This document shows positions 1 through 64,000 of a stretch of 64,000 nucleotides of DNA, piece after piece. Both the position numbers and the translations under genes were made by a program. The notes beneath the pieces are model-generated. The model did no database searches. It had not been told where the DNA came from and saw nothing but the letters and a program-made list of their open reading frames with translations. Source of the DNA: Lacibacter sp. H407 (GTDB taxonomy: Bacteria; Bacteroidota; Bacteroidia; Chitinophagales; Chitinophagaceae). Every line of letters begins with the position of its first letter. Position 1 is the stretch's first letter. The DNA lies in assembly GCF_037892605.1 (NCBI RefSeq), contig NZ_JBBKTU010000001.1:3410001-3474000 (forward strand), written 5' to 3'.

Positions 1-1
1 G

Positions 2-394
2 TCGGTTTCGCAAGGCGATTACAGTTGTTACATCGGTTACAACGAAGGGCTCAGCCATTTGATGTATGCCGGTGCCGATTTTCTGTTGATGCCGAGCCGT
101 GTTGAACCATGCGGATTAAACCAGATGTATTCCATGCGTTACGGAACCGTACCTTTAGTGCGTAACACCGGCGGACTTCGTGATACAGTAAAAGATGTAT
201 TGCTGCCGGATGGTTACGGATTGGTGTTTGACAATGCAACTGTCGGTGAAGTGTGTAATGCTGTATGGCGTGGTTGCGAGTTGTACAACAATAAAGAAAA
301 GTTTACTGCAGCAAGGGAACGCATGATGCAGTTAGACTTTAGCTGGGAGTCAAGTGTTCAACAATATCTTGCTTTATACAAAAGTTTGAAATAA
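2..394 (+). CDS. glgA: Glycogen synthase GlgA, C-terminal part (5' end outside window)
   Basis: Transfers glucose from ADP-glucose to the growing alpha-1,4-glucan in the cytoplasm. Only the last 130 residues are visible; the frame is open from base 2, so the start lies upstream. The GT5 signature PSRVEPCGLNQMYSMRYGT, followed by LVRNTGGLRDTV, is the C-terminal nucleotide-sugar-binding region of bacterial and plant starch/glycogen synthases. The gene ends 36 bp before glgC on the same strand, and the two enzymes catalyse consecutive steps, so they probably form an operon. The identification is strong; the missing N-terminal half cannot be judged. Confidence 0.93.
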   Translation, partial: SVSQGDYSCYIGYNEGLSHLMYAGADFLLMPSRVEPCGLNQMYSMRYGTVPLVRNTGGLRDTVKDVLLPDGYGLVFDNATVGEVCNAVWRGCELYNNKEKFTAARERMMQLDFSWESSVQQYLALYKSLK

Positions 395-430
395 TTTTAA
401 TTGTCTCTCTACTAAACCTAAACTTGTTAT

Positions 431-1717
431 ATGAATACGTCAGCATCCAAAAGTACATTAGCCGTTATCCTCGGCGGCGGCGCAGGAACCCGTTTATATC
501 CGTTAACAGCAAGCCGTAGTAAACCTGCCGTTCCCATTGCAGGTAAATACAGGTTGGTTGATATTCCAATTTCGAACTGTATCAATTCAGGCATCAACCG
601 CATGTTTGTATTAACGCAGTTCAATTCAGCATCGTTAAACAAGCATATTAAAAATACATATCACTTCAGCACATTCAGCAGTGCGTTTGTAGATATTCTG
701 GCAGCAGAACAAACACCTGATAATCCGGGATGGTATCAGGGAACTGCTGATGCGGTGCGCCAATGTTTGCGCCACGTACATCAACACGATGCAGATTATG
801 TGTTGATCTTATCAGGGGATCAATTATACCAAATGGATTTTCAGCAAATGATTGCTGATCACATTGCATTGGGTGCCGATATCAGTATTGCCACCATACC
901 TGTTGGCGAACGTGATGCACCGGAGTTTGGTATTTTGAAAGCAGATGATAAAAGCATCATCACCTCGTTCATCGAAAAGCCGAAAAAAGAAGTGCTTGGT
1001 GAGTGGGTGAGTGATACAGGAAACGATATGCGCAATGCAGGTCGAGTTTATCTTGCTTCCATGGGTATTTATATCTTCAATAAAAAATTACTCATTGATC
1101 TGTTGCAGGATGAATATAAAGATGCCACAGATTTTGGTAAAGAGATCATGCCGGCCTCAATTGAAAAGTATAAAGTAGTCAGTTATCAATACGATGGTTA
1201 CTGGACAGATATCGGAAATATTTATTCCTTCTTTGAAGCCAACCTTGCTTTAACAGCGGAGATCCCAGATTTTAATTTGTTTGATAATACAAAGCCCGTG
1301 TTTACACGTGCACGGATGTTGCCACCGGCAAAGATCAGTGGTACTACATTGGAGAAAACAATCATTGCAGAAGGTTCCATTATTCTTGCCAGCCGTGTGG
1401 AGAATAGTGTGATCGGTATTCGTACTCGCATTGGTCATGGAACTACTGTAGTAAGCAGTTACATTATGGGTGGCGATTATTTTGAAACGCTGGAAGAAAT
1501 GAAACATTCAGCCGAACGTGGTATTCCAAAAATTGGTATTGGCGAACGTTGCTATATCAAGAATACCATTATCGATAAGAACTGCCGTATTGGAAATGAT
1601 GTTCGTATTAATGGCGGTGCTCATTTGCCGAATACAGATCATTCTCTTTATACTGTGAAAGATGGAATTGTGGTGGTGAAGAAAGGCGCCATTTTGCCCG
1701 ACGGATTTGTGATTTAA
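431..1717 (+). CDS. glgC: Glucose-1-phosphate adenylyltransferase
   Basis: Makes ADP-glucose from ATP and glucose-1-phosphate, the committed step of bacterial glycogen synthesis. The 428 residues are the usual length. The nucleotide-binding loop GGGAGTRLYPLT is at 15-26, the metal-binding Asp lies in SGDQLYQMD (Asp130), and FIEKP at 180-184 carries the sugar-phosphate-binding Lys. The C-terminal third has the short hydrophobic repeats expected of the left-handed beta-helix domain. It follows glgA by 36 bp and precedes a sugar transporter and an amylase on the same strand. GlgC enzymes are normally allosteric; the effector cannot be read from the sequence. Confidence 0.96.
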   Translation: MNTSASKSTLAVILGGGAGTRLYPLTASRSKPAVPIAGKYRLVDIPISNCINSGINRMFVLTQFNSASLNKHIKNTYHFSTFSSAFVDILAAEQTPDNPGWYQGTADAVRQCLRHVHQHDADYVLILSGDQLYQMDFQQMIADHIALGADISIATIPVGERDAPEFGILKADDKSIITSFIEKPKKEVLGEWVSDTGNDMRNAGRVYLASMGIYIFNKKLLIDLLQDEYKDATDFGKEIMPASIEKYKVVSYQYDGYWTDIGNIYSFFEANLALTAEIPDFNLFDNTKPVFTRARMLPPAKISGTTLEKTIIAEGSIILASRVENSVIGIRTRIGHGTTVVSSYIMGGDYFETLEEMKHSAERGIPKIGIGERCYIKNTIIDKNCRIGNDVRINGGAHLPNTDHSLYTVKDGIVVVKKGAILPDGFVI

Positions 1718-1776
1718 ACTTTTTCCCCCGGAAAAGTTTCAGTTAAATAACGATCGATTATGAACCTAAACAGCAT

Positions 1777-1797
1777 CTTCCTTCTGGGGAGGAAGGT
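1777..1797 (+). promoter_or_regulatory. Strong Shine-Dalgarno tract within a small hairpin
   Basis: A purine-rich ggggaggaagg lies just before the transporter ATG at 1800, unusual here because most genes in this window lack a recognisable ribosome-binding site. The upstream cttcct can pair with the aggaag of this tract across a loop of about seven bases, so the site could be partly hidden in mRNA. The pairing is short and function is inferred. Confidence 0.35.
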
Positions 1798-1799
1798 GA

Positions 1800-3200
1800 A
1801 TGATTGCTATGGCTGCAGGAATTTCTTCAGGTGCTTCATCCCAAAAAGGATTGGTGCCCAAACCTAAATTATCTTTCTGGCAGATCTTTAATATGAGTTT
1901 CGGTTTTCTCGGAATTCAATTTGGATTTGCATTACAAAATTCTAACGCAAGTGGTATTCTCCGCAACTATGGAGCAGATGTTGAACATTTGTCGTGGTTT
2001 TGGTTAGCAGCACCGGTGGTAGGTTTAATTGTACAACCCATTGTTGGGCATTACAGTGATAACACATGGACAAAACTTGGGCGGAGACGTCCTTATTTTC
2101 TTGCAGGCGCTATTCTTTCTTCAGGTGCTTTATGTCTCATGCCGAATGCAGGAATTTTAGGAAGTATCGCTCCATTGGTAATTATCGGTGCCGGGTTTCT
2201 GATGATCATGGATGCATGTTTTAATTTGTCGATGGAGCCCTTCCGTGCATTGGTGGCTGACAATCTACCCGATTCACAACGTACATCCGGCTTTTCTATT
2301 CAAACATTTTTAATTGGCATTGGTGCGGTATTAGGTTCATGGTTGCCGGCTATCCTTGCTTACTTTGGCGTATCAGAAAGCGCTCCTGATGGAGTAGTGG
2401 CCGATAATGTGAAGTATGGTTTTTACATTGGTGCTGCCGTTTTTATCACGAGCATATTGATCACTGTTTTTAAAACGAAAGAATATCCTCCGGCAGAATA
2501 TGAAAAATATCATGGTAAGAATGAAAGTCACAACAAAGGATTCAGCAGCATTTTTACAGATATAAAAAATATGCCGAAGACGATGAAGCAACTCGGGCTT
2601 GTACAGTTTTTCAGTTGGTTTGCGTTGTTTGGGATGTGGGTGTTTACAACCGATACAATTTCAACCCATATTATGGGATTGCCGATCGAAGACAGAAGCT
2701 CGGATATGTATCGCAAAGCTCAAAGCTGGACAGGTGTAATTTTTGGTGTGTACAATCTCGTATCAGCAGGATGGGCATTATGCCTTCCATTCATCGCAAA
2801 GAAAATCGGACGTAAACAAACACATGCGTTATCACTGTTGATTGGTGGTATTGGGTTGCTATCCATCTTTTTTGCACCCAATAAAGAATTTCTCATCTTT
2901 TCAATGATGTGTGTAGGTATTGCCTGGGCAAGTATTTTGGCGATGCCTTATGTTATTTTATCGAGCTCTATTCCCGCAGGTAAAATGGGTATTTACATGG
3001 GTATTTTTAATTTCTTTATCACTTTGCCACAAATATTAAACGGAATTATCGGGGGGCCGATGGTGAAGAACATCTACGGTAATCAACCCGTGTATGCAAT
3101 TATCATGGCTGGTATATTTATGATTTGCGCTGCCGTCAGTGTGATCTATGTATATGATCCCGGTGCAATTAAAATTAAAGAAGAACAATTAAACGCATAG
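1800..3200 (+). CDS. SLC45-type MFS sugar transporter (probably maltose or related)
   Basis: Inner-membrane transporter of 466 residues with about 12 hydrophobic segments. It has the conserved first-helix region (FGFLGIQFGFALQNSNASGI) and the loop motif RRRPY at 95-99 typical of the SLC45/GPH-like branch of the major facilitator superfamily, whose members carry sucrose, maltose or related sugars with protons. The stop codon is two bases before the ATG of a secreted GH13 amylase, so import of amylase products is the likely job (inference from context). The ATG at 1800 follows a strong Shine-Dalgarno tract; Met4 is an alternative start. The exact sugar is unknown. Confidence 0.85.
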   Translation: MIAMAAGISSGASSQKGLVPKPKLSFWQIFNMSFGFLGIQFGFALQNSNASGILRNYGADVEHLSWFWLAAPVVGLIVQPIVGHYSDNTWTKLGRRRPYFLAGAILSSGALCLMPNAGILGSIAPLVIIGAGFLMIMDACFNLSMEPFRALVADNLPDSQRTSGFSIQTFLIGIGAVLGSWLPAILAYFGVSESAPDGVVADNVKYGFYIGAAVFITSILITVFKTKEYPPAEYEKYHGKNESHNKGFSSIFTDIKNMPKTMKQLGLVQFFSWFALFGMWVFTTDTISTHIMGLPIEDRSSDMYRKAQSWTGVIFGVYNLVSAGWALCLPFIAKKIGRKQTHALSLLIGGIGLLSIFFAPNKEFLIFSMMCVGIAWASILAMPYVILSSSIPAGKMGIYMGIFNFFITLPQILNGIIGGPMVKNIYGNQPVYAIIMAGIFMICAAVSVIYVYDPGAIKIKEEQLNA

Positions 3201-3202
3201 AT

Positions 3203-5059
3203 ATGAAAACATTATTTCTTTCGATCAAGTTACTGTTAACAACAGTAACTTTTTCATTTGCACAAAACAGTTATCAATTATATCCATCCAATTGGTGGAT
3301 CGGGATGAAGTACAACAAACTGCAAGTGATGATCCATGGTGCAGATGTTGGTAAGCATACAGGTTTTGCGATCAACTATCCCGGAGTTACGCTGAACAAA
3401 GTGAACAAGTTTAAAAATTCGAATTACATCATACTGGATGTTACGATTACACAAACAGCAAAACCGGGAACCGTTGCGATCCGTTCAAAAGGAACCAATG
3501 GCAAAGCGGAGAAATTTGATTTTGTATTGCAGCCTCGCAGGCCCGGAAGAGGATTGGCATTTGCCAATGGAGCCACCTCATCGGATCTGATGTATCTGAT
3601 TATGCCTGATCGTTTCAGCAATGGAGATGTGTCCAATGATCGTGTGCCCGGCATGCTTGATCAAACCTTGCGTCGTGATACAGTGTTCAATCGTCATGGC
3701 GGCGATTTGAAAGGAATAGAAAACAAACTTGATTACTTGAGTGATCTCGGAGTTACGGCGTTATGGCTGAATCCTGTTATTGAAAATGATATGCCGGAAC
3801 GAACAGAGCATGGCTATGCATTTACAAATCATTACCGTGTTGACCGGAGATTAGGTGGCGATGATGCATACAAACAACTCATCAAAGCTGCACATGCAAA
3901 AGGAATGAAAGTAATTCAGGATGCAGTATATAATCATGTAGGGTTGCAACATGTGTTGTTCAAAGATCAACCCGATAGTACATGGTTTCATCGCTGGCCC
4001 AAATTCACACAAACAAATTACAAGGATCAGGTTTTGTTTGATCAATACGCAGCAGCATCAGATAAAAAGATCATGAGTGATGGATGGTTTGTAACATCAA
4101 TGCCTGATTGGGATCAGAGCAATCCGTTTGTTGCGAATTTTTTAATTCAACATGCTGTATGGACGGTTGAAGAATATGGTATCGATGGCTGGCGGATTGA
4201 CACTTATGCATACAATGATCTCGCATTTATGAATCGTTGCAACAAGGCCTTGTATGATGAATATCCTTCCATCAGCATTTTTGGTGAAACATGGGTGCAC
4301 GGTGTGCCCAACCAAAGTTTCTTTTGCGAAAACAATTACAATCTTAAATACAAGAGTAACCTGCAGGCCACAACCGATTTTCAAACATTGTTTTATGGTA
4401 TTCAACCGGCGTGTAATGAGAAATTTGGCTGGACAGAAGGGGTAAACAAACTTTATACAACTGCAGCGCAGGATTTTTTGTATAAGAATCCAATGCGGCA
4501 GGTGATCTTTTTAGACAATCACGATCTGCCACGTTTTTATTCTGTAGTGGGAGAGGATACCTCGAAATATAAAATGGCATTCGCCTGGATGCTAACGTTC
4601 AGGGGTATTCCACAAATGTATTACGGCAATGAAATATTAATGACCGGATTTACATCGCCGAATGATGGATACGTACGTCAGGATTTTCCCGGCGGATGGG
4701 AAGGCGATCAGGCAAATAAATTTACGGAGGCAGGACGCACACAAAAAGAAAATAATATTTTCAATTACATCAAACGATTGGCAAATTACCGCAAAACATC
4801 ATCGGCTATTAAGACGGGAAAGATGATGCAGTTTTACCCAACAGACGGTGTATATGTGTATTTCCGTTATGATGACAAGCAAACGGTGATGTGTGTAATG
4901 AATACCAATGCAGAGCCAAAGACGATCGATCTCAACCGTTTCATGGAACGCATCGGCAGTTCTCAAACAGCATTTGATGTGGCTGCAGGTGTTGCATTTC
5001 GTTTAGAGAAGAATTTACAATTGATGCCAATGTCGAATTTGGTATTGGAGTTGAAGTAA
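3203..5059 (+). CDS. Secreted GH13 alpha-amylase / neopullulanase-like (SusA-type)
   Basis: Periplasmic enzyme that should cleave maltodextrins or cyclodextrins. Residues 1-21 form a signal peptide ending in Ala-Gln. Residues about 22-115 are a beta-sandwich N-terminal domain as in cyclomaltodextrinases, followed by the GH13 barrel. All four signature regions are present: DAVYNH (240-245), GWRIDTYAY with nucleophile Asp333, GETW with acid/base Glu362, and LDNHD with Asp441. No lipobox is seen, so it is probably soluble. The gene starts two bases after the transporter stop and is probably co-transcribed with glgC. Product specificity (SusA-like neopullulanase versus cyclomaltodextrinase) cannot be settled by eye. 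Confidence 0.92.
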   Translation: MKTLFLSIKLLLTTVTFSFAQNSYQLYPSNWWIGMKYNKLQVMIHGADVGKHTGFAINYPGVTLNKVNKFKNSNYIILDVTITQTAKPGTVAIRSKGTNGKAEKFDFVLQPRRPGRGLAFANGATSSDLMYLIMPDRFSNGDVSNDRVPGMLDQTLRRDTVFNRHGGDLKGIENKLDYLSDLGVTALWLNPVIENDMPERTEHGYAFTNHYRVDRRLGGDDAYKQLIKAAHAKGMKVIQDAVYNHVGLQHVLFKDQPDSTWFHRWPKFTQTNYKDQVLFDQYAAASDKKIMSDGWFVTSMPDWDQSNPFVANFLIQHAVWTVEEYGIDGWRIDTYAYNDLAFMNRCNKALYDEYPSISIFGETWVHGVPNQSFFCENNYNLKYKSNLQATTDFQTLFYGIQPACNEKFGWTEGVNKLYTTAAQDFLYKNPMRQVIFLDNHDLPRFYSVVGEDTSKYKMAFAWMLTFRGIPQMYYGNEILMTGFTSPNDGYVRQDFPGGWEGDQANKFTEAGRTQKENNIFNYIKRLANYRKTSSAIKTGKMMQFYPTDGVYVYFRYDDKQTVMCVMNTNAEPKTIDLNRFMERIGSSQTAFDVAAGVAFRLEKNLQLMPMSNLVLELK

Positions 5060-5126
5060 TATGTCTTGCATTTTTCGAAGAGCGTTTGACATAGTTGTTG
5101 AATAAACAAAACCTTATCCATCGATC

Positions 5127-6089
5127 ATGAAAGCAGCTGTTCATACAAAGTACGGTCCGCCGGAAGTAGTAACAATCAGGGAAGTACCCAAACCTGTACC
5201 TGCAGCAGGCGAATTATTAGTGAAAGTATATGCATCAACTGTTAACCGAACCGATTGTGGTTTCCGAAGTGCCAGCTATTTTATTTCCCGTTTCTGGAGT
5301 GGGTTATTTAAGCCACGTTATCAAACATTAGGCTGCGAATTTGCCGGTGAAGTAGAAGCAGTTGGACTAAATGTAACATCATTTAAACCCGGTGATAAAG
5401 TATTTGGTTTTAATGATGTTGAATTCGGCGGACATGCTGAATATCTTGTCATCAAAGAATCAGCAGCAGTAGAGCAAATCCCCGCCGGTTTTGATTTTCA
5501 TAACGCTGCTGCATTAACTGAAGGTGCACATTATGCATTGTGCGATTTGCGTGCAGCTAGAGAAGAGAGTGGTCAAAACGTAATGGTCTATGGCGCAACA
5601 GGAGCCATCGGCTCGGCAGCTGTACAACTTTTGAAACACATGGATGCAATTGTAACTGCAGTTTGTGGCACAACAGATGTTGCAATGGTACGATCGCTTG
5701 GTGCAGATGTGGTTGTTGATTACCAACAAACAGATTTCACAAAAACTGCAACAAAGTTTGATGTGGTATTCGATGCCGTTGGCAAAACTTCATTTTCAGT
5801 TTGTAAAAAAATACTTGCTCCCAAAGGAATATATATCTCCACAGAATTAGGAAAGGGTGGAGCGAATGTATTCCTTGCATTATTGACTCCGCTTGGTGGC
5901 GGAAAGAAAGTGTTATTTCCATTGCCCACGATCAATAAAGCTGATATGGTTTATTTAAAAGAACTTGCTGAACAAAAGAAATTCAAACCATTGATTGACC
6001 GAAGCTATCCGTTGTCCGAAATTGTAGAAGCGTATAAGTATGTGGAAACCGGACAAAAAAAAGGCAATGTTATTATAACAATTGCCTGA
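5127..6089 (+). CDS. MDR-family NAD(P)-dependent alcohol dehydrogenase / quinone oxidoreductase
   Basis: A 320-residue medium-chain dehydrogenase/reductase. The N-terminus has the GroES-like domain with the typical opening MKAAVHTKYGPPEVV, and the nucleotide-binding loop GATGAIGSAAVQ is at 156-167. There is no four-cysteine structural zinc loop, which favours the zinc-free quinone-oxidoreductase branch; the substrate cannot be named. It is 67 bp downstream of the amylase and may be read through from it, but no functional link is evident. Its last codons contain an A8 run and an inverted repeat that together look like the terminator of the converging GLPGLI operon. Confidence 0.85.
   Translation: MKAAVHTKYGPPEVVTIREVPKPVPAAGELLVKVYASTVNRTDCGFRSASYFISRFWSGLFKPRYQTLGCEFAGEVEAVGLNVTSFKPGDKVFGFNDVEFGGHAEYLVIKESAAVEQIPAGFDFHNAAALTEGAHYALCDLRAAREESGQNVMVYGATGAIGSAAVQLLKHMDAIVTAVCGTTDVAMVRSLGADVVVDYQQTDFTKTATKFDVVFDAVGKTSFSVCKKILAPKGIYISTELGKGGANVFLALLTPLGGGKKVLFPLPTINKADMVYLKELAEQKKFKPLIDRSYPLSEIVEAYKYVETGQKKGNVIITIA
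6055..6087 (-). terminator. Intrinsic terminator for the minus-strand TonB receptor/GLPGLI operon
   Basis: On the minus strand, aggcaattgtta pairs with taacattgcct (one-base bulge, three-base loop) and is followed at once by eight T residues, a textbook intrinsic terminator. It lies about 30 bp after the GLPGLI stop codon and inside the 3' end of the converging oxidoreductase gene, where the T-tract is read as A-rich codons. Confidence 0.75.
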
Positions 6090-6117
6090 TGAAGTTTGAA
6101 TAATGATTTCTTTACTG

Positions 6118-6861
6118 CTAAAGCAAACTGGTCCACAATCGCCTCGCACCTTCTTTTCCCCAATCACTCATGGCTTTGCTCAGGTCTTTTTCATACGTGT
6201 TCCATGTTACGGTTTTGCCTTTTTGTTTAGGAGCAAGTGTTACAGCCGATGGCTCCTTCAATTCAACCTTTGTCGCAAACCAGGTCATTTGTAAACGTGG
6301 TACTGCAAGCCCCAGTATCATACCGGGCAAGCCGCCAAAACTTTCAGGTCCGCTGCTAACAGTGATCTCTTCTGTATAAAATGCAACAATGTAAACACTA
6401 TCGCAGATAATGGTTACTGCTTTGCGGCATTCAAAGCCTGCGATGGTTCTTGTTTCGTTAGTAATGCGCCATTGATAATTGCGGATGCTGTCTTTTACTA
6501 AATAAGTTTGCTCAAAAATATCACGTTGCAAAGAAATCTGGTTGTTACGCATATCTTTTACCACAACATCCGTTTCACTTGGTTTGCGGCCCCACACATA
6601 TTTTCCAGCCGGATCCTCCTTCAGCATTTTGTACATCGTTTTCTCCTCGTTGAATTCCATCACATACGTTTCGCTCACCATTTTTGGATACGATTTTTTC
6701 ATTTCCACCATCCATGGGTTGTCTTCATTTTCCCCTTCAAAAAAAACAAACTGATTTGTTCGTTTTTCAAATTCAATGCGTCCGTTGCCAATGAATTTAA
6801 CTTGTGCCTCAGCAGCAAACCCGATTGCGATTATGAGAATTGATAAAAAATATTTTTTCAT
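6118..6861 (-). CDS. GLPGLI family secreted protein
   Basis: A 247-residue protein with an N-terminal signal peptide ending AAEAQ and the family's name-giving signature as SFGGLPGMILGL (GGLPG at 176-180). GLPGLI proteins are a Bacteroidota-specific family of unknown function, often encoded beside a TonB-dependent outer-membrane protein, as here: it begins 20 bp after the 925-residue receptor gene and shares its strand. Location is predicted periplasmic or surface. A partner or accessory role to the receptor is inferred only from the recurring gene pairing. Confidence 0.88.
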   Translation of the reverse strand: MKKYFLSILIIAIGFAAEAQVKFIGNGRIEFEKRTNQFVFFEGENEDNPWMVEMKKSYPKMVSETYVMEFNEEKTMYKMLKEDPAGKYVWGRKPSETDVVVKDMRNNQISLQRDIFEQTYLVKDSIRNYQWRITNETRTIAGFECRKAVTIICDSVYIVAFYTEEITVSSGPESFGGLPGMILGLAVPRLQMTWFATKVELKEPSAVTLAPKQKGKTVTWNTYEKDLSKAMSDWGKEGARRLWTSLL

Positions 6862-6881
6862 GTTTGATGATATTGATAAGG

Positions 6882-9659
6882 TTAGAAATTAGAAGGTGTT
6901 CCGTTTTTTGTAAAATTCCATGTGAACGTCAGCAGACCAAACCGGCGGATATTCTGGAATGTATTTTCTGAAATAAAGTTGCTGTTGATGCTTCGTCTGA
7001 TACCCAGGTTTTGATTCAACAGATCGTTCACTGATAATTTCAATTCAAATGCTTCTGTTTTACCAAATGTTTTACGAACCGCAGCGTTGATCAAAAATAC
7101 ATTTCGCTGATTGGCAAAAGTTGTTGTTTGCTGGTACATGGTAAAGTTTCCATCCAGGTTGAAATAAAGTTTTTGTTTTTTGAATTTGATGTCAACATAC
7201 GGATATGCACTGGCGCTCCAGTAGTTGGTAACAATTCCTTTGTTAATAGATGATTTTGAATAGTTATATCTTGGTTCAATACTAAAATTAAAGTTGATCC
7301 ATTTGTCGCCCCATTTTCCCATGCCAACTCCCAATCCAACACTATAGTTATCACTAACGTTGCGGATCCCGTTTACTTCATTAATAAAACGACTAACATT
7401 ACCACTGCCGTTGAAATTCAGATTGACACCTTTGATTACTTCAAATCCATACATCGACCAAACACTACCATTATAGTTTCCATTTGTATTAATGCTCTTG
7501 TTTGTTCGCTCACCTGTAAGAATATTAAGAGTATTCGAATTAGTAATGGCGTTGTTTACAAATGAGAAATTACCTGACAAATAGAATTGTTTGCTCTTGA
7601 TGATCTTGTAATCATTCATGCTAATGGAGAAATTATGACGGAATGCTTGTTTAAGATCCGGGTTTCCTACTGTAATATTCAACGGATCAATATTGTCGAT
7701 GATCGGATTGATTTGCTGAAGGGTAGGGTTTTGCGTTGTACCATTATACGTAAGTGTAAAGCTCTTTTGTTTTTTAGGTGTGAAGCGGATACTGGCTCTC
7801 GGTAATAAGTTTGTAAATCCAATATTCCTGGTTTGTGTTGTATTTAAATCTTCCAGCTTAAAATTGGTATAGCCAACAGCAGTACCAAATGATGTAACGA
7901 TTTTTTTACCATTGAAACGAAACGAAAAACCACCACTGTTATCAGAAGTACGGAACAGGAAATGATTACTCAATGTATCAACGATCTCAGTGTATTTATC
8001 GTTTGACAGTGGTTTCTCTAAGGTGTTGCGCTCAGCATCATTTCTGCTGAAATTGTTTTTATAGGTTAATTCCAAAAACCATGTTTTACTGAGTGGCTCA
8101 GTATAAATTAAACTGTTTTGAATTACTTGTTGACGCTCATTGTTGGTTTTCTTTTGATCGAACTCCTGGAAGCCGGATTGCTGGCCGTTCGCATCATAGA
8201 ATGTATTGTCTGAAAACAGGAATCCATCACCAATCTTATTGTTGATACTGAAATTACCTGTATAGCTGATGGTGCGTCCTGCTTTTTTCAGGCGTTTACG
8301 ATAGCTTAATTCCGATGTGAAATCCTGGTTTTCTGTAACAGCGGTTGTTCTGCGGTTCTGCTCGTTGATCGTACGTCCGTCTTCACTGATCGATTCACCG
8401 GTAAATTCATTTTCCCGGGTACCATTTACAATTGATCCACCTGCTTTAACTTTTAAACTGCTGCTTGAATCAATTGCCCAATCATACAGCAGATTCAGTT
8501 TATTCCTGCGGCGAAATGTGTTGAATATTTCAGTGGTGGTATTGGTGAAGCTTGTATCGGGTAACAGCGTTTGTGTAATACTTCCGTTACGGCCGTTCAC
8601 TGTTTGGTCGTTAAACTGGTAGCTGCCGTTAATGCTGTTTTTGTCTTTGTTCCATTTGTTGATATAAGAAAAACCACCGGTGGTAGATTGCGGCAAACCT
8701 TGCCCACGGGCAAAATCATCACCACCATCACTCCACATCATCATGGCACCGTCATCCATGATCTGCATATTCGAATTATCAGAGCTGCCGAAATTGCGTT
8801 GCTCATTCCAGTTCAATCCTTCAAATGTTGTGTTGTTATGAGTTATATATGCAGCAATCTTTTGTTTCTTCTTAAATGAATTGATCATGGCTTTCCCCGT
8901 TCGGTAGTTATCGAAATCAGTGCCTGCTTCAATTTTTCCGAAGTAACCTTTTTTCTTATCCTCTTTCAATTCAAGATTGATCGTTTTTGTTTTTTGCCCA
9001 TCATCTACTCCTGTAAATTCAGCCTGTTCACTTTTTTTATCAAACACCTGTACTTTATCAACCAAATTTGCACGCAGGTTTTGCGTTACTACTGCAGGGT
9101 CGTCACTAAAAAATTCTTCTCCGTCTACCAATATCTTTTCAACTTTCTGTCCCTGTGCCGTAATTTCTCCTTTCGAGTTCACTTGTAGTCCAGGTAATCG
9201 TTTCAACAATTCCTGTACATTGGAGTTGGCATCCACTTTAAAACTATCCGCCTTGTATTCGGTCGTGTCGCCTTTAATTCGGATGGCTGCCACCTTCTGT
9301 TGAATAATAATTTCTTCCAGCAATTTACTTCGGGGAATAATGGTAGCACTCCGGCTCACCAACGCATCGCCGTTCAATTCCAGTTCGTCCACAAATTCAG
9401 CATAACCGGGAAAGCTCACCATGAGGACATACTTCCCATTGGGAATATTGTTGATCTCATAATAACCTTGCTCATTGGTTCGTGTAAACTTTGTAAGAAT
9501 GGAATCCTGTGTTCGGATTAGTGAAATAACGGCCTGGCTTAATTTCTTTCCAGTGCTGGTATCGGTAATACTCCCGGAGACACGATTGGTTTGACTAAAG
9601 GCTTGTGCAGAACAAAAAATACTTACACATAGTAGCAGAAATAGTTTCGGTGACATCAT
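6882..9659 (-). CDS. TonB-dependent receptor-like outer-membrane beta-barrel protein
   Basis: A 925-residue outer-membrane protein. After the signal peptide (SAQAFSQ) comes a carboxypeptidase-regulatory-like domain (about residues 25-110), then a plug-like segment with NVQELLKRLPGLQVNSKGEI and KILVDGEEFFSDDP, and a long aromatic, Asn-rich beta-barrel ending in FTWNFTKNGTPSNF. This matches the OMP_b-brl_3 type of TonB-dependent proteins. The open frame extends to a GTG at 9689, but the adjacent ATGs at 9659 and 9656 place a normal signal peptide at the N-terminus, so I start at 9659. It pairs with the downstream GLPGLI gene. Cargo is unknown. Confidence 0.88.
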   Translation of the reverse strand: MMSPKLFLLLCVSIFCSAQAFSQTNRVSGSITDTSTGKKLSQAVISLIRTQDSILTKFTRTNEQGYYEINNIPNGKYVLMVSFPGYAEFVDELELNGDALVSRSATIIPRSKLLEEIIIQQKVAAIRIKGDTTEYKADSFKVDANSNVQELLKRLPGLQVNSKGEITAQGQKVEKILVDGEEFFSDDPAVVTQNLRANLVDKVQVFDKKSEQAEFTGVDDGQKTKTINLELKEDKKKGYFGKIEAGTDFDNYRTGKAMINSFKKKQKIAAYITHNNTTFEGLNWNEQRNFGSSDNSNMQIMDDGAMMMWSDGGDDFARGQGLPQSTTGGFSYINKWNKDKNSINGSYQFNDQTVNGRNGSITQTLLPDTSFTNTTTEIFNTFRRRNKLNLLYDWAIDSSSSLKVKAGGSIVNGTRENEFTGESISEDGRTINEQNRRTTAVTENQDFTSELSYRKRLKKAGRTISYTGNFSINNKIGDGFLFSDNTFYDANGQQSGFQEFDQKKTNNERQQVIQNSLIYTEPLSKTWFLELTYKNNFSRNDAERNTLEKPLSNDKYTEIVDTLSNHFLFRTSDNSGGFSFRFNGKKIVTSFGTAVGYTNFKLEDLNTTQTRNIGFTNLLPRASIRFTPKKQKSFTLTYNGTTQNPTLQQINPIIDNIDPLNITVGNPDLKQAFRHNFSISMNDYKIIKSKQFYLSGNFSFVNNAITNSNTLNILTGERTNKSINTNGNYNGSVWSMYGFEVIKGVNLNFNGSGNVSRFINEVNGIRNVSDNYSVGLGVGMGKWGDKWINFNFSIEPRYNYSKSSINKGIVTNYWSASAYPYVDIKFKKQKLYFNLDGNFTMYQQTTTFANQRNVFLINAAVRKTFGKTEAFELKLSVNDLLNQNLGIRRSINSNFISENTFQNIRRFGLLTFTWNFTKNGTPSNF

Positions 9660-9835
9660 TGGTTTTGGTTGATGATAATAATTGAGCACGATGATAAAAT
9701 CTTTTTACTTCAGAAAGTGTAGGAAAGATGTTAAAGTGTTATATTTCCATATAAACGGTTGCATTTTTTTAACGATTATTCAGCAAGTGTTTTGAATTGT
9801 TAAACGGCAACGAACCATCACTTAAACGAACCAAC

Positions 9836-11785
9836 GTGGAATCTCCAAAAAAATACGAAGACTATCATTTCATTGATACATCAAAACAGGTGTGGAATTA
9901 TTCACGTTTTGAAGGCGACGACATTGCTAACTTTCAAAATGGAACCAACTATCGGTGTGATGAACTCTTCGGTTCACACAAAATGGAAGTGCTGGGAACT
10001 GTGGGTTATTATTTTGCCGTATGGGCACCCAATGCAACAGCCGTATTTGTAATGGGCGATTTTAATTATTGGAATAAAGAAACGCATCCGCTCTACGTTC
10101 GCTTAGATAAGTCAGGTATTTGGGAAGGTTTTATTCCCGATCTGCCACAAGGCTCTTCGTACAAATATCATATTCATGGATATGCCGGTCAGAAATTAGA
10201 TAAAGGCGATCCCTATGCAAATTATTGGGAGGTTCGTCCAAACACCGCTTCACGCACCTGGCAACTGGATCATGAATGGAAAGATGAAGGGTGGATGGAG
10301 AAGCGCAAAGAACACAATAAACTAGATGCACCGTGGAGTGTGTACGAAGTGCACCTGGCAAGCTGGATGCGCCCCGATAAGAACAATGAAGAAGTTTATC
10401 ACTCGTATGATTTCTTTCGTGATAAGCTGGTGAGTTATGTAAAAGAAATGGGCTTTACCCATGTGGAGTTAATGCCCATCATGGAACATCCGTTCGATGG
10501 GAGTTGGGGTTACCAGGGTGCAGGTTATTTTGCGCCCACATCCCGTTACGGAACACCGCAGGAGTTTATGCAACTGGTGGAAGCGTTTCATAACGAAGGC
10601 ATCGGTGTAATACTCGATTGGGTGCCATCTCATTTTCCGTACGATGCACATGGTCTTTTTATGTTTGATGGTACACATACCTACGAGTATGCGGATATGC
10701 GCAAAGGGTATCATCCGGATTGGAACAGTTATATTTTCAATTACAAGCGTGGTGAAGTAAAGTCATTCCTAATCAGTAATGCCATGTATTGGTTCCGGAA
10801 ATATCATATTGATGGTATTCGGGTTGATGCGGTTTCGTCCATGCTCAAGCTCAACTATTCCAGAACAGCAGGGCAGTGGGAGCCAAATGAATTTGGGGGA
10901 GATGGAAACCTGGAAGCGATTGCCTTTATCAAAGAATTGAACGAAACCATCTTCCGTGACTTCCCCGATGTACAGACGATTGCTGAAGAAGCCACCGATT
11001 GGCCGGGTGTAAGTAAGCCCACTTTTGGTGACGGACTCGGATTTGGTATGAAGTGGATGATGGGGTGGATGCACGATACATTGAAGTACTTTAAACAGGA
11101 TCCATTATACCGCCAACACCAACAGGATCAGTTCGCTTTCAGCATGATGTACTATTATGATGAGAATTTTATGTTACCTCTCAGTCATGATGAAGTAGTG
11201 CACGGGAAAAGCCCAATGCTCTATAAAATGCCCGGCGATGAGTGGCAGAAATTTGCTAATCTCCGGTTGATGTACAGCTACATGTTTACCCATCCGGGCG
11301 GCAAGTTATTGTTCATGGGAAATGAATATGGTGCCACCAGCGAGTGGAATTACAAAACAGAATTGCAATGGGAATTGCTTGAATTTGCGCCGCATAAAGG
11401 GGCAAGGGAATGTGTAAAAGATCTTTGTCACTTGCTGAAATCGGAGCCGGCATTGTACGAGAACCAGTTCAACCAGTTTGGGTTTGAATGGATCGATCTC
11501 AATCATCGAAGCGAGTCGGTGATCGTGTATCGTCGAAAAGGCAAAAATCCGGAGGATGATATTTTGGTGGTGCTGAACATGACGCCGGTTGTACGTTCCG
11601 ACTGGAAAATTCATGTGCAACACAAGCAGGAGTGGAAAGAACTTTTTAACAGCAACGATTCCAAATACTGGGGAACCGGAGATATCGCAAATCCTGAAAT
11701 TGGCGTTCGGGTGGTAGATGGGCAAGCCGGCTGGTACGAGTTGAATGTGAACCTGCCAGCCCTGTCGGCAATTTTACTAAGGTAA
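9836..11785 (+). CDS. glgB: 1,4-alpha-glucan branching enzyme
   Basis: Makes alpha-1,6 branches in glycogen. It has one N-terminal CBM48-type domain (YYFAVWAPNATAVFVMGDFNYW) and no extra N1 domain, then a GH13 barrel with GVILDWVPSHFP, DGIRVDAVSS (nucleophile Asp), IAEEATDWPG (acid/base Glu) and LSHDEVVHGK. No ATG is available: the frame opens after a stop at 9770-9772 and offers TTG at 9797 or GTG at 9836. I use the GTG, giving 649 residues; the TTG would add 13. It is separated from glgA-glgC by the oxidoreductase and receptor genes and has its own upstream region, so it is probably transcribed independently. Identification is firm, the start is not. Confidence 0.94.
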   Translation: MESPKKYEDYHFIDTSKQVWNYSRFEGDDIANFQNGTNYRCDELFGSHKMEVLGTVGYYFAVWAPNATAVFVMGDFNYWNKETHPLYVRLDKSGIWEGFIPDLPQGSSYKYHIHGYAGQKLDKGDPYANYWEVRPNTASRTWQLDHEWKDEGWMEKRKEHNKLDAPWSVYEVHLASWMRPDKNNEEVYHSYDFFRDKLVSYVKEMGFTHVELMPIMEHPFDGSWGYQGAGYFAPTSRYGTPQEFMQLVEAFHNEGIGVILDWVPSHFPYDAHGLFMFDGTHTYEYADMRKGYHPDWNSYIFNYKRGEVKSFLISNAMYWFRKYHIDGIRVDAVSSMLKLNYSRTAGQWEPNEFGGDGNLEAIAFIKELNETIFRDFPDVQTIAEEATDWPGVSKPTFGDGLGFGMKWMMGWMHDTLKYFKQDPLYRQHQQDQFAFSMMYYYDENFMLPLSHDEVVHGKSPMLYKMPGDEWQKFANLRLMYSYMFTHPGGKLLFMGNEYGATSEWNYKTELQWELLEFAPHKGARECVKDLCHLLKSEPALYENQFNQFGFEWIDLNHRSESVIVYRRKGKNPEDDILVVLNMTPVVRSDWKIHVQHKQEWKELFNSNDSKYWGTGDIANPEIGVRVVDGQAGWYELNVNLPALSAILLR

Positions 11786-11836
11786 ATCACCTAAAAATGT
11801 AAAATATGGCAGGGTTTATGCTCGTAGAACTACTCT

Positions 11837-11865
11837 TGTCTTTAAATTTAATATGCCTAATTTTA
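11837..11865 (+). promoter_or_regulatory. Candidate Bacteroidota promoter for the TPR gene
   Basis: A ttg (-33 like) near 11837 is followed by taatttta at 11858-11865, which matches TAnnTTTG except the last base. It predicts a transcript starting just before the ATG at 11889 and supports that start over the ATG at 11853, which would sit inside the promoter. Confidence 0.35.
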
Positions 11866-11888
11866 CACGAATCCAAAATACAAATCCA

Positions 11889-12920
11889 ATGAAAACCCGG
11901 TTATTCATCACCGCAACTATTTTACTACTCTCATACGGTTCGTTTGCACAGAACCGTGACAGTTCCAACGCAGTTTTACAAAGAGCGATCATCGCTAAAC
12001 AGGAAAGACGCATGCAACTTGCAATGAACCTGTTTGAACAGGCTGTGAAATGGGATACCAGCAATGTGGAAGCTTTGAAATCAATGGGCGAGTGGGGCAT
12101 TGAGAGCCGCAACTACCGTCAGGCAGTTGAAGCATTCACCCGCTGGCATAATCTGGAACCAAACAATGAATCAACATTTCAGCAATTGGCCAATCTGTAT
12201 TTCAACATGGGCCGCTACCAGGATGCATTGAACTTTACTGCAAAATGGGAGAAGGCGCATAAGGATAAACCAATGCACTATATCACCGGTATGTGCAATT
12301 ACTATCTGGAAGATTATCCGCAGGCAATTAATCGCTTGTTACATGCAATGGAAACAGATACATCAAACCCTGTTTTGTTTTACACACTTGGCAGAAGCTA
12401 TTTAGAAATGGAGCGTTACAAGCAAGCCATTCCGTATTATCAGAAAGCAGCGAATGCAGATCCGAAAAATGCACGTTATGTATTTGAAATGGCGATGGTG
12501 TATTATGCCATTCCTGATGATAAAAATGCAATTGCCATGTTTGAACTGGCAGCACAGCGTGGCTGGGCACAGAACGCTGATTTTTTCGAAAGTGTAGCTT
12601 ATTGCTATATGAATCTTGGAAATTTTGCAAAGTCAACCGAATACCTTGAGAAATCAATTGAGAAACGTCCACATAGTCAAACTGTACGATATGCTTTGGC
12701 AGAATCGCAATACAAGGGTGGCCGCTATCAAGATGCCATCAATAATTGGGACATGGTTTTGCAGACCGATAATAAAAATGCACGTGCATTGTATATGATC
12801 GGTATGGCCTATCAAAAAATGGGACAGAAGGATAAAGGCATGGCACTTTGCGATAAAGCCATTGAAATGGATCCATCATTGAACAGTCTGAAACAGAAAA
12901 AAATGGACATGGGCATGTAA
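11889..12920 (+). CDS. Secreted tetratricopeptide-repeat protein
   Basis: A 343-residue protein with signal peptide MKTRLFITATILLLSYGSFA followed by about eight consecutive TPR-like helical pairs to the C-terminus (for example AVEAFTRWHNLEPNNESTFQ and YKQAIPYYQKAANADPKNAR). No catalytic domain is visible, so it is probably a periplasmic scaffold or adaptor. The frame opens 12 codons earlier at 11853, but only Met13 (11889) gives a proper signal peptide. It stands alone between glgB and the amidotransferase and ends at a good terminator. The partner is unknown. Confidence 0.85.
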   Translation: MKTRLFITATILLLSYGSFAQNRDSSNAVLQRAIIAKQERRMQLAMNLFEQAVKWDTSNVEALKSMGEWGIESRNYRQAVEAFTRWHNLEPNNESTFQQLANLYFNMGRYQDALNFTAKWEKAHKDKPMHYITGMCNYYLEDYPQAINRLLHAMETDTSNPVLFYTLGRSYLEMERYKQAIPYYQKAANADPKNARYVFEMAMVYYAIPDDKNAIAMFELAAQRGWAQNADFFESVAYCYMNLGNFAKSTEYLEKSIEKRPHSQTVRYALAESQYKGGRYQDAINNWDMVLQTDNKNARALYMIGMAYQKMGQKDKGMALCDKAIEMDPSLNSLKQKKMDMGM

Positions 12921-12944
12921 TGCCTGTTTCGCTTTATGATAGTT

Positions 12945-12979
12945 GAAAGGGCTGCAATTTATTGCGGCCCTTTCCTTTT
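12945..12979 (+). terminator. Intrinsic terminator after the TPR gene
   Basis: gaaagggctgcaa (12945-12957) pairs with ttgcggccctttc (12962-12974) with one G-U pair and a four-base loop, followed by a T-rich tail. Confidence 0.7.
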
Positions 12980-13026
12980 ACACAATTGTGGATAGTTGAA
13001 TGTCTGTTCAAACATTATTTTTTCAA

Positions 13027-13034
13027 TAAATTTG
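13027..13034 (+). promoter_or_regulatory. Perfect -7 element TAnnTTTG before the amidotransferase gene
   Basis: taaatttg matches the Bacteroidota sigma -7 consensus exactly and ends five bases before the ATG at 13040, so the transcript would be nearly leaderless. This decides the start: the open frame begins at 12962, upstream of the promoter and inside the preceding terminator. Confidence 0.6.
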
Positions 13035-13039
13035 CCGCT

Positions 13040-13879
13040 ATGGCTGATGTTAAGCAGGTACGTGTTGCAATTCTTGATTTGTATGAGGGGCATGTGAACC
13101 AGGGCATGCGTTGTATCCGGGAAATACTCAACCTGTTTGCCGATCATTATCATCTTCAATTAATATGGGATGAATTTGATGTACGCCGCAAAAACGAAGT
13201 GCCCGATCTCAGCTACGATGTATTTATTTCTTCAGGCGGCCCGGGTAGTCCATTGGAAAGTGAAGGGATGGAATGGGAGAACACGTTTTTCAATTGGATA
13301 TCACAGGTGAAAATGTGGAATGAGAATCCGCTGCAAGAACAAAAGAAGCATGTGTTTTTTATTTGTCATTCCTTTCAGTTGGCTTGTCGTTATTTCAAAA
13401 TCGGAAATGTATGTGCTCGTAAGTCAACTGCGTTCGGTGTGTTTCCTGTTCATTTTATTTCCGGTGCTGAGGAAGAAGCTGTGTTTAATGGATTACGAGA
13501 TCCATTCTATGCAGTTGACAGCCGTGATTACCAGGTTGTACAACCCGATCATAAACAACTGAAGCAAATTGGTGCAACCTTGTTATGCATTGAAAAAGAG
13601 CGGCCGCATGTTCCGTTTGAACGGGCTATTATGGGTGTGCGTTTCAATCAATACATGATCGGTACACAGTTTCATCCCGAAGCAGATGCTGTTGGTATGA
13701 GCATGTATCTGCAAACAGAAGAGAAACGTAAAACAGTGATCGATAACTACGGGTTTGATAAATGGAAGAGTATGATCGAACATCTTGATGATCCCGATAA
13801 AATTCTTTTCACCTATTCGCACATACTGCCGAATTTTTTACATCATGCTGTGCTTTCTGAAGATTCGGTTGCAGTATAA
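13040..13879 (+). CDS. Class I glutamine amidotransferase-like protein
   Basis: A 279-residue cytoplasmic protein with the class I GATase fold. The oxyanion-loop motif ISSGGPGSP is present, the nucleophile elbow is FFICHSFQLA with Cys109, and His212/Glu214 lie in QFHPEAD, completing the Cys-His-Glu triad. The usual elbow GxCxGxQ is altered to IxCxSxQ-like, with both glycines lost, so the enzyme is a divergent member. It may release ammonia from glutamine for a partner ligase or hydrolyse a gamma-glutamyl bond. It lies 124 bp upstream of an ATP-grasp protein on the same strand and within 2.5 kb of two more amide-bond ligases, so a shared biosynthetic role is inferred. Confidence 0.85.
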   Translation: MADVKQVRVAILDLYEGHVNQGMRCIREILNLFADHYHLQLIWDEFDVRRKNEVPDLSYDVFISSGGPGSPLESEGMEWENTFFNWISQVKMWNENPLQEQKKHVFFICHSFQLACRYFKIGNVCARKSTAFGVFPVHFISGAEEEAVFNGLRDPFYAVDSRDYQVVQPDHKQLKQIGATLLCIEKERPHVPFERAIMGVRFNQYMIGTQFHPEADAVGMSMYLQTEEKRKTVIDNYGFDKWKSMIEHLDDPDKILFTYSHILPNFLHHAVLSEDSVAV

Positions 13880-13953
13880 ATTCTTTCGATGAAATAGAAA
13901 AAGGATTTCCAAACTTGTGGTAACCTGTTAAATTGCAAGCAATCTTCAACAAC

Positions 13954-13965
13954 GTTGGCAACCCT
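13954..13965. repeat. Half copy of the dispersed GTTGGCAACC element
   Basis: gttggcaaccct is identical to the right arm of the inverted repeat at 59624-59656. Here it stands alone in the gap between the amidotransferase and ATP-grasp genes, overlapping the candidate -33 element of the latter. Confidence 0.55.
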
Positions 13966-13985
13966 GAAAAAATCCGCTACATTTA
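13955..13985 (+). promoter_or_regulatory. Candidate promoter of the permuted ATP-grasp gene
   Basis: ttg at 13955-13957 and tacattta at 13978-13985 (7 of 8 matches to TAnnTTTG) are separated by 20 bp, a normal Bacteroidota spacing, with the ATG 18 bp further on. The -33 part lies within the repeat copy at 13954-13965. Confidence 0.4.
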
Positions 13986-14003
13986 GTCTACAAAATTTCT
14001 CCT

Positions 14004-15197
14004 ATGGTTTCCTCACTCCGCAAGTCTTTCAATTCCAATTTCACAGTTGAAAAATATGAGGCGTTCTTACAAGACCTGCATAGTAAACATCCGGGTGATA
14101 TTGAGTTTCGGGTAAGCGAAACACCGGTGTTTGTTGATAAAGCGTTCAAACAAAAAATGATCGATGCATGCGAACGCATTGTTGATGTGATTTGCGATGA
14201 AAAATTTCTTGCACTTACAGAACGGTCCATTCCTGCTGGTGAAAAAGTGCCGAATGAAAATAAACAAGCACATATGATCGCTTTCGATTTTGGTGTTTGT
14301 ATTAACGAGGAAGGCGAACTGGAGCCACAACTGATCGAGATGCAGGGCTTTCCAACATTGTTTGGTTTTCAGGTGTATTATCCGGAAGTAGTTGAGCGGC
14401 ATTTCCCGATCCCATCAAACTACAGTCAATACCTAAGCGGGTATAGTAAAGAGAGTTATATTGAAATGCTGCAAAAACTGCTTATTGGAAATTTGCCAAA
14501 AGAGAATGTAGTATTGCTGGAGATAAAACCCGAAGAACAAAAAACACGTATTGATTTTTCCTGCACTAAAGATTATACAGGTATTGAAGTTGTTTGCTTA
14601 ACCAAGCTGATCCAGGAAGGAAGAAATTTATACTATTTAAAAGATGGTGTAAAAACAGCGATCAAACGTATTTACAACCGTATCATTTTTGACGACCTCA
14701 AAGCAAACAAAGAAAAGCTGGGCGCCGTAGTTGATATTACGCAGGATCTTGATGTGGAATGGGTACCACATCCCAACTGGTTCTATCGCATCAGCAAGTT
14801 TACACTACCGTTTATTGATCATCCATATGTACCTGAAACATTTTTTCTTAATGAAATAAAACAACTGCCTGCTGATTTGTCGAACTATGTATTAAAGCCA
14901 TTGTTTTCATTTGCAGGACAAGGTGTGATCATTGATGTTGCACAGGAAGATATTGATGCGATTCAAGACCCTGAGAATTTTATTCTGCAACGCAAAGTAA
15001 AATATGCCGATGTGGTAGAAACGCCTGATGAGCCAGCGAAAGTAGAGATCCGCATGATGTATGTGTGGCCCGATGGAGATGCACGACCACATGCAGCCAT
15101 CAATCTTGCACGTATGAGCAAAGGAAAAATGATTGGGGTGCGGTATAACAAAGACAAAACCTGGGTAGGAGGTAGTGTAGCGTTTATGGAAAAGTAA
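14004..15197 (+). CDS. ATP-grasp protein, probably circularly permuted (glutathionylspermidine-synthase-like)
   Basis: A 397-residue cytoplasmic protein I do not recognise by name. An acidic motif QLIEMQGFPTLFGFQ (Glu112, Gln114) comes first and resembles the metal-binding ENADTPT-type motif of glutathionylspermidine synthases. Much later come the ATP-binding lysine motif YVLKPLFSFAGQGV (Lys298), FILQRKV and EIRMMYVW. In ordinary ATP-grasp enzymes the lysine motif precedes the metal motif, so this order suggests circular permutation (inference). The expected chemistry is ATP-dependent joining of a carboxylate to an amine. It is flanked by a GATase and, converging across a shared terminator, a GCS2 ligase. 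Substrate unknown. Confidence 0.7.
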   Translation: MVSSLRKSFNSNFTVEKYEAFLQDLHSKHPGDIEFRVSETPVFVDKAFKQKMIDACERIVDVICDEKFLALTERSIPAGEKVPNENKQAHMIAFDFGVCINEEGELEPQLIEMQGFPTLFGFQVYYPEVVERHFPIPSNYSQYLSGYSKESYIEMLQKLLIGNLPKENVVLLEIKPEEQKTRIDFSCTKDYTGIEVVCLTKLIQEGRNLYYLKDGVKTAIKRIYNRIIFDDLKANKEKLGAVVDITQDLDVEWVPHPNWFYRISKFTLPFIDHPYVPETFFLNEIKQLPADLSNYVLKPLFSFAGQGVIIDVAQEDIDAIQDPENFILQRKVKYADVVETPDEPAKVEIRMMYVWPDGDARPHAAINLARMSKGKMIGVRYNKDKTWVGGSVAFMEK

Positions 15198-15240
15198 AAA
15201 GCCATCAACACATTTGCTTGATGGCTTTCATTTTGTTTTT
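15198..15240. terminator. Bidirectional terminator between the ATP-grasp and GCS2 genes
   Basis: aaagccatcaa (15198-15208) and ttgatggcttt (15218-15228) form an 11-bp perfect stem with a nine-base loop, followed by a T-rich tract on the plus strand and preceded by an A-run that serves the minus strand. Confidence 0.75.
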
Positions 15241-15247
15241 TATGAAA

Positions 15248-16360
15248 TCAGATGCCGCTCAAAAACTGTCCTCCAATGTAATCTACCACGGAAGTAAAGT
15301 TTTTGGTTTCTTCATATACTTTTAATTGTCTGTCGGCACCGGTGCCATTCTCCATCATTACAGGAATATAGTTGATGGCAGCACGGCAGCCTAATTCATC
15401 TACCACATCATCTACAAAGTCGAGCAATTCATAGATCAATGCACGTGTATTGGTTTCTTCCTCTTTACCGAAATCAATTAAGTAACCATCAATTCCATAA
15501 CGGCTGGCACGCCATTTATTTTCATTAATAAGTGCCCGTTGGTATTGAATGAAATTCATATTCGTATTCCGCAGCTTGTACAGCTTGGCAGTAATTGCCT
15601 GGAACAAACCAGTGATCGCAATGGTTTCCATCACCGTCATCGGTACATCACAAATACGAAATTCTATGGTATTGAAGAAAGGGTGTACACGCAGATCCCA
15701 CCAGATCTTTTTTGCATTGTCGATACAATTTGTTTTGATCAATAGCGAAACATAATTTTCGTAGGCTTCAATGCTGTCGAAATATTCAGGTATGCCGGTG
15801 CGGGGAAATTTATCAAATACTTTTGTGCGGAACGATTTGTAACCGGTCATTCGTCCTTCCCAGAAAGGGGAGTTGGTACTGAGAGCATACACATGCGGCA
15901 AAAAATAACGTGCAGAGTTGGCTAAGTGAATCGCCATCTTTCTGTTTTCAATTCCAACATGTACATGCAAACCAAAAATAAGATTGCTTCGTGCTGCTTC
16001 CTGCAATTCATTTACAATTTGATTGTAACGAACATGATCGGTGATCAACTGATCCTGCCAATGACTGAAGGGATGAGTACCACTTGCACCAACCGCCAGT
16101 CCAATATTACCTGCAATACCGCTGATGGTTTTTCGTAATAGAGAAACATCGGTAAATGCCTCATCAATATCACGACAGATGTCGGTCCCTACTTCCACCA
16201 CTGCCTGATGCATTTCAGCTTTCACTTTATCCTTGATCACTTTCTGTCCTTCATTAACGATCTTTTGTTCATGGCTTTTCAATTCCCTTGTTGCGGGGTC
16301 GAATACCATGTATTCTTCTTCTACACCTAATGTGAATTGTTTATAATTTATATTGCCCAT
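15248..16360 (-). CDS. Carboxylate-amine ligase, GCS2/YbdK family
   Basis: A 370-residue member of the glutamate-cysteine ligase family 2, which forms amide bonds through an acyl-phosphate. Seen: LGVEEEYMVFD at 11-21 (acidic metal ligands), GLHVHVG at 130-136, and FNTIEFRICDVPMT near the ATP site. Family members include weak glutamate-cysteine ligases and enzymes for other gamma-glutamyl or amide products, so the substrate is open. It starts 22 bp after an ATP-grasp ligase gene on the minus strand; that pair resembles the GshA/GshB logic of glutathione synthesis, but the ATP-grasp partner is not a clear GshB. Confidence 0.9.
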   Translation of the reverse strand: MGNINYKQFTLGVEEEYMVFDPATRELKSHEQKIVNEGQKVIKDKVKAEMHQAVVEVGTDICRDIDEAFTDVSLLRKTISGIAGNIGLAVGASGTHPFSHWQDQLITDHVRYNQIVNELQEAARSNLIFGLHVHVGIENRKMAIHLANSARYFLPHVYALSTNSPFWEGRMTGYKSFRTKVFDKFPRTGIPEYFDSIEAYENYVSLLIKTNCIDNAKKIWWDLRVHPFFNTIEFRICDVPMTVMETIAITGLFQAITAKLYKLRNTNMNFIQYQRALINENKWRASRYGIDGYLIDFGKEEETNTRALIYELLDFVDDVVDELGCRAAINYIPVMMENGTGADRQLKVYEETKNFTSVVDYIGGQFLSGI

Positions 16361-16382
16361 TTGTTTCCTTCAATTAATTGTA

Positions 16383-17336
16383 TTAATACAACGGCTGTTT
16401 ATTTGCACCACGTACTACATACTCGCCCCAGGTTAAATTGTCAGCTCCGTCTTTTTGTTCAAGTGCACGTTCAATTGCATAGGATGCCGATGCCTCCACT
16501 ACCCAATCAAAATTTTCCTGTCCAACACTTGCAAGGTCTGCATCAGGAGCGGGGTTGCAGAAATCAATCGCATAAGGCACGCCATCACGTAAGGCAAGTT
16601 CAACAGTATTGAAATCATAGCCGAGATAATTGTTGATGCGAAGTACGATCTCCGTCATCATCTTTAGTTTTTCTGCTGATGGTTGAAAATCGGCAACATA
16701 ACGTAAGTGATGCGGATTACGTGGCTCATAACTCATGATACGTACATGCTTACGGCCAATGCAATAGCAACGGTAATATTCTTCAAACACAATTTCTTCC
16801 TGCAGCAACATCACCAATTGTCCGGTTTCTGCATGCTTTTCAAAAAACTCTTCAGCACTACGGAGTTTGTATACATTTTTCCAGCCGCCGCCTGCATACG
16901 GTTTCATGTAAGCCGGAAAACCAATATAGTTGAACATTCCTTCCCAGTCCATTGGAAAGGCAAGGTTGCTGAACGATTCATCACCTGTATCATCGGGTGT
17001 ATCTTTTGAAGGAAGGATCACCGTCTTCGGAACAGGAACGTCAATTTTTGTTGCAAGGCAGTTGTTGAAAAACTTATCATCGGCACTCCACCAAAACGGA
17101 TTGTTGATCACAGCAGTTCCTGTAATGGCTTCGTTCTTTAAATAAGCACGGTAGTGTGGTACATCCTGCGATATACGATCAATGATCACTGCATATCCAT
17201 TGTTTACACCTTGTACCACTTTGTCGATACGTACAGGTTCCGCCATTATTCCCGGGATATTTTTACTGTTTATCCGTTCAACAAAAGCTTGTGGAAACGA
17301 GCGTTCTTTACCGTGTAAAATGCCGATCTTTTTCAT
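16383..17336 (-). CDS. ATP-grasp ligase (RimK / D-Ala-D-Ala ligase-like)
   Basis: A 317-residue cytoplasmic enzyme. The phosphate-binding region reads FPAYMKPYAGGGWKNVYKL with Lys145, followed by LLQEEIVFEEYYRCYCIG, and the metal motif is YAIDFCNPAPDAD (Asp258, Asn261), with Asp replacing the more usual Glu of ExN. This gives ATP-dependent carboxylate-amine ligation, substrate unknown. The frame opens 26 codons upstream, but ATG 17336 (MKKIGILHGKERSF) is the natural start. First gene of a two-gene minus-strand operon with the GCS2 ligase; the esterase is divergent from it. Could be a glutathione-synthetase analogue or a peptide-tagging enzyme. Confidence 0.85.
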   Translation of the reverse strand: MKKIGILHGKERSFPQAFVERINSKNIPGIMAEPVRIDKVVQGVNNGYAVIIDRISQDVPHYRAYLKNEAITGTAVINNPFWWSADDKFFNNCLATKIDVPVPKTVILPSKDTPDDTGDESFSNLAFPMDWEGMFNYIGFPAYMKPYAGGGWKNVYKLRSAEEFFEKHAETGQLVMLLQEEIVFEEYYRCYCIGRKHVRIMSYEPRNPHHLRYVADFQPSAEKLKMMTEIVLRINNYLGYDFNTVELALRDGVPYAIDFCNPAPDADLASVGQENFDWVVEASASYAIERALEQKDGADNLTWGEYVVRGANKQPLY

Positions 17337-17462
17337 GATGCAATTATTTAAGATTGAGATGAATGATTGTTGCTGACGAACTCCGGTTGATTTTTGCATT
17401 AATATAGTACACAATTCCCGAAGAATGCTGCACTTATGAAAAATATTTTCACTTCATTTTCT

Positions 17463-17470
17463 TATTTTTG
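17463..17470 (+). promoter_or_regulatory. Perfect -7 element TAnnTTTG before the esterase gene
   Basis: tatttttg matches the consensus exactly, five bases before the ATG at 17476. No clear TTTG -33 element is seen at the usual distance. Confidence 0.5.
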
Positions 17471-17475
17471 ATGTT

Positions 17476-18282
17476 ATGCTTATGGAGAAAAGGATGCGTA
17501 TCGTTGTGGAAAATGAAGAAATATATTCCGTACATCTGGATCGTGATGTGAAGCTGGATATTTATCTGCCTACGCATGTCTTAAAACCGGAAACTATCAA
17601 TCTGCTGCTGATCAATGATGGGCAGGATCTTCCAAAAATGCCATTTGCTGAAATTCTGGGTGATCTGTATCAACAAGATAAGATCGAGCCTCTTCTGTGT
17701 GTAGGTATTCATTGTGGTACCGAACGTAAAATGGAATATGGAATTGCCAGTCAGCCCGATTACCTGGGCCGTGGCGCAAGAGCAGCCGATTATACCAGTT
17801 TTATTTTTGAAGAGCTGTTGCCTTTTTTACACCGGCAGTACAACATTGTTCAGTTTAAAGAAAAAGCATTTGCAGGATTTTCATTGGGCGGTTTGATGGC
17901 ACTCGATCTTGTATGGAACAATCCCGAAGCTTTCAGCAAGGTTGGAGTTTTTTCAGGTTCATTATGGTGGCGGCAAAAAGCATACGATGATGGGTACACA
18001 GATGAAGCCGATCGCATTATGCACAACCAGGTAAGAGATGGCATTGCATCACCAGGCTTACAGTTCTTTTTTCAAACCGGATTATTAGATGAAAAACTTG
18101 ATCGCAACAACAATGGTGTGATCGATTCCATTGATGATGCTTTAGACCTGATCAGCGAATTAAAAAAGAAAGGATATGCTGATAGTGCTATCCGTTATGT
18201 TGAGCTTGCAGATGGCGGTCACGATGTGCCAACCTGGGCCAAAGCGTTCCCTGACTTTTTGAAATGGGGATGGGGGAAATAA
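17476..18282 (+). CDS. Alpha/beta-hydrolase esterase (YbbA/Fes-like) with a calcium-type loop
   Basis: A 268-residue esterase D / enterochelin-esterase-like hydrolase without a signal peptide, so cytoplasmic. The nucleophile elbow is GFSLGG with Ser136 and the catalytic His is in GGHDVPTW (His249). Residues 209-220 read DRNNNGVIDSID, which fits the D-x-N-x-N-G-x-I-D-x-x-D spacing of EF-hand or dockerin calcium loops and is unusual inside this family. It is divergent from the ATP-grasp/GCS2 operon, so it may hydrolyse or release the product of that pathway (inference). It ends at a strong bidirectional terminator. Confidence 0.82.
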   Translation: MLMEKRMRIVVENEEIYSVHLDRDVKLDIYLPTHVLKPETINLLLINDGQDLPKMPFAEILGDLYQQDKIEPLLCVGIHCGTERKMEYGIASQPDYLGRGARAADYTSFIFEELLPFLHRQYNIVQFKEKAFAGFSLGGLMALDLVWNNPEAFSKVGVFSGSLWWRQKAYDDGYTDEADRIMHNQVRDGIASPGLQFFFQTGLLDEKLDRNNNGVIDSIDDALDLISELKKKGYADSAIRYVELADGGHDVPTWAKAFPDFLKWGWGK

Positions 18283-18307
18283 TCTGCTTAACGATCTTCT
18301 GATAAAT

Positions 18308-18339
18308 AAAAGAACCGGTTCATTTGAACCGGTTCTTTT
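18308..18339. terminator. Bidirectional terminator between the esterase and TonB receptor genes
   Basis: A 15-bp perfect inverted repeat with core gaaccggttc (18308-18322 and 18325-18339) and a very short loop. A-rich and T-rich flanks make it work in both directions between converging genes. Confidence 0.85.
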
Positions 18340-18358
18340 TGTATAAGGTCTGAATATA

Positions 18359-21300
18359 TTAGAAAATATAACGAAGACCAAGCTGTGCGCCCCATACACT
18401 TGTAACACTTCTGTTCAACTGGAACGGAGTTGTTGGGAGACGACCACTAACAACTTGCATTGTATATCTGGGTGCGCCTGTAGTTGGATCAACACTGTTA
18501 AACACTAATGGAGTTACATTATTTGTGTTACCAGAGTAATTATTGTAACGTACACCCCAGTTTTTGTTTAGCATGTTAGCAAAGTTCAACACATCAGCCT
18601 GTAAACGGAAAGTGTGTTTGCGGTTGCCAATATTAAAACTGAAGTCTTGCTGAACCTGAAGGTTCACATTGTGTACCCATGGTAACAATGCTTCATTCCT
18701 GTTTGTATATCCACCTCTTCTGTTTTTTAATGAGCTGTTCTCAATAAATTGATTGAAAGCATCCCATTGTTGTTGTGCAGTAAATGGTGTAGATCCGGTA
18801 ATTGGAACGAAAATAATTTCGCTTTGATTACGTGGGATGTACATCAAATCAGCTGCGTTACCATCACCATTCATATCATTCTGGTACACGTAGCTGAAGT
18901 TACCCTGAGGAGAGCCTTCATAGAAAAGTGTTACAGTTGTTGACAATGCCTTCAGGTATTTGAATGTATAACCTGTTGAAGCAATAAAACGATGCGGGAT
19001 CGCATTATTTGCCCAGCCTTGCTGCAAATCATTTTGAGTGGTAGTAGTGGCTGTGCTGTTCCAAACTGATGCTGCTGTTGAGCCAGGGTTGCTGGTAACA
19101 TCAAACATAGCCGTATAGGTGTACGCTGCTGTTGCAAAGAAGCCCTTGCTGAAACTTTTTGTCAACTGTGCTGATAATTGTAAACCACCACCTTTGTTTG
19201 TGTTTTCAAGTACAATTGCAGTGGGTAAAGAAGGGTAAAGACGACGTAATGCCAAAGCTGGTGCACCATTACCTGTTAACGAATAACGGGGGCGTGTGTC
19301 AACACCATTAAACCTGGTATCTGGAGCTTTCTCATTTGCATTGCGCATACGGATCGCATTTACATCTTTGTTGAAAATACCTTCAAATGTAACTGACCAT
19401 CCACCACCTAAACGCTTGTCTGCTGCAATATTGAGACGTGCAACCTGAGGAAATTTAAAGTTTGGATCAACCAGTACAGGAGATGCGCCAGATGGCAAAG
19501 GACCACCAGCAGTTGAAGGAAACTGATTGCGATATGCGGTTGGATCAGGGTTAAAAGTAATACCTGCTAATTGAGCAGGAGTTGTAAGTGCTACGTTACC
19601 TTGGTACATCTGACTGTTAGATGGCATATTGGTAAGGAATACAAACGGGAAACGACCTGTAAATAAACCAACACCACCACGAACGATCAAACTCTTGTCG
19701 CCAACAGCATCCCAGCGGAAACCAACACGTGGACTGAATACTGGAGAAGCCTTCGGCCATTTGCCAGTACTATAATTTGTAGGGTTGCCATCAGCACCCG
19801 GGAATGTAAATGCTTTGATAGTTGGATTTTCCAATGGACTTTCAAGATAAATTGGAACATCCACACGCAAACCAACAGTCATTTTGAAGCGTTCGTTGAA
19901 GTTGATGTCGTCTTGTAAATAAGCTGCCAGCTGACCGATTTTCATCTCCGCAGAATACACACCACCATTGCCATCTGTTTTATCAGGAACAAGCGAATAA
20001 GTGTAGGTGTACGCAACCGGAGTTGCGTTATTATAGAAATCGTTCAGGTCACGAAACGCATAGTAGCTTTGTGAACCCGCCATAAACATATTTCCAACAA
20101 ATTGTTGCTCGTAATTAACACCTGCGGTGAGGGTATGACGACCAACAAAATATTTAAAGTTGTTGGTAATATTAAAAATACGGTTGGTTACATCGTTGTT
20201 ATTTGAATATGGTTCACGTCCAAAGCTGATATAGTTGTTGCCGGCACCATCAAAAATATCAACAAACGGAAACAACGTACTTGGTGTTGTTCTGGTTGTT
20301 TTATTTAATGTAAATGTTGCCAATAACTGGTTGGACCATTTGCCACCTTTTGAACTGTTGATTTCTACTGCACCTGTGCGTACAATATTTCGAAATGCAT
20401 AGATCGAATTTTCGTAAGACATTGCAAACTGTCCAAAGCGGCTTTGTGGCAAGTTTGTTCTTGTGCCTGAACCTCCCGGAACAGTATAGTTCGGGTTGTT
20501 TGGCATTGACGTAGCATTGGTAATGATATCCTGATCACCAACCATTTCATTATAACGTGCAGTTAATTTGTGCACTTTGCTGATGTTCCAGTCGATACGG
20601 CCAAATACTTTGTAATTGGTTGTGGTAAAATTTGGGAAATTATCATAACCACCTGTTTGATATCCATATCTTCTGTTAAGCGTATCAGACAATGCTTTTA
20701 GATCAGTTGCCAATACACGTGAAATATTATTAGCGCCCGATCCACCTGTAGGAGTCCATGTTATACCAGGGCGAGTTTCAACTTCATATTCACCACCCGC
20801 AAAGAAGAATAATTTATTCTCAATGATCGGTCCGCCAACAGTTAAACCATAAATATTATTCGTACGCTTTGTTTGGTCAGGGAGTTTTGTAGATGCCACT
20901 TTCGTTCCGTTGAATTTTTCATTACGGTATAAAGTATAGGCACTTCCTTTAAAAGTATTGGTACCGCTTTTTGTTACAACGTTAATACCAGCACCCGTAA
21001 AGTTACCTTGCCAAACATCAAACGGAGAAACATTTACAGAGATCTCATCAATTACATCTAAAGAAATTGGTTGGTTACCTCCACCTGGTAGTGGATCGTT
21101 ACTCAAACCAAAATTATTATTCAGGTTTGCACCATCGATTTGAATGTTATTATAACGGGCATCACGACCTGCAAAACTGTTACCGTTTGCCTGTGGAGTT
21201 AAACGTGTAAAATCTGCGACAGACCGGTTTATGGAAGGAATTGTTGTAATTAACCTGTTATTGATACTTGTTGAGGTACCTGTTTTTTCAATTGCAGCAC

Positions 21301-21676
21301 GTCTGCCTCCGGTAACTACAACTTCAGCAATCTGCTTCACATCTTCGCTCATATCAACACGAATATCATATGGCTCACCAAGTGCGAGGCTGAAACCTTC
21401 AACTTCGTAAGCTTTCTGACCAACATACTCTACTTTCAATTTGTAAGGTCCGCCAATTCTTGCGTTGGGAATATTGAATATCCCACCTTTTTTGGAAACG
21501 GTAGAATAAGTAGTTCCTGTAGGAAGATGGGTTGCAGTAATAGTAGCACCTTCTAATTCGGCACCAGCTTTGTCTTTTACAGAACCTGAAATACTACTGG
21601 TTGTTACCTGTGCACCAACAGCAAGGGTAACAAATGTAGCCATCATCACAAAGAGCAGTTTTTTGATTTTTAGCAT
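18359..21676 (-). CDS. Oar-like TonB-dependent receptor with N-terminal carboxypeptidase-regulatory domain
   Basis: An outer-membrane protein of 1105 residues with signal peptide ending AVGAQ, a carboxypeptidase-regulatory/beta-sandwich domain (about 28-110), a plug domain (AEVVVTGGRRAAIEKTGTST, IQIDGANLNNNFG, GAGINVVTKSGTN) and a long beta-barrel ending in LGLRYIF with the C-terminal aromatic residue needed for barrel insertion. This architecture matches Oar-type receptors, common in Bacteroidota and Myxococcus. No SusD partner or substrate enzyme is adjacent, so cargo is unknown. A candidate promoter with TTTG and a near-consensus -7 element lies 21-54 bp upstream of the ATG. Confidence 0.9.
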   Translation of the reverse strand: MLKIKKLLFVMMATFVTLAVGAQVTTSSISGSVKDKAGAELEGATITATHLPTGTTYSTVSKKGGIFNIPNARIGGPYKLKVEYVGQKAYEVEGFSLALGEPYDIRVDMSEDVKQIAEVVVTGGRRAAIEKTGTSTSINNRLITTIPSINRSVADFTRLTPQANGNSFAGRDARYNNIQIDGANLNNNFGLSNDPLPGGGNQPISLDVIDEISVNVSPFDVWQGNFTGAGINVVTKSGTNTFKGSAYTLYRNEKFNGTKVASTKLPDQTKRTNNIYGLTVGGPIIENKLFFFAGGEYEVETRPGITWTPTGGSGANNISRVLATDLKALSDTLNRRYGYQTGGYDNFPNFTTTNYKVFGRIDWNISKVHKLTARYNEMVGDQDIITNATSMPNNPNYTVPGGSGTRTNLPQSRFGQFAMSYENSIYAFRNIVRTGAVEINSSKGGKWSNQLLATFTLNKTTRTTPSTLFPFVDIFDGAGNNYISFGREPYSNNNDVTNRIFNITNNFKYFVGRHTLTAGVNYEQQFVGNMFMAGSQSYYAFRDLNDFYNNATPVAYTYTYSLVPDKTDGNGGVYSAEMKIGQLAAYLQDDINFNERFKMTVGLRVDVPIYLESPLENPTIKAFTFPGADGNPTNYSTGKWPKASPVFSPRVGFRWDAVGDKSLIVRGGVGLFTGRFPFVFLTNMPSNSQMYQGNVALTTPAQLAGITFNPDPTAYRNQFPSTAGGPLPSGASPVLVDPNFKFPQVARLNIAADKRLGGGWSVTFEGIFNKDVNAIRMRNANEKAPDTRFNGVDTRPRYSLTGNGAPALALRRLYPSLPTAIVLENTNKGGGLQLSAQLTKSFSKGFFATAAYTYTAMFDVTSNPGSTAASVWNSTATTTTQNDLQQGWANNAIPHRFIASTGYTFKYLKALSTTVTLFYEGSPQGNFSYVYQNDMNGDGNAADLMYIPRNQSEIIFVPITGSTPFTAQQQWDAFNQFIENSSLKNRRGGYTNRNEALLPWVHNVNLQVQQDFSFNIGNRKHTFRLQADVLNFANMLNKNWGVRYNNYSGNTNNVTPLVFNSVDPTTGAPRYTMQVVSGRLPTTPFQLNRSVTSVWGAQLGLRYIF

Positions 21677-21696
21677 ACTTTTTAGTTTTACGAGTG

Positions 21697-21730
21697 CAAA
21701 TAAACGATAAACTTACCTTCAAATATCAAA
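21697..21730 (-). promoter_or_regulatory. Candidate promoter of the Oar-like receptor gene
   Basis: On the minus strand tttatttg (21704-21697) is one base off TAnnTTTG, and TTTG elements lie 15 and 22 bp upstream (21723-21720 and 21730-21727). Confidence 0.4.
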
Positions 21731-21816
21731 GAAATATTAACATTTCGTAAAGAAGACAGGACTGTTCACCAACTTGCTGCAATTTCATTTGATTCGTTTC
21801 AACAGATGTGAATCAA

Positions 21817-21849
21817 TTGTGGATAGACTTCAGTTTTCAGCTAACTTTG
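21817..21849 (+). promoter_or_regulatory. Promoter of ribBA
   Basis: ttg at 21817-21819 and a perfect -7 element taactttg at 21842-21849 are 22 bp apart, 17 bp before the ATG. The leader is too short for an FMN riboswitch. Confidence 0.6.
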
Positions 21850-21866
21850 CGGCTTAAAACTGAGAG

Positions 21867-23066
21867 ATGCTTCATTCTATTGAAAGTGCTATTGAAGATA
21901 TTCGTTTGGGAAAGATGGTGATCGTGGTGGATGATGAAGACCGTGAAAATGAAGGTGATTTTATTATTGCTGCCCGCCACGCAACGCCGGAAGTGATCAA
22001 TTTTATGAGCAAGAACGGCAGAGGGCTGATTTGCGCTGCCCTTACGGATGAACGTTGTCGTGAATTACAACTGGATGCGATGGTTTCGTCCAATACATCA
22101 CTACATGAAACGGCCTTTACCATTTCTGTTGACTTGATCGGACAGGGAACCAGCACCGGCATATCTGCACACGATCGCTCGAAAACAATTCTTGCCCTGA
22201 TCAATAAAGACACCAGACCCGAAGACCTCGCTCGTCCGGGACATATTTTTCCTCTCCGTGCAAAACCAGGCGGCGTTTTACGCAGAACCGGGCACACAGA
22301 AGCAACGATCGATCTGGCTCGTTTAGCTGGTTTGGAACCTGCGGGCGTGTTGGTAGAAATTATGAATGAAGATGGAAGCATGGCCCGTTTACCTCAACTG
22401 GAATTGATCGCTGAAAAATTTGATGTGAAGATCATTTCGATCAAAGATTTGATCGAGTATCGATTGAAAACAGACTCATTAATTGAAGAAGTTGTACGGG
22501 TGGAAATGCCAACCGCCTTTGGGCATTTTCAATTGGTCGCATTCCGGGAAAAAGAAACCGCACAAGAGCATCTGGCGTTGATCAAAGGTGAATGGAAAGA
22601 GGGCGAACCTGTTTTGGTGCGTGTACATTCATCTTGTTTTACAGGCGATATTCTTGGATCGCTGCGTTGCGATTGTGGCGATCAGTTACATGGTGCCATG
22701 CAAATGGTTGAGAAGGAGGGGAAGGGTGTTGTGTTGTATATGAATCAGGAAGGTCGTGGTATTGGATTGCTGAATAAACTCAAAGCATATAAACTGCAGG
22801 AGCAGGGAATGGATACGGTGGAAGCAAATCTGCATCTTGGTTTACCTATGGATGCAAGAGATTATGGAGTTGGTGCGCAGATATTGCGTACACTTAATGT
22901 AACAAAGCTGAAACTTATCAGTAATAATCCAAAGAAACGGGCCGGCTTACTTGGGTATGGACTTGAAATTGTTGATACAGTGCCCATCAGCATTGCACCG
23001 AATGAATTCAATCAAAAATACCTGGAAACAAAACGGGATAAAATGGGACATAACATCCTGAAGTAA
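21867..23066 (+). CDS. ribBA: Bifunctional DHBP synthase / GTP cyclohydrolase II
   Basis: Supplies both entry reactions of riboflavin synthesis: ribulose-5-phosphate to 3,4-dihydroxy-2-butanone-4-phosphate, and GTP to diaminohydroxypyrimidine. The RibB half (about 1-200) shows [13 protein letters not shown] and the RPGHIFPL and [12 protein letters not shown] motifs. The RibA half (205-399) has the zinc cysteines Cys257, Cys268 and Cys270 in C-x10-C-x-C spacing, and [16 protein letters not shown]. The 399 residues are normal for a fused RibBA. It stands alone; its stop codon directly abuts the stop codon of the converging tamB with no base between them. Confidence 0.97.
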
Positions 23067-26000
23067 TTAATCTCCTTTTTCAAAATCTTTTACATAGGAG
23101 AAACTGATACCTGCACGGTTACCGCTTCTCCATTGCACATCGTAAACGCTTCTGTAAAAGCCGATCAAACGAAGTTTACCATCTGGTGTGATTAACCACT
23201 CCAAGGTAAAATCGGGCGTAAGCTGGTTGTTGTTTTGAATAGGTGTGTTTTGTCCGGTGTTTACCAATACAGAACCACCTGCTTTCAATAATAATTTTCC
23301 ATTTAATAAGCGACGGGTAATTCCAAATCGGCCAGTTCCCTGAAAGCCTTGTGTTTGCGCTTGCGAACCGGAAATAAGACCAGGCGTAAACGTTACATAC
23401 GGATCCAGATTTAATTTATTGATGCCGGGTATATTGCGCAAAGCAACGCCTAAACCTGCCTGCACCTGCTGTGCAATAAATTCTGAAATAGTACCTGCTG
23501 CCGATGTAATTACACTACTGCCAATATTTGCAGCTGCACTCGATGAATTAGAACCACCTGATAAAAATTGATTGAAAAACAATAACGAAAATACCTGATT
23601 GTTTAATTCATTTGGATTGGAACGCATCCGTTCAAGCCCATTTACAGTAATGGGATTGTTTAAACACGGGTGCCCTGGTGGTAATTCGAAACGGAATGAA
23701 ATAGATGGTTTGCTTAATGTGCCCGATAAATTACTTACTACAGTAATTGTACTTCGCTCATTACTGCTGCAACCACTTGCAAGATCTTCCGGTAACGCAA
23801 TATTGTCGACAACATACTTTGCATCAATATTGATCTGAGCATCATATGGGTCGCCATTCCATTCTACGTAACCATTATTGATAAAAAAACGTTTCTTGAT
23901 CAGTTTCTCCCAATTAAAAGTATAGAGTCCTTTTGTAATATTAAATCGTCCGCCCATACTTGTTCCGGTTCGGGAATTTACAATGATGTTCAGATTTCCT
24001 GATCCTTGACCTTGTATCACATCATTGGTTACTTCATCCAATATCAAATCAATTTTGGCAAGTGGGTTGGCAATTACATCCAGATCAACCAACATGTGCG
24101 ACGTTTCTTTTACATTGGATTCCACCTTCATTTCCTTACCATACTTGCGGAATACAATAAAGTCGGCCGTGCCGGTTACCCGTGTATCGGATGTAGGAAG
24201 ATAGATATGCGAACTGTCGGTTGGCTCTGCACGTAGTTTCAATACCATATCAGTTACAGGTCCACGAATTGACCCGCTTGCATCGGCCACTACATTTCCA
24301 TAAAAAAGATCGTTGTCTTTCTTGGTGGTATTCAATACCTGGAAACCACGGGCTGCATTATTTGCACTGAACTGCATTGCAAACCCCATCTCCTTGAAAA
24401 ACTGATGATACAGTTTTCCGGAAAAAGTTGCCGTGCGTTTAGCCGTGTCCGTGAGTATGATCTTACCAAAATCGATCTCGCCCTTCTTAAAGGCAATTTC
24501 AGTTCCTTCGTTCATAGAATAACGACACTTGGTATAGTCGAGTACAAACGAAGTATTATTGAGCTTTACATTGCCGATGAGATCAGGTTTAGATGCATTG
24601 CCGGTTATTTGAATAAGGCCGGATGCTTCCCCTTTCATATCCGTCATAATGATCGACAGATATTGCTGCAGAATACTCAGCTTTAAATATTTTGCATCCA
24701 CCAGTTGATCGATCACCACATTGTTTGAATCTTTCAGATTGATCTTCCCCTTACTTGAAAATTCATAGGAAGGATTGTCTGAAATAATTTCTGTGTTGAT
24801 GTCGCCTGTTTCAGCGCTGTAATTTCCTTTGATACTTACAAGGCCGATGGAGTCATTGTTAAAACGGAAACGTTCTGCTTTCAAATCAGCCTCTGCCTGT
24901 ATTTTGCCGAATGGATTGATGATGTCCACCGTTCCTGTTACCTGTCCTTCCAATCGTGGATCTTTCAGGAAATAGGGGATAATGTCGCCCATTTGCACAT
25001 TCTTCAATTCAACAACAAAATCTTCGTTGTTAGAGATACCTGAGAGTTTCGTGTATGCAACAATACTTTCGTTGCCGGAATTTAACTTGAAGCTTTCGGA
25101 GTGGATCATTTTTTTACCAATGAACAGATCACTTTTATCTTCAATGTTCCAAACCTTCTCATTAACGACGATGGTGGATGGTTGGAAAATAATTCCGATC
25201 CCTTCACGCTTTGTGCTGATGCGTGCATTTAAGTTCGCATCTTTCAGCGTTTGTGTAGCTCTGGTACGAATGCTTACAGATCCTGTATCGTTTGCTGCTA
25301 TAACTTTAAATGTTGTTTGTGGTAAACTGATACTGTCGTTCAGTTTCACTTCCAGCATGGTGCCGTCAACATTCAGTTTATTATAATCGCCGGTTGCAAT
25401 AATGTTTGCATCGTTAAATCCAATTTTATTGTATTGGAAAAACGGAACATTTGTTTTTAGGTTAAAGCTACTTTCATTTGTATTGATGCCGCCACTGATA
25501 GTACTGTTGTCAAAACCTTTTACGGGCAGCTCAAAAATGTCGATGAATTCTGCAATGTTTTTTGTTACTACATCGAATGTGAAATTCTGATTCTTTACAA
25601 TTTTCGAAGGTCTCTGTATGTAGGAGGGAAAATAATTATGCAGGAACGAAAGTGTAGTGGTGGGTAAATCAAGAATATTAAAATCGCCACGTAAGGTTGC
25701 TTCAATTTCATTACTGCTGGCAGTTAACAATTTTTTACCTTCTGCATAAGCTGAAGAAAGTGTAAGGTAGTCGAACGATAATGTATCACCATCTTTTGTT
25801 AGTACAGCATTCTGTAAATTAGCTGTTCCTAAAAAGTCATCGATTGTTTTACCTTTGAAATCAAGTACAGCAAATGTTTTTAAACTGATATTTTTATTCA
25901 ACAGCCCAAGCTCTTTAAAATTGATCTTATAAATATCGCCGCTCAGTTTATAAACAGGTGTGTCTGAATTAAAGTTAACAAGCCCTGTTAAGTTTACAAT

Positions 26001-27797
26001 CAGGTTGCTGTCGTTTGCAACAAGCGATCCATCAAACTTCCTTTTTTCATAAATACCTTTAGCTGTAATGTTCCGGTAGGTGTAACCATTCAGATATATC
26101 GCTGCTATATTTCCGTCTACCTCAGCAAACAATGTTTTTGGATTAAAGCCACGACCTTTCAAAGAGCCATCCATTACAATGGTGCCTAATAAAGGATCAT
26201 TCAAAAAAGTGCCTAATGCAAAACCATTTGTTTTAATTTTTCCTGAATAGATAGGTGCACTGCCGTCGGGAAGCTTGAGGTTAATATCAGTAACAACGTT
26301 TCCCAGGTTTGTTTCAATTGTTCCATAGGTAACAAAATCTTTAAAGAAGCCGGTATAATTACCGGTGAATTTGAAGTAACTGATCTTTGAAAGGGCAGGA
26401 ACTGTTATCTTCCGCAGATCTGGATAAATTGATACCGCATCAGAATACGATGTTTGCAACCTGTTTGCTTTTAAATCAAGGAATGTACTATTGATATCAG
26501 GTAACCCATCCAATGTAAAATTCCCATCGAGTACTGTTTGCTTCAACGTAGTAATAACAACATCGGTACCTTTTAAATGATCAACCGTACCCCTTACTTT
26601 TCCTTTGATAGAGATGCGATCGTTCCAGTCTTTTAATTCAGGCGCAAAAAAAGCAATATCATCGCTATGTAATTCGCTGTCTTCAAATCTTCCGTCCATC
26701 CGCACATGGGTTATGAATTCACTCATGTCGTGACCAAATTGTTCAAACCGAAAAGCAAAATAATTTTTAAGCAAACTTTTATTGGTGCGTACAAGCAGGT
26801 CGGTGAATTCCATTGCACTCGAATGAAATGTAAAATCCGATCTCAGCTCCTTCACTTCAAAACCACTTCTTTCTTTTGCTTTCAGTTGAATTTTAGCGGT
26901 GAGTGTATCGCCAATGTAAAGAAGGTTGGTAAATGTGCCGGTGATATTTTTAAAATGTACGTGGGCTCCATCAAAGTAGGCAAGTGGTTCCCGTTCTGTA
27001 TATCGATCACTTCTGAATTCTGCATCTTTCAGGTTGATCACATTGGCTTTTATAATCCAGCCCGATTGTTTTAAGCCGGCTACAATTTCATCGGTGTGAT
27101 AAGCGCTGTCGGGCTTTGGTTTACTCTTTATCTTTTTGCCGGTATAATTCGAAATAGAAAAATAGGGTGATGTAATATCAACATCGGCCACATCAATTAT
27201 TTTCTTTCGTAGATCAAAGGCTTTAAAATCAAGTTTCAGATAGTGCAGGTTGCCCTGAATGGTTTGCCCAAGCCATTCATCTTTCTGGATCAAGGTGATT
27301 TGCTTCAGTTCAATGTTTGAAAGTCTCAGATCAGTTTGTTGCTTGGTTGTGTCTTTGGTGGAAGCGGGTGCCGAAAAATAATCAATCAGGAATTGGTAGT
27401 TCCATACACTATCACTGCGATGGAGATAGATCTTTGTTTGTTCCAGGGAAATATAACTCAGCTCAATTTTATCACGGAGAAAAAACCAGTCACTTACATT
27501 TACACCGCCCCGGCCAATATAAGCCAGCGTATCTTTGTTCCGATCTTTCACCAACACACCTTCCAGCAACACTTTATTGAAAAGGGAAAACTCTACATGT
27601 TTTACCGTTACCTCTGTCTTTAATTCATGCGAAAGCCATTTGGCTGCTTTTCGTGATAACCAGTTTTGTACGGGAGTTAACTGAACAAGAAACCATACTG
27701 TGATCAACAGCAGTAACAAGACTAAGAGAATGCGGGATAGTATTTTAAGTACTTTTCGTGCCAAGGTATTTGATGTGTAAAAATAACCATTCGGCAC
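23067..27797 (-). CDS. tamB: TamB-domain translocation/assembly protein
   Basis: A 1576-residue AsmA/TamB-type envelope protein. One N-terminal transmembrane helix (RILLVLLLLLITVWFLVQL, about 22-40) anchors it in the inner membrane. A very long periplasmic beta-rich body follows, and the conserved DUF490/TamB region occupies the last 400 or so residues (AQINIDAKYVVDNIALPEDL, GRFGITRRL). In proteobacteria TamB spans the periplasm and aids outer-membrane assembly or lipid transport. No ATG is available: the frame starts with GTG at 27797, with TTG 27764 as an alternative. The gene is monocistronic and convergent with ribBA. Confidence 0.88.
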   Translation of the reverse strand: MPNGYFYTSNTLARKVLKILSRILLVLLLLLITVWFLVQLTPVQNWLSRKAAKWLSHELKTEVTVKHVEFSLFNKVLLEGVLVKDRNKDTLAYIGRGGVNVSDWFFLRDKIELSYISLEQTKIYLHRSDSVWNYQFLIDYFSAPASTKDTTKQQTDLRLSNIELKQITLIQKDEWLGQTIQGNLHYLKLDFKAFDLRKKIIDVADVDITSPYFSISNYTGKKIKSKPKPDSAYHTDEIVAGLKQSGWIIKANVINLKDAEFRSDRYTEREPLAYFDGAHVHFKNITGTFTNLLYIGDTLTAKIQLKAKERSGFEVKELRSDFTFHSSAMEFTDLLVRTNKSLLKNYFAFRFEQFGHDMSEFITHVRMDGRFEDSELHSDDIAFFAPELKDWNDRISIKGKVRGTVDHLKGTDVVITTLKQTVLDGNFTLDGLPDINSTFLDLKANRLQTSYSDAVSIYPDLRKITVPALSKISYFKFTGNYTGFFKDFVTYGTIETNLGNVVTDINLKLPDGSAPIYSGKIKTNGFALGTFLNDPLLGTIVMDGSLKGRGFNPKTLFAEVDGNIAAIYLNGYTYRNITAKGIYEKRKFDGSLVANDSNLIVNLTGLVNFNSDTPVYKLSGDIYKINFKELGLLNKNISLKTFAVLDFKGKTIDDFLGTANLQNAVLTKDGDTLSFDYLTLSSAYAEGKKLLTASSNEIEATLRGDFNILDLPTTTLSFLHNYFPSYIQRPSKIVKNQNFTFDVVTKNIAEFIDIFELPVKGFDNSTISGGINTNESSFNLKTNVPFFQYNKIGFNDANIIATGDYNKLNVDGTMLEVKLNDSISLPQTTFKVIAANDTGSVSIRTRATQTLKDANLNARISTKREGIGIIFQPSTIVVNEKVWNIEDKSDLFIGKKMIHSESFKLNSGNESIVAYTKLSGISNNEDFVVELKNVQMGDIIPYFLKDPRLEGQVTGTVDIINPFGKIQAEADLKAERFRFNNDSIGLVSIKGNYSAETGDINTEIISDNPSYEFSSKGKINLKDSNNVVIDQLVDAKYLKLSILQQYLSIIMTDMKGEASGLIQITGNASKPDLIGNVKLNNTSFVLDYTKCRYSMNEGTEIAFKKGEIDFGKIILTDTAKRTATFSGKLYHQFFKEMGFAMQFSANNAARGFQVLNTTKKDNDLFYGNVVADASGSIRGPVTDMVLKLRAEPTDSSHIYLPTSDTRVTGTADFIVFRKYGKEMKVESNVKETSHMLVDLDVIANPLAKIDLILDEVTNDVIQGQGSGNLNIIVNSRTGTSMGGRFNITKGLYTFNWEKLIKKRFFINNGYVEWNGDPYDAQINIDAKYVVDNIALPEDLASGCSSNERSTITVVSNLSGTLSKPSISFRFELPPGHPCLNNPITVNGLERMRSNPNELNNQVFSLLFFNQFLSGGSNSSSAAANIGSSVITSAAGTISEFIAQQVQAGLGVALRNIPGINKLNLDPYVTFTPGLISGSQAQTQGFQGTGRFGITRRLLNGKLLLKAGGSVLVNTGQNTPIQNNNQLTPDFTLEWLITPDGKLRLIGFYRSVYDVQWRSGNRAGISFSYVKDFEKGD

Positions 27798-27884
27798 CTA
27801 TCAGCCAATTCAATGCCAGTCTTAACAAAACAAAAAGACAAAACAGTAAATTATACAAGCTTTGCAATTAATTATGAAACCCCG

Positions 27885-28772
27885 TTAGTGAAGAATTTCC
27901 TGTACATGCTTTTTGATGTTGGAAGCAATTTTTTCCATTGGAAGATCGTTGGCATCTATTCCAAACGGATCTTCAATTTCTTCCGCCACCAGTTCAAGAC
28001 TTGCCAACACGTAAAACACAAAGGTTACAACTGGTATTACATAGTAGCCCATACTGAAAACATAACCAAATGGTAAGGTCATTACATAAATGAAGATGAA
28101 TTTCTTGATAAATACGCTGTACGAAAAGGGGATAGGTGTATTCTTGATCCGCTCACAGGCACCGCATATATCCGTAAATGATTTCAATTCTTCATTCAAA
28201 ATGATCAATTCGTCGCCGGTAATTTTTCCCTGCTGATGAAGGTGATAAGCCCGGTTAAACAACTGGGATGCTACCTGGTTAGGGATGTGTTTACCCTGAT
28301 CGATTTTTGCCAGAATATGCCCATGGTCATCTTCATCAAACAAGGCTGTTTTGGTTGATTCCTGTTGAAGATGGTTCAAGAGGCTGTATGCAAAAAAAGG
28401 AATACTGGTGCTGAAAAAAGTACGGTTGTTCTTATCATCTGCTTTCAAAATGGCTGAGAGCTTAATGGCCAGGTTGCGGCTGTTGTTTACTAAAGCGCCC
28501 CATAGTTTACGTCCTTCCCACCAACGATCGTAGGCAGTGTTAGTACGAAATACCAGCAGCATTGAGATCGCAAAGCCCATAAGGCTATGCATAAGAGGTA
28601 TGTTTTTTACATGGCTGTTGTCGGATAGTTTCAGCACTTCCTGTTCGAGTACAGCAATGAGTGCAGAGTAAACAGCAATGCCCAGTAAAAGAGGGGAGAG
28701 TTTACGAATGGTATCCGACTTATGTAAACGGAATATAAACGTGAACCACTCTTTCGGATTATACCTGATCAT
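27885..28772 (-). CDS. Bestrophin-family anion channel
   Basis: A 295-residue inner-membrane protein of the bestrophin / RFP-TM family (formerly UPF0187). It has the family hallmark LLVFRTNTAYDRWWEGRKLWG, four hydrophobic helices, and the conserved acidic C-terminal part EEIEDPFGIDANDLPM. Bacterial homologues form pentameric ion channels. It lies 39 bp downstream of an outer-membrane protein gene on the same strand and could be the last gene of the DinB / PLP enzyme / membrane-protein run, but no functional link is evident. Confidence 0.92.
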   Translation of the reverse strand: MIRYNPKEWFTFIFRLHKSDTIRKLSPLLLGIAVYSALIAVLEQEVLKLSDNSHVKNIPLMHSLMGFAISMLLVFRTNTAYDRWWEGRKLWGALVNNSRNLAIKLSAILKADDKNNRTFFSTSIPFFAYSLLNHLQQESTKTALFDEDDHGHILAKIDQGKHIPNQVASQLFNRAYHLHQQGKITGDELIILNEELKSFTDICGACERIKNTPIPFSYSVFIKKFIFIYVMTLPFGYVFSMGYYVIPVVTFVFYVLASLELVAEEIEDPFGIDANDLPMEKIASNIKKHVQEILH

Positions 28773-28811
28773 AAATGATGGTCGGAGATTAAGTTATGAG
28801 GTGTAAAGGTC

Positions 28812-29450
28812 TTATTTTTTCTTACCAAACCAATAGCCTACACCTGCACTGATGGTATGAAATCTGATGCTTGGTCCGCCATCCCGGTTCATCATATTGC
28901 TTAGGCCGAATGCATAGTCAACCAACAGGCGCAAACCATTGGTTGTTTCGTAACCTAAACCACTGTGCCAGCTTGCATCATATTGTCCATAATCCTGGAA
29001 TCCATATTTCAACTTTCCTTTTATGGGCGTACCATTCTGATCTTGCTTTACCTGCTTACCGCCAACACCGAAACCAAGCGATGGCCCGATCATTACGAAC
29101 ATGGTGTTTTCATTTTTGTCTGGATGTTTGAAATCAATCTGTACAACAGGCATTACACGGATCTGCAATTCTGTTACTTTGCTTAATTCATTTGCAGGGA
29201 GTGTTTTTGCTTTCATGCCACGGTAATTGAAATCGATCTGTGGTGCAAAAAACAAGCGATTGTCAAAAGGTATCTTCATCATTACACCTGCATAACCGCC
29301 ATGAGCGCCTTCTGTTTCGGCAGCTGTGTAGGATACAAGCGAATAGTTGTATCCGCCTTTAATTCCATAATAGATTTTACCAAGTGATTGGGAAGAAGCA
29401 GAGGCAACAAAAAGGGTACATGCTGTAAGCAGGAAAAAGAATGATCTCAT
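28812..29450 (-). CDS. PorT-like outer-membrane beta-barrel protein
   Basis: A 212-residue protein with a signal peptide (MRSFFFLLTACTLFVASASSQ) and a small beta-barrel typical of the PorT/OmpW-like outer-membrane family (YYGIKGGYNYS at the start, ending ISAGVGYWFGKKK). The frame opens at 29498, inside the preceding gene, but ATG 29450 gives the signal peptide at the N-terminus. Function is unknown; proteins of this class are often called PorT or outer-membrane beta-barrel proteins without proven roles. It follows the PLP enzyme by 34 bp. Confidence 0.75.
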   Translation of the reverse strand: MRSFFFLLTACTLFVASASSQSLGKIYYGIKGGYNYSLVSYTAAETEGAHGGYAGVMMKIPFDNRLFFAPQIDFNYRGMKAKTLPANELSKVTELQIRVMPVVQIDFKHPDKNENTMFVMIGPSLGFGVGGKQVKQDQNGTPIKGKLKYGFQDYGQYDASWHSGLGYETTNGLRLLVDYAFGLSNMMNRDGGPSIRFHTISAGVGYWFGKKK

Positions 29451-29484
29451 CTGTTTGTATTTGTTTAAATGATTGTCGATGTGT

Positions 29485-30522
29485 TTAAAACTGCTCAATC
29501 AATTGAGCCAGTTTTTCAAGATCGGATCTTAAATGGAGGGCATTCACAACGACTCTGTTTACAGGATCGCTTTCAGGATGAGGATAGGAGAAGGAAGAGA
29601 TGATCGTATGGTTTTGGAGCAGGTAAGGGGCGATCCCTTTTTTTGCCAGCACAAACACAGGCGTTCCTTCATTGGCCACAAATGTATTGTTTGTTGTCAG
29701 CTTTTGCAAGTAATCTATGTTTTGAAGCAAAATTTCCCGTTGTTGCTGAAACAAATGCCCCGCATGCAGCCATGCAAACGCCAATGAAGGCATGAGCGGT
29801 GTGCTGGTGGCATAATTCACATGCCGGCGAACAGCGCTTAACCATTTACGTGAGCCGCAGACAGCGCCTCCGTTGATATGAAAGGCTTTAGATAAAGAGA
29901 AGTTGAGTAATAATTCAACGGAATAGGGCAGTTGCAAGAATGAGCGGATACCTTCGCCTTTTTCACCCAACCAGCCAATACCATGCGAATCGTCGATGAT
30001 GAGTGTGATGTTGAAGGTGGCCGGTGTTGTTTTTAAAAAAGAAAAATCGTTTACACGACCAGGTGTTGGATTGATGCTATCTGCCACCAATCCGAACTGA
30101 AATTCATTTGCAGCAGCACGTTCAGTTAAAAAATCGGTCCAGCTTTGTTCTGCCGGTATTTGTTTTAATCCATCTAATGCAGTTGAAGCAGGGTGGGTAT
30201 GGTGCAGATAGTACACATTCATTTTTTCCTTCACCACTTCTACTGCTGTACGTGCCGATAAGAAGCCGGAAGAGAAACAAGCGGCTTCTTCCGTATTCGT
30301 ATAATTGGCCAAAGCTTCTTCCGTATTAGCATACAGATCAAGTGCTGTGTTGGAAATTCGGGAAGAAGGATAAACAACACCGTATTGATCAATTCCTTTT
30401 TTTACCAGATCAGTAAATGCCGGCAACATACCCAACCCCAAATAAGAATACCCGGAAAAGAAATGATATTCCTTTCCATCGATCATTGTAGTGCGGCCGG
30501 GTATTTGCGAAAGAGTGATCAT
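29485..30522 (-). CDS. PLP-dependent aminotransferase class I/II, BioF/KBL-like
   Basis: A 345-residue fold-type I PLP enzyme resembling 8-amino-7-oxononanoate synthase and other alpha-oxoamine synthases. It shows YSYLGLGMLPAF near the N-terminus, the cofactor motif IIDDSHGIGWLG, and the Schiff-base Lys212 in NFSLSKAFHINGG. It is about 40 residues shorter than typical BioF, and no other biotin gene is near, so biotin synthesis is not established; another acyl-CoA plus amino acid condensation is possible. It begins five bases after the DinB gene on the same strand and is probably co-transcribed with it. Confidence 0.82.
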   Translation of the reverse strand: MITLSQIPGRTTMIDGKEYHFFSGYSYLGLGMLPAFTDLVKKGIDQYGVVYPSSRISNTALDLYANTEEALANYTNTEEAACFSSGFLSARTAVEVVKEKMNVYYLHHTHPASTALDGLKQIPAEQSWTDFLTERAAANEFQFGLVADSINPTPGRVNDFSFLKTTPATFNITLIIDDSHGIGWLGEKGEGIRSFLQLPYSVELLLNFSLSKAFHINGGAVCGSRKWLSAVRRHVNYATSTPLMPSLAFAWLHAGHLFQQQREILLQNIDYLQKLTTNNTFVANEGTPVFVLAKKGIAPYLLQNHTIISSFSYPHPESDPVNRVVVNALHLRSDLEKLAQLIEQF

Positions 30523-30527
30523 GTATC

Positions 30528-31052
30528 TTATTTCTTCATTTGCCGGTTAAATTCATCGGATGCTCCTTTTGGAATGGAAAGACTCAGCCATTCTTTGTTT
30601 TTTATCATCCGTCCAATAAAAACAATTTGTCCTACATGGTATGGATAATGCGCCATTTGGCGGTTGAGGGCATCCATCACCGTTAGTTCTTCGCTGCGGA
30701 TGCTGATGGTTTTTAACAGATCATCTTCTGTAAGCTGATTTATTGCGTTCATGACACAAGCCCAACCATCTTCCCATTTTTTCAATAATTCTTCTTTGCT
30801 AAGTTGTTGTTCTTCAAATTCTGTATCACGGTTGCGCCATTCCTTTTCGCCGTCTTCGGTTAAAAAATTGGTGAAACGGCTTTTCATATTGCCAGCCATG
30901 TGCTGTATGATGATGGCGATGCTATTGCTCACTTCATTGGGCTGAAAATGAAAATCGGCTTCGCTCAGTTGTTCAAATGTTTTATCAGCCAGTTCTTTGT
31001 AATAACTGATGCGTTTGATGTAAGATGTGAGGAAGGCTGTTGCTATTGACAT
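30528..31052 (-). CDS. DinB-like protein (DUF1572 type)
   Basis: A 174-residue four-helix-bundle protein of the DinB/YfiT superfamily. Conserved metal-ligand histidines are visible in IIQHMAGNMKSRF and in QMAHYPYHVGQIVFIGR near the C-terminus. Members bind a divalent metal, and some use low-molecular-weight thiols such as bacillithiol or mycothiol. It is the first gene of a minus-strand run with the BioF-like enzyme. Biochemical role unknown. Confidence 0.85.
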   Translation of the reverse strand: MSIATAFLTSYIKRISYYKELADKTFEQLSEADFHFQPNEVSNSIAIIIQHMAGNMKSRFTNFLTEDGEKEWRNRDTEFEEQQLSKEELLKKWEDGWACVMNAINQLTEDDLLKTISIRSEELTVMDALNRQMAHYPYHVGQIVFIGRMIKNKEWLSLSIPKGASDEFNRQMKK

Positions 31053-31054
31053 GT

Positions 31055-31181
31055 TATGAGTTAAAAGTTATGGGTTGTGAGTTGGCGTGTTAATCAAAAT
31101 GTGTTTGTTTTATTTTTCCCCGATTGGCTATTGCCTGTTGTTTTTTGTATTTCGTACTTCTAACTTTTTACTTCGCACTTG
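31055..31181. other. Low-complexity intergenic sequence
   Basis: Contains near-repeats of ttatgagtt/ttgtgagtt at the left and tacttc/cttcgcactt words at the right. No gene, clear promoter or terminator is visible. Such degenerate short-word repeats are common between genes in Bacteroidota. Confidence 0.35.
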
Positions 31182-32867
31182 TCAATATCCTTCTGCATGA
31201 TCATCACCACGATTATCTGCAACGGCTTCAACTTTACCATTTACAATCTTAATCGCTTCAAACCGGCCGATATTATTTCGTTCTACAATTTTATAGCCCA
31301 TCTCTTCCAGTTTTGTTCGTACGTCCATGGGAAATGCTTTTTCCACATACACAACATCGGGTAACCATTGGTGATGGAAGCGTGGTTTCCAAACCGCATC
31401 TTCCAAACTAAGATTGAATTCGAGTGTATTCAGTAACACTTGATAAACCTGCGTAGTGATCGTTGTACCTCCCGGCGTACCAAGCACCAAGTAAGGTTTA
31501 CCATCTTTCAATACAATTGTTGGCGACATTGAACTCAACATGCGTTTGTTTGGCGCTATCGCATTGGTTTCTGTTCCCAATGCACCATACATATTAGGTA
31601 CGCCGGGTTTAATACTGAAATCATCCATTTCATTATTCAATAAAAAACCTGCACCTCCTACAACGGTTCTGCTGCCATAGCCGCCATTGAGTGTAGTTGT
31701 TACTGCTACTGCATTACCCCATTGATCATACACACTGAGGTGTGTTGTTTCTTCACTTTGCGGATCTACATTGCCATGACCGGTTGTTTTACTGTTACCG
31801 GCTTTGTTCATGTCATAATCGCTCATGCGTTCCCGTAAGTACTCAGGTGAAGTAAGTTTTTTAACCGGCACTTTTACAAAATCACGATCGCCTAGAAATT
31901 CAGCACGGTCGGCATACGCACGGCGTTCAACTTCCACCATCAATTGCACGGCCTGCCATGAATGAAAACCATATTGTGCAATATTTCGTGGCTCCGTCAT
32001 ACCCATCATTTGTTGAATGAGTAAACCGCCGCTGCTAACGAGAGGCATACCGATAATGGTATAACCTTTATAGTTCGAAAGCATTGCTTCCCGCTTGGCA
32101 GCTTTATAATTCTTCAGGTCGGCCAATGAGATCATTCCACCACCACGTTTCATTTCAGCAACAATTAACCGGGCTGTTTCACCTTCATAAAATCCTTTTT
32201 GTCCTCCATCACGAATGCGTTTGAGTGTGTTTGCCAAATCTTTTTGTACTAATGTATCACCAGCTTTCCATCCACCATATTTAATGAACGCATGTTGTTT
32301 GCTGCTGTATCGAACAAACGATCCCATCGTAGCATTTAAGCTGCTTGCTTCTGATTCGGTAATTACAAACCCTTTTTCTGCCAGGTCAATGGCGGGTTGA
32401 ATTAATTGTTTGAACGGAAGTTTTGCATAAGCATGCGTCGCAAACAATCCGGCAACGGTGCCGGGCACACCGGAAGCTAAATGTCCATTTTGACTGATTG
32501 AGGTTTGTGCATTCCCTTCTTTATCGAGATACATATCCCTGCTTGCAGCGGATGGTGCTTTTTCCCTGTAATCGAGTGCGATACTTTGTCCTTTACTTGT
32601 ATGGCCCACTAAAAATCCACCGCCGCCAATATTTCCTGCGCCGGGATATACCACGGCCAAGGCCAACTGTGTAGCGATGGCTGCATCAAACGCATTTCCT
32701 CCTTTTTTTAAAATCATCACACCCACTTTACTCGCAAGCGGATGTGCAGTTACAACTGCTCCCTTTTGAACGGTTATTTTCTTTTCGATCGAGTAGTTGT
32801 ATGGATTGATTTGTCCCTGCGTTTGGAGAACCAATAAAACAAGTAGAAAAGCAGGAATAAGCCTCAT
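31182..32867 (-). CDS. ggt: Gamma-glutamyltranspeptidase (secreted)
   Basis: A 561-residue N-terminal-nucleophile hydrolase that cleaves gamma-glutamyl bonds (for example glutathione) and can transfer the glutamyl group to amino acids. A signal peptide (MRLIPAFLLVLLVLQTQGQ) sends it to the periplasm. The precursor should cut itself before Thr375 in SEETTHLSVYD, giving large and small subunits. The substrate loops NGGYGSRTVVGGAGFLLNNEMDDF and GTPGGTTITTQ are intact. It is divergent from an M14 peptidase, with an inverted repeat between them that may be a shared operator. It is also a plausible salvage enzyme for gamma-glutamyl compounds, relevant to the ligase cluster at 13-18 kb (inference). 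Confidence 0.95.
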   Translation of the reverse strand: MRLIPAFLLVLLVLQTQGQINPYNYSIEKKITVQKGAVVTAHPLASKVGVMILKKGGNAFDAAIATQLALAVVYPGAGNIGGGGFLVGHTSKGQSIALDYREKAPSAASRDMYLDKEGNAQTSISQNGHLASGVPGTVAGLFATHAYAKLPFKQLIQPAIDLAEKGFVITESEASSLNATMGSFVRYSSKQHAFIKYGGWKAGDTLVQKDLANTLKRIRDGGQKGFYEGETARLIVAEMKRGGGMISLADLKNYKAAKREAMLSNYKGYTIIGMPLVSSGGLLIQQMMGMTEPRNIAQYGFHSWQAVQLMVEVERRAYADRAEFLGDRDFVKVPVKKLTSPEYLRERMSDYDMNKAGNSKTTGHGNVDPQSEETTHLSVYDQWGNAVAVTTTLNGGYGSRTVVGGAGFLLNNEMDDFSIKPGVPNMYGALGTETNAIAPNKRMLSSMSPTIVLKDGKPYLVLGTPGGTTITTQVYQVLLNTLEFNLSLEDAVWKPRFHHQWLPDVVYVEKAFPMDVRTKLEEMGYKIVERNNIGRFEAIKIVNGKVEAVADNRGDDHAEGY

Positions 32868-32907
32868 GTTGAAAATTTTACCGAAATTAATTTTTTACAT
32901 CCAAACT

Positions 32908-32951
32908 CCGCTTATCTTCGACACGATTTAAACCAACTGTATGATAAGCGG
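32908..32951. promoter_or_regulatory. Inverted repeat, candidate shared operator of ggt and the M14 peptidase gene
   Basis: ccgcttatc (32908-32916) and gataagcgg (32943-32951) are perfect 9-bp inverted arms 26 bp apart, centred in the 133-bp gap between two divergent peptidase genes. The spacing is too wide for a terminator; a regulator-binding pair is an inference. Confidence 0.35.
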
Positions 32952-33000
32952 CTGACTCCATGTTGGTCGCTTTTTTTAATTTGCACACATATTATAAATT

Positions 33001-35514
33001 ATGAGAAAAATTGTATCCCTTCTGCTTGCAGTTTGTATTACTGCAGGCGCATTTGCTCAATTGCAAAGCCCCGAACAGTTTCTTGGTTATAAAGTTGGCT
33101 CCCGCTATACACCTCATTGGAAAGTGGTAAGCTATTTTCAGCATGTAGCAACCAATGCTCCGAAGATGGTGAAGCTGCAACAATATGGACAAACAAATGA
33201 AGGCCGTCCGTTGATGGTTGCGTTTATTTCTACTGAAGAAAACATGGGCAATCTGGAAGCGATCCGTGTAAACAATCTTCGCCTGGCCAATCTTACAAAA
33301 GATCGTGCTGCACCAAACGAAAATGCTCCGGCCATTGTGTGGATGAGTTATAATGTGCACGGTAATGAAACATCCAGCAGTGAAGCTGCTTTGTTGACTG
33401 TGTATGCAATGGCTGATCCATCCAATACAAAAACAAAAGAGTGGTTGAAAAATACAGTTGTGGTGATCGATCCTTGTATCAATCCGGATGGGCGTGACCG
33501 TTATGTAAACTGGTTTAACTCCGTTATAGGTACCAAAGCAAATCCACGAATGGATACACGTGAACACCGTGATCCATGGCCCGGTGGCAGAAGCAATCAT
33601 TACAATTTTGATTTGAATCGTGACTGGGCCTGGCAAACACAGGTTGAAAGTCAGCAACGCATGAAACTCTACAATCAATGGATGCCGCAGATCCATGTTG
33701 ATTTTCACGAGCAGGGAATTAACGAACCGTATTATTTTGCACCGGCTGCAGAACCGTTTCATGAAGTGATCACACAATGGCAACGTGATTTTCAAACTAC
33801 CATCGGAAAAAATCATGCAAAATATTTTGATGCAAACGGTTGGTTGTATTTTACCAAGCTGCGTTTCGATTTGTTTTATCCGTCTTATGGTGATACCTAT
33901 CCTACATACAATGGAGCAATTGGTATGACGTATGAGCAGGGTGGTGGTCCGGCCGGTGGAGCTGCAGCCTTAACAGAAGAAGGTGATACACTTACATTGT
34001 ACGATCGTGCGATTCATCATTACACAACAGGCATCAGTACAGTTGAAATTTCATCGATCAACGCTAATAAACTTATAACTGAGTTCCGGAAATTTTTCAA
34101 TAAAGGTGTAAGTACAGGTTTTGGTGATTATAAAACCTATGTGATCAAAAGCAATCCGAAAGATGCAGAAAAGATTCAGGCATTAACACAGTTACTCGAT
34201 AAAAACGGAATAGAATACGGCAGTGGAAATGGTGCAGGAAAAGGATACAATTATTTTACCGGCAAGGAAGAAAGCTTCAGTATTTCCGGTAGTGATATTG
34301 TGGTAAGTGCATTTCAACCACGCTCTGCCATGGTGCAGGTATTGTTTGAGCCAAAATCAAAACTCAGCGATTCTGCCACTTATGATATTACGGCATGGAG
34401 TTTACCTTATGCATATGGATTGCAGGCGTTTGCTTCGAAGGAAAAGATCAATGCAGGTGCGTATCAAAAACCTGCGACTGTAAGCAATGCTGTAACTGAT
34501 GCCTATGCGTATGTGATCAAATGGGAGGGTGTGCAAAGTGCAAAAGCTGCCGGTTTGCTATTACAAAAAGGAATTACCCTTCGTTATAGTGAAGTGCCGT
34601 TTGAAGTGAATGGACAAAAGTTTGATCGAGGCTCTATCATAATAATGAAAACAAGTAATAAATCAACAGGACCACAGTTGTGGAAACATGTTACGGATGC
34701 TGCCAACGCTGCGAACGTAAAAACTTATCCTGTTGCAACAGGTTTTGTAGACAATGGTGGTGATTTTGGAAGCGATCTTGTTACACCGTTGAAATTTAAA
34801 AAAGTTGTTCTGCTTACAGGCGAAGGAGTAAGTTCGTTGGGTGCCGGTGAGATCTGGCATTTCTTTGATAAAGAATTAGAGTACCCGGTATCGTTAGTAT
34901 ATGCAAATGATATCAGCCGTATTAACTGGCTGGAAACAGATGTGATCATTATGCCCGATGGCAACTATCGTTTTATGAGCGATAAAACATCTTCGGATCA
35001 ATTGCGTGACTGGATCAGCAAAGGTGGAAAAGTGGTAGCACTCGAATCAGCTGTTGCAGCATTTGCCCGCCTTGATTGGAGTGGATTGAAGCCAAAGAAA
35101 GCGGACGAGCCAACCACAAAGGAAAAAGAAAAAGATCCCTATGCTCCGTTAACAATCTTTGAAAACCGTGAACGTGATTATGTACGCAACATCACTCCGG
35201 GTTCTATCTACAAAGTGGAATTGGATAATACGCATCCGTTGGCATTTGGTTATCCCAATTATTATTTCACCTTAAAAATGGATGATAATATTTACGACTT
35301 TATGAGTGGTGGCTGGAATGTAGGTGTTGTGAAGAAGGAAGGCCAATTGGCCGGTTTTGTTGGTTCAAGGTTGAAGGACCGTTTGAAAGATGGATTACTA
35401 TTTGGCGCACAACCAATCGGTCGTGGTTCGATTGTATATATTACTGATGATATTGTATTCCGCAATTTCTGGGAGAATGGAAAGTTGATGCTGTGTAATG
35501 CGGTGTTCTTCTAA
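33001..35514 (+). CDS. Secreted M14 zinc carboxypeptidase family protein
   Basis: An 837-residue periplasmic or surface peptidase. After signal peptide MRKIVSLLLAVCITAGAFA comes an M14 domain (about 30-370) with zinc ligands His120 and Glu123 in NVHGNETSSSEA, a later His in HVDFHEQG (His236), the substrate motif INPDGRDRY and catalytic Glu312 in MTYEQGG. The remaining 450 residues contain a glutamine-amidotransferase-like segment common in this Bacteroidota M14 subfamily (VVLLTGEGVSSLGAGEIWHFFD; weakly supported by eye). It probably trims peptides from the C-terminus. Divergent from ggt. Confidence 0.9.
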   Translation: MRKIVSLLLAVCITAGAFAQLQSPEQFLGYKVGSRYTPHWKVVSYFQHVATNAPKMVKLQQYGQTNEGRPLMVAFISTEENMGNLEAIRVNNLRLANLTKDRAAPNENAPAIVWMSYNVHGNETSSSEAALLTVYAMADPSNTKTKEWLKNTVVVIDPCINPDGRDRYVNWFNSVIGTKANPRMDTREHRDPWPGGRSNHYNFDLNRDWAWQTQVESQQRMKLYNQWMPQIHVDFHEQGINEPYYFAPAAEPFHEVITQWQRDFQTTIGKNHAKYFDANGWLYFTKLRFDLFYPSYGDTYPTYNGAIGMTYEQGGGPAGGAAALTEEGDTLTLYDRAIHHYTTGISTVEISSINANKLITEFRKFFNKGVSTGFGDYKTYVIKSNPKDAEKIQALTQLLDKNGIEYGSGNGAGKGYNYFTGKEESFSISGSDIVVSAFQPRSAMVQVLFEPKSKLSDSATYDITAWSLPYAYGLQAFASKEKINAGAYQKPATVSNAVTDAYAYVIKWEGVQSAKAAGLLLQKGITLRYSEVPFEVNGQKFDRGSIIIMKTSNKSTGPQLWKHVTDAANAANVKTYPVATGFVDNGGDFGSDLVTPLKFKKVVLLTGEGVSSLGAGEIWHFFDKELEYPVSLVYANDISRINWLETDVIIMPDGNYRFMSDKTSSDQLRDWISKGGKVVALESAVAAFARLDWSGLKPKKADEPTTKEKEKDPYAPLTIFENRERDYVRNITPGSIYKVELDNTHPLAFGYPNYYFTLKMDDNIYDFMSGGWNVGVVKKEGQLAGFVGSRLKDRLKDGLLFGAQPIGRGSIVYITDDIVFRNFWENGKLMLCNAVFF

Positions 35515-35534
35515 ATAAATTGACGTCGAATAAA

Positions 35535-35566
35535 AAGAAACGCTCCGGATGTCCGGAGCGTTTCTT
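35535..35566. terminator. Strong bidirectional terminator
   Basis: A 15-bp perfect stem (35535-35549 and 35552-35566, core cgctccgga) with a tiny loop and A/T-rich flanks, between the converging M14 and MG2 genes. Confidence 0.85.
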
Positions 35567-35575
35567 GTATAAATG

Positions 35576-37984
35576 CTATTCGATAATTTTTTCAAGGTAA
35601 TACAAGTTGCCTTTCTGATCGATTCCCTGCACTACAAGTTTATACTTCTTTGTATAATCATTATTAAAAAAGCGGATGGTTGCTTTTCCGTTTTCGAATT
35701 TTACTTGCGGTTGCCAAAGCAGGGTAGTGCGTCGGTCTTCTGTATTGCGTAGTTCTGAACGTGAAAAATCAGGGTTGTAAAACTGTAACGGTATAGAGTA
35801 ACCGGTAAGTTGGGATGCTTCAAATCCGGAACGGTTATAGTTTTTTCTGACAGTGTAAATCAAGACGCTTGGTCCTGGTCCCATCTGTCCGAGATGGAGG
35901 TTTGCGTTGCGGTTAACTTTTACAAGTACCACTTCATTGGGATTAATAAAGTTTAGTTCATCTGCTGAGATCGGTTGCTCATTGAGGTAGTAGCTGATCA
36001 TGTCGCCACTCGCAAGACCCGAAGCAGGAGTGCCATCCATTCCTCCGATCTTTTCATAACCGGTATTAAATCGAAATCCAAAAAATTCCTGTTCGAATAA
36101 CTGTGCAAAACTGATATACCCAAAATTTTGATCAGGTGCTTTTGTAAACTCCGATTCACGGAAGAGGTCCGAGGTTAATGTTTTGTTCAACGAGTCGAGA
36201 CGTATTTCCTGTTTATTTTTTCCTTTCACAACGATCTCGGTAAGTTCTTTACCGAGTGCTGAAACACTGTAGTTTTTTACAAAATTATTGCTTGCGTCTT
36301 TTGCTGTGGTAAGTTCCTTGAATGCCGGGCGAAAGGAAGCAGGTGTAATTTTATTTCCAAGTGTATCAAGGTAGCCTGGCAGGAGTTCAAATTCCAGTTT
36401 GCTTTTTTTCTTTTCTTTATTTGTTGCCTGCAGATAAACCGATGCCTGTTTCCGGAAGTGAAGATCGTTAACGGCAAACGCACCTTTTTTGTCGAGCTTG
36501 GCAGTTGAAAAAATGGTACTTGAATCAGCTGCTTTGGTAATGATGTCGATCTTGCTCGAATCAAACTGCATACTTTCCTTGTCTTTTTTCACCGTACCTC
36601 TGATTGAAATTCCTGTTTCAAAAAAATAACGGAGATCGGGTTGTTTACCGGTGCTTACTTGTTGCCATGAAAAACGTGAGGGTTGTACGGTCAATAAAAG
36701 TGCATCCAGGTAAAGACTCTTCAATTCGGCAGAAAGCGGCGGGATATTATTTTGTACAAACCCCGGTTGTTTATTGTTCGAATGCAGTAACTGGTAAGCA
36801 CGAATATCCGGATGACTGACAAACGAATAAGCAGGAAGGTCGGCCGGAATTATCGAAACAGAGAGTTCGGGTATCTCTGTGCCTGAATAATTCAGCTGCC
36901 ATTTGTTTTTCCCTTTCGGTTCAAATGAAAGTGAATCTGTGGTTATTGTCAGATTTTTTGTTACGGGCATTTCAACCCAAACCCATCGTTCTGCGATCGG
37001 TTGAAGTTGACTGTTCAATGCAATTACCTGGAGCAGTCCTTCAGCTAATGTTTTCTTATTGATAATCGAAGCATTTTGTGCTTCATCGAAATTGAATGTT
37101 TGTGTAAATACTGTTTTGCCATATTGTTGTCCCACTACTGAAATCACTTTATTTTCATCCATAAATTTTTCCGAAGCATTTGCCTGTACGAAAATTTTTG
37201 AAGCTGATAAATTAGATACACTTAATGCCATTCCATTTTTTACAATCTCAGGAACAGGGAACGTTTGACGATTATTCAGATTAAGGCTTACCAATAAACT
37301 ATATTTCTTTCCAGGCTCCGGAGTAAATTTCACAAGTCCTGTTCCGTTTTCGAATACAGCAGGTTTGCCAACTACTTTCTTTGTTTCATCTATCAAGTCT
37401 ACTGTTACATCTGTTACAGGTACAGAATTAACATCCGTAATGCGAAAAGCCAGACTATTTTCTATCGATTCAACTAAACTTCCGCTCTCCGGAAAGAAGG
37501 TTACTTTAACAGCTGATGCAGGAAGATGGTAAGATTTACTCTGGTCTTTTTTCCCAAGGATAAATACAAACTGTTCGTTGATAGTTGTGGGCTCGTTCAG
37601 CATCCACAATGAATAGGAGCGGATGCGATAAATGCCTGTTGCCAGCGTATCGGGAACAAAGATATTTCCGGTAGCTGTTCCCTTTTCCGCTTTCCACATT
37701 GACTTTGCATAGATTTTTCCAGTTGCATCACTAAAGTCGGTATACACAACATTGCTGAGTACAACCGGCAGATCGTTCACCGTAAGATAGGTTTTGAACC
37801 ACACCGTTTCACCGGGCTGATAAAATTGTTTGTCGGTATGCAAGAAACATTTTTCCGAGGGGTTCAATTCATGCAGTTGACGGATATTCGTAATGATCCG
37901 TGCAATGCCTGAATCATTTGCCTGACTGATTGCTATTTGATGAACAAATAAAAGGAAAAAAGAAAGTGCTACAATAGGTTTCAC
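35576..37984 (-). CDS. Secreted MG2-domain protein with degenerate TonB-plug region
   Basis: An 802-residue envelope protein. The N-terminal macroglobulin-type domain reads CFLHTDKQFYQPGETVWFKTYL (pieces at about 50-75) and continues GIYRIRSYSLWML. Beta-sandwich stretches follow, and near residues 590-720 a plug-like piece (LTEIVVKGKNKQEIRLDSLN; VVLVKVNRNANLHLG; VLIYTVRKN) resembles the plug of TonB receptors without a barrel. The family is common in Bacteroidota with unknown function. No ATG exists: the frame opens with TTG 38029 inside a terminator hairpin, so I prefer GTG 37984, which gives MKPIVALSFFLLFVHQIAIS as signal peptide. It follows the SusCD-lipoprotein operon. Confidence 0.7.
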   Translation of the reverse strand: MKPIVALSFFLLFVHQIAISQANDSGIARIITNIRQLHELNPSEKCFLHTDKQFYQPGETVWFKTYLTVNDLPVVLSNVVYTDFSDATGKIYAKSMWKAEKGTATGNIFVPDTLATGIYRIRSYSLWMLNEPTTINEQFVFILGKKDQSKSYHLPASAVKVTFFPESGSLVESIENSLAFRITDVNSVPVTDVTVDLIDETKKVVGKPAVFENGTGLVKFTPEPGKKYSLLVSLNLNNRQTFPVPEIVKNGMALSVSNLSASKIFVQANASEKFMDENKVISVVGQQYGKTVFTQTFNFDEAQNASIINKKTLAEGLLQVIALNSQLQPIAERWVWVEMPVTKNLTITTDSLSFEPKGKNKWQLNYSGTEIPELSVSIIPADLPAYSFVSHPDIRAYQLLHSNNKQPGFVQNNIPPLSAELKSLYLDALLLTVQPSRFSWQQVSTGKQPDLRYFFETGISIRGTVKKDKESMQFDSSKIDIITKAADSSTIFSTAKLDKKGAFAVNDLHFRKQASVYLQATNKEKKKSKLEFELLPGYLDTLGNKITPASFRPAFKELTTAKDASNNFVKNYSVSALGKELTEIVVKGKNKQEIRLDSLNKTLTSDLFRESEFTKAPDQNFGYISFAQLFEQEFFGFRFNTGYEKIGGMDGTPASGLASGDMISYYLNEQPISADELNFINPNEVVLVKVNRNANLHLGQMGPGPSVLIYTVRKNYNRSGFEASQLTGYSIPLQFYNPDFSRSELRNTEDRRTTLLWQPQVKFENGKATIRFFNNDYTKKYKLVVQGIDQKGNLYYLEKIIE

Positions 37985-38011
37985 TGTTTTTTGTTTGAAT
38001 GTAAAGTAAGA

Positions 38012-38045
38012 AAAAAACCTTCTATACAACTTGTATAGAAGGTTT
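38012..38045 (-). terminator. Terminator of the susC-susD-lipoprotein operon
   Basis: On the minus strand aaaaccttctatacaa pairs with ttgtatagaaggtttt across almost no loop and is followed by a T7 run. It lies 20 bp after the lipoprotein stop. A TTG inside its right arm, 19 bp from tactttac, could also serve the MG2 gene as a -33 element (inference). Confidence 0.8.
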
Positions 38046-38065
38046 TAACAATTTTACTAAATATG

Positions 38066-38860
38066 TTATTTGTTCCGGTACACGATTAACCCCGGTGCAC
38101 GTAAACCCGTAGCGCCAACAAAACCTTTTGCGACAAGTGTAGCCGACATTTTATTGGCGGTGGTTACACTCAATGCAGTACCGATCACCGTATTGGTACC
38201 AGCCCATTTGATCTTGAATTGATTGGATGTGGTAGCTGCGGTAACACGTTTTAATTCAATGAACGGAGTAGCTCCTTTGAACCTGACATTTGAAAAGATC
38301 AAAGAATCAGTTGTATATGTATACACATCGATCGCCGGAGTTGCGCCTGGAGGGTTTGGAATGAGATTCACAAAACGGATACGATACGATGTATCGTTTT
38401 GTGGAATTTTGATATCATCTTCCAATACCAGAAAGCGATCACTTCTGCGTAATGAATCACAAAGGAACATACTGTAATATTTTTGCGATTCAAATGCAAC
38501 AGGGGTTTGACGGAACAAAAAGGAATCCCTTGTAACAGCAGGTGGGGTGCCCAATGAAAGATTCACATCCAGATATCTTTTCGTTTTTGATTTTGAGATC
38601 AAATAATATTCCGGTGCAGCAGGAAAAGTTGAACCCACAGCAGTAGGCACACCTGTAAGTAATTCGCCGTTGTAAATAAACCGAAACGCAGCACTTGTTT
38701 GTCCTGAAAATGAAGGCTGCGCATAAGGATACGCATTCACAATTTTTACAAACGAATGCAGTTCGGAAGTTCCGGCCGTATAGCTGGCATTATAATCAGC
38801 CTCTTTTTCGCAAGAGAGCTGAACAAATGCAGCAGACAATATGATGAGTAATTTTTTCAT
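38066..38860 (-). CDS. Lipoprotein, DUF4397-like, third gene of the SusCD operon
   Basis: A 264-residue lipoprotein: signal MKKLLIILSAAFVQLSC with lipobox Cys17. The body contains two similar beta-sandwich stretches (FVKIVNAYPYAQPSFSG and IRFVNLIPNPPGATPAIDVY), the pattern I associate with DUF4397 domains. It begins 25 bp after susD on the same strand, so it is probably a surface lipoprotein that helps the SusCD importer bind its ligand; that role is inferred from position. Ends at a strong terminator. Confidence 0.72.
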   Translation of the reverse strand: MKKLLIILSAAFVQLSCEKEADYNASYTAGTSELHSFVKIVNAYPYAQPSFSGQTSAAFRFIYNGELLTGVPTAVGSTFPAAPEYYLISKSKTKRYLDVNLSLGTPPAVTRDSFLFRQTPVAFESQKYYSMFLCDSLRRSDRFLVLEDDIKIPQNDTSYRIRFVNLIPNPPGATPAIDVYTYTTDSLIFSNVRFKGATPFIELKRVTAATTSNQFKIKWAGTNTVIGTALSVTTANKMSATLVAKGFVGATGLRAPGLIVYRNK

Positions 38861-38885
38861 TAAAAACTATTTAGTAGATCAGGAA

Positions 38886-40541
38886 TTAAGGTTTAGAGAA
38901 CCAAACTTCTTTGGTATGCCAGTCGAGTTGATCAGCACCCAAGCGTTTTAATTCCTCAATGTTCCAAACATATTCAGAATTAAAGCGGTAACGAACCCGA
39001 TATACCAACGCACCGTTGTTATCGGGCCACAATACAGTACCGGATGGAGGGGTGAAGTCACGATATACTTGCTGGCCGTTACGCTGATCGGTATAATGAT
39101 AACGACGCATATCTACCCATGTTTCGAGGGCACCATGTCCAAAAAGCGCAATGTATTTCTGCAACATAATATGTGAAAGTGTGAGATCATTTGCAGAAGA
39201 CGGCACAACAGCGGTATTGGCGAGAAATGCATCTCTTACTGCTGGCGTAATAACATTGCTTGTCGGTACTCCTGCTGAGTAATCTGTCCGCAATAAATCA
39301 AAGTTCAGTTCAATAGCCTTACGGTAAGCTGTAAGCGCAGTTCCTTTATCATTTTTCAAAAAGGCCGCTTCCGCTTTCATGAATTGTACTTCACTGGCTG
39401 TAATAACAGGGATCGGGCTTGCGTTTCTGAAAATGTAACGGGCACGTGCATCGCTGAGAGGCGGCACCAACGAATCATAACGGGCACCCCAAAAACTTTC
39501 CGGACGATCGGCGGTATTTGTGATCGCAGTAACACCTGCATTCAGTGGTATTCCATTGAATTGCTCACTTTGTGACGAACGAATGAGGTACCATTTACGA
39601 GGATCATCAACACCCGCAAACGCTGTGTTGCTTCCTTTTAACAGGTTGGTAAAAAAAGCACTTTGGCGGATGGCAAAACCAGTTCCGAGGTTGTTGCGGA
39701 GCGGTCCCCAAAAACTATTATCAGCAGAAAGACCGGGGGTTGCCTGGAATCTGATTGTAGCGTTTTCGCTATTCGTTGCAATGGCACGATCAGCATAATA
39801 GATAACCGAGTCCGGTTTGTATTCAGCTTTGTTACTTAAATGGTGGTAGGAGCGGGCTAGAATTGCGTACACAAATTTTTTCCATTTGTTTACATCGCCG
39901 TTGTATAAAAAAGCATCTCCAACCGCAAGATTTTGTTGGCTTACACCACCGCCCGTTTTGTCAAGATTTCCCAACGCTTTAAAACATAGCTCTCTTACAT
40001 ATTTGTAAACGTCTTCTTCTTTATCGAACGTAAACGTAAGGAGGTTTGTATTCAAGGCATCTTTTAAAATTACTTCACCATGATAGTCTGTAAGCTGTAA
40101 CCAGCTCCATGCAAAAATTGCCTGGCCCACACCTACGTAATCCCATTTTTCTTCTTCCTCCGCCCATTGCATCATTCGCATACAGTTCTGCCCGATATCA
40201 TAATAATGGGTCCGCCAGATGGAACCTGCATTATCGCTTCCATCTACTACACCACCCATACGCTCATACGTGGTGCTTGAGTTGCGTGTAGCACTTACAG
40301 TGTAGCTTGCAAAACTTTGGATATACATAGATATAAAACGGGCATCACTCATCACTCCATGCCCTGCACTGTTACCTACCATCGATGAAATAATTGGTGG
40401 TAATAATGTTTCAACCGGCACTTTTACAGGGGCATTTGGGTTGAGATAAGCCTCGTCAATTTTTTTATTGCAGGAAGCATTGATACCTGAAATAAACAGA
40501 AGCGTTACAGCTATTTTATTGATTGATTTCATTTGATTCAT
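38886..40541 (-). CDS. SusD/RagB-like nutrient-binding outer-membrane lipoprotein
   Basis: A 551-residue SusD-like protein of the SusD_like_2 type. The N-terminus (Met4 may be the true start) is a lipoprotein signal ending INASC, followed by the TPR-rich helical core (ILARSYHHLSNKAEYKPDSV; AIFAWSWLQLTDYHGEV) and a C-terminal segment ending HTKEVWFSKP. SusD proteins cap the SusC barrel on the cell surface and capture glycans or peptides. The gene starts 10 bp after susC. No glycosidase is next to the operon, so glycan specificity is not supported; peptide uptake is possible. Confidence 0.9.
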   Translation of the reverse strand: MNQMKSINKIAVTLLFISGINASCNKKIDEAYLNPNAPVKVPVETLLPPIISSMVGNSAGHGVMSDARFISMYIQSFASYTVSATRNSSTTYERMGGVVDGSDNAGSIWRTHYYDIGQNCMRMMQWAEEEEKWDYVGVGQAIFAWSWLQLTDYHGEVILKDALNTNLLTFTFDKEEDVYKYVRELCFKALGNLDKTGGGVSQQNLAVGDAFLYNGDVNKWKKFVYAILARSYHHLSNKAEYKPDSVIYYADRAIATNSENATIRFQATPGLSADNSFWGPLRNNLGTGFAIRQSAFFTNLLKGSNTAFAGVDDPRKWYLIRSSQSEQFNGIPLNAGVTAITNTADRPESFWGARYDSLVPPLSDARARYIFRNASPIPVITASEVQFMKAEAAFLKNDKGTALTAYRKAIELNFDLLRTDYSAGVPTSNVITPAVRDAFLANTAVVPSSANDLTLSHIMLQKYIALFGHGALETWVDMRRYHYTDQRNGQQVYRDFTPPSGTVLWPDNNGALVYRVRYRFNSEYVWNIEELKRLGADQLDWHTKEVWFSKP

Positions 40542-40551
40542 TTTTCAGGGA

Positions 40552-43500
40552 TTAAAAAGAAGTTCTGATTCCGACGTTTACACTTACGGGAACAGCGATG
40601 TTACCAAAGTCGAAACCTGATGCCCCTACACCTCTGGTGCCGGCAGTATTCCCATTCACTGCAGGATCGGCACCACTGTAATTGGTAATAAGGATAAGAT
40701 CATTGCATGTTACAAAAGCGCTTAGTGTTTTTAATACCTTTTGTTTACTGATCATGCTGCTGAAATTATAGGAGAGGGTAATGTCTCTCAAACGCAACCA
40801 GTTGATGTTTTTTTCAATAAACTCTTCTTCCGGCATGGCGGTAAAATAGCTTTGTGAAAAGAACGGTGTAACAGCGATTGTATTCCTTGTTGGATTAGCT
40901 GTGTTTTGCAAACCATCCTGTAATACACCTTCGATAACTCGTGGTGTAAATCGATCGGCCGTTTTCAAACTGCGTCCTTGCAAGGTGAGGAACATATTGG
41001 TGCCGTTAAAAATATCACCACCTCTGCGCATATCCCATAACATCGTTAAAGAGAAATTTTTGTAGCGAAAACTATTATTAATTCCCAAGGTGTAATCCGG
41101 ATTCCGATCTCCTTTTACTTTGAAAGCAGATTCGATGACAGGCAAACCGGTGGTAGGATTAATAAGAATCTGTCCGGCATTGTTCCGAAGGTAACCATAT
41201 GATGTAATTGAGGTAGTAGGTCCCCCTTTGATTAAACCACCACGTGCATTGCCATACAACCATGTATCAGACACGTAAAACTCGGGAACATTGGCGGGTA
41301 AACTCAATACTTCATTTCGCATCCGGTTGAAATTTAGCCCAAGGTTCCAACGAAAATTCTGCGTTTGAACGGGTGTAATATTCGCTGCAACTTCAACACC
41401 GGTGTTGCGGGTAGAGCCAACATTCAATGTATTTAACACAAAGCCGGTGCCATAACTGGAACGAAATCCTTCAACGATCTGATCTGTATTCAATGTGTTA
41501 TAATAGGTAATGTCAAGGTTCAGCCTGCTTTTGAACAATCGAAGTTCAGTACCTATTTCATAGGTCTGTTGTTTTTCCGGAACTAAGAATGGGTTCAGGT
41601 TTGAAAATCCATAAGCAAAACCATTTCCGCTGTTTCGTACATTTTGAAAAACAGACTGGTTGCTGTATGCGCCGTTCAAACGGGCAGTAAAGGCAAGGGA
41701 AGTACGCAGCTTCCAATAGTTGAGAATTTCGCTCTTTTTCAGTGATGGAAAGATATCGCTCATGATTAGTGATAAGCTTGCTCCGGGATAGTTGTAGTAA
41801 CGACTTTCTTTAGGAAGGGTTGAGGCTGCTTCAAAACGGTGCGTGTAGCTGAGAAATGCAAGATTTTTATAGCTAATGGCCGCCTCTCCGAAATAAGCTA
41901 TTTGGCGAACAATTACCTGATTATACTCACCCAGGTTGTTTCTGTTTAAACGGATACGTGTCAGAGGGTCTGTATTAGAGCTGTCTCTGCGGGTAGAATT
42001 TTCAAGGCGGGTGCCATATACTGCAAACATTTCTGTTTTATAATCCTGCCACATGGTTCCCAACATCAAGCGACCACTAAAGGCCCCAATTGTTTTTTTG
42101 AATGTAGCGTTGATCGTATGATTATACCCAAAATATCTTCTATAAAAATTATCTAACTGTCCACCTTGAGTGGCAGTTGTTAAAAACGATTGCTTATGTA
42201 CTAAACGTGAACCCTCTGTTTGATAGGTGTCGTAACCAAAACGTCCCTGCAAACTTATCCATGGGGCAGGGTTAATGTTGATACCTAACGTATATGTATA
42301 CCTGTTCGTAACATCCTGTGAGTTTACATACTTTGCGTTCCATAGAGGGTTGTCAATTTCAAGTAGTGGATCAGTAGCATAAGCCAATAACTTATTCCCG
42401 TTTCCATCTTCGATATTAGTTAAATCGAGTTCGTAAGGCCAGCGTAAAAGATTTAACAAGTAACTATTCGCACTTCGAAGTGGGCGTTTAAATTCGGTGC
42501 GTGCAAATGAAAAAGACGGTGTTACATCGATATATTTTCCGATTTTGGTGGTGTTACTGATCCTTGCATTGTATCGCTTATACTCATTATAAGGAACTGT
42601 TCCCTGAATATCATTTAAACTGCCACTAACTCTGAAGGAATAGTTTTTTTGACCAAATGCCAGACTCAGATTATGTGTTTGTGATACACCCGTTCTAAAA
42701 AACTTATCAATATTGTCATAAATTGAAGCCGTGCTTGGGTTTGGGTTTGGCGGCCCGAAATAAGTGAATGTTCGTTGCGGAGTACCGGCAGAACCACTCA
42801 TAAAATTGTCTGTAACACTCGGTATACGTGTAATTTCAGAAAAGCGGACGCTGTTATCGTAATTAATATCCAGCTTTTTCCCAGTCGAGGCTTTTTTTGT
42901 TGTGATGATAATCGCACCTGAACTGGCCTGGCTTCCATACAATGCAGTTGCTTCAGGTCCTTTCAAAACAGTGATCGATTCTATGTCATTCGGGTTGATA
43001 TCAGCGATACGATTGGTATAATCGTTATCCCGGTTAGGACGATCAAATGCAAGGCCTACAGTTCCAGCTCCACCACTTTCATTGATTGTTTGATTGTCCA
43101 TGATGATACCATCAACTACAAACAACGGTTCATTACTCAATGCCATCGAGTTAAAACCTCTGATAACAATAGAAGAGGAGGCACCTGCTATCCCATTGGT
43201 AGGAGTAACCGTGATACCAGCAATACGTCCCTGTAAAGAGTTTACAAAGTTTTCCCGTTGTGTTTCCTGAATTTCTTTTCCGGTAACACCTTGGGTTGAA
43301 TAACCAAGTTCACGTGGGTTACGTTTAATGTCCATAGCTGTAACAACTACTTCGCTTAACTGTTGCTTGTCGGCCGTTTCAACCAGGTTTAAATTTACAC
43401 TTGTGTTGTCTCCAACAGTTACTTCTACACTTTTGTAACCAAGAAATGAGAATACAAGTGTTTGTCCTTTGTTTGCTCTGATTGTAAAAGCACCGGTTGT

Positions 43501-43671
43501 AGAGGTTGTGGTGCCAATTCTGCTTCCTTTTATTCGAACAGATACGCCTGGAAGTGGGGCGTTGTCGGCAGCATCCCGAATTACTCCTGTAATCGTTTGC
43601 TCCTGGGCAAATGCTGTAAGGCAAAGAAAAATACACAGGCTCGCCATAAGCAAGCGTTTTAATTTTCTCAT
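40552..43671 (-). CDS. SusC/RagA family TonB-linked outer-membrane transporter
   Basis: A 1039-residue TonB-dependent importer. Signal peptide (MRKLKRLLMASLCIFLCLTAFAQ), carboxypeptidase-like domain with GVIRDAADNAPLPGVSVRIKG, the SusC signature VVVTAMDIKRNPRELGYS, plug with GRIAGITVTPTNGIAGASSS and VLKGPEATALYGSQASSGAI, then a 22-strand-type barrel. The frame opens at 43725, but Met19 (43671) or Met17 (43677) starts the signal peptide. With susD and the lipoprotein gene it forms one minus-strand operon. A candidate promoter, TTTG then taatttg, lies 23-50 bp upstream. Confidence 0.93.
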   Translation of the reverse strand: MRKLKRLLMASLCIFLCLTAFAQEQTITGVIRDAADNAPLPGVSVRIKGSRIGTTTSTTGAFTIRANKGQTLVFSFLGYKSVEVTVGDNTSVNLNLVETADKQQLSEVVVTAMDIKRNPRELGYSTQGVTGKEIQETQRENFVNSLQGRIAGITVTPTNGIAGASSSIVIRGFNSMALSNEPLFVVDGIIMDNQTINESGGAGTVGLAFDRPNRDNDYTNRIADINPNDIESITVLKGPEATALYGSQASSGAIIITTKKASTGKKLDINYDNSVRFSEITRIPSVTDNFMSGSAGTPQRTFTYFGPPNPNPSTASIYDNIDKFFRTGVSQTHNLSLAFGQKNYSFRVSGSLNDIQGTVPYNEYKRYNARISNTTKIGKYIDVTPSFSFARTEFKRPLRSANSYLLNLLRWPYELDLTNIEDGNGNKLLAYATDPLLEIDNPLWNAKYVNSQDVTNRYTYTLGININPAPWISLQGRFGYDTYQTEGSRLVHKQSFLTTATQGGQLDNFYRRYFGYNHTINATFKKTIGAFSGRLMLGTMWQDYKTEMFAVYGTRLENSTRRDSSNTDPLTRIRLNRNNLGEYNQVIVRQIAYFGEAAISYKNLAFLSYTHRFEAASTLPKESRYYNYPGASLSLIMSDIFPSLKKSEILNYWKLRTSLAFTARLNGAYSNQSVFQNVRNSGNGFAYGFSNLNPFLVPEKQQTYEIGTELRLFKSRLNLDITYYNTLNTDQIVEGFRSSYGTGFVLNTLNVGSTRNTGVEVAANITPVQTQNFRWNLGLNFNRMRNEVLSLPANVPEFYVSDTWLYGNARGGLIKGGPTTSITSYGYLRNNAGQILINPTTGLPVIESAFKVKGDRNPDYTLGINNSFRYKNFSLTMLWDMRRGGDIFNGTNMFLTLQGRSLKTADRFTPRVIEGVLQDGLQNTANPTRNTIAVTPFFSQSYFTAMPEEEFIEKNINWLRLRDITLSYNFSSMISKQKVLKTLSAFVTCNDLILITNYSGADPAVNGNTAGTRGVGASGFDFGNIAVPVSVNVGIRTSF

Positions 43672-43693
43672 AATCATTATAAGTTTGGTAACC

Positions 43694-43719
43694 CAAATTA
43701 GGAAAATTATGATTACAAA
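43694..43719 (-). promoter_or_regulatory. Candidate promoter of the susCD operon
   Basis: On the minus strand TTTG (43719-43716), 15 bp, then taatttg (43700-43694), a TAnnTTTG-like element one base short, about 23 bp before the ATG at 43671. Confidence 0.4.
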
Positions 43720-43939
43720 AAACAATGCAGGGCGTCAAAAACGCAAAAAACCTGCAAATACATGCAGTTTTTTTTGAGGTCAACGGCAGAAAACAGCATT
43801 GATGATTTGATTAAGATGCATATTCTGGCAAAATTGTAAGAACTGGACAAATGCCCCGACGGCCATGAATTTCGCCGTTTTTCTACGATTAATATTACCT
43901 TCCGAGCGGATAGCAAATACCTTAAGGATATCTGTAATC
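43720..43939. other. Intergenic region between susC and the CDF gene
   Basis: Divergent control region. It includes ctgca/tgcag flanked by A6 and T8 at 43745-43775, a small symmetrical hairpin that could end transcription in either direction. No gene is seen; the frame open from 43865 is a 5' extension of the CDF gene. Confidence 0.3.
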
Positions 43940-44935
43940 ATGAGCCATTTTAAAAATCGAGACCTTTTCTACATCCGCCTGTCCTTCATTCTCAGTACCG
44001 TTATTTGTGCTGTAAAATTTGTAGCGTGGTTTGTAACGGGTTCGCTGGTGATCTTGAGTGATGCCTTGGAGTCCATTATTAATGTGGTGGCTTCTGCTTT
44101 TGCATGGTACAGTATTTATTTATCCAACAAACCCAAAGACAGGGAGCATCCTTATGGTCATGGGAAGATCGAGTTTTTCTCCATCGGCTTTGAAGGGGCG
44201 ATGATTCTTATTGCGGGCTTCGGCATTCTGATCCAGGCCATTCTTTTTTTCTTCAACCCAACACCGGTACAGCAACTCACCACCGGTTTATGGTTAACAC
44301 TGGCAGGTGGAGCCGCTAATTTTTTACTGGGTTATTTTTTATTACAAAAAGGAAAACAGCACAACAGCCTTACACTGCAGGGAAATGGAAAACATATTTT
44401 AAGCGACAGTTACACCAGCATAGGTGTGTTGCTGGCCATTGTGTTGATCATGTTAACGGGTTATCAGTGGATCGATCCATTTGCATCGGTGATCGCTGCT
44501 GCTATTATAATTTTCACAGGATTTAAATTGATGCGTAAATCGGTGCAGGGTCTGATGGATGAAGTGGATATGAAAATTGTGGATGAGCTGGTTGAAATTC
44601 TGAAAGAACAACGACATGCAAACTGGATCGATATGCACAATCTGCGTGTGCAGCAGTATGGCAATTATTATCATGTTGATTGCCATGTAACCATGCCATA
44701 TTATTTTTCACTGGAAGAAGTGCATGAAGAAATCACCAGTCTTGATAAACTGCTGAATTCAAAATTCCAAAAAGGTACGATTGAGTTTTTTATTCATACC
44801 GACCCATGTATCTCATCAAGCTGTGCACATTGCCAGTTGACGGATTGCAAAGTGCGAAAGCATCCCTTTCAACATACCATTGAGTGGAGCCGTGAAAATT
44901 TATTGCCGAATCGCAAACATGGATTCGCTGATTAA
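43940..44935 (+). CDS. Cation diffusion facilitator family transporter with Cys-rich tail
   Basis: A 331-residue inner-membrane CDF exporter for divalent metals. About six hydrophobic helices; helix 2 carries SDALESIINVVAS and helix 5 HILSDSYTSIG with the H-x3-D metal-site pattern. The cytoplasmic domain (after MDEVDMKIVDEL) is the usual ferredoxin-like fold. An extra C-terminal cluster C-x4-C-x2-C-x4-C follows FIHTDP, which may bind a metal and sense load (inference). Met26 of the open frame (43940) is the natural start. It converges on a serine hydrolase gene. Metal specificity is not evident from sequence. Confidence 0.87.
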   Translation: MSHFKNRDLFYIRLSFILSTVICAVKFVAWFVTGSLVILSDALESIINVVASAFAWYSIYLSNKPKDREHPYGHGKIEFFSIGFEGAMILIAGFGILIQAILFFFNPTPVQQLTTGLWLTLAGGAANFLLGYFLLQKGKQHNSLTLQGNGKHILSDSYTSIGVLLAIVLIMLTGYQWIDPFASVIAAAIIIFTGFKLMRKSVQGLMDEVDMKIVDELVEILKEQRHANWIDMHNLRVQQYGNYYHVDCHVTMPYYFSLEEVHEEITSLDKLLNSKFQKGTIEFFIHTDPCISSSCAHCQLTDCKVRKHPFQHTIEWSRENLLPNRKHGFAD

Positions 44936-44944
44936 CAGCCGCAT

Positions 44945-46105
44945 TTATTCTTCTTCTTCGTAACTGAACTTGAGTGGCGACAGTGCTTCGATCAACGGCT
45001 TCACACGGTAAATATTCCGGTTCATTTTATTGCCCAGTATAATGATCGTTAATGAATCGGGCAGTACACGATAGAAGGTTGAATTGTTGCCATGCCACCA
45101 TCCATTATGATAAATGATTTTTTTATCGTTTGCCAAAGTGTACATGCGCCAACCTAATCCGTAGTTATGAATACCGGGCTTTTCAAAACTATATGGTTGA
45201 AATGCAGAATCGAGTGTTGATTGTTTAAAAAGCTTATTACCATACAGCGCCTGATCCCATTTCAACAGATCGGTAACAGTGCTGTAAATATTCTTATCGC
45301 CATAGGTAACATCGAGCCATGTAAATGCTTCCTGTACGCCATTCCACATATACGATGGCGTAACGGTTGCCGAATCATTTCGATTGAATACTTTGGTGCT
45401 CGTCATTTGCAAAGGGGTGAAAAATACTTCCTGCAAATAATCTCCATACAATTTTCCTGATACACGTTCAATGATGAGTGCCAGTAATACAAAGTTTGTA
45501 TTGGAATAATTGAATCGTCTGTTGGCAGGATTTTGTAAGGAAGGTTTGTAGGCGATCAACGTTTGCAACACATCTTCATTGGTAATTTTTATTTTCTTAT
45601 CCCACTTTACATCTTCTAAATAATAAGCATAGTTTGGTAAACCACTCCGCTGACTTAACAATGTTTTTACCGTCATTCCTTCATAGGGAAATTGCGGAAA
45701 GAATTTTTGAAGTGAATCGTTGATGTTCAATTTGCCTTCTTCTGCCAACTTCAGAATTGCCATGGCAGTAAATGTTTTAGTAGTAGAGGCAATATGAAAC
45801 GGGGTTGCGGCGGTAATGGTATCCTTGCCTTTCAATCGTTCAACACCATTGTATGCTTCAAAAACGATCTGGCCTTTTTTTGCAACCAACATGGCACCAT
45901 TAAAACCGGTGCGTTTGAGTGAAGAGTCGTAAAAATCTTCTGCAATATCATGGTATCGGTCTGCCTCAGCTTTGGATAATGGATTCACAATGGCAGCATC
46001 ATTTTCAGCTTCGGTTGTTTTCTTTTTTGCTGATGACGCACCGCATCCTGAAAGGAGCACAAGTGCTGTTATATAAAAGAACGTTCGTTTTCTTACAAAT
46101 ATCAT
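44945..46105 (-). CDS. Class C beta-lactamase-like serine hydrolase lipoprotein
   Basis: A 386-residue lipoprotein (signal ending LLSGC, Cys21) with the penicillin-binding-protein / class C beta-lactamase fold. Nucleophile motif S-x-x-K is Ser107-Thr-Thr-Lys110, Y-x-N is Tyr200-Ser-Asn202, and HNGWWHG near the C-terminus fills the KTG-equivalent position. Such proteins are usually esterases or D,D-peptidases, not antibiotic resistance enzymes. It stands alone, convergent with the CDF gene (nine bp between stops) and divergent from serA. Confidence 0.88.
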   Translation of the reverse strand: MIFVRKRTFFYITALVLLSGCGASSAKKKTTEAENDAAIVNPLSKAEADRYHDIAEDFYDSSLKRTGFNGAMLVAKKGQIVFEAYNGVERLKGKDTITAATPFHIASTTKTFTAMAILKLAEEGKLNINDSLQKFFPQFPYEGMTVKTLLSQRSGLPNYAYYLEDVKWDKKIKITNEDVLQTLIAYKPSLQNPANRRFNYSNTNFVLLALIIERVSGKLYGDYLQEVFFTPLQMTSTKVFNRNDSATVTPSYMWNGVQEAFTWLDVTYGDKNIYSTVTDLLKWDQALYGNKLFKQSTLDSAFQPYSFEKPGIHNYGLGWRMYTLANDKKIIYHNGWWHGNNSTFYRVLPDSLTIIILGNKMNRNIYRVKPLIEALSPLKFSYEEEE

Positions 46106-46205
46106 GCTTCCGGTTTTTCGTTCAATTCGTTTTAATAATTACGGGTTATTGACAGTCGGCTGTTGAAAATTTACAAACAACACATTCTATTGATGTTTGG
46201 TGGAC

Positions 46206-46213
46206 TATCTTTG
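46206..46213 (+). promoter_or_regulatory. Perfect -7 element TAnnTTTG upstream of serA
   Basis: tatctttg matches the consensus exactly, 32 bp before the ATG at 46246. No -33 element at a normal distance is obvious. Confidence 0.5.
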
Positions 46214-46245
46214 CGCTGCAAAATAAGCAAATCATACTTACGACC

Positions 46246-47484
46246 ATGACAGAAAAAAAGACCACCAGTTATCCCAAAGAAAAGATCAATATCCTGTTGC
46301 TCGAAAATATCAGTGAAACGGCGGTGCAAAATATTAAAGACAGTGGCTATGCCAGTGTTAAAAAACTCGGCGGTGCATTAAGCGAAGAAGAATTGATCAA
46401 AGAGATCAAAGATGTACACCTGCTGGGCATTCGCTCTAAAACACAGATCACACAAAAGGTGCTGGATGCTGCAAATAAATTACAGGCCATTGGTTGTTTT
46501 TGTATTGGTGTTAATCAGGTGAATTTAAAAGCTGCCACTACCAAAGGTGTTGTAGTAATGAATGCTCCTTACAGTAACACCAGAAGCGTGGCGGAATTGG
46601 TGATTGGCTTAAGTATTTTACTCATCCGCAGAATTATTGATAAAAACAAAGCAGCACACGAAGGCATCTGGAACAAAGATGCAAAAGGCAGCTACGAATT
46701 ACGTGGAAAAACATTGGGCATTATCGGTTATGGAAATATCGGCAGTCAGGTGAGTGTATTGGCTGAATCGTTGGGTATGAAAGTGATCTATTACGATGTG
46801 GTAACTAAACTGCCATTGGGTAATGCTGAACAATACAAACATTTGAAAGATGTGTTGGGTAAAGCAGATGTAGTAACGCTGCATGTACCCGAAACCAATC
46901 AAACAAAAAATCTCATCAATAAAACAACGCTGAAGCAATTTAAAAAAGGTGCCATACTCCTCAACTATGCAAGAGGCGAAGTGGTTGACCTTGATGCATT
47001 GCGACAGGCATTACTTGATAAACATTTATCAGGTGCAGCCATTGATGTGTTTCCATGGGAGCCCGAAAAAAACGGGGATCGTTTTCAAACACCATTGCAG
47101 GATCTTCCCAATGTAATTCTTACGCCACATATTGGTGGAAGTACGGAAGAAGCGCAGCAAAATATTGGTGAAGATGTAAGTAATAAACTGGTGCAGTATC
47201 TGGAGCGTGGTATCACCATTGGTTCACACACTGTTCCTGAACTGGCATTGCCGATGCAGGAAGGAACACACCGCATTCTGCACATTCATAAAAACGTACC
47301 CGGTGTGTTAAGCCAGATCAATACACAGCTCAGCAAGCACAACATTAACATTGTGGGACAGTATTTAAAAACCAACGACCAGATCGGGTACGTGGTCCTG
47401 GATGTAGATCGTGGTCTTTCAAAAAAAGCCGTGCAATTGTTGAAAGAAGTGAAAGAAACGATTAAGGTGCGGATTGTGTATTAA
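46246..47484 (+). CDS. serA: D-3-phosphoglycerate dehydrogenase
   Basis: First enzyme of serine synthesis, oxidising 3-phosphoglycerate with NAD. The 412 residues match the ACT-domain type. Dinucleotide-binding loop LGIIGYGNIGSQ, catalytic region LLNYARGEVVD, and HIGGSTEEAQ with His295. The C-terminal ACT domain (HKNVPGVLSQINTQLSKHNI) implies feedback by serine or a related amino acid. Two unrelated genes, a TPR-AAA+ ATPase and a TPR membrane protein, follow within 12 and 15 bp, so they are probably co-transcribed. Confidence 0.96.
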   Translation: MTEKKTTSYPKEKINILLLENISETAVQNIKDSGYASVKKLGGALSEEELIKEIKDVHLLGIRSKTQITQKVLDAANKLQAIGCFCIGVNQVNLKAATTKGVVVMNAPYSNTRSVAELVIGLSILLIRRIIDKNKAAHEGIWNKDAKGSYELRGKTLGIIGYGNIGSQVSVLAESLGMKVIYYDVVTKLPLGNAEQYKHLKDVLGKADVVTLHVPETNQTKNLINKTTLKQFKKGAILLNYARGEVVDLDALRQALLDKHLSGAAIDVFPWEPEKNGDRFQTPLQDLPNVILTPHIGGSTEEAQQNIGEDVSNKLVQYLERGITIGSHTVPELALPMQEGTHRILHIHKNVPGVLSQINTQLSKHNINIVGQYLKTNDQIGYVVLDVDRGLSKKAVQLLKEVKETIKVRIVY

Positions 47485-47495
47485 ATTCGTGGCCT

Positions 47496-48806
47496 ATGAA
47501 TGATATGATCAAAAACCTTGTAGAAGCACTGCAACTATCGCCGGATAATGTACCCTTACGTTTGCAGGTGGCCAACCTGATGATGAACGATAAAATGTAT
47601 GCTGAAGCAGCAGAACAATTATCCGAAATTCTTCAACGTAGTTACGGGCACTCCACAGCCCAGGTGCAATTGGCAGAATGTTTTTACCACATGGAAAAAT
47701 ATTCTGCAGCGTTGATTATTTTTGAGCAACTCAACTTTACTGAACTGCCTGTAACATCTGCTGCGTTATATGTACGTTGCCTCATCAAGGAACAATCCAT
47801 TGAGCAAGCTATTGATCTGTATAAACAGTTGCTGCTGTTGTATCCCGGTTTTTCAGACGATGAAATTGATAAAACACTTCGTCTTGGTTCTTCTGCAGCG
47901 AGCATGGACGATGAGCTTATGATGGATGATGAAGCTTACTTTCTGGAGAAACCCACGACACGTTTCAGCGATGTGGGAGGTATGAAGAATGTAAAAAATG
48001 AAATTTCCTTAAAGATTATTCAGCCATTAAAAAATCCCGATCTGTATAAAGCATTCGGGAAAAAGGCAGGTGGCGGAATTTTGTTATATGGTCCTCCGGG
48101 TTGTGGTAAAACATTTATTGCAAAAGCAACAGCGGGTGAGATCGATGCAAAATTCATCAGCATCGGTTTGCATGATATACTGGATATGTGGATCGGCAAT
48201 AGTGAAAAAAATCTGCACCAGGTATTTGAAGTAGCAAGAGCCAATAAGCCTTGTGTGTTGTTTTTTGACGAAGTAGATGCGATCGGCAGCAGCCGTGCCG
48301 ATTTGAAACAATCGGCCATGCGTCATGTCATCAATCAATTTCTGGCTGAGCTGGATGGGGTAGAAGCAAATAACGAAGGTGTGTTGATATTAGCTGCCAC
48401 CAATGCTCCGTGGAGTGTGGATGGTGCGTTCCGCAGACCGGGCCGTTTCGACCGGATCATTTTTGTAGCACCTCCCGATGAAGAAGCACGAATCGATATT
48501 TTAAAAAATCTGTTGAATGGAAAACCGGTTGGCGAAGTGGATGTTAAAAAAATTGCGGCGCAAAGTGAAGGCTATTCCGGTGCAGACCTCACCGCTTTGA
48601 TCGACATTGCTGTGGAAGATAAATTAACACAGTCTATTGAAACCGGCGAGTTGCAACCTCTTACTACAAAAGATTTTCTACGTGCATTAAAAATACACAA
48701 GCCTACTACACAGGAATGGTTTGCCAGTGCCCGCAATTATGCATTGTATGCAAATGAATCCGGTTTGTACGATGACATTCTCAAGTATTTAAAAATTAAA
48801 CGATAG
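47496..48806 (+). CDS. TPR-AAA+ ATPase fusion (classic/meiotic-clade type)
   Basis: A 436-residue cytoplasmic protein. Residues 1-140 are TPR-like helical repeats, then an acidic linker, then one AAA+ module: Walker A GPPGCGKT at 199-206, Walker B LFFDEVDAIG with Asp258-Glu259, sensor-1 AATNAPW, arginine fingers RRPGRFDR and the second-domain GYSGADLTALI. The sequence resembles FtsH/Cdc48/Vps4-type ATPases rather than MoxR or Clp, with no protease domain. It is coupled to the following TPR membrane protein (15-bp gap), so the two may form a remodelling machine at the inner membrane. Substrate unknown. Confidence 0.86.
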   Translation: MNDMIKNLVEALQLSPDNVPLRLQVANLMMNDKMYAEAAEQLSEILQRSYGHSTAQVQLAECFYHMEKYSAALIIFEQLNFTELPVTSAALYVRCLIKEQSIEQAIDLYKQLLLLYPGFSDDEIDKTLRLGSSAASMDDELMMDDEAYFLEKPTTRFSDVGGMKNVKNEISLKIIQPLKNPDLYKAFGKKAGGGILLYGPPGCGKTFIAKATAGEIDAKFISIGLHDILDMWIGNSEKNLHQVFEVARANKPCVLFFDEVDAIGSSRADLKQSAMRHVINQFLAELDGVEANNEGVLILAATNAPWSVDGAFRRPGRFDRIIFVAPPDEEARIDILKNLLNGKPVGEVDVKKIAAQSEGYSGADLTALIDIAVEDKLTQSIETGELQPLTTKDFLRALKIHKPTTQEWFASARNYALYANESGLYDDILKYLKIKR

Positions 48807-48821
48807 ACGAATTGCTGCCTT

Positions 48822-50078
48822 ATGGAATTTACCAGTGTACATATCAGCCGGGCCGAAGTGTTGCTTGAGCAAAACAGAGCACAACAGGCGATCAGCGAAT
48901 TAAAACAAGCTCTGCAAACAGATCCTGATAATGCGTATGCTTATGCATTGTATGCCCGTTGTCATTACCGCCTCGATCAACACAAAGAAGGTGTTGAAAA
49001 AATACAAAAAGCTATTTCATTAGAACCTGATGAATCGTATTACTTCTATTTACGTGGTTTTGGTTATTATCATTTGAATAATTCCATTGTTGCAGTTACT
49101 GATCTCAATCAGGCTATTCGTTTATTTCCCTACAACGCAGAGTATTTTGGGTTATATGCATTTATCCAGATCGATGAACGGAATTATGAATTGGCATTGA
49201 CCAAAGCAAACGAAGGACTGGAACTTGATCCGGAAAATCTTACTTGTTTGAATGCAAGGGCAAGATCGCTGAACAAACTCAAACGAAACAACGAAGCAAT
49301 TGATACCATGCAGGATGCATTGAGCAGTGCACCCGAAAGTGATTTTACACATGTTACCATCGGCTTTAATCATCTGGAGCGTGGCAAGCACAAAGATGCA
49401 CAACAGCATTTTCGTGAGGCGTTGCGACTTTCACCTACATTGTATTCTGCAAAAGAAGGATTGAAGGAATCGTTGAAATCAAATTTTCCGCCGTACCGAA
49501 TTATTCTGCAACTGAGTTTTTGGTTGAGCGAAAAAGGAAAAAACTTTCGTGTTGGCTTTACCATTGGATTGTATATCCTCTTCCGTATTTTAACAAGTGT
49601 TGCTAACTCTTATCCGGCAGCACGGTTTTTTATTGTGCCGTTTATTGTGTTGTACTTTGTGTATTTCATCTTCAGTTGGATCGGCAGTTCACTTGCAAAC
49701 TTCATGTTGCTGTTTCATAAAGATGGAAAATACATTGTTGATAACTGGGAACGGTACACCGCCATTGCCATTGTGGTTTGTTTGGTTGCCGGCATCAGCA
49801 TTGGTGTAACGGCATACATTGGTGCAGCACCCGATAGTATGATCTTGGCCGGTGTTGCGTTAGCCAGTATTTGTATACCTGTCAGCCGGTTTGAAGATGG
49901 GGCTTCTATCAAACTCCTTTCAGTAAAAGCAATTTATTCCATTGCATTAATTGTATTGGGTTATGCGGCAGCGCTGATAATACTGCTTTTTCCATTGGTC
50001 TCTGTCGGTCCGGTTCTGTTCGGAGTGTTCTTTGTGGGGCTGATTATTTACATGTGGACGGTGGGTGGATGGAATTGA
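48822..50078 (+). CDS. TPR protein with C-terminal multi-spanning membrane domain
   Basis: A 418-residue protein of two parts: residues 1 to about 215 are TPR repeats (AISELKQALQTDPDNAYAYA and similar), and residues about 240-418 hold five or six transmembrane helices (FFIVPFIVLYFVYFIFSWIG; AIAIVVCLVAGISIGVTAYIG; ALIVLGYAAALIILLF). There is no signal peptide, so the TPR part should face the cytoplasm. The membrane part is not a family I recognise. Directly follows the TPR-AAA+ gene and is likely its partner. Confidence 0.8.
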   Translation: MEFTSVHISRAEVLLEQNRAQQAISELKQALQTDPDNAYAYALYARCHYRLDQHKEGVEKIQKAISLEPDESYYFYLRGFGYYHLNNSIVAVTDLNQAIRLFPYNAEYFGLYAFIQIDERNYELALTKANEGLELDPENLTCLNARARSLNKLKRNNEAIDTMQDALSSAPESDFTHVTIGFNHLERGKHKDAQQHFREALRLSPTLYSAKEGLKESLKSNFPPYRIILQLSFWLSEKGKNFRVGFTIGLYILFRILTSVANSYPAARFFIVPFIVLYFVYFIFSWIGSSLANFMLLFHKDGKYIVDNWERYTAIAIVVCLVAGISIGVTAYIGAAPDSMILAGVALASICIPVSRFEDGASIKLLSVKAIYSIALIVLGYAAALIILLFPLVSVGPVLFGVFFVGLIIYMWTVGGWN

Positions 50079-50232
50079 TTTTTTCATCGATAGTTATAAC
50101 GAATCATTTAATGAGATAGCATTTGATTTTTGACTTGTTTGTTGTTATGAATACTTTGGACGAGGTTAAATTATTCCGATATTTTCAAAAAATATTGAAA
50201 ACTTCGTAACTTTATGACCTCAAACAATCAAT

Positions 50233-51513
50233 ATGAAACTCATCATACTCGGCGGCGGCTTCGGTGGTTTACGTTTAGCGAATCTGCTCAGTAACAAGGA
50301 AGGCATCGATATAACACTCATCGACCGGTTTAACTATCATCAGTTTCAGCCCTTGTTTTACCAGGTGGCAACAGCAGGTCTTGATGCCTCCAATATTTCG
50401 TTTCCTCTTCGCAAAACATTTCAAAAAAGCAAGAATGTGCGTATCCGCATGGCAGAAGTGGAGCGTATTGATACAATTACAAAACAAGTGATCACGAATG
50501 AAGACACGTACAGTTATGATTATCTCGTGATCGCTACCGGTGCCTCTACCAATTTCTTCGGCAATAAAAATCTGGAAGAGCATGCGTTCCCGATGAAATC
50601 AACTGTGGAAGCATTGCAGTTGCGGCATAAACTCATTCACAATTTTGAAGATGCGTTGCATGTGTCGAACAAAGAAGAATTGCAACGCCTGATGAATGTG
50701 GTGGTGGTAGGTGGTGGCCCAACGGGTGTTGAGTTGAGTGGTGCTATTGCTGAAATGAAAAAATATGTGTTGCCGAAAGATTATCCCGAACTCGATTTCA
50801 GCATGATGAATATCTACCTGCTGGAAGGCACCGGCAAAACGTTGGCGGCCATGAGTGAACAAAGCAGTGCAAACAGTTTGAACTATCTGCAACGGTTGGG
50901 TGTTACCGTACTAACAAATTCGTTGCTGCAGGATTATGACGGAAAAAATGTAACACTGAAAGATGGTACCAGTATTCCCTCTGCATTGGTGATATGGGCG
51001 GCCGGTATCAAAGGAAATATTCCGGGTGGTATTGATTCTTCTTTAATTGCAAGAGGTAACCGCATAAAAGTAGATGAATTCAATTTTGTGCAAGGTCTCA
51101 ACAATGTATTTGCCATCGGCGATATTGCGTACATGGAAGAAGCGCATTTTCCCAACGGTCATCCGCAGGTTGCACCCGTTGCTATACAGCAGGCTACATT
51201 ACTGGCAGCAAATTTGCTGAATCTGCGACAAGGAAAATCAGCGAAGGCATTTCGTTATAAAGATAAAGGTGCCATGGCAACTGTTGGACGTAACCTTGCG
51301 GTGGTGGATGTGCCAAAACCAAAGCTGCATTTCGGTGGCTTTTTTGCGTGGCTCATCTGGATGGGTTTGCATCTGATGTTGATCCTTGGTGTGAAGAATA
51401 AATTCTTTGTATTTACAAACTGGTTGTATAATTATTTTACCTACGATCAGAGCTTGCGGTTGATCTTTAAAGAGTTTTACCGGAGAGAAGGAGAGGAAGT
51501 GGGTGGTAGATAG
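50233..51513 (+). CDS. ndh: Type II NADH dehydrogenase (NDH-2)
   Basis: A single-subunit, non-proton-pumping NADH:quinone oxidoreductase of 426 residues. FAD-binding loop GGGFGG at 7-12, NADH-binding loop VVVGGGPTGVELSG starting near 157, and the second FAD motif NVFAIGDIAYMEE with the quinone-site-associated HPQVAPVAIQQA. The C-terminal hydrophobic segment (FFAWLIWMGLHLMLILG) anchors it to the inner membrane. It is transcribed alone; taacttta at 50207-50214 is a near-consensus -7 element. Confidence 0.92.
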   Translation: MKLIILGGGFGGLRLANLLSNKEGIDITLIDRFNYHQFQPLFYQVATAGLDASNISFPLRKTFQKSKNVRIRMAEVERIDTITKQVITNEDTYSYDYLVIATGASTNFFGNKNLEEHAFPMKSTVEALQLRHKLIHNFEDALHVSNKEELQRLMNVVVVGGGPTGVELSGAIAEMKKYVLPKDYPELDFSMMNIYLLEGTGKTLAAMSEQSSANSLNYLQRLGVTVLTNSLLQDYDGKNVTLKDGTSIPSALVIWAAGIKGNIPGGIDSSLIARGNRIKVDEFNFVQGLNNVFAIGDIAYMEEAHFPNGHPQVAPVAIQQATLLAANLLNLRQGKSAKAFRYKDKGAMATVGRNLAVVDVPKPKLHFGGFFAWLIWMGLHLMLILGVKNKFFVFTNWLYNYFTYDQSLRLIFKEFYRREGEEVGGR

Positions 51514-51542
51514 GTTTATAAGTTGAAAAGTTGACGAAGGTT

Positions 51543-51598
51543 GCCAACCTTCACAAAGCTGTTGATAAATTTTAGGACTCGATATATAGGTTGGCAAC
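51543..51598. repeat. Dispersed palindromic repeat, inverted pair A
   Basis: aaggttgccaaccttc on the left and aggttggcaaccttc on the right, about 40 bp apart, are inverted copies of one motif; each is also self-complementary around a single central base. It fills the gap between ndh and the DUF2071 gene. The same motif recurs at 13954, 59624 and 60472. Confidence 0.65.
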
Positions 51599-51623
51599 CT
51601 TCAGAATAAAAGTATTTACTTAA

Positions 51624-52352
51624 ATGAGTGATAAAAAAATACAGGCAAAAGCATTTCTAACAGCCGAATGGCGGAATCTGGTGATGATGAATTTTGTGGT
51701 GCCTGAGCAGGTATTAAAACCGCATCTTCCCAACGGAGTTGAACTGGATGCGTTTGAAGGCAAATGCTATGTAAGTTTTGTGGCGTTTCATTTTCTTGAT
51801 ACTAAGGTTAAAGGCATTGGCTTTCCGTTTCATAAAGATTTTGAAGAGATCAATCTGCGGTTTTATGTAAAATATCCATCAGCCGAAGGAATGAAACGTG
51901 GCGTTGTGTTCATCAGTGAGCTGGTGCCCAAACGGATGATCACCTGGATCGCTAAACTGATCTACCAGGAACAGTATTCCTATTCGCCCATTAAAAGCAA
52001 AATTGAACAAACCAATCAACGATACCTTCAATTTGAATGGGGCAAAGAACTGGAATATGAAATAAAAGTTGAAACAGCGCTGCAGGTACAACCGATCGTA
52101 CAAGGCAGTAAAGAAGAATTTATTTTCGAACACTATTGGGGTTATACATCATTGTCATCTTTTCGTACAGGTGAATACAGGGTTGAACATCCACGCTGGA
52201 ATATTTATCCCGTCAATAATTTTTCTTACAAGATCGATTTTGGAAAACTCTATGGCGAAGATTTTTCTTTCCTGAATGAGATGCAGCCTGATTCGTTGTT
52301 TGTAGCTGAAGGTTCGGACGTTAGTGTATATGAACGGACGATCCTCAAATAA
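51624..52352 (+). CDS. DUF2071 family protein (YqjF-like)
   Basis: A 242-residue cytoplasmic protein matching the YqjF/DUF2071 family: TAEWRNLVMMNFVVPEQVLKPHLP at the N-terminus, VSFVAFHFLDTKVKG, EINLRFYVKYP and EHYWGYTS. The fold is related to acetoacetate decarboxylase, but catalytic function is unproven. It lies after the palindromic repeat, converges with the next gene, and has no informative neighbours. Confidence 0.82.
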   Translation: MSDKKIQAKAFLTAEWRNLVMMNFVVPEQVLKPHLPNGVELDAFEGKCYVSFVAFHFLDTKVKGIGFPFHKDFEEINLRFYVKYPSAEGMKRGVVFISELVPKRMITWIAKLIYQEQYSYSPIKSKIEQTNQRYLQFEWGKELEYEIKVETALQVQPIVQGSKEEFIFEHYWGYTSLSSFRTGEYRVEHPRWNIYPVNNFSYKIDFGKLYGEDFSFLNEMQPDSLFVAEGSDVSVYERTILK

Positions 52353-52371
52353 AAGCTATACAATCCCTGCT

Positions 52372-52947
52372 TTATAAATACGGATGTTTAAAATTTGGAT
52401 ACTTTTTCTTTCGTTCATTTAATTCCTGCAGGTACTGTTCCATACCTGATGGGTCATAGATATTATCCTTTGCATAGAATAACTGACCTTCGTGATAATT
52501 AAACAGACACCAGTTGCGTGATGGATCAAATACTATTGTATCGCCAATTAAAAAGATATCGAACGCATACTTGATCAGCATCTTCCAGGTCATCAATAAT
52601 GCCTGCGGGTTACCGTCGCACAAAACAAATACTTCGTTGCTGAAAGGAATACCTTTGTTGTATAACCATTTTTTCAACAACGGAATGTTTTCGTGGAGGT
52701 CAACAGCATATTCATATTGATCAACAGTTTTAAAAATTCCTCTTGAAAACGGAGCCCAGCCACCATCCGAGATCAGTTGTGCATTGTCCACAAAGTCTAG
52801 TAAATATTTTTCGGCCTTCTTATCAAGAAACAGGATCTGTGCTTTGTGTGTTTCAGGTAACGCATCAAAATCTGCAGCCGAGCCAAATACAGTGCCGCCA
52901 GTAGGTGGGGGAATGTGGAAGTTTTTGATGTTGTTGAAATCGATCAC
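52372..52947 (-). CDS. Hypothetical protein, 191 aa
   Basis: I do not recognise a family. A soluble acidic/aromatic protein with no signal peptide or membrane helix; notable stretches are PPPTGGTVFGSAADFDAL, ISDGGWAPFSRGIF, DLHENIPLLKKWL and SRNWCLFNYHEGQLFYA. The start is a GTG (52945-52947), since no ATG is available. Coding character is good throughout and the stop lies 19 bp from the stop of the DUF2071 gene. Expressed-protein status is likely, function unknown. Confidence 0.65.
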   Translation of the reverse strand: MIDFNNIKNFHIPPPTGGTVFGSAADFDALPETHKAQILFLDKKAEKYLLDFVDNAQLISDGGWAPFSRGIFKTVDQYEYAVDLHENIPLLKKWLYNKGIPFSNEVFVLCDGNPQALLMTWKMLIKYAFDIFLIGDTIVFDPSRNWCLFNYHEGQLFYAKDNIYDPSGMEQYLQELNERKKKYPNFKHPYL

Positions 52948-53213
52948 AGAGTAAATGCATTGTATTGTTTAATGAAAATAGGTAATGTTAGGGATTTTCA
53001 AGCGAATACAAAGCCTGTATGCAAAAAAGTTGCAGTTGTTTGTAATCACTTGTGAATGGTTTGTGGAGCGACACTTGCTTTGGTAGATTGTACTTGCAAC
53101 AATGGAACATGTCTAATACTTTACTAGTGATCTTGAGATGCTCTAATGTTTTGCATGGTATTGCATTATATCATAAATTAGAGTTTTACCTACAAGCAAC
53201 TGTTAACATCAAC

Positions 53214-53516
53214 ATGACCAAACAAACAACATCAATATTAAAACTTGCAGGAACTACGGCAGTAATTTTTCTTACTATAAATTTGTTGATGGGAGGTCCG
53301 TCTTCGGATATCCACGTACATGACAGTTACATCATCATGAGTACTGCCACGAAAATAATTTTATTCATTGTTTTTTCTGTTTTTGTGGGTAGTTTGACCG
53401 TTGCTATTCTCAGCAAATTCAAGAATAAACTCTACAATAAGGTTTTGCTATTTTCACTTCTGCTTCTGGTTTCAGCAAGCATGTATATTTTTTCTTTGTT
53501 CGCTGATTTGAAGTAA
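53214..53516 (+). CDS. Small membrane protein with a COX1-like HDSY motif
   Basis: A 100-residue protein with three hydrophobic helices. After helix 1 it has SSDIHVHDSYIIM, very similar to the DxxxHDTYFVV segment of heme-copper oxidase subunit I and of many small Bacteroidota proteins. The frame opens at 53052, but Met55 (53214) gives the protein-like sequence MTKQTTSILKLAG; the upstream part reads as noncoding. No oxidase gene is near. Function unknown; the motif might bind a metal through its histidines. Confidence 0.62.
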   Translation: MTKQTTSILKLAGTTAVIFLTINLLMGGPSSDIHVHDSYIIMSTATKIILFIVFSVFVGSLTVAILSKFKNKLYNKVLLFSLLLLVSASMYIFSLFADLK

Positions 53517-53722
53517 TACCAACAAACACAATTGAAATTGAATATGAGTGGCATACTGCTACTCACAAGCATAGATAACCACTTGTGCGAAATATTGGAT
53601 AATAATTTTATTTCTTCCCGGCAACTTCTGCCGAACGGAGCGCTGCGTAGTACAGGGAACGAGATCATTTAAACGTAATGTCCTTTACATAATACCTTGC
53701 TAAGAAACAAGAATAGTTGTAA
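53517..53722. other. Intergenic region with a structured element
   Basis: No gene is seen. Bases 53616-53660 can fold: outer ttccc/gggaa, inner cggca/tgccg (53620-53624 with 53630-53634), and the small palindrome agcgct. It is GC-richer than its surroundings. Confidence 0.3.
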
Positions 53723-54439
53723 TTAATTCTTATTGCTATACTTTTCCAATATTCTTTCTATTGTCAATGCCTCATCTTTTGAGATTGCTTTTTTGTCTTT
53801 GATATACATTGCAAACCCTTGCTTGAAGTCTTTTGTAAAAGCAATCAATCCCGCTAAGGGATATTTGTTTTGCAAGTATGATTTTCGATCAATGCTAAGA
53901 ATTGAGTTTAGAGTGGGGTCTTTCAAAAATAAGACCTTGCAGTAAATTGAATCCTGCCCTTGTTTGTCTTTTATTGAATAGGGATAATACATATACTCAA
54001 TTCCATTAAATATAGTGTCCTTGCAATTCGCTATGTTGTAATCCTGTGCCTCGTCAGCAGTTACGCTGTCAACTATATTCATTCCTAAATTTTTCTCTTT
54101 TAATGGCCCTTTGGCAATCAGTTTACTGTCTAGGCTAAATGTATCAATACTAAAGTACGTTTTGGCTGAAATATCAATAAAGTGAACTTTCAACGGTTGG
54201 GTCCACTCTATATAAGTTGATCTGTCAGGATCTGCATATCTGTGTTCTTCACTGAATTCGTTATTAATAAACTCAATGAGATATCCGTTGTAGGAAATGT
54301 ATTCATATTCTGACATAATCTGTGATTGGTCATTTACCATCGCTTGCATGATCAGAGTATACCTGTAGTAGGTTTTAGGGAGGGGTCGAAAAGCTGCTAT
54401 TGCCAAAACGAGTAATGTGAGGATAAGTGTTTTTCTCAT
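53723..54439 (-). CDS. Hypothetical secreted protein, 238 aa
   Basis: No family recognised. N-terminal signal-like segment MRKTLILTLLVLAIAAFRPLP, then a soluble body rich in Tyr, Lys and Asp (for example SEYEYISYNGYLIEF; IEYMYYPYSIKDKQG). The layout, beta-rich with a start like GLPGLI proteins, suggests a periplasmic protein, but the GLPGLI signature is absent. A near-consensus promoter (TTG, 19 bp, tattttta) lies upstream on the minus strand near 54480-54510. Isolated, monocistronic. Confidence 0.6.
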   Translation of the reverse strand: MRKTLILTLLVLAIAAFRPLPKTYYRYTLIMQAMVNDQSQIMSEYEYISYNGYLIEFINNEFSEEHRYADPDRSTYIEWTQPLKVHFIDISAKTYFSIDTFSLDSKLIAKGPLKEKNLGMNIVDSVTADEAQDYNIANCKDTIFNGIEYMYYPYSIKDKQGQDSIYCKVLFLKDPTLNSILSIDRKSYLQNKYPLAGLIAFTKDFKQGFAMYIKDKKAISKDEALTIERILEKYSNKN

Positions 54440-54525
54440 AGTTATAAATTAAGTTCCTTGATAGGTTAGGTATCTTAAAAATATAAACTTTTTTTATAGC
54501 AGCAACTTGCCACTATGAAATAATT

Positions 54526-54653
54526 TCAGGAATCAACTTTTCTTCTTTGCTGTTTCTTCAAAATCTTACTCGCTTTTTTTGAAAGACTGCTGCGGAATTT
54601 GGAGGAGTTTCAAGCGCTTTGAATTTATTATTATTTTTTGTAGGTTTATGCAT
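54526..54653 (-). pseudogene. Small basic protein gene, apparently frameshifted at an A7 run
   Basis: Too short for usual ORF calls. On the minus strand an ATG at 54653 opens MHKPTKNNNKFKALETPPNS, continuing AAVFQKK, then ends early at 54558 in the +0 frame. If one A is added to the A7 run (plus-strand T run 54574-54580), the frame continues as ASKILKKQQRRKVDS to a stop at 54526-54528, giving about 42 residues. Both halves look like one small, Lys/Arg-rich protein. A near-consensus promoter (TTG, 18 bp, taggtttc) lies directly upstream. It may be a real frameshift, a sequencing error in the homopolymer, or programmed slippage. Confidence 0.42.
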
Positions 54654-54676
54654 CTAGTTAACCTGAAACCTAGGAT

Positions 54677-55366
54677 ATGCCAACTACTATCAACTCCAAA
54701 ACAGTTATCACATCATTACTGGTCCTCATTATTGCAGTACTGGTTTTCTTTTTAATAAAAGGAAATCAACAATCCAGAGAAGATGAACAGGTAGCTGTAA
54801 AATGCAGTAACAAAACCGTCTTTCGTTACAAATATCCCGATCAGTATTTTCCTGCATTTACAAGAGAATACGATAATCAGGTAGCAGTAACGTCTGATTT
54901 TTTAAAGAATCTTACTGATAGTAGTAGCGGCGCATTAAGCATCGAGCTGGGTGTCCGCAGTCAGATTGTGCAACTACAGCAACAACTAAACCAGGACAAT
55001 ATTACTTTTTCGACCGGCCTACGTTCATATTTCATGATCTTGAATAATGATCCTTGTAATGATGAGATCCGAAATAAATATGCGCTCTACACAGAAGAAA
55101 TGAGCCGTCGTATGCTCGAACTCAAAAAAGTTGTGGAAGGAGTGGAGGAAATAAAAAACAATGCTATTGCTCATGGTGGTGATACATTGGCGGCCCCGCC
55201 GGGCAAGGATACAATAATAGCACCTACACCTGATGTGATTGCACATGCAGATACGGCTGTGGTTAACAAATCCATTAACACAATACGTAAAGTGATCACA
55301 AAAAACAATGTTCTAACCCGACGGCTGCCTGTAACTGTAGCAAATACATACCGGATAAACAATTAG
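54677..55366 (+). CDS. Hypothetical membrane-anchored protein, 229 aa
   Basis: No family recognised. One N-terminal transmembrane helix (VITSLLVLIIAVLVFFLI, about 10-27) followed by a charged, probably helical periplasmic part with a coiled-coil-like stretch (QIVQLQQQLNQDN; YTEEMSRRMLELKKVVEGVEE) and a Pro/Ala/Thr-rich low-complexity segment (GDTLAAPPGKDTIIAPTPD) before a basic end. Ends by converging with the HEAT-like gene. No function can be given. Confidence 0.62.
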   Translation: MPTTINSKTVITSLLVLIIAVLVFFLIKGNQQSREDEQVAVKCSNKTVFRYKYPDQYFPAFTREYDNQVAVTSDFLKNLTDSSSGALSIELGVRSQIVQLQQQLNQDNITFSTGLRSYFMILNNDPCNDEIRNKYALYTEEMSRRMLELKKVVEGVEEIKNNAIAHGGDTLAAPPGKDTIIAPTPDVIAHADTAVVNKSINTIRKVITKNNVLTRRLPVTVANTYRINN

Positions 55367-55372
55367 CAATTG

Positions 55373-55407
55373 AAAACAATTTGTTGAGACTCTTTTGCAA
55401 TTGTTTT
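55373..55407. terminator. Possible bidirectional terminator
   Basis: aaaacaatt (55373-55381) and aattgtttt (55399-55407) form a 9-bp A/T-rich stem with a long loop and a T-run, between converging genes. Weak. Confidence 0.35.
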
Positions 55408-55414
55408 TGAATCG

Positions 55415-55930
55415 TTACTTTCTGTATTTCTTCAAAATCTTTCTCGCCCTCGAATGAAACGCTGCTGTTTCAAAATCCCATCGTTCTTCAATCACAGTGA
55501 TAATCTCGGGCATGATCTCGGGGTATTCGTTTGCTAATTGTTCGAGAATGGTTAATGAAAATGCTTTCACTGCTGCTTTCTCCTGCACATCGCAGATAAA
55601 TGAAAAACAGGCATCCATTACATCTCCTTTCAACGTTTCAGGAATGGGAATGTATTGCAGCAGTCGTGTAATATTTCTGCGTACGGCATTGTGCAAACCG
55701 GGCTTTCGTAACAGAGCGACAAACACAGGTAAATGTTTCTGCAGCAACTGTGGTTGAATTTCTGCAATACTTCCGATGGGCCAGGCGGCACGTTGCACCA
55801 CACGGTATTCATCGTGCAGGAATAATTGCACCAGTTCATCAAACCGCTTTTGTGATGTCCCGATCCAATCAATGATCTTGTTGGTTTGTGCTTTGGAATG
55901 TTTTGCTAAAATTTCTTCCCGGAGATTCAA
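55415..55930 (-). CDS. HEAT-like repeat protein, 171 aa
   Basis: An all-helical soluble protein resembling HEAT/armadillo or DNA-alkylation-repeat proteins (EYRVVQRAAWPIGSIAE; AVRRNITRLLQYIP; FETAAFHSRARKILKKYRK). No catalytic motif. The start is a TTG overlapping the cutC stop codon (TTGA), a coupling arrangement that implies translation immediately after CutC in the same operon. Binding partner unknown. Confidence 0.7.
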   Translation of the reverse strand: MNLREEILAKHSKAQTNKIIDWIGTSQKRFDELVQLFLHDEYRVVQRAAWPIGSIAEIQPQLLQKHLPVFVALLRKPGLHNAVRRNITRLLQYIPIPETLKGDVMDACFSFICDVQEKAAVKAFSLTILEQLANEYPEIMPEIITVIEERWDFETAAFHSRARKILKKYRK

Positions 55931-56673
55931 GATTGCAAATTTGTTTCGTTCAATTTATTTAATGCAGCTAAACAGGCAATCACTTCATTACTGTCAACAG
56001 TAACCGATGTTAATGCTTCGTTCATTTGTTCATTGATGTACTGCATACCAGAGGCAACAGTTGTTCTTGCCGATGTATGAAACTCAACAGCACCTGTAAA
56101 TTGTGCAAGCTCTGCAATGTTGTTATAACGCACGCCACTGCCGGGCATGATGATGATGCGTTCATTGGCTGTTGCAACCAATTGTTTCAGTAGTTCTTTG
56201 CCGCCGTTTACATTGGGCATTAAACCTGATGTAAGTACACGTTCACAACCAACATCGATCAATGTTTCCAATGCTTCAAACGCATCATGTGTACGGTCGA
56301 ATGCACGGTGAAACGTTACACCCATCGGGTAGGCCAGGTCAACCAATATTGATGTTCGCTCCCGATCGACAGTGCCATCTGCGTTCAACAGACCGATCAC
56401 TACACCATCGCATCCCAGTTGTTTGCAACTGATAATATCCTGTTTCATAGCTTCGAATTCATCGATGGAATACAGGAAATCACCGCCACGTGGACGTATC
56501 ATCGGATAAAGGTCGATGCTTGTAAGTGCTCTTGCTTTTTTTATGAAACCATAGGAGGGTGTGGTGCCGCCTTCGCCCGGGTTATCGCATAATTCAATGC
56601 GGTGTGCACCTGCTGTTTGGATCAATGCGCAGGATTCTATTGTAAATGCGATCACTTCAAGTTGATAATTCAT
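55927..56673 (-). CDS. cutC: Copper homeostasis protein CutC
   Basis: A 248-residue TIM-barrel protein of the CutC family. Seen: AHRIELCDNPGEGGTTPSYGFI, MIRPRGGDFLY, CDGVVIGLLNADGTVD, VTFHRAFDRTHD and IIIMPGSGVRYNNI. CutC was linked to copper tolerance in E. coli, but its molecular role is unsettled. The open frame begins at a GTG two codons earlier; ATG 56673 is preferred. It is third in the minus-strand run asparaginase, membrane protein, cutC, HEAT, with short gaps. Confidence 0.94.
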   Translation of the reverse strand: MNYQLEVIAFTIESCALIQTAGAHRIELCDNPGEGGTTPSYGFIKKARALTSIDLYPMIRPRGGDFLYSIDEFEAMKQDIISCKQLGCDGVVIGLLNADGTVDRERTSILVDLAYPMGVTFHRAFDRTHDAFEALETLIDVGCERVLTSGLMPNVNGGKELLKQLVATANERIIIMPGSGVRYNNIAELAQFTGAVEFHTSARTTVASGMQYINEQMNEALTSVTVDSNEVIACLAALNKLNETNLQS

Positions 56674-56687
56674 ACGCACATATTTTA

Positions 56688-57962
56688 CTACAAAAAGAAG
56701 AATAGTTTTTTAATTTCTGTCCATAAACTTTCGTAGGTCCAGTTGGGGCCGTCCCAAGGAGGATTGTAATGATAGGTAAGTCCGAGGTTGTAATAAATCA
56801 ACAACGCTGCTATGCAAAGAAAGGAAATGAACAAGGCCTTCTTTTTTTCTATTGATGAAATAAGCGCAGCGAAAGGCAATGCCAGCAACGAATAAAACTC
56901 TACATACGATCGATGGCCGAATGCACCGCCAAACCACCAGGCCCACCAACTTGCAAACAGGTAGGTAGCTACTGCGATGATAAAAAGAATGATTCGTTCG
57001 GCATGTTTGTTCTCTTTACGTGCAGCCACCAAACCGATCAACGGAAAAAGAACGATCGGACTGTAAAGCAGCCAGCCGTTCCAAGGGTCGATCAATACTC
57101 TGATGAGTTTTGGTTCTTTCCAGTAAAGAAATGATTCATTGCCATACGACCATAGAAATGATTTGCCTGATACATGTTGCCAATATAAAACCTGCGGGAT
57201 AAACGGAAGCAGAAACACGGCGATTGCAAGCAACAATCCTTTCAGGTTGCTTTGCAGAAATTGTTTTTTGTTGCTGCAATCTTTTGCCCATCTGTATAAG
57301 GGATATAACAGCACAATAATGTTTGTTGGCCTTGTTAAAATAATGAAGCCTGAAACAAGCCCCAGTAATATCCATGTGCTAATCGGAAGACGTTCATTTG
57401 TTTTTGCAACCCGTATCAGTTTTTCTGTGATGTAGATCAACGAAGCAAACAGGAAAAAGCTGTACACATGCGACATGGAAGGCTGAAAGAAACTATAGTA
57501 ATAGAGATTGGTGCCTGCAGCAAGGCCAATCAAAGCAATTGCTGCTGTTCGTTTATTATAGTATTGAAGAATGACATTCCATAGCAGAAGTAAACCTGTA
57601 AGCAAATAAAAAATACCTGCGGCCATCAATCCATAACTGTAGATCTGACTATGTCCGTCTGCCGGATAGCCCAATGGTTTACTCAACCAATGTGCGATCA
57701 AAAAAAACGGAAACTCAAGTAATGCAACGCCCGATGTGTATTTACTGTAAATAATGTTGGTGCCGGGATATTCCCGCAGGTAGGCTGTGTCTTTTACTGC
57801 TTCCTTTTTAAATCCATCATAAATAAAAACAGCCGGTAAATAAATGTAGTATCCTTCCATATCGGACCATATCAATTTCTCCGGATACTTATTTGCATTG
57901 ATTGAAAGGAAACAACAAACAATGATGATTGTTGGTAACAAAAGGTATTTCAATTTTTGCAT
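56688..57962 (-). CDS. Polytopic membrane protein, GT39/GT83-like glycosyltransferase
   Basis: A 424-residue protein with about 10-12 hydrophobic helices. The first loop has WSDMEGYYIYLPAVF, an acidic periplasmic motif as in the catalytic loop of GT-C enzymes that use lipid-linked sugars, and a long segment reading QPSMSHVYSFFLF and LILTRPTN resembles PMT/ArnT-like enzymes. The donor and acceptor are unknown. In one run with an asparaginase/glycosylasparaginase-type gene upstream and cutC downstream. Confidence 0.65.
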   Translation of the reverse strand: MQKLKYLLLPTIIIVCCFLSINANKYPEKLIWSDMEGYYIYLPAVFIYDGFKKEAVKDTAYLREYPGTNIIYSKYTSGVALLEFPFFLIAHWLSKPLGYPADGHSQIYSYGLMAAGIFYLLTGLLLLWNVILQYYNKRTAAIALIGLAAGTNLYYYSFFQPSMSHVYSFFLFASLIYITEKLIRVAKTNERLPISTWILLGLVSGFIILTRPTNIIVLLYPLYRWAKDCSNKKQFLQSNLKGLLLAIAVFLLPFIPQVLYWQHVSGKSFLWSYGNESFLYWKEPKLIRVLIDPWNGWLLYSPIVLFPLIGLVAARKENKHAERIILFIIAVATYLFASWWAWWFGGAFGHRSYVEFYSLLALPFAALISSIEKKKALFISFLCIAALLIYYNLGLTYHYNPPWDGPNWTYESLWTEIKKLFFFL

Positions 57963-58004
57963 GAGTCGGCTATTTGGAAATAAGGGATCGTCTGTATGAT
58001 TGCG

Positions 58005-59039
58005 TTAAAACCAACTCTTCACATCAATTGCTTTCTCTGTATCGGTTGTGTGCAAGGCCATAGAGAAATTTTTCATAACGGAGTAGCCACCGTATTCCCC
58101 TTTTTTATTGATGGCAATAAATCCACCTTGCACATTTTTTGCTTTATCACCATTGTTTTTTACAATGCGTCGTACAGCTTCTTTGCAGGCTTCTTCAGGA
58201 CTTGCACCATGCCGCATCATTTCAACAATGGTATGGGCACCACATATCTTTACAATTTCTTCACCAATACCGGTGCAGGTAGCGGCGCCTACTTCGTTAT
58301 CAACAAACAAACCGGCACCAATGATCGGTGAATCTCCTACACGTCCTCTCATTTTAAACGCCATACCGCTTGTGCTGCAGGCACCACTGAGATTTCCATT
58401 TGCATCAAGAGCTATCATGCCGATGGTATCATGGTTCAATAATTCCGAAGGCCATTTGTACAACATCGCCTCATCCTTGTTTTTCTCCTGTAGAATTTTT
58501 TCTTCCAGATCTTTCATGGTACGCATTGGATCATACTTCGATGTTTTCAACCATTCCTTCCATGCTTTTTCTGCTTTGGGCGTTAACAGGTTTGTTCGTT
58601 CAAAACCTTTGCTTAATGCAAACTGTAACGCACCTTCACCAACAAATTGCACATGCGGTGTTTGTTCCATTACAAGCCTTGCCACTTTTACGGGATGCAA
58701 AATATCTTCCAGTCCCATAACGGAACCACATTGTCCTTTTTCATCCATTACACAGGCATCAACGGTAACACGACCATCCCGATCGGGCAAACCACCATAG
58801 CCTACACTGGTATCGGTAGGGTCGGCTTCCGGTATCATTACGCCAGCTTCTACAGCATCAAGGGCACGGCCGCCTTTGCTCAACACTTCCCATGCAGCTT
58901 TGTTAGCTTTCAGATTTGGTGCCCATGTGCTCAGCACCACAGGTCCATTTGCTTTGGCAGCATCGGAAGCACAGCTTTGCATTGACAGTAAAGCAGTTGA
59001 AACACCGGTAAGCTGTATAAATTTTCGTCTGTCGAGCAT
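58005..59039 (-). CDS. Isoaspartyl peptidase / glycosylasparaginase family protein with Tat-type signal
   Basis: A 344-residue N-terminal-nucleophile hydrolase. The N-terminus has DRRKFIQLTG, a twin-arginine-like motif, and LLSMQSC, a possible lipobox, so export through Tat and lipid anchoring are likely. Self-cleavage should occur before Thr205 in LLNHDTIGMIALD; the substrate loop KMRGRVGDSPIIGAG and GAATCTGIGEEI match the glycosylasparaginase branch (N4-(beta-N-acetylglucosaminyl)-L-asparaginase). The frame opens at 59099, but Met21 (59039) begins the signal. The next gene is GT-C-like, hinting at glycoprotein processing (inference). Confidence 0.9.
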   Translation of the reverse strand: MLDRRKFIQLTGVSTALLSMQSCASDAAKANGPVVLSTWAPNLKANKAAWEVLSKGGRALDAVEAGVMIPEADPTDTSVGYGGLPDRDGRVTVDACVMDEKGQCGSVMGLEDILHPVKVARLVMEQTPHVQFVGEGALQFALSKGFERTNLLTPKAEKAWKEWLKTSKYDPMRTMKDLEEKILQEKNKDEAMLYKWPSELLNHDTIGMIALDANGNLSGACSTSGMAFKMRGRVGDSPIIGAGLFVDNEVGAATCTGIGEEIVKICGAHTIVEMMRHGASPEEACKEAVRRIVKNNGDKAKNVQGGFIAINKKGEYGGYSVMKNFSMALHTTDTEKAIDVKSWF

Positions 59040-59169
59040 GGGATCTATGTTAATGAATGGTGAATGTAAGATGATTTTGAAATTTTCCGCCGATTCCATT
59101 AAACCTTCCTGATGCGGTGAGGTCTGTAATTACGTATCTGAAAACAAAAAATAGTAAAAACATTACCAC

Positions 59170-59520
59170 ATGAAGAAGCTCATCATTTTATCCGTAGTTG
59201 CTGTAGCAGCATTTGTTGTTTCAATTGAAGAATCAACTGCACAAACCAGGCGCAAGCTTGACCGTAAAGAAAACCGTGTTGACCGTCGTGAAGACGTAAG
59301 AGATCGACGTGAAGACGTACGAGACAAACGTGAAGACGTTCGTGATCGTAGAGAAGATGTTCGTGATGCAAAACACAATGGCGGTCGCAGAGATCGTATC
59401 GAAGATGTGCGTGACCGTCGTGAAGATGTAAGAGACCGTAAAGAAGATAAGCATGACAGAAGAGAAGATATCCGTGACCGTAAGGAAGACCGCAGAGACC
59501 GTAAACGTGGCCGTTTCTAA
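59170..59520 (+). CDS. Secreted low-complexity protein of charged heptads (REDVRDR)
   Basis: A 116-residue protein. Signal peptide MKKLIILSVVAVAAFVVSIEESTAQ, then about ten imperfect repeats of seven residues with the pattern VRDRRED (one interrupted by AKHNGG), ending in a basic tail. Alternating R/K and D/E at i to i+4 suggests a long single charged helix. The DNA shows matching 21-bp periodic repeats, so slippage can expand or shrink it. Similar repetitive secreted proteins occur in Bacteroidota without known function. Ends at a very strong terminator. Confidence 0.82.
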   Translation: MKKLIILSVVAVAAFVVSIEESTAQTRRKLDRKENRVDRREDVRDRREDVRDKREDVRDRREDVRDAKHNGGRRDRIEDVRDRREDVRDRKEDKHDRREDIRDRKEDRRDRKRGRF

Positions 59521-59559
59521 TTTATAAAAACCCTATGCTGAAGTACTCTTCCCATACCC

Positions 59560-59590
59560 GGGGTAACACAGAAATGTGTTACCCTTTTTT
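59560..59590 (+). terminator. Strong intrinsic terminator with a GAAA tetraloop
   Basis: gggtaacaca (59561-59570), loop gaaa, tgtgttaccc (59575-59584), then T6. A perfect 10-bp stem closed by a stable tetraloop, after the charged-repeat gene. Confidence 0.92.
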
Positions 59591-59623
59591 CGTCGGTACC
59601 AAAGGTCAGACGTATAGCGAGAA

Positions 59624-59656
59624 AGGGTTGCCAACCTTCCAAAAGTTGGCAACCCT
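59624..59656. repeat. Dispersed palindromic repeat, inverted pair B
   Basis: agggttgccaac (59624-59635) and gttggcaaccct (59645-59656) are perfect 12-bp inverted arms with a nine-base loop. It lies between the charged-repeat gene's terminator and the stop of miaE, so it could also act as the miaE terminator, but the T-run is missing. Confidence 0.75.
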
Positions 59657-59668
59657 GGATTCAAATTT

Positions 59669-60280
59669 CTAATGAATCCTGTCGCCACGTATTTCCATGC
59701 GGTTCATCAAATCTTTTTCAAATACCAACCATTGTTTCCATCGGTCACGTACTTTCTTTTTGGGGAGATAATGTTCGGCCATGGTAATGAACAATGTGTA
59801 ATGCCCGGCTTCACTTTCCATAAACTTGCGGTAGAATTTCCGCATGTACGCATCATCCAATCCTTCACTTAAACGTTTAAAGCGTTCGCAGCTTCGGGCT
59901 TCAATCAACGCCATCGTTAACATGTCATCCAGAAAACGGTCATCGGGATGTCCGCCTTTTACCTGAAAGCCGATCAATTCATTTACATAAACATCTTTTC
60001 GTTGGCGGCCTAGTTTCAATCCACGTTTGTGCAACTCTGCCAGCACTGCACGGAAATGGCCCCATTCTTCCGTAACGATCGGTGCCAGTTCAGTGATCAA
60101 TAATTCATGTTGGCTGTAACGTTGAATCAATGTAATGCAGGTAGTGGCTGCTTTCTGTTCGCAATACGCATGGTCGGTTAAAATATCTTCCAGCGAAATA
60201 GAGGCAAGGTCAACCCAACGTGGGTCGGAGGGAAGTTGTAAGCCAAGTATATTCTTTACGTCAATTGAATCCTGTTCCAT
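59669..60280 (-). CDS. miaE: tRNA-(ms2io6A)-hydroxylase MiaE
   Basis: A 203-residue non-haem diiron hydroxylase that adds a hydroxyl to the isopentenyl group of ms2i6A at tRNA position 37. The ferritin-like metal ligands are visible in order: CEQKAATTC, VTEEWGHF, LIEARSCERF and MESEAGHY. Length and order match the bacterial MiaE family. It is monocistronic with a perfect -7 element five bases before its ATG. Confidence 0.92.
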   Translation of the reverse strand: MEQDSIDVKNILGLQLPSDPRWVDLASISLEDILTDHAYCEQKAATTCITLIQRYSQHELLITELAPIVTEEWGHFRAVLAELHKRGLKLGRQRKDVYVNELIGFQVKGGHPDDRFLDDMLTMALIEARSCERFKRLSEGLDDAYMRKFYRKFMESEAGHYTLFITMAEHYLPKKKVRDRWKQWLVFEKDLMNRMEIRGDRIH

Positions 60281-60284
60281 ATTG

Positions 60285-60292
60285 CAAAAATA
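60285..60292 (-). promoter_or_regulatory. Perfect -7 element TAnnTTTG before miaE
   Basis: tattttttg-type sequence on the minus strand (TATTTTTG) matching the consensus, five bases before the ATG; the transcript would be nearly leaderless. Confidence 0.55.
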
Positions 60293-60293
60293 A

Positions 60294-60317
60294 AGGCTCT
60301 CTTGAATAAGAGAGCCT
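60294..60317 (-). promoter_or_regulatory. Hairpin overlapping the miaE promoter
   Basis: aggctctctt (60294-60303) and aagagagcct (60308-60317) form a perfect 10-bp stem directly beside the miaE -7 element. On the minus strand it is followed by a T-rich tail, so it is either a terminator for transcripts coming from the right or an operator covering the promoter. Confidence 0.5.
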
Positions 60318-60611
60318 GCTTACTTTAAAAACCAAGATTTGATGAGGTGTTCATCATAGATCAGCCAACGACCACTATAAAAAAATATAAGATGCTAATG
60401 AATATAGTGCAAAGTGAAGGAAAAACGATATACGAAACAATACCACAAAGTGGGTATGCTTGCGGTGGATTAGGGTTACCAACCTTTAAATAGATTAAAT
60501 GTGTTAATAGTTTATGCTGGCAAGGTTGTCAACCCTTTAAACAAGCCTAAATTTACAATCCTTGTCAGGCAATTCTTTTTTGTTTAATTTCCGCCTTTAT
60601 ACCCATTCACT
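60318..60611. other. Intergenic region before the penicillin-acylase gene
   Basis: This is the remainder of a 331-bp gene-free gap. It holds the repeat pair C, and on the minus strand a short coding-like tail (60320-60394, ending SGRWLIYDEHLIKSWFLK then a stop) just before the hairpin at 60294-60317. A relic of a lost gene is possible but weak. Confidence 0.3.
60472..60536. repeat. Dispersed palindromic repeat, inverted pair C
   Basis: agggttaccaacctt (60472-60486) and aaggttgtcaaccct (60522-60536) are inverted arms with two mismatches, 35 bp apart. Less well conserved than pairs A and B, as expected for a decaying copy. Confidence 0.6.
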
Positions 60612-63056
60612 ATGCGATTGATCCCATTCCTTCTTTCCGCTGCTGTAACCATTGGTCTCGTTTACGCACTGAACACCAGAATTGGCCCGGCACCTGCATT
60701 GGGTGAATTTTTAAGTCCGCAACACGGCTTTTGGCAAAATGCAGAAAAAGCAGAGCATGACTTTAATGAGGAACTAAGCTTCCCGCAACTCAACGGTAAT
60801 GCAAGTGTATATTTTGATGAACGATTGGTGCCGCATGTAGTAGCAGACAACGATGCCGATGCGTATTTTATTCAAGGTTATCTGCATGCAAAATTTCGTT
60901 TATGGCAAATGGAATTTTCAACACATGCTGCTGCCGGACGTATCAGTGAGATCATCGGCGAACGTGCGATCAACTTCGATAAAGAGCAACGTCGCATCGG
61001 GATGGTATTTGCAGCGGAGAATATGTTGAAAGAAATGGAAGCAAATGAGTTTACCAAACTCTCGGTAGATAATTACACCAAAGGCATCAATGCGTATATC
61101 GAAACGCTTAACAAGAGTGCATTGCCCATTGAATATAAAATACTCGGCTATCAACCGGAGAAATGGACAAATCTGAAAACCGCCCTTTTCATCAAACAAA
61201 TGACGAAGACATTGGCTTTTTCAGTTGATGATCTTCCGTTAACTGCATTGAAAAAAGTTTTTTCAGATGATGAGATCGAAGTTCTCTACCCACAATTGCA
61301 GGATTCATTAGATCCCATTGTTCCAAAAGGAACCGTGTTCGATAAGCCAGGTGCGATCGCTGTTGCACCTGCAAGTGTTGATTCGTTGTATCTGCAACAA
61401 AAAGATTCTGCACTGAAAGTGGCTATGATTGATCAGCCATCAAAAGATAACGGCAGCAACAACTGGGCAGTGAGTGGTGCAAAAACAAAAAGCGGTGCGC
61501 CTATACTCAGCAACGATCCACACTTGGAATTGAGTTTGCCTGCCATCTGGTACGAAATGCAAATTACTACTAACAACATGAATGCTTATGGTGTTTCGTT
61601 TCCCGGCATACCCGGCGTTGTAATTGGTTTTAACGACAGTATTGCATTTGGTTTTACGAATGCAGGAAGAGATGTGCGTGATTTTTACGAGATCAAGTTT
61701 AAAGATGAAACTAAAAAACAATATTGGTTCGATAACGATTGGAGAGATGCACCACAACGTGTAGAAGAGATCAAAGTAAAAGGGAAGGCAACAGTGTTGG
61801 ATACAGTTTCTTATACCGTGTTTGGTCCTGTTACGTACGATGAAGATTTTTCTACACCACTCACCAATAACAAAGCCATTGCTACACGATGGATCGCACA
61901 CGATCCCAGCAATGAATTATTGATGTGGCATTATCTCGATCGTGCCAAAAATTACGAAGATTATTATCAGGCTATTCAATACTTCACCGTGCCTGCACAG
62001 AACATGATCTTTGCAAGTAAGCGGGGTGATATTGCCATTTGGCAGCAGGGACATTTTCCCTTGCGTTGGAACCGGCAGGGTTTGTACGTAATGCCGGGGC
62101 AGGACAGCAGTTATATGTGGCAGGGTCTTATTCCGCTCAATGAAAACCCGCATTCGGTAAATCCGGAACGTGGTTTTGTGAGCAGTGCCAATCAACGTCC
62201 GGTTGATGGAAACTATCCGTACTTTATTCCCGGTGGTTATGATGTGTATCGTGGTTCGGAGATCAACAAGCGGTTGGCAGCAATGAATAATATTACACCC
62301 GATGATATGAAACGGTTACAGGCTGTGAATTATAATCCGTTGGCAGAAGTAGTTACCAAGCTGATGTTGAAATATACCAACGAGGCTGAATTGGGTGGCG
62401 ATGATAAACGTTTCTTCAGCATGATCAAAACATGGGACATGCAGAATAGTATTGACTCAAAAGCAGCAACGGTGTTCCAGGTCTGGTACGACAGTTTAGA
62501 GCGAAGAGTGTGGTACGATGAATTAACACAAGAGGATTCAGTTGTGTATGAATGGCCTTATGAATTTACATTGGCCGATGCGTTAACGAAAGATTCTGCT
62601 TTTGTTTTTCTGGATGATATACGAACATCCAATAAAGAAACGATTTTCGACATGTTTGCGGCTTCGTTAAAAGCGGCAACACCAGCATTGCTGCAAAAGG
62701 AAAAAGAGAATACGCTTACATGGGCAGCGCATAAAAATACAACGGTGTACCACATGTTGAAAGATGCGGTGATGCCGTTTGCAAGAAAAGGATTACAGAT
62801 CGGCGGTGGTAAACACGTGATCAATGCCACACAACATAGTCACGGGCCGAGCTGGCGCATGATCGTTCATCTTACTAGCGAAACGGAAGCTTATGTGGTG
62901 TATCCCGGCGGACAAAGTGGAAACCCCGGCAGTAAGTACTATGATAGCTTTATTGACACATGGGCCAGCGGCAGTTATTACAAAGCATGGATGATGAAGA
63001 AAGGTGAGGAGAAAAGTAACAATGTAAAATGGACAATGACATTTAAGAAAGCATAA
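60612..63056 (+). CDS. Penicillin acylase family N-terminal-nucleophile hydrolase
   Basis: An 814-residue precursor of the penicillin/cephalosporin/AHL acylase family. An N-terminal signal/anchor (LIPFLLSAAVTIGLVYAL) exports it. The nucleophile is Ser282 in DNGSNNWAVSG, where self-cleavage gives alpha and beta chains; FGFTNAGRDVRDFYE and SNDPHLELSLPAIWYEM are typical. Family members cleave N-acyl homoserine lactones, aculeacin or beta-lactam side chains; the substrate here is unknown. A 10-bp hairpin follows the stop codon, then a small membrane protein gene. Confidence 0.93.
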   Translation: MRLIPFLLSAAVTIGLVYALNTRIGPAPALGEFLSPQHGFWQNAEKAEHDFNEELSFPQLNGNASVYFDERLVPHVVADNDADAYFIQGYLHAKFRLWQMEFSTHAAAGRISEIIGERAINFDKEQRRIGMVFAAENMLKEMEANEFTKLSVDNYTKGINAYIETLNKSALPIEYKILGYQPEKWTNLKTALFIKQMTKTLAFSVDDLPLTALKKVFSDDEIEVLYPQLQDSLDPIVPKGTVFDKPGAIAVAPASVDSLYLQQKDSALKVAMIDQPSKDNGSNNWAVSGAKTKSGAPILSNDPHLELSLPAIWYEMQITTNNMNAYGVSFPGIPGVVIGFNDSIAFGFTNAGRDVRDFYEIKFKDETKKQYWFDNDWRDAPQRVEEIKVKGKATVLDTVSYTVFGPVTYDEDFSTPLTNNKAIATRWIAHDPSNELLMWHYLDRAKNYEDYYQAIQYFTVPAQNMIFASKRGDIAIWQQGHFPLRWNRQGLYVMPGQDSSYMWQGLIPLNENPHSVNPERGFVSSANQRPVDGNYPYFIPGGYDVYRGSEINKRLAAMNNITPDDMKRLQAVNYNPLAEVVTKLMLKYTNEAELGGDDKRFFSMIKTWDMQNSIDSKAATVFQVWYDSLERRVWYDELTQEDSVVYEWPYEFTLADALTKDSAFVFLDDIRTSNKETIFDMFAASLKAATPALLQKEKENTLTWAAHKNTTVYHMLKDAVMPFARKGLQIGGGKHVINATQHSHGPSWRMIVHLTSETEAYVVYPGGQSGNPGSKYYDSFIDTWASGSYYKAWMMKKGEEKSNNVKWTMTFKKA

Positions 63057-63061
63057 TTTGT

Positions 63062-63085
63062 TTTGTTGGTCAGGCGACCAACAAA
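63062..63085. other. Perfect hairpin after the acylase gene
   Basis: tttgttggtc (63062-63071) and gaccaacaaa (63076-63085) form a 10-bp perfect stem with loop aggc, five bases after the stop codon. No T-run follows on the plus strand, so it may protect the mRNA or bind a regulator rather than terminate. Confidence 0.45.
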
Positions 63086-63109
63086 GGCATAAACACAAAC
63101 AAAACGATC

Positions 63110-63466
63110 ATGAAATTTATAGTTGCCTTTATCCTCACAGCCCTTTTAAGTTATGCCGCCGGATTTTATTTTCCCTGGTGGAGCATCGCCATTGCAGCAT
63201 TTATTGTTGCAGTTGCTATTCCCCAAAAACCGTTGAAAGCTTTTCTTGCAGGTTTTCTTTCCCTGTTTGTATTATGGGTAGTATTAGCGTTGTACATTGA
63301 TATGGAAAATCAACATATTCTTTCGATGAAGATCGCTGAACTGTTGTTCAAATCACATTCGCATGCGTTGATCATGAGTGTAACCGGTTTGGTAGCGGCG
63401 TTGGTGGGAGGCTTTGCTGCGTTGAGTGGCTCGTACCTGCGGCAAAGCAAACCTGCTACAGCTTGA
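63110..63466 (+). CDS. Small membrane protein, 118 aa
   Basis: No named family recognised. Four hydrophobic helices in a short protein (FIVAFILTALLSYAAGFYF; IAIAAFIVAVAI; FLSLFVLWVVLALYI; IMSVTGLVAALVGGFAAL). It lies 53 bp after the penicillin-acylase gene on the same strand, beyond the hairpin, so may be co-expressed. Function unknown. Confidence 0.62.
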   Translation: MKFIVAFILTALLSYAAGFYFPWWSIAIAAFIVAVAIPQKPLKAFLAGFLSLFVLWVVLALYIDMENQHILSMKIAELLFKSHSHALIMSVTGLVAALVGGFAALSGSYLRQSKPATA

Positions 63467-63588
63467 TATAACAATAGAACCGAAAAAAGCCAACTGAATG
63501 TTATGCTTTTTCATTGTTTCGTTATATAATTCACACCGTATAAAGAATTAGTTTTTTACTAACAACGGCAGAAGTATTTTCGTACATC

Positions 63589-64000
63589 ATGCGCTCCTTA
63601 CTTTTTATTCTGTTTACTTGCTGCATTACAGTTTCATCAATAGCCGGAAAGATCACCGGCATGGTTACCAATCAAAATGGCGAACCACTTCCTTACTCAT
63701 CCATCACGATCAAAGGTTCAAAAGAAGCAACATCCGCCAATAACGAAGGCGTTTATTTTTTGCAGTTACCGGCGGGCACTTACACCATTATTTGCAGACA
63801 CGTTGGGTTCGAACGCCAGGAAAAAACGATCTCCATCACCAATGAAGATGTTCAGGTGAATTTTGTGTTGAAAGAACAATCCGTCAGTTTAAGTGAAGTA
63901 GTGGTAAAAGCGGGTGCTGAAGATCCTGCCTATGCCATTATTCGCAATGCGATCAAAAAGCGCAAGGAACATCTCAACGAAATTAAAAGCTACGAATGTG
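63589..64000 (+). CDS. DUF5686/carboxypeptidase-regulatory-like outer-membrane protein, N-terminal part (3' end outside window)
   Basis: The frame is open to the window end, with 137 residues visible. Signal peptide MRSLLFILFTCCITVSSIAG, then a carboxypeptidase-regulatory-like domain (KITGMVTNQNGEPLPYSSIT; LPAGTYTIICRHVGFERQE; SLSEVVVKAG), then EDPAYAIIRNAIKKRKEH, the junction typical of DUF5686 proteins, which continue into a long beta-barrel. These are Bacteroidota envelope proteins of unknown role. The start fits an ATG at 63589; the preceding gap of about 120 bp shows no other gene. Confidence 0.78.
   Translation, partial: MRSLLFILFTCCITVSSIAGKITGMVTNQNGEPLPYSSITIKGSKEATSANNEGVYFLQLPAGTYTIICRHVGFERQEKTISITNEDVQVNFVLKEQSVSLSEVVVKAGAEDPAYAIIRNAIKKRKEHLNEIKSYEC

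Follow-up and report, generated by a model that had tools for sequence, protein, structure and literature searches.

The genes for two ATP-grasp ligases (ATPg1 and ATPg2), a carboxylate-amine ligase (GCS2) and a class-I glutamine amidotransferase (GATase)-fold protein (GAT) form a co-inherited module in Bacteroidota, and their grouping is not due to chance. In the window, a stretch of 64,000 nucleotides from Lacibacter sp. H407, these four core genes lie beside a gene for an esterase, and all five are intact ORFs within the short stretch to which a sequence-only reading had assigned them (Table 1). No description of this gene set was found among the literature matches listed. A 2009 survey by Iyer et al. 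reportedly predicted amidoligase networks in which GCS2 and ATP-grasp genes are combined with peptidase-like ones.

Table 1 Genes and candidate transcription signals of the locus (positions in the window)
Feature	Position	Strand	Basis
GAT, class-I GATase-fold protein	13040..13879	+	PF00117; Cys109, His212, Glu214
ATPg1, predicted circularly permuted ATP-grasp ligase, GspS/YgiC/glutathione-synthetase fold	14004..15197	+	AlphaFold2, structure comparison
GCS2/YbdK-like carboxylate-amine ligase	15248..16360	-	PF04107, PRK13515
ATPg2, RimK/LysX/Ddl-like ATP-grasp ligase by predicted fold, ATG start at 17336	16383..17336	-	AlphaFold2, structure comparison
Esterase, divergent from ATPg2, looser member	17476..18282	+	PF00756
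Hairpin between the convergent ATPg1 and GCS2 ends, then T-rich on each strand	~15198..15228	both strands	sequence and folding
Hairpin and T-rich tail 3' of the TPR gene	~12945..12974	+	sequence and folding

Among 296 Bacteroidota genomes, ATPg1 was found in 92, and ATPg2 co-occurred in 89 of these (Fisher p 3e-52, relatedness ignored). About 30% of the sampled Bacteroidota (89/296) carry these two co-inherited ligase families, both unmatched in Pfam and nearly always accompanied by GCS2, which is missing from only five of the 92 ATPg1 genomes, four of them from one family. All four core genes are present in 50 of the 296 genomes and none of them in 176. Only 48 of the 89 co-occurring ATPg1-ATPg2 pairs lie at most 10 kb apart, so linkage alone cannot explain the co-occurrence. 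The association in related genomes, which the sequence-only reading had proposed as a check, is therefore kept for the four core genes, though in many relatives these are physically split. Of the 592 loci confirmed in the profile search of contigs, the best 80 are represented here. For the phylum-wide set, 60 loci were hand-picked from genomes with matches and are not a random sample, 51 being centred on ATPg1 and nine on ATPg2 (L129, L136 and L138-L144). Their start codons, and hence gap lengths, are approximate, and in at least two of these loci genes escaped the longest-ORF calling (ATPg2 and GAT in L140, ATPg2 in L141). Neighbours were identified by Pfam scans of some proteins only, and unscanned members of a cluster were named after the scanned member.

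In other families the order is ATPg2-GCS2-GAT-ATPg1, all on one strand and with short gaps; the window shows a variant of this one-direction operon in which the ATPg2-GCS2 half is inverted. The hairpin between ATPg1 and GCS2, folded on both strands (-15 and -15.7 kcal/mol; z -4.1 on the plus and -4.6 on the minus strand), is a probable bidirectional terminator, which makes the earlier suggestion of shared terminators plausible for this gene pair. The hairpin behind the TPR gene (-21.5 kcal/mol, z -6.1) is a probable terminator that sets GAT apart from glgB-TPR. A pattern scan, in which promoter- and terminator-like sites were not in excess over shuffles, listed neither hairpin. ATPg2 and the esterase are divergent genes with a gap of 139 bp between them. 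A reading of the locus as a mobile element was rejected: neither ATPg1 nor ATPg2 had a match on 72,556 plasmid records, none of 17 candidate stretches on viral contigs was confirmed, and the window contained no tRNA or Rfam match.

ATPg1 is a stand-alone protein of 397 amino acids with no fused amidase, GAT being a separate gene. Pfam and NCBIfam searches gave no match at E 0.1, the Pfam family GSP_synth (PF03738) included. The AlphaFold2 model (pLDDT 92.7) aligns with YgiC, YjfC, GspS and glutathione synthetases at Z 19.5-25.2 (VIA), most closely with YgiC 7uk8 (Z 25.2, rmsd 3.5 over 342 residues), and at Z 22.0 with the fungal Cp1B (9cjn), which is distantly related in fold. Below that group follow a putative gamma-GCS (3k1t, Z 12.3) and other ATP-grasps (Z < 8). 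Foldseek with the same model returned 21 chains (E 8e-16 to 4e-8), all belonging to the GspS/YgiC/GSH synthetase group or its GSS-like/Cp1B relatives. We predict that ATPg1 is a circularly permuted ligase with the glutathionylspermidine synthetase/YgiC/glutathione synthetase fold; the earlier label of a divergent ATP-grasp protein holds as regards a permuted ligase and is corrected as regards the fold. Residues D95, E112, Q114, K298, E348 and R350 are invariant in 24 of 24 aligned sequences and occur in the permuted motif order, with D95 and E112-x-Q114 before K298-P299, G305-x-G307 and E348-x-R350. We take these residues to correspond to those of Gsp; position 114 is Gln, where the Gsp/YgiC motif presumably carries Asn. 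Homology of ATPg1 to ATPg2 was not detected (hhalign probability 0.3), nor was it confidently detected to the CP_ATPgrasp_2-like proteins that adjoin ATPg2 in some lineages (hhalign probability 13). In one genome, and judging by its symporter tail in a second genome of the same genus, ATPg1 shares a reading frame with a sodium:solute symporter, an arrangement not expected of a simple soluble pathway.

ATPg2 has no Pfam match and only a weak one to the NCBIfam model rimK_fam (24.5 bits, below the cut-off of 143.4). Its AlphaFold2 model (pLDDT 71) is by fold that of a RimK/LysX-like ATP-grasp protein: it superposes on RimK 5zct with Z 18.1 (rmsd 4.0 over 262 residues, VIA), Ddl, synapsin and inositol kinases follow within about 3 Z units at Z 15-16, and RimK, LysX/ArgX and graspetide ligases are among its closest solved structures. 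A Lys/Gly-rich loop and a DxxNPxPD-type motif are conserved in most of 19 ATPg2 sequences. Profile matches assign GCS2 to the YbdK-like carboxylate-amine ligases (PF04107, 207 bits; PRK13515, 517.4 bits against a cut-off of 371; YbdK 1r8g, 6.5e-66). These family and fold matches agree with the sequence-only reading, both in its attribution of the genes to amide-bond enzyme families and in its remark that GCS2 plus a RimK-like ATP-grasp recalls the GshA/GshB pair.

GAT matches PF00117 with 29.9 bits (gathering cut-off 22.8) and stays below the cut-off of every NCBIfam GATase model, the best being PRK09065 (26.7 vs 205). Weak PDB profile matches point to 3l7n, a putative uncharacterised protein (6.5e-5), and to the homoserine O-succinyltransferase 2vdj (2.6e-4). 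All 18 aligned sequences keep the triad C109, H212 and E214. In glutaminase class-I GATases the nucleophile elbow is GxCxGxQ; in the window it reads ICHSFQ and departs from that motif, with Ser111, invariant in 18/18, at the position of a glutaminase Gly. In 63 of the 80 named loci GAT is the gene directly upstream of ATPg1, in the same orientation; among 27 such pairs in the phylum-wide set, four overlap by 4 bases. At the threshold used, GAT was missing from 37 of the 92 ATPg1 genomes. Among 16 loci read from such genomes, an M29-type peptidase separates GCS2 from ATPg1 in four, an Amidohydro_3-type enzyme immediately precedes ATPg1 in another four, and in the remaining eight no stand-in hydrolase was identified. 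The unrelated hydrolases beside ATPg1 in some GAT-less lineages hint that GAT breaks an amide bond; the proposal that it adds an amide step is not borne out, and on this analysis GAT is probably an amide-breaking rather than an amide-making enzyme.

The module was rejected as ordinary glutathione synthesis, because the genome has BshC and no match to GshB (PF02955), which 9 of 14 control genomes do match. BshC itself exceeds the cut-off in 285 of the 296 genomes, both in those that carry the module and in those that lack it; a gene so nearly universal gives no ground for linking the module to a thiol. The genome also encodes a deoxyhypusine/homospermidine synthase-family protein (PF01916, 138.7 bits). 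NspC is below the cut-off here (59 bits vs 409), so that a polyamine would need another route; it is over the cut-off in 11 of the 296 genomes, and its many weak matches are probably other decarboxylases. These NspC counts neither support nor exclude a polyamine partner. A literature search on Chitinophagaceae and sym-homospermidine found nothing.

The best explanation, which we hold tentatively and at somewhat less than an even chance, is a serial ATP-dependent ligation yielding a short peptide-like molecule ended with an amine, with GAT acting as a hydrolase. We infer the following order and substrates. The carboxylate activated by GCS2 would most likely be the gamma-carboxylate of Glu, and GCS2 would link it with an amine or an amino acid; ATPg2 would add one further residue; ATPg1 would phosphorylate the terminal carboxylate and join an amine (homospermidine, spermidine or another), a polyamine being plausible; and the cysteine hydrolase GAT would cleave the amide of the conjugate or of a gamma-glutamyl cap. 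In E. coli Gsp synthetase/amidase, the amidase half cleaves the amide bond of the conjugate. An excerpt of PMC12568646 gives YgiC and YjfC as peptide-spermidine ligases (citing Pederick 2023), and an excerpt of PMC12506659 describes YgiC itself as lacking glutathionylspermidine synthase activity (citing Sui 2012), so the fold does not fix the substrate. Counted against this explanation are the GCS2 and GAT gaps, the eight of 16 loci in which no stand-in was identified, NspC, the PF03738 miss, Gln114, the activity that YgiC is said to lack and the in-frame symporter. Its broadest form is rather unlikely: a Bacteroidota-wide, glutathione-independent peptidyl-polyamine system, in bacteria with a bacillithiol pathway, in which GCS2, ATPg2 and ATPg1 would conjugate a gamma-glutamyl-type peptide to (homo)spermidine and a GATase-fold amidase would release it, an M29-type peptidase or amidohydrolase doing so instead in some lineages. 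The module perhaps replaces the glutathione-spermidine chemistry of other bacteria. The fold assignment of ATPg1 to the glutathionylspermidine synthetase group raises the concrete question of which amine and which peptide are joined; if true, the proposal would mean that a new class of metabolites is widespread and that bacillithiol bacteria have a means to store or buffer amines.

Class-I GATases feed other synthetases, e.g. CarA/CarB, and GAT could likewise be a glutaminase that supplies ammonia to ATPg1, the two forming a two-subunit synthetase that would place a terminal carboxamide on the GCS2/ATPg2 product. The frequent position of GAT directly before ATPg1 and the 4-base overlaps are expected for subunits. 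Its absence from over a third of ATPg1 genomes, the other hydrolases beside ATPg1 in eight of 16 such loci and the invariant Ser111 nevertheless make this unlikely, and the ATPg1 relatives of solved structure are, to our knowledge, ligases for amines or amino acids and not for ammonia. Somewhat less probable is a tagging role, in which the ligases would act on a protein, ribosomal or cell-envelope peptide target and GAT, the M29-type peptidase and esterases would remove the tag. No recurring carrier protein was noticed among the neighbours (ORFs of at least 90 aa, a minority of them identified), and the relatives of ATPg1 and GCS2 known to us act on small molecules; yet RimK modifies a protein/ribosomal target, LysX/ArgX and graspetide ligases among the fold neighbours of ATPg2 also act on proteins or peptides, and the alternative hydrolases fit tag removal.

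It is very unlikely that the module makes a thiol, whether a glutathione-like or a bacillithiol-derived peptide: despite the resemblance to GshA/GshB and the BshC gene, the distribution of BshC offers no specific link, and none of 18 neighbour proteins scanned was a thiol enzyme. That the five are unrelated single-step enzymes, neighbours by chance, is hardly credible as a whole. All four core genes stand together in only 18 of the 80 named loci, many of which end at contig ends, and ATPg1 stands alone in 14 of the 60 phylum-wide loci, but co-inheritance even when unlinked and the single operon of other families already contradict chance for the four core genes.

Serial ligation ended by an amine, the reading we prefer, can be set beside several known systems. 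The ATPg1 model shares the whole synthetase fold of YgiC/YjfC and GspS/GspA (Z 25.2, 24.7 and 23.6), and the pairing of a ligase with a cysteine hydrolase recurs in GspS/GspA. However, ATPg1 shows 14-15% identity to YgiC/YjfC and no Pfam profile match, and unlike in GspS/GspA the presumed hydrolase has a class-I GATase fold and a gene of its own, the set also includes GCS2 and a RimK-like ligase, and the genome has no GshB match. GshA-GshB also combines one GCS-superfamily ligase with one ATP-grasp ligase, whereas here GCS2 is YbdK-type, ATPg2 is RimK/LysX-like by predicted fold, a permuted ligase and a hydrolase are added, and PF02955 is absent from the genome. In the PuuA/PuuD gamma-glutamyl amine cycle a GS-fold ligase works with a class-I GATase-fold gamma-glutamyl hydrolase; the module likewise has a ligase and a class-I GATase-fold protein, but it has two further ATP-grasp ligases, and the 18 scanned neighbour proteins included neither an amine oxidase nor an aldehyde dehydrogenase. 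Cyanophycin synthetase carries an ATP-grasp and a Mur-ligase domain in one protein, and the NAGGN pathway uses an AsnB-like class-II amidotransferase; in Pfam searches of the five proteins neither a Mur-ligase nor a class-II family was matched, the amidotransferase here being class I. As described in the excerpt of PMC12568646, the fungal E-64 pathway (Cp1B/Cp1D) is a serial amide ligation ended by a polyamine-type amine, as proposed here; its Cp1D is an ANL-family enzyme, and that excerpt mentions neither GCS2 nor a GATase.

The esterase (PF00756, 90 bits) is the loosest of the five genes, and for it a chance neighbourhood is possible. It is present in 16 of the 80 Chitinophagaceae-type loci and in 16 of the 60 phylum-wide loci, and all 16 of the latter also carry the four core genes.

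The window holds a group of five genes whose positions, as given by the sequence-only reading, were all borne out: a class-I GATase-fold protein (GAT), a divergent, predicted circularly permuted ATP-grasp (ATPg1), a YbdK-like carboxylate-amine ligase (GCS2), a RimK/LysX-like ATP-grasp (ATPg2) and an esterase. At the boundary between ATPg1 and GCS2 lies a hairpin able to fold on both strands.

Positions and assignments of the five genes in the window
Gene	Position	Strand	Assignment
GAT	13040-13879	+	class-I GATase, 29.9 bits vs cut-off 22.8
ATPg1	14004-15197	+	without match in Pfam and NCBIfam
GCS2	15248-16360	-	PRK13515/YbdK-type, 517 bits vs cut-off 371
ATPg2	16383-17336	-	without Pfam match
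esterase	17476-18282	+	PF00756

In a phylum sample of 296 evenly drawn genomes, including the window's own, ATPg1, ATPg2, GCS2 and GAT were present in 92, 108, 103 and 70 genomes, respectively (E thresholds 1e-3, 1e-20, 1e-30 and 1e-15). ATPg1 and ATPg2 occurred together in 89 genomes, ATPg1 without ATPg2 in 3 and ATPg2 without ATPg1 in 19 (raw counts, ignoring kinship), and since no more than 48 of these pairs have both genes on one contig and less than 10 kb apart, their co-inheritance is not merely a matter of linkage. All four core genes were found in 50 genomes; a further 34 had the three ligases but not GAT, and 176 had no core gene; GCS2 was absent from 5 of the 92 ATPg1 genomes, a GCS2-type match stood alone in 9 of the 296, and GAT lacked ATPg2 in one of 70 cases. 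Within the family (60 genomes, one for each genus) ATPg1 was present in 45 (one copy a fragment of 35 residues containing a stop), ATPg2 in 44 (one a 34%-identical relative, another a partial gene) and both in 42 (again raw counts, with kinship ignored). The module is real and widespread; its shared core consists of ATPg1 and ATPg2, almost always accompanied by GCS2. The ATPg1 relatives in the best 80 of 592 loci have at most 80% identity and are labelled as Chitinophagaceae, other Bacteroidota or "uncultured bacterium". A literature search found no published description of the module, which Iyer et al. 2009 may list; its ligases come from known superfamilies, and it is therefore not categorically new.

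Among 60 hand-picked loci, none longer than 20 kb, 22 contain the four core genes, 16 of these also with the esterase, and 14 contain ATPg1 alone. Elsewhere in the class, in L105, L106, L108, L110, L111 and L124 from other families, the esterase is divergent from c5-ATPg2-GCS2-GAT-ATPg1, where c5 is a second esterase-like hydrolase that 16 of the 60 loci contain. Beyond the class, the order ATPg2-GCS2-GAT-ATPg1 recurs in L114, and the three ligases are consecutive in L112, L113, L125 and L126. The ATPg2-GCS2 gap is below 70 bases in 29 of 31 pairs and GAT overlaps ATPg1 by 4 bases in 4 of 27 (chosen loci, window counted). Of the best 80 of 592 loci, many cut by contig ends, 63 have GAT directly 5' of ATPg1, 18 the four core genes and 16 the esterase; GCS2 is opposite in strand to ATPg1, as in the window, in three (L145, L146, L195). 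The window thus shows the common operon in an inverted form.

The AlphaFold2 model of ATPg1 (pLDDT 92.7, pTM 0.91) gave 21 Foldseek matches below 1e-3, a group of glutathionylspermidine synthetase-like proteins, YgiC/YjfC, glutathione/homoglutathione synthetases, nematode GSS-like proteins and Cp1B. With VIA the best matches were YgiC (Z 25.2, rmsd 3.5, 342 aligned), YjfC (24.7) and E. coli Gsp synthetase (23.6); the synthetase group extends down to Z 19.5, followed by 3k1t, a putative gamma-glutamylcysteine synthetase, at 12.3, with LysX/RimK below 8. A profile of 24 sequences matched only YgiC in the PDB (E 0.025), over a Lys/Gly-rich loop segment, and D95, E112, Q114, K298, G305, G307, E348 and R350 are invariant in all 24. 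For the ATPg2 model (19 sequences, pLDDT 71) the top Foldseek matches were Ddl and RimK, and VIA placed RimK (Z 18.1), LysX/ArgX and graspetide ligases first, other ATP-grasps close behind. The GCS2 profile matched YbdK at 6.5e-66. In GAT, C109, H212 and E214 are invariant in 18 of 18 sequences; its elbow is unusual (ICHSFQ in the window), with S111 invariant.

On the simplest reading, GCS2 and ATPg2 would assemble a short peptide, ATPg1 would cap it with an amine and GAT would hydrolyse an amide bond; the substrates, the order of reactions and a polyamine as the amine are what we infer. The scheme gives the esterases no step. PMC12568646 cites both YgiC and YjfC as peptide-spermidine ligases, and YgiC itself is reportedly without Gsp synthase activity (PMC12506659). 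The window's genome encodes the bacillithiol marker BshC (407 bits vs cut-off 265.8) and a PF01916 protein (138.7 bits); nowhere in it was there a match to the glutathione marker GshB, nor one above cut-off to the polyamine marker NspC.

Alternatively, GAT could supply ammonia. Hydrolysis is preferred mainly because unrelated amide hydrolases adjoin ATPg1 in 8 of 16 GAT-less loci, a moderate reason. Four of these loci (L115, by PF02073, and L116, L117 and L123, same cluster) have an M29-type metallopeptidase between GCS2 and ATPg1, in genomes without GAT at the threshold used. In four others, f24/f27 loci likewise without GAT, an Amidohydro_3-type enzyme lies directly 5' of ATPg1 (L132 and L134 by scan, L133 and L236 by similarity). 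No such hydrolase was identified in the remaining eight (L125, L126, L127, L128, L130, L131, L135, L228). Seven Chitinophagaceae loci of the first set, and 10 of the best 80 of 592, also carry a similar Amidohydro_3 gene near the module, mostly alongside GAT. In four Chitinophagaceae loci (L091, L092, L193, L223) genes for an amidase (PF01425 in L091), for an enzyme of the Amidohydro_3 type and for an alpha/beta hydrolase stand just 5' of GAT.

Other loci depart further from the common order. ATPg2, a PF14403-like circularly permuted ATP-grasp and GAT are consecutive, without ATPg1, in L138, L139, L141 (ATPg2 position from the genome-wide ATPg2 search) and L142, with an esterase-like gene next in L138 and L139; L119 is ATPg2-GAT-ATPg1 without GCS2. 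In L131:6637-9237, ATPg1 shares a reading frame with a PutP/PanF-like sodium:solute symporter (867 aa; PF00474, 125.9 bits), and in L228, of the same genus, the symporter is split, its tail in frame with ATPg1. This pairing points to possible import of one of the substrates.

TAnnTTTG boxes, the Bacteroidota -7 consensus, end 5 bases upstream of the GAT and esterase start codons (window 13027-13034 and 17463-17470), a spacing that resembles that of leaderless transcripts. Upstream of GAT lie glgB and a TPR-protein gene (window 9797-12920), and the order glgB-TPR-GAT-ATPg1 recurs in L195. The esterase adjoins a gene that by eye is TonB-dependent receptor-like (window 18359-21676), a relative of which also adjoins the esterase elsewhere, e.g. 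in L145, L146, L157, L158 and L215. Downstream of ribBA, a 1576-aa ORF (window 23067-27797) resembles by eye a TamB-like envelope protein.
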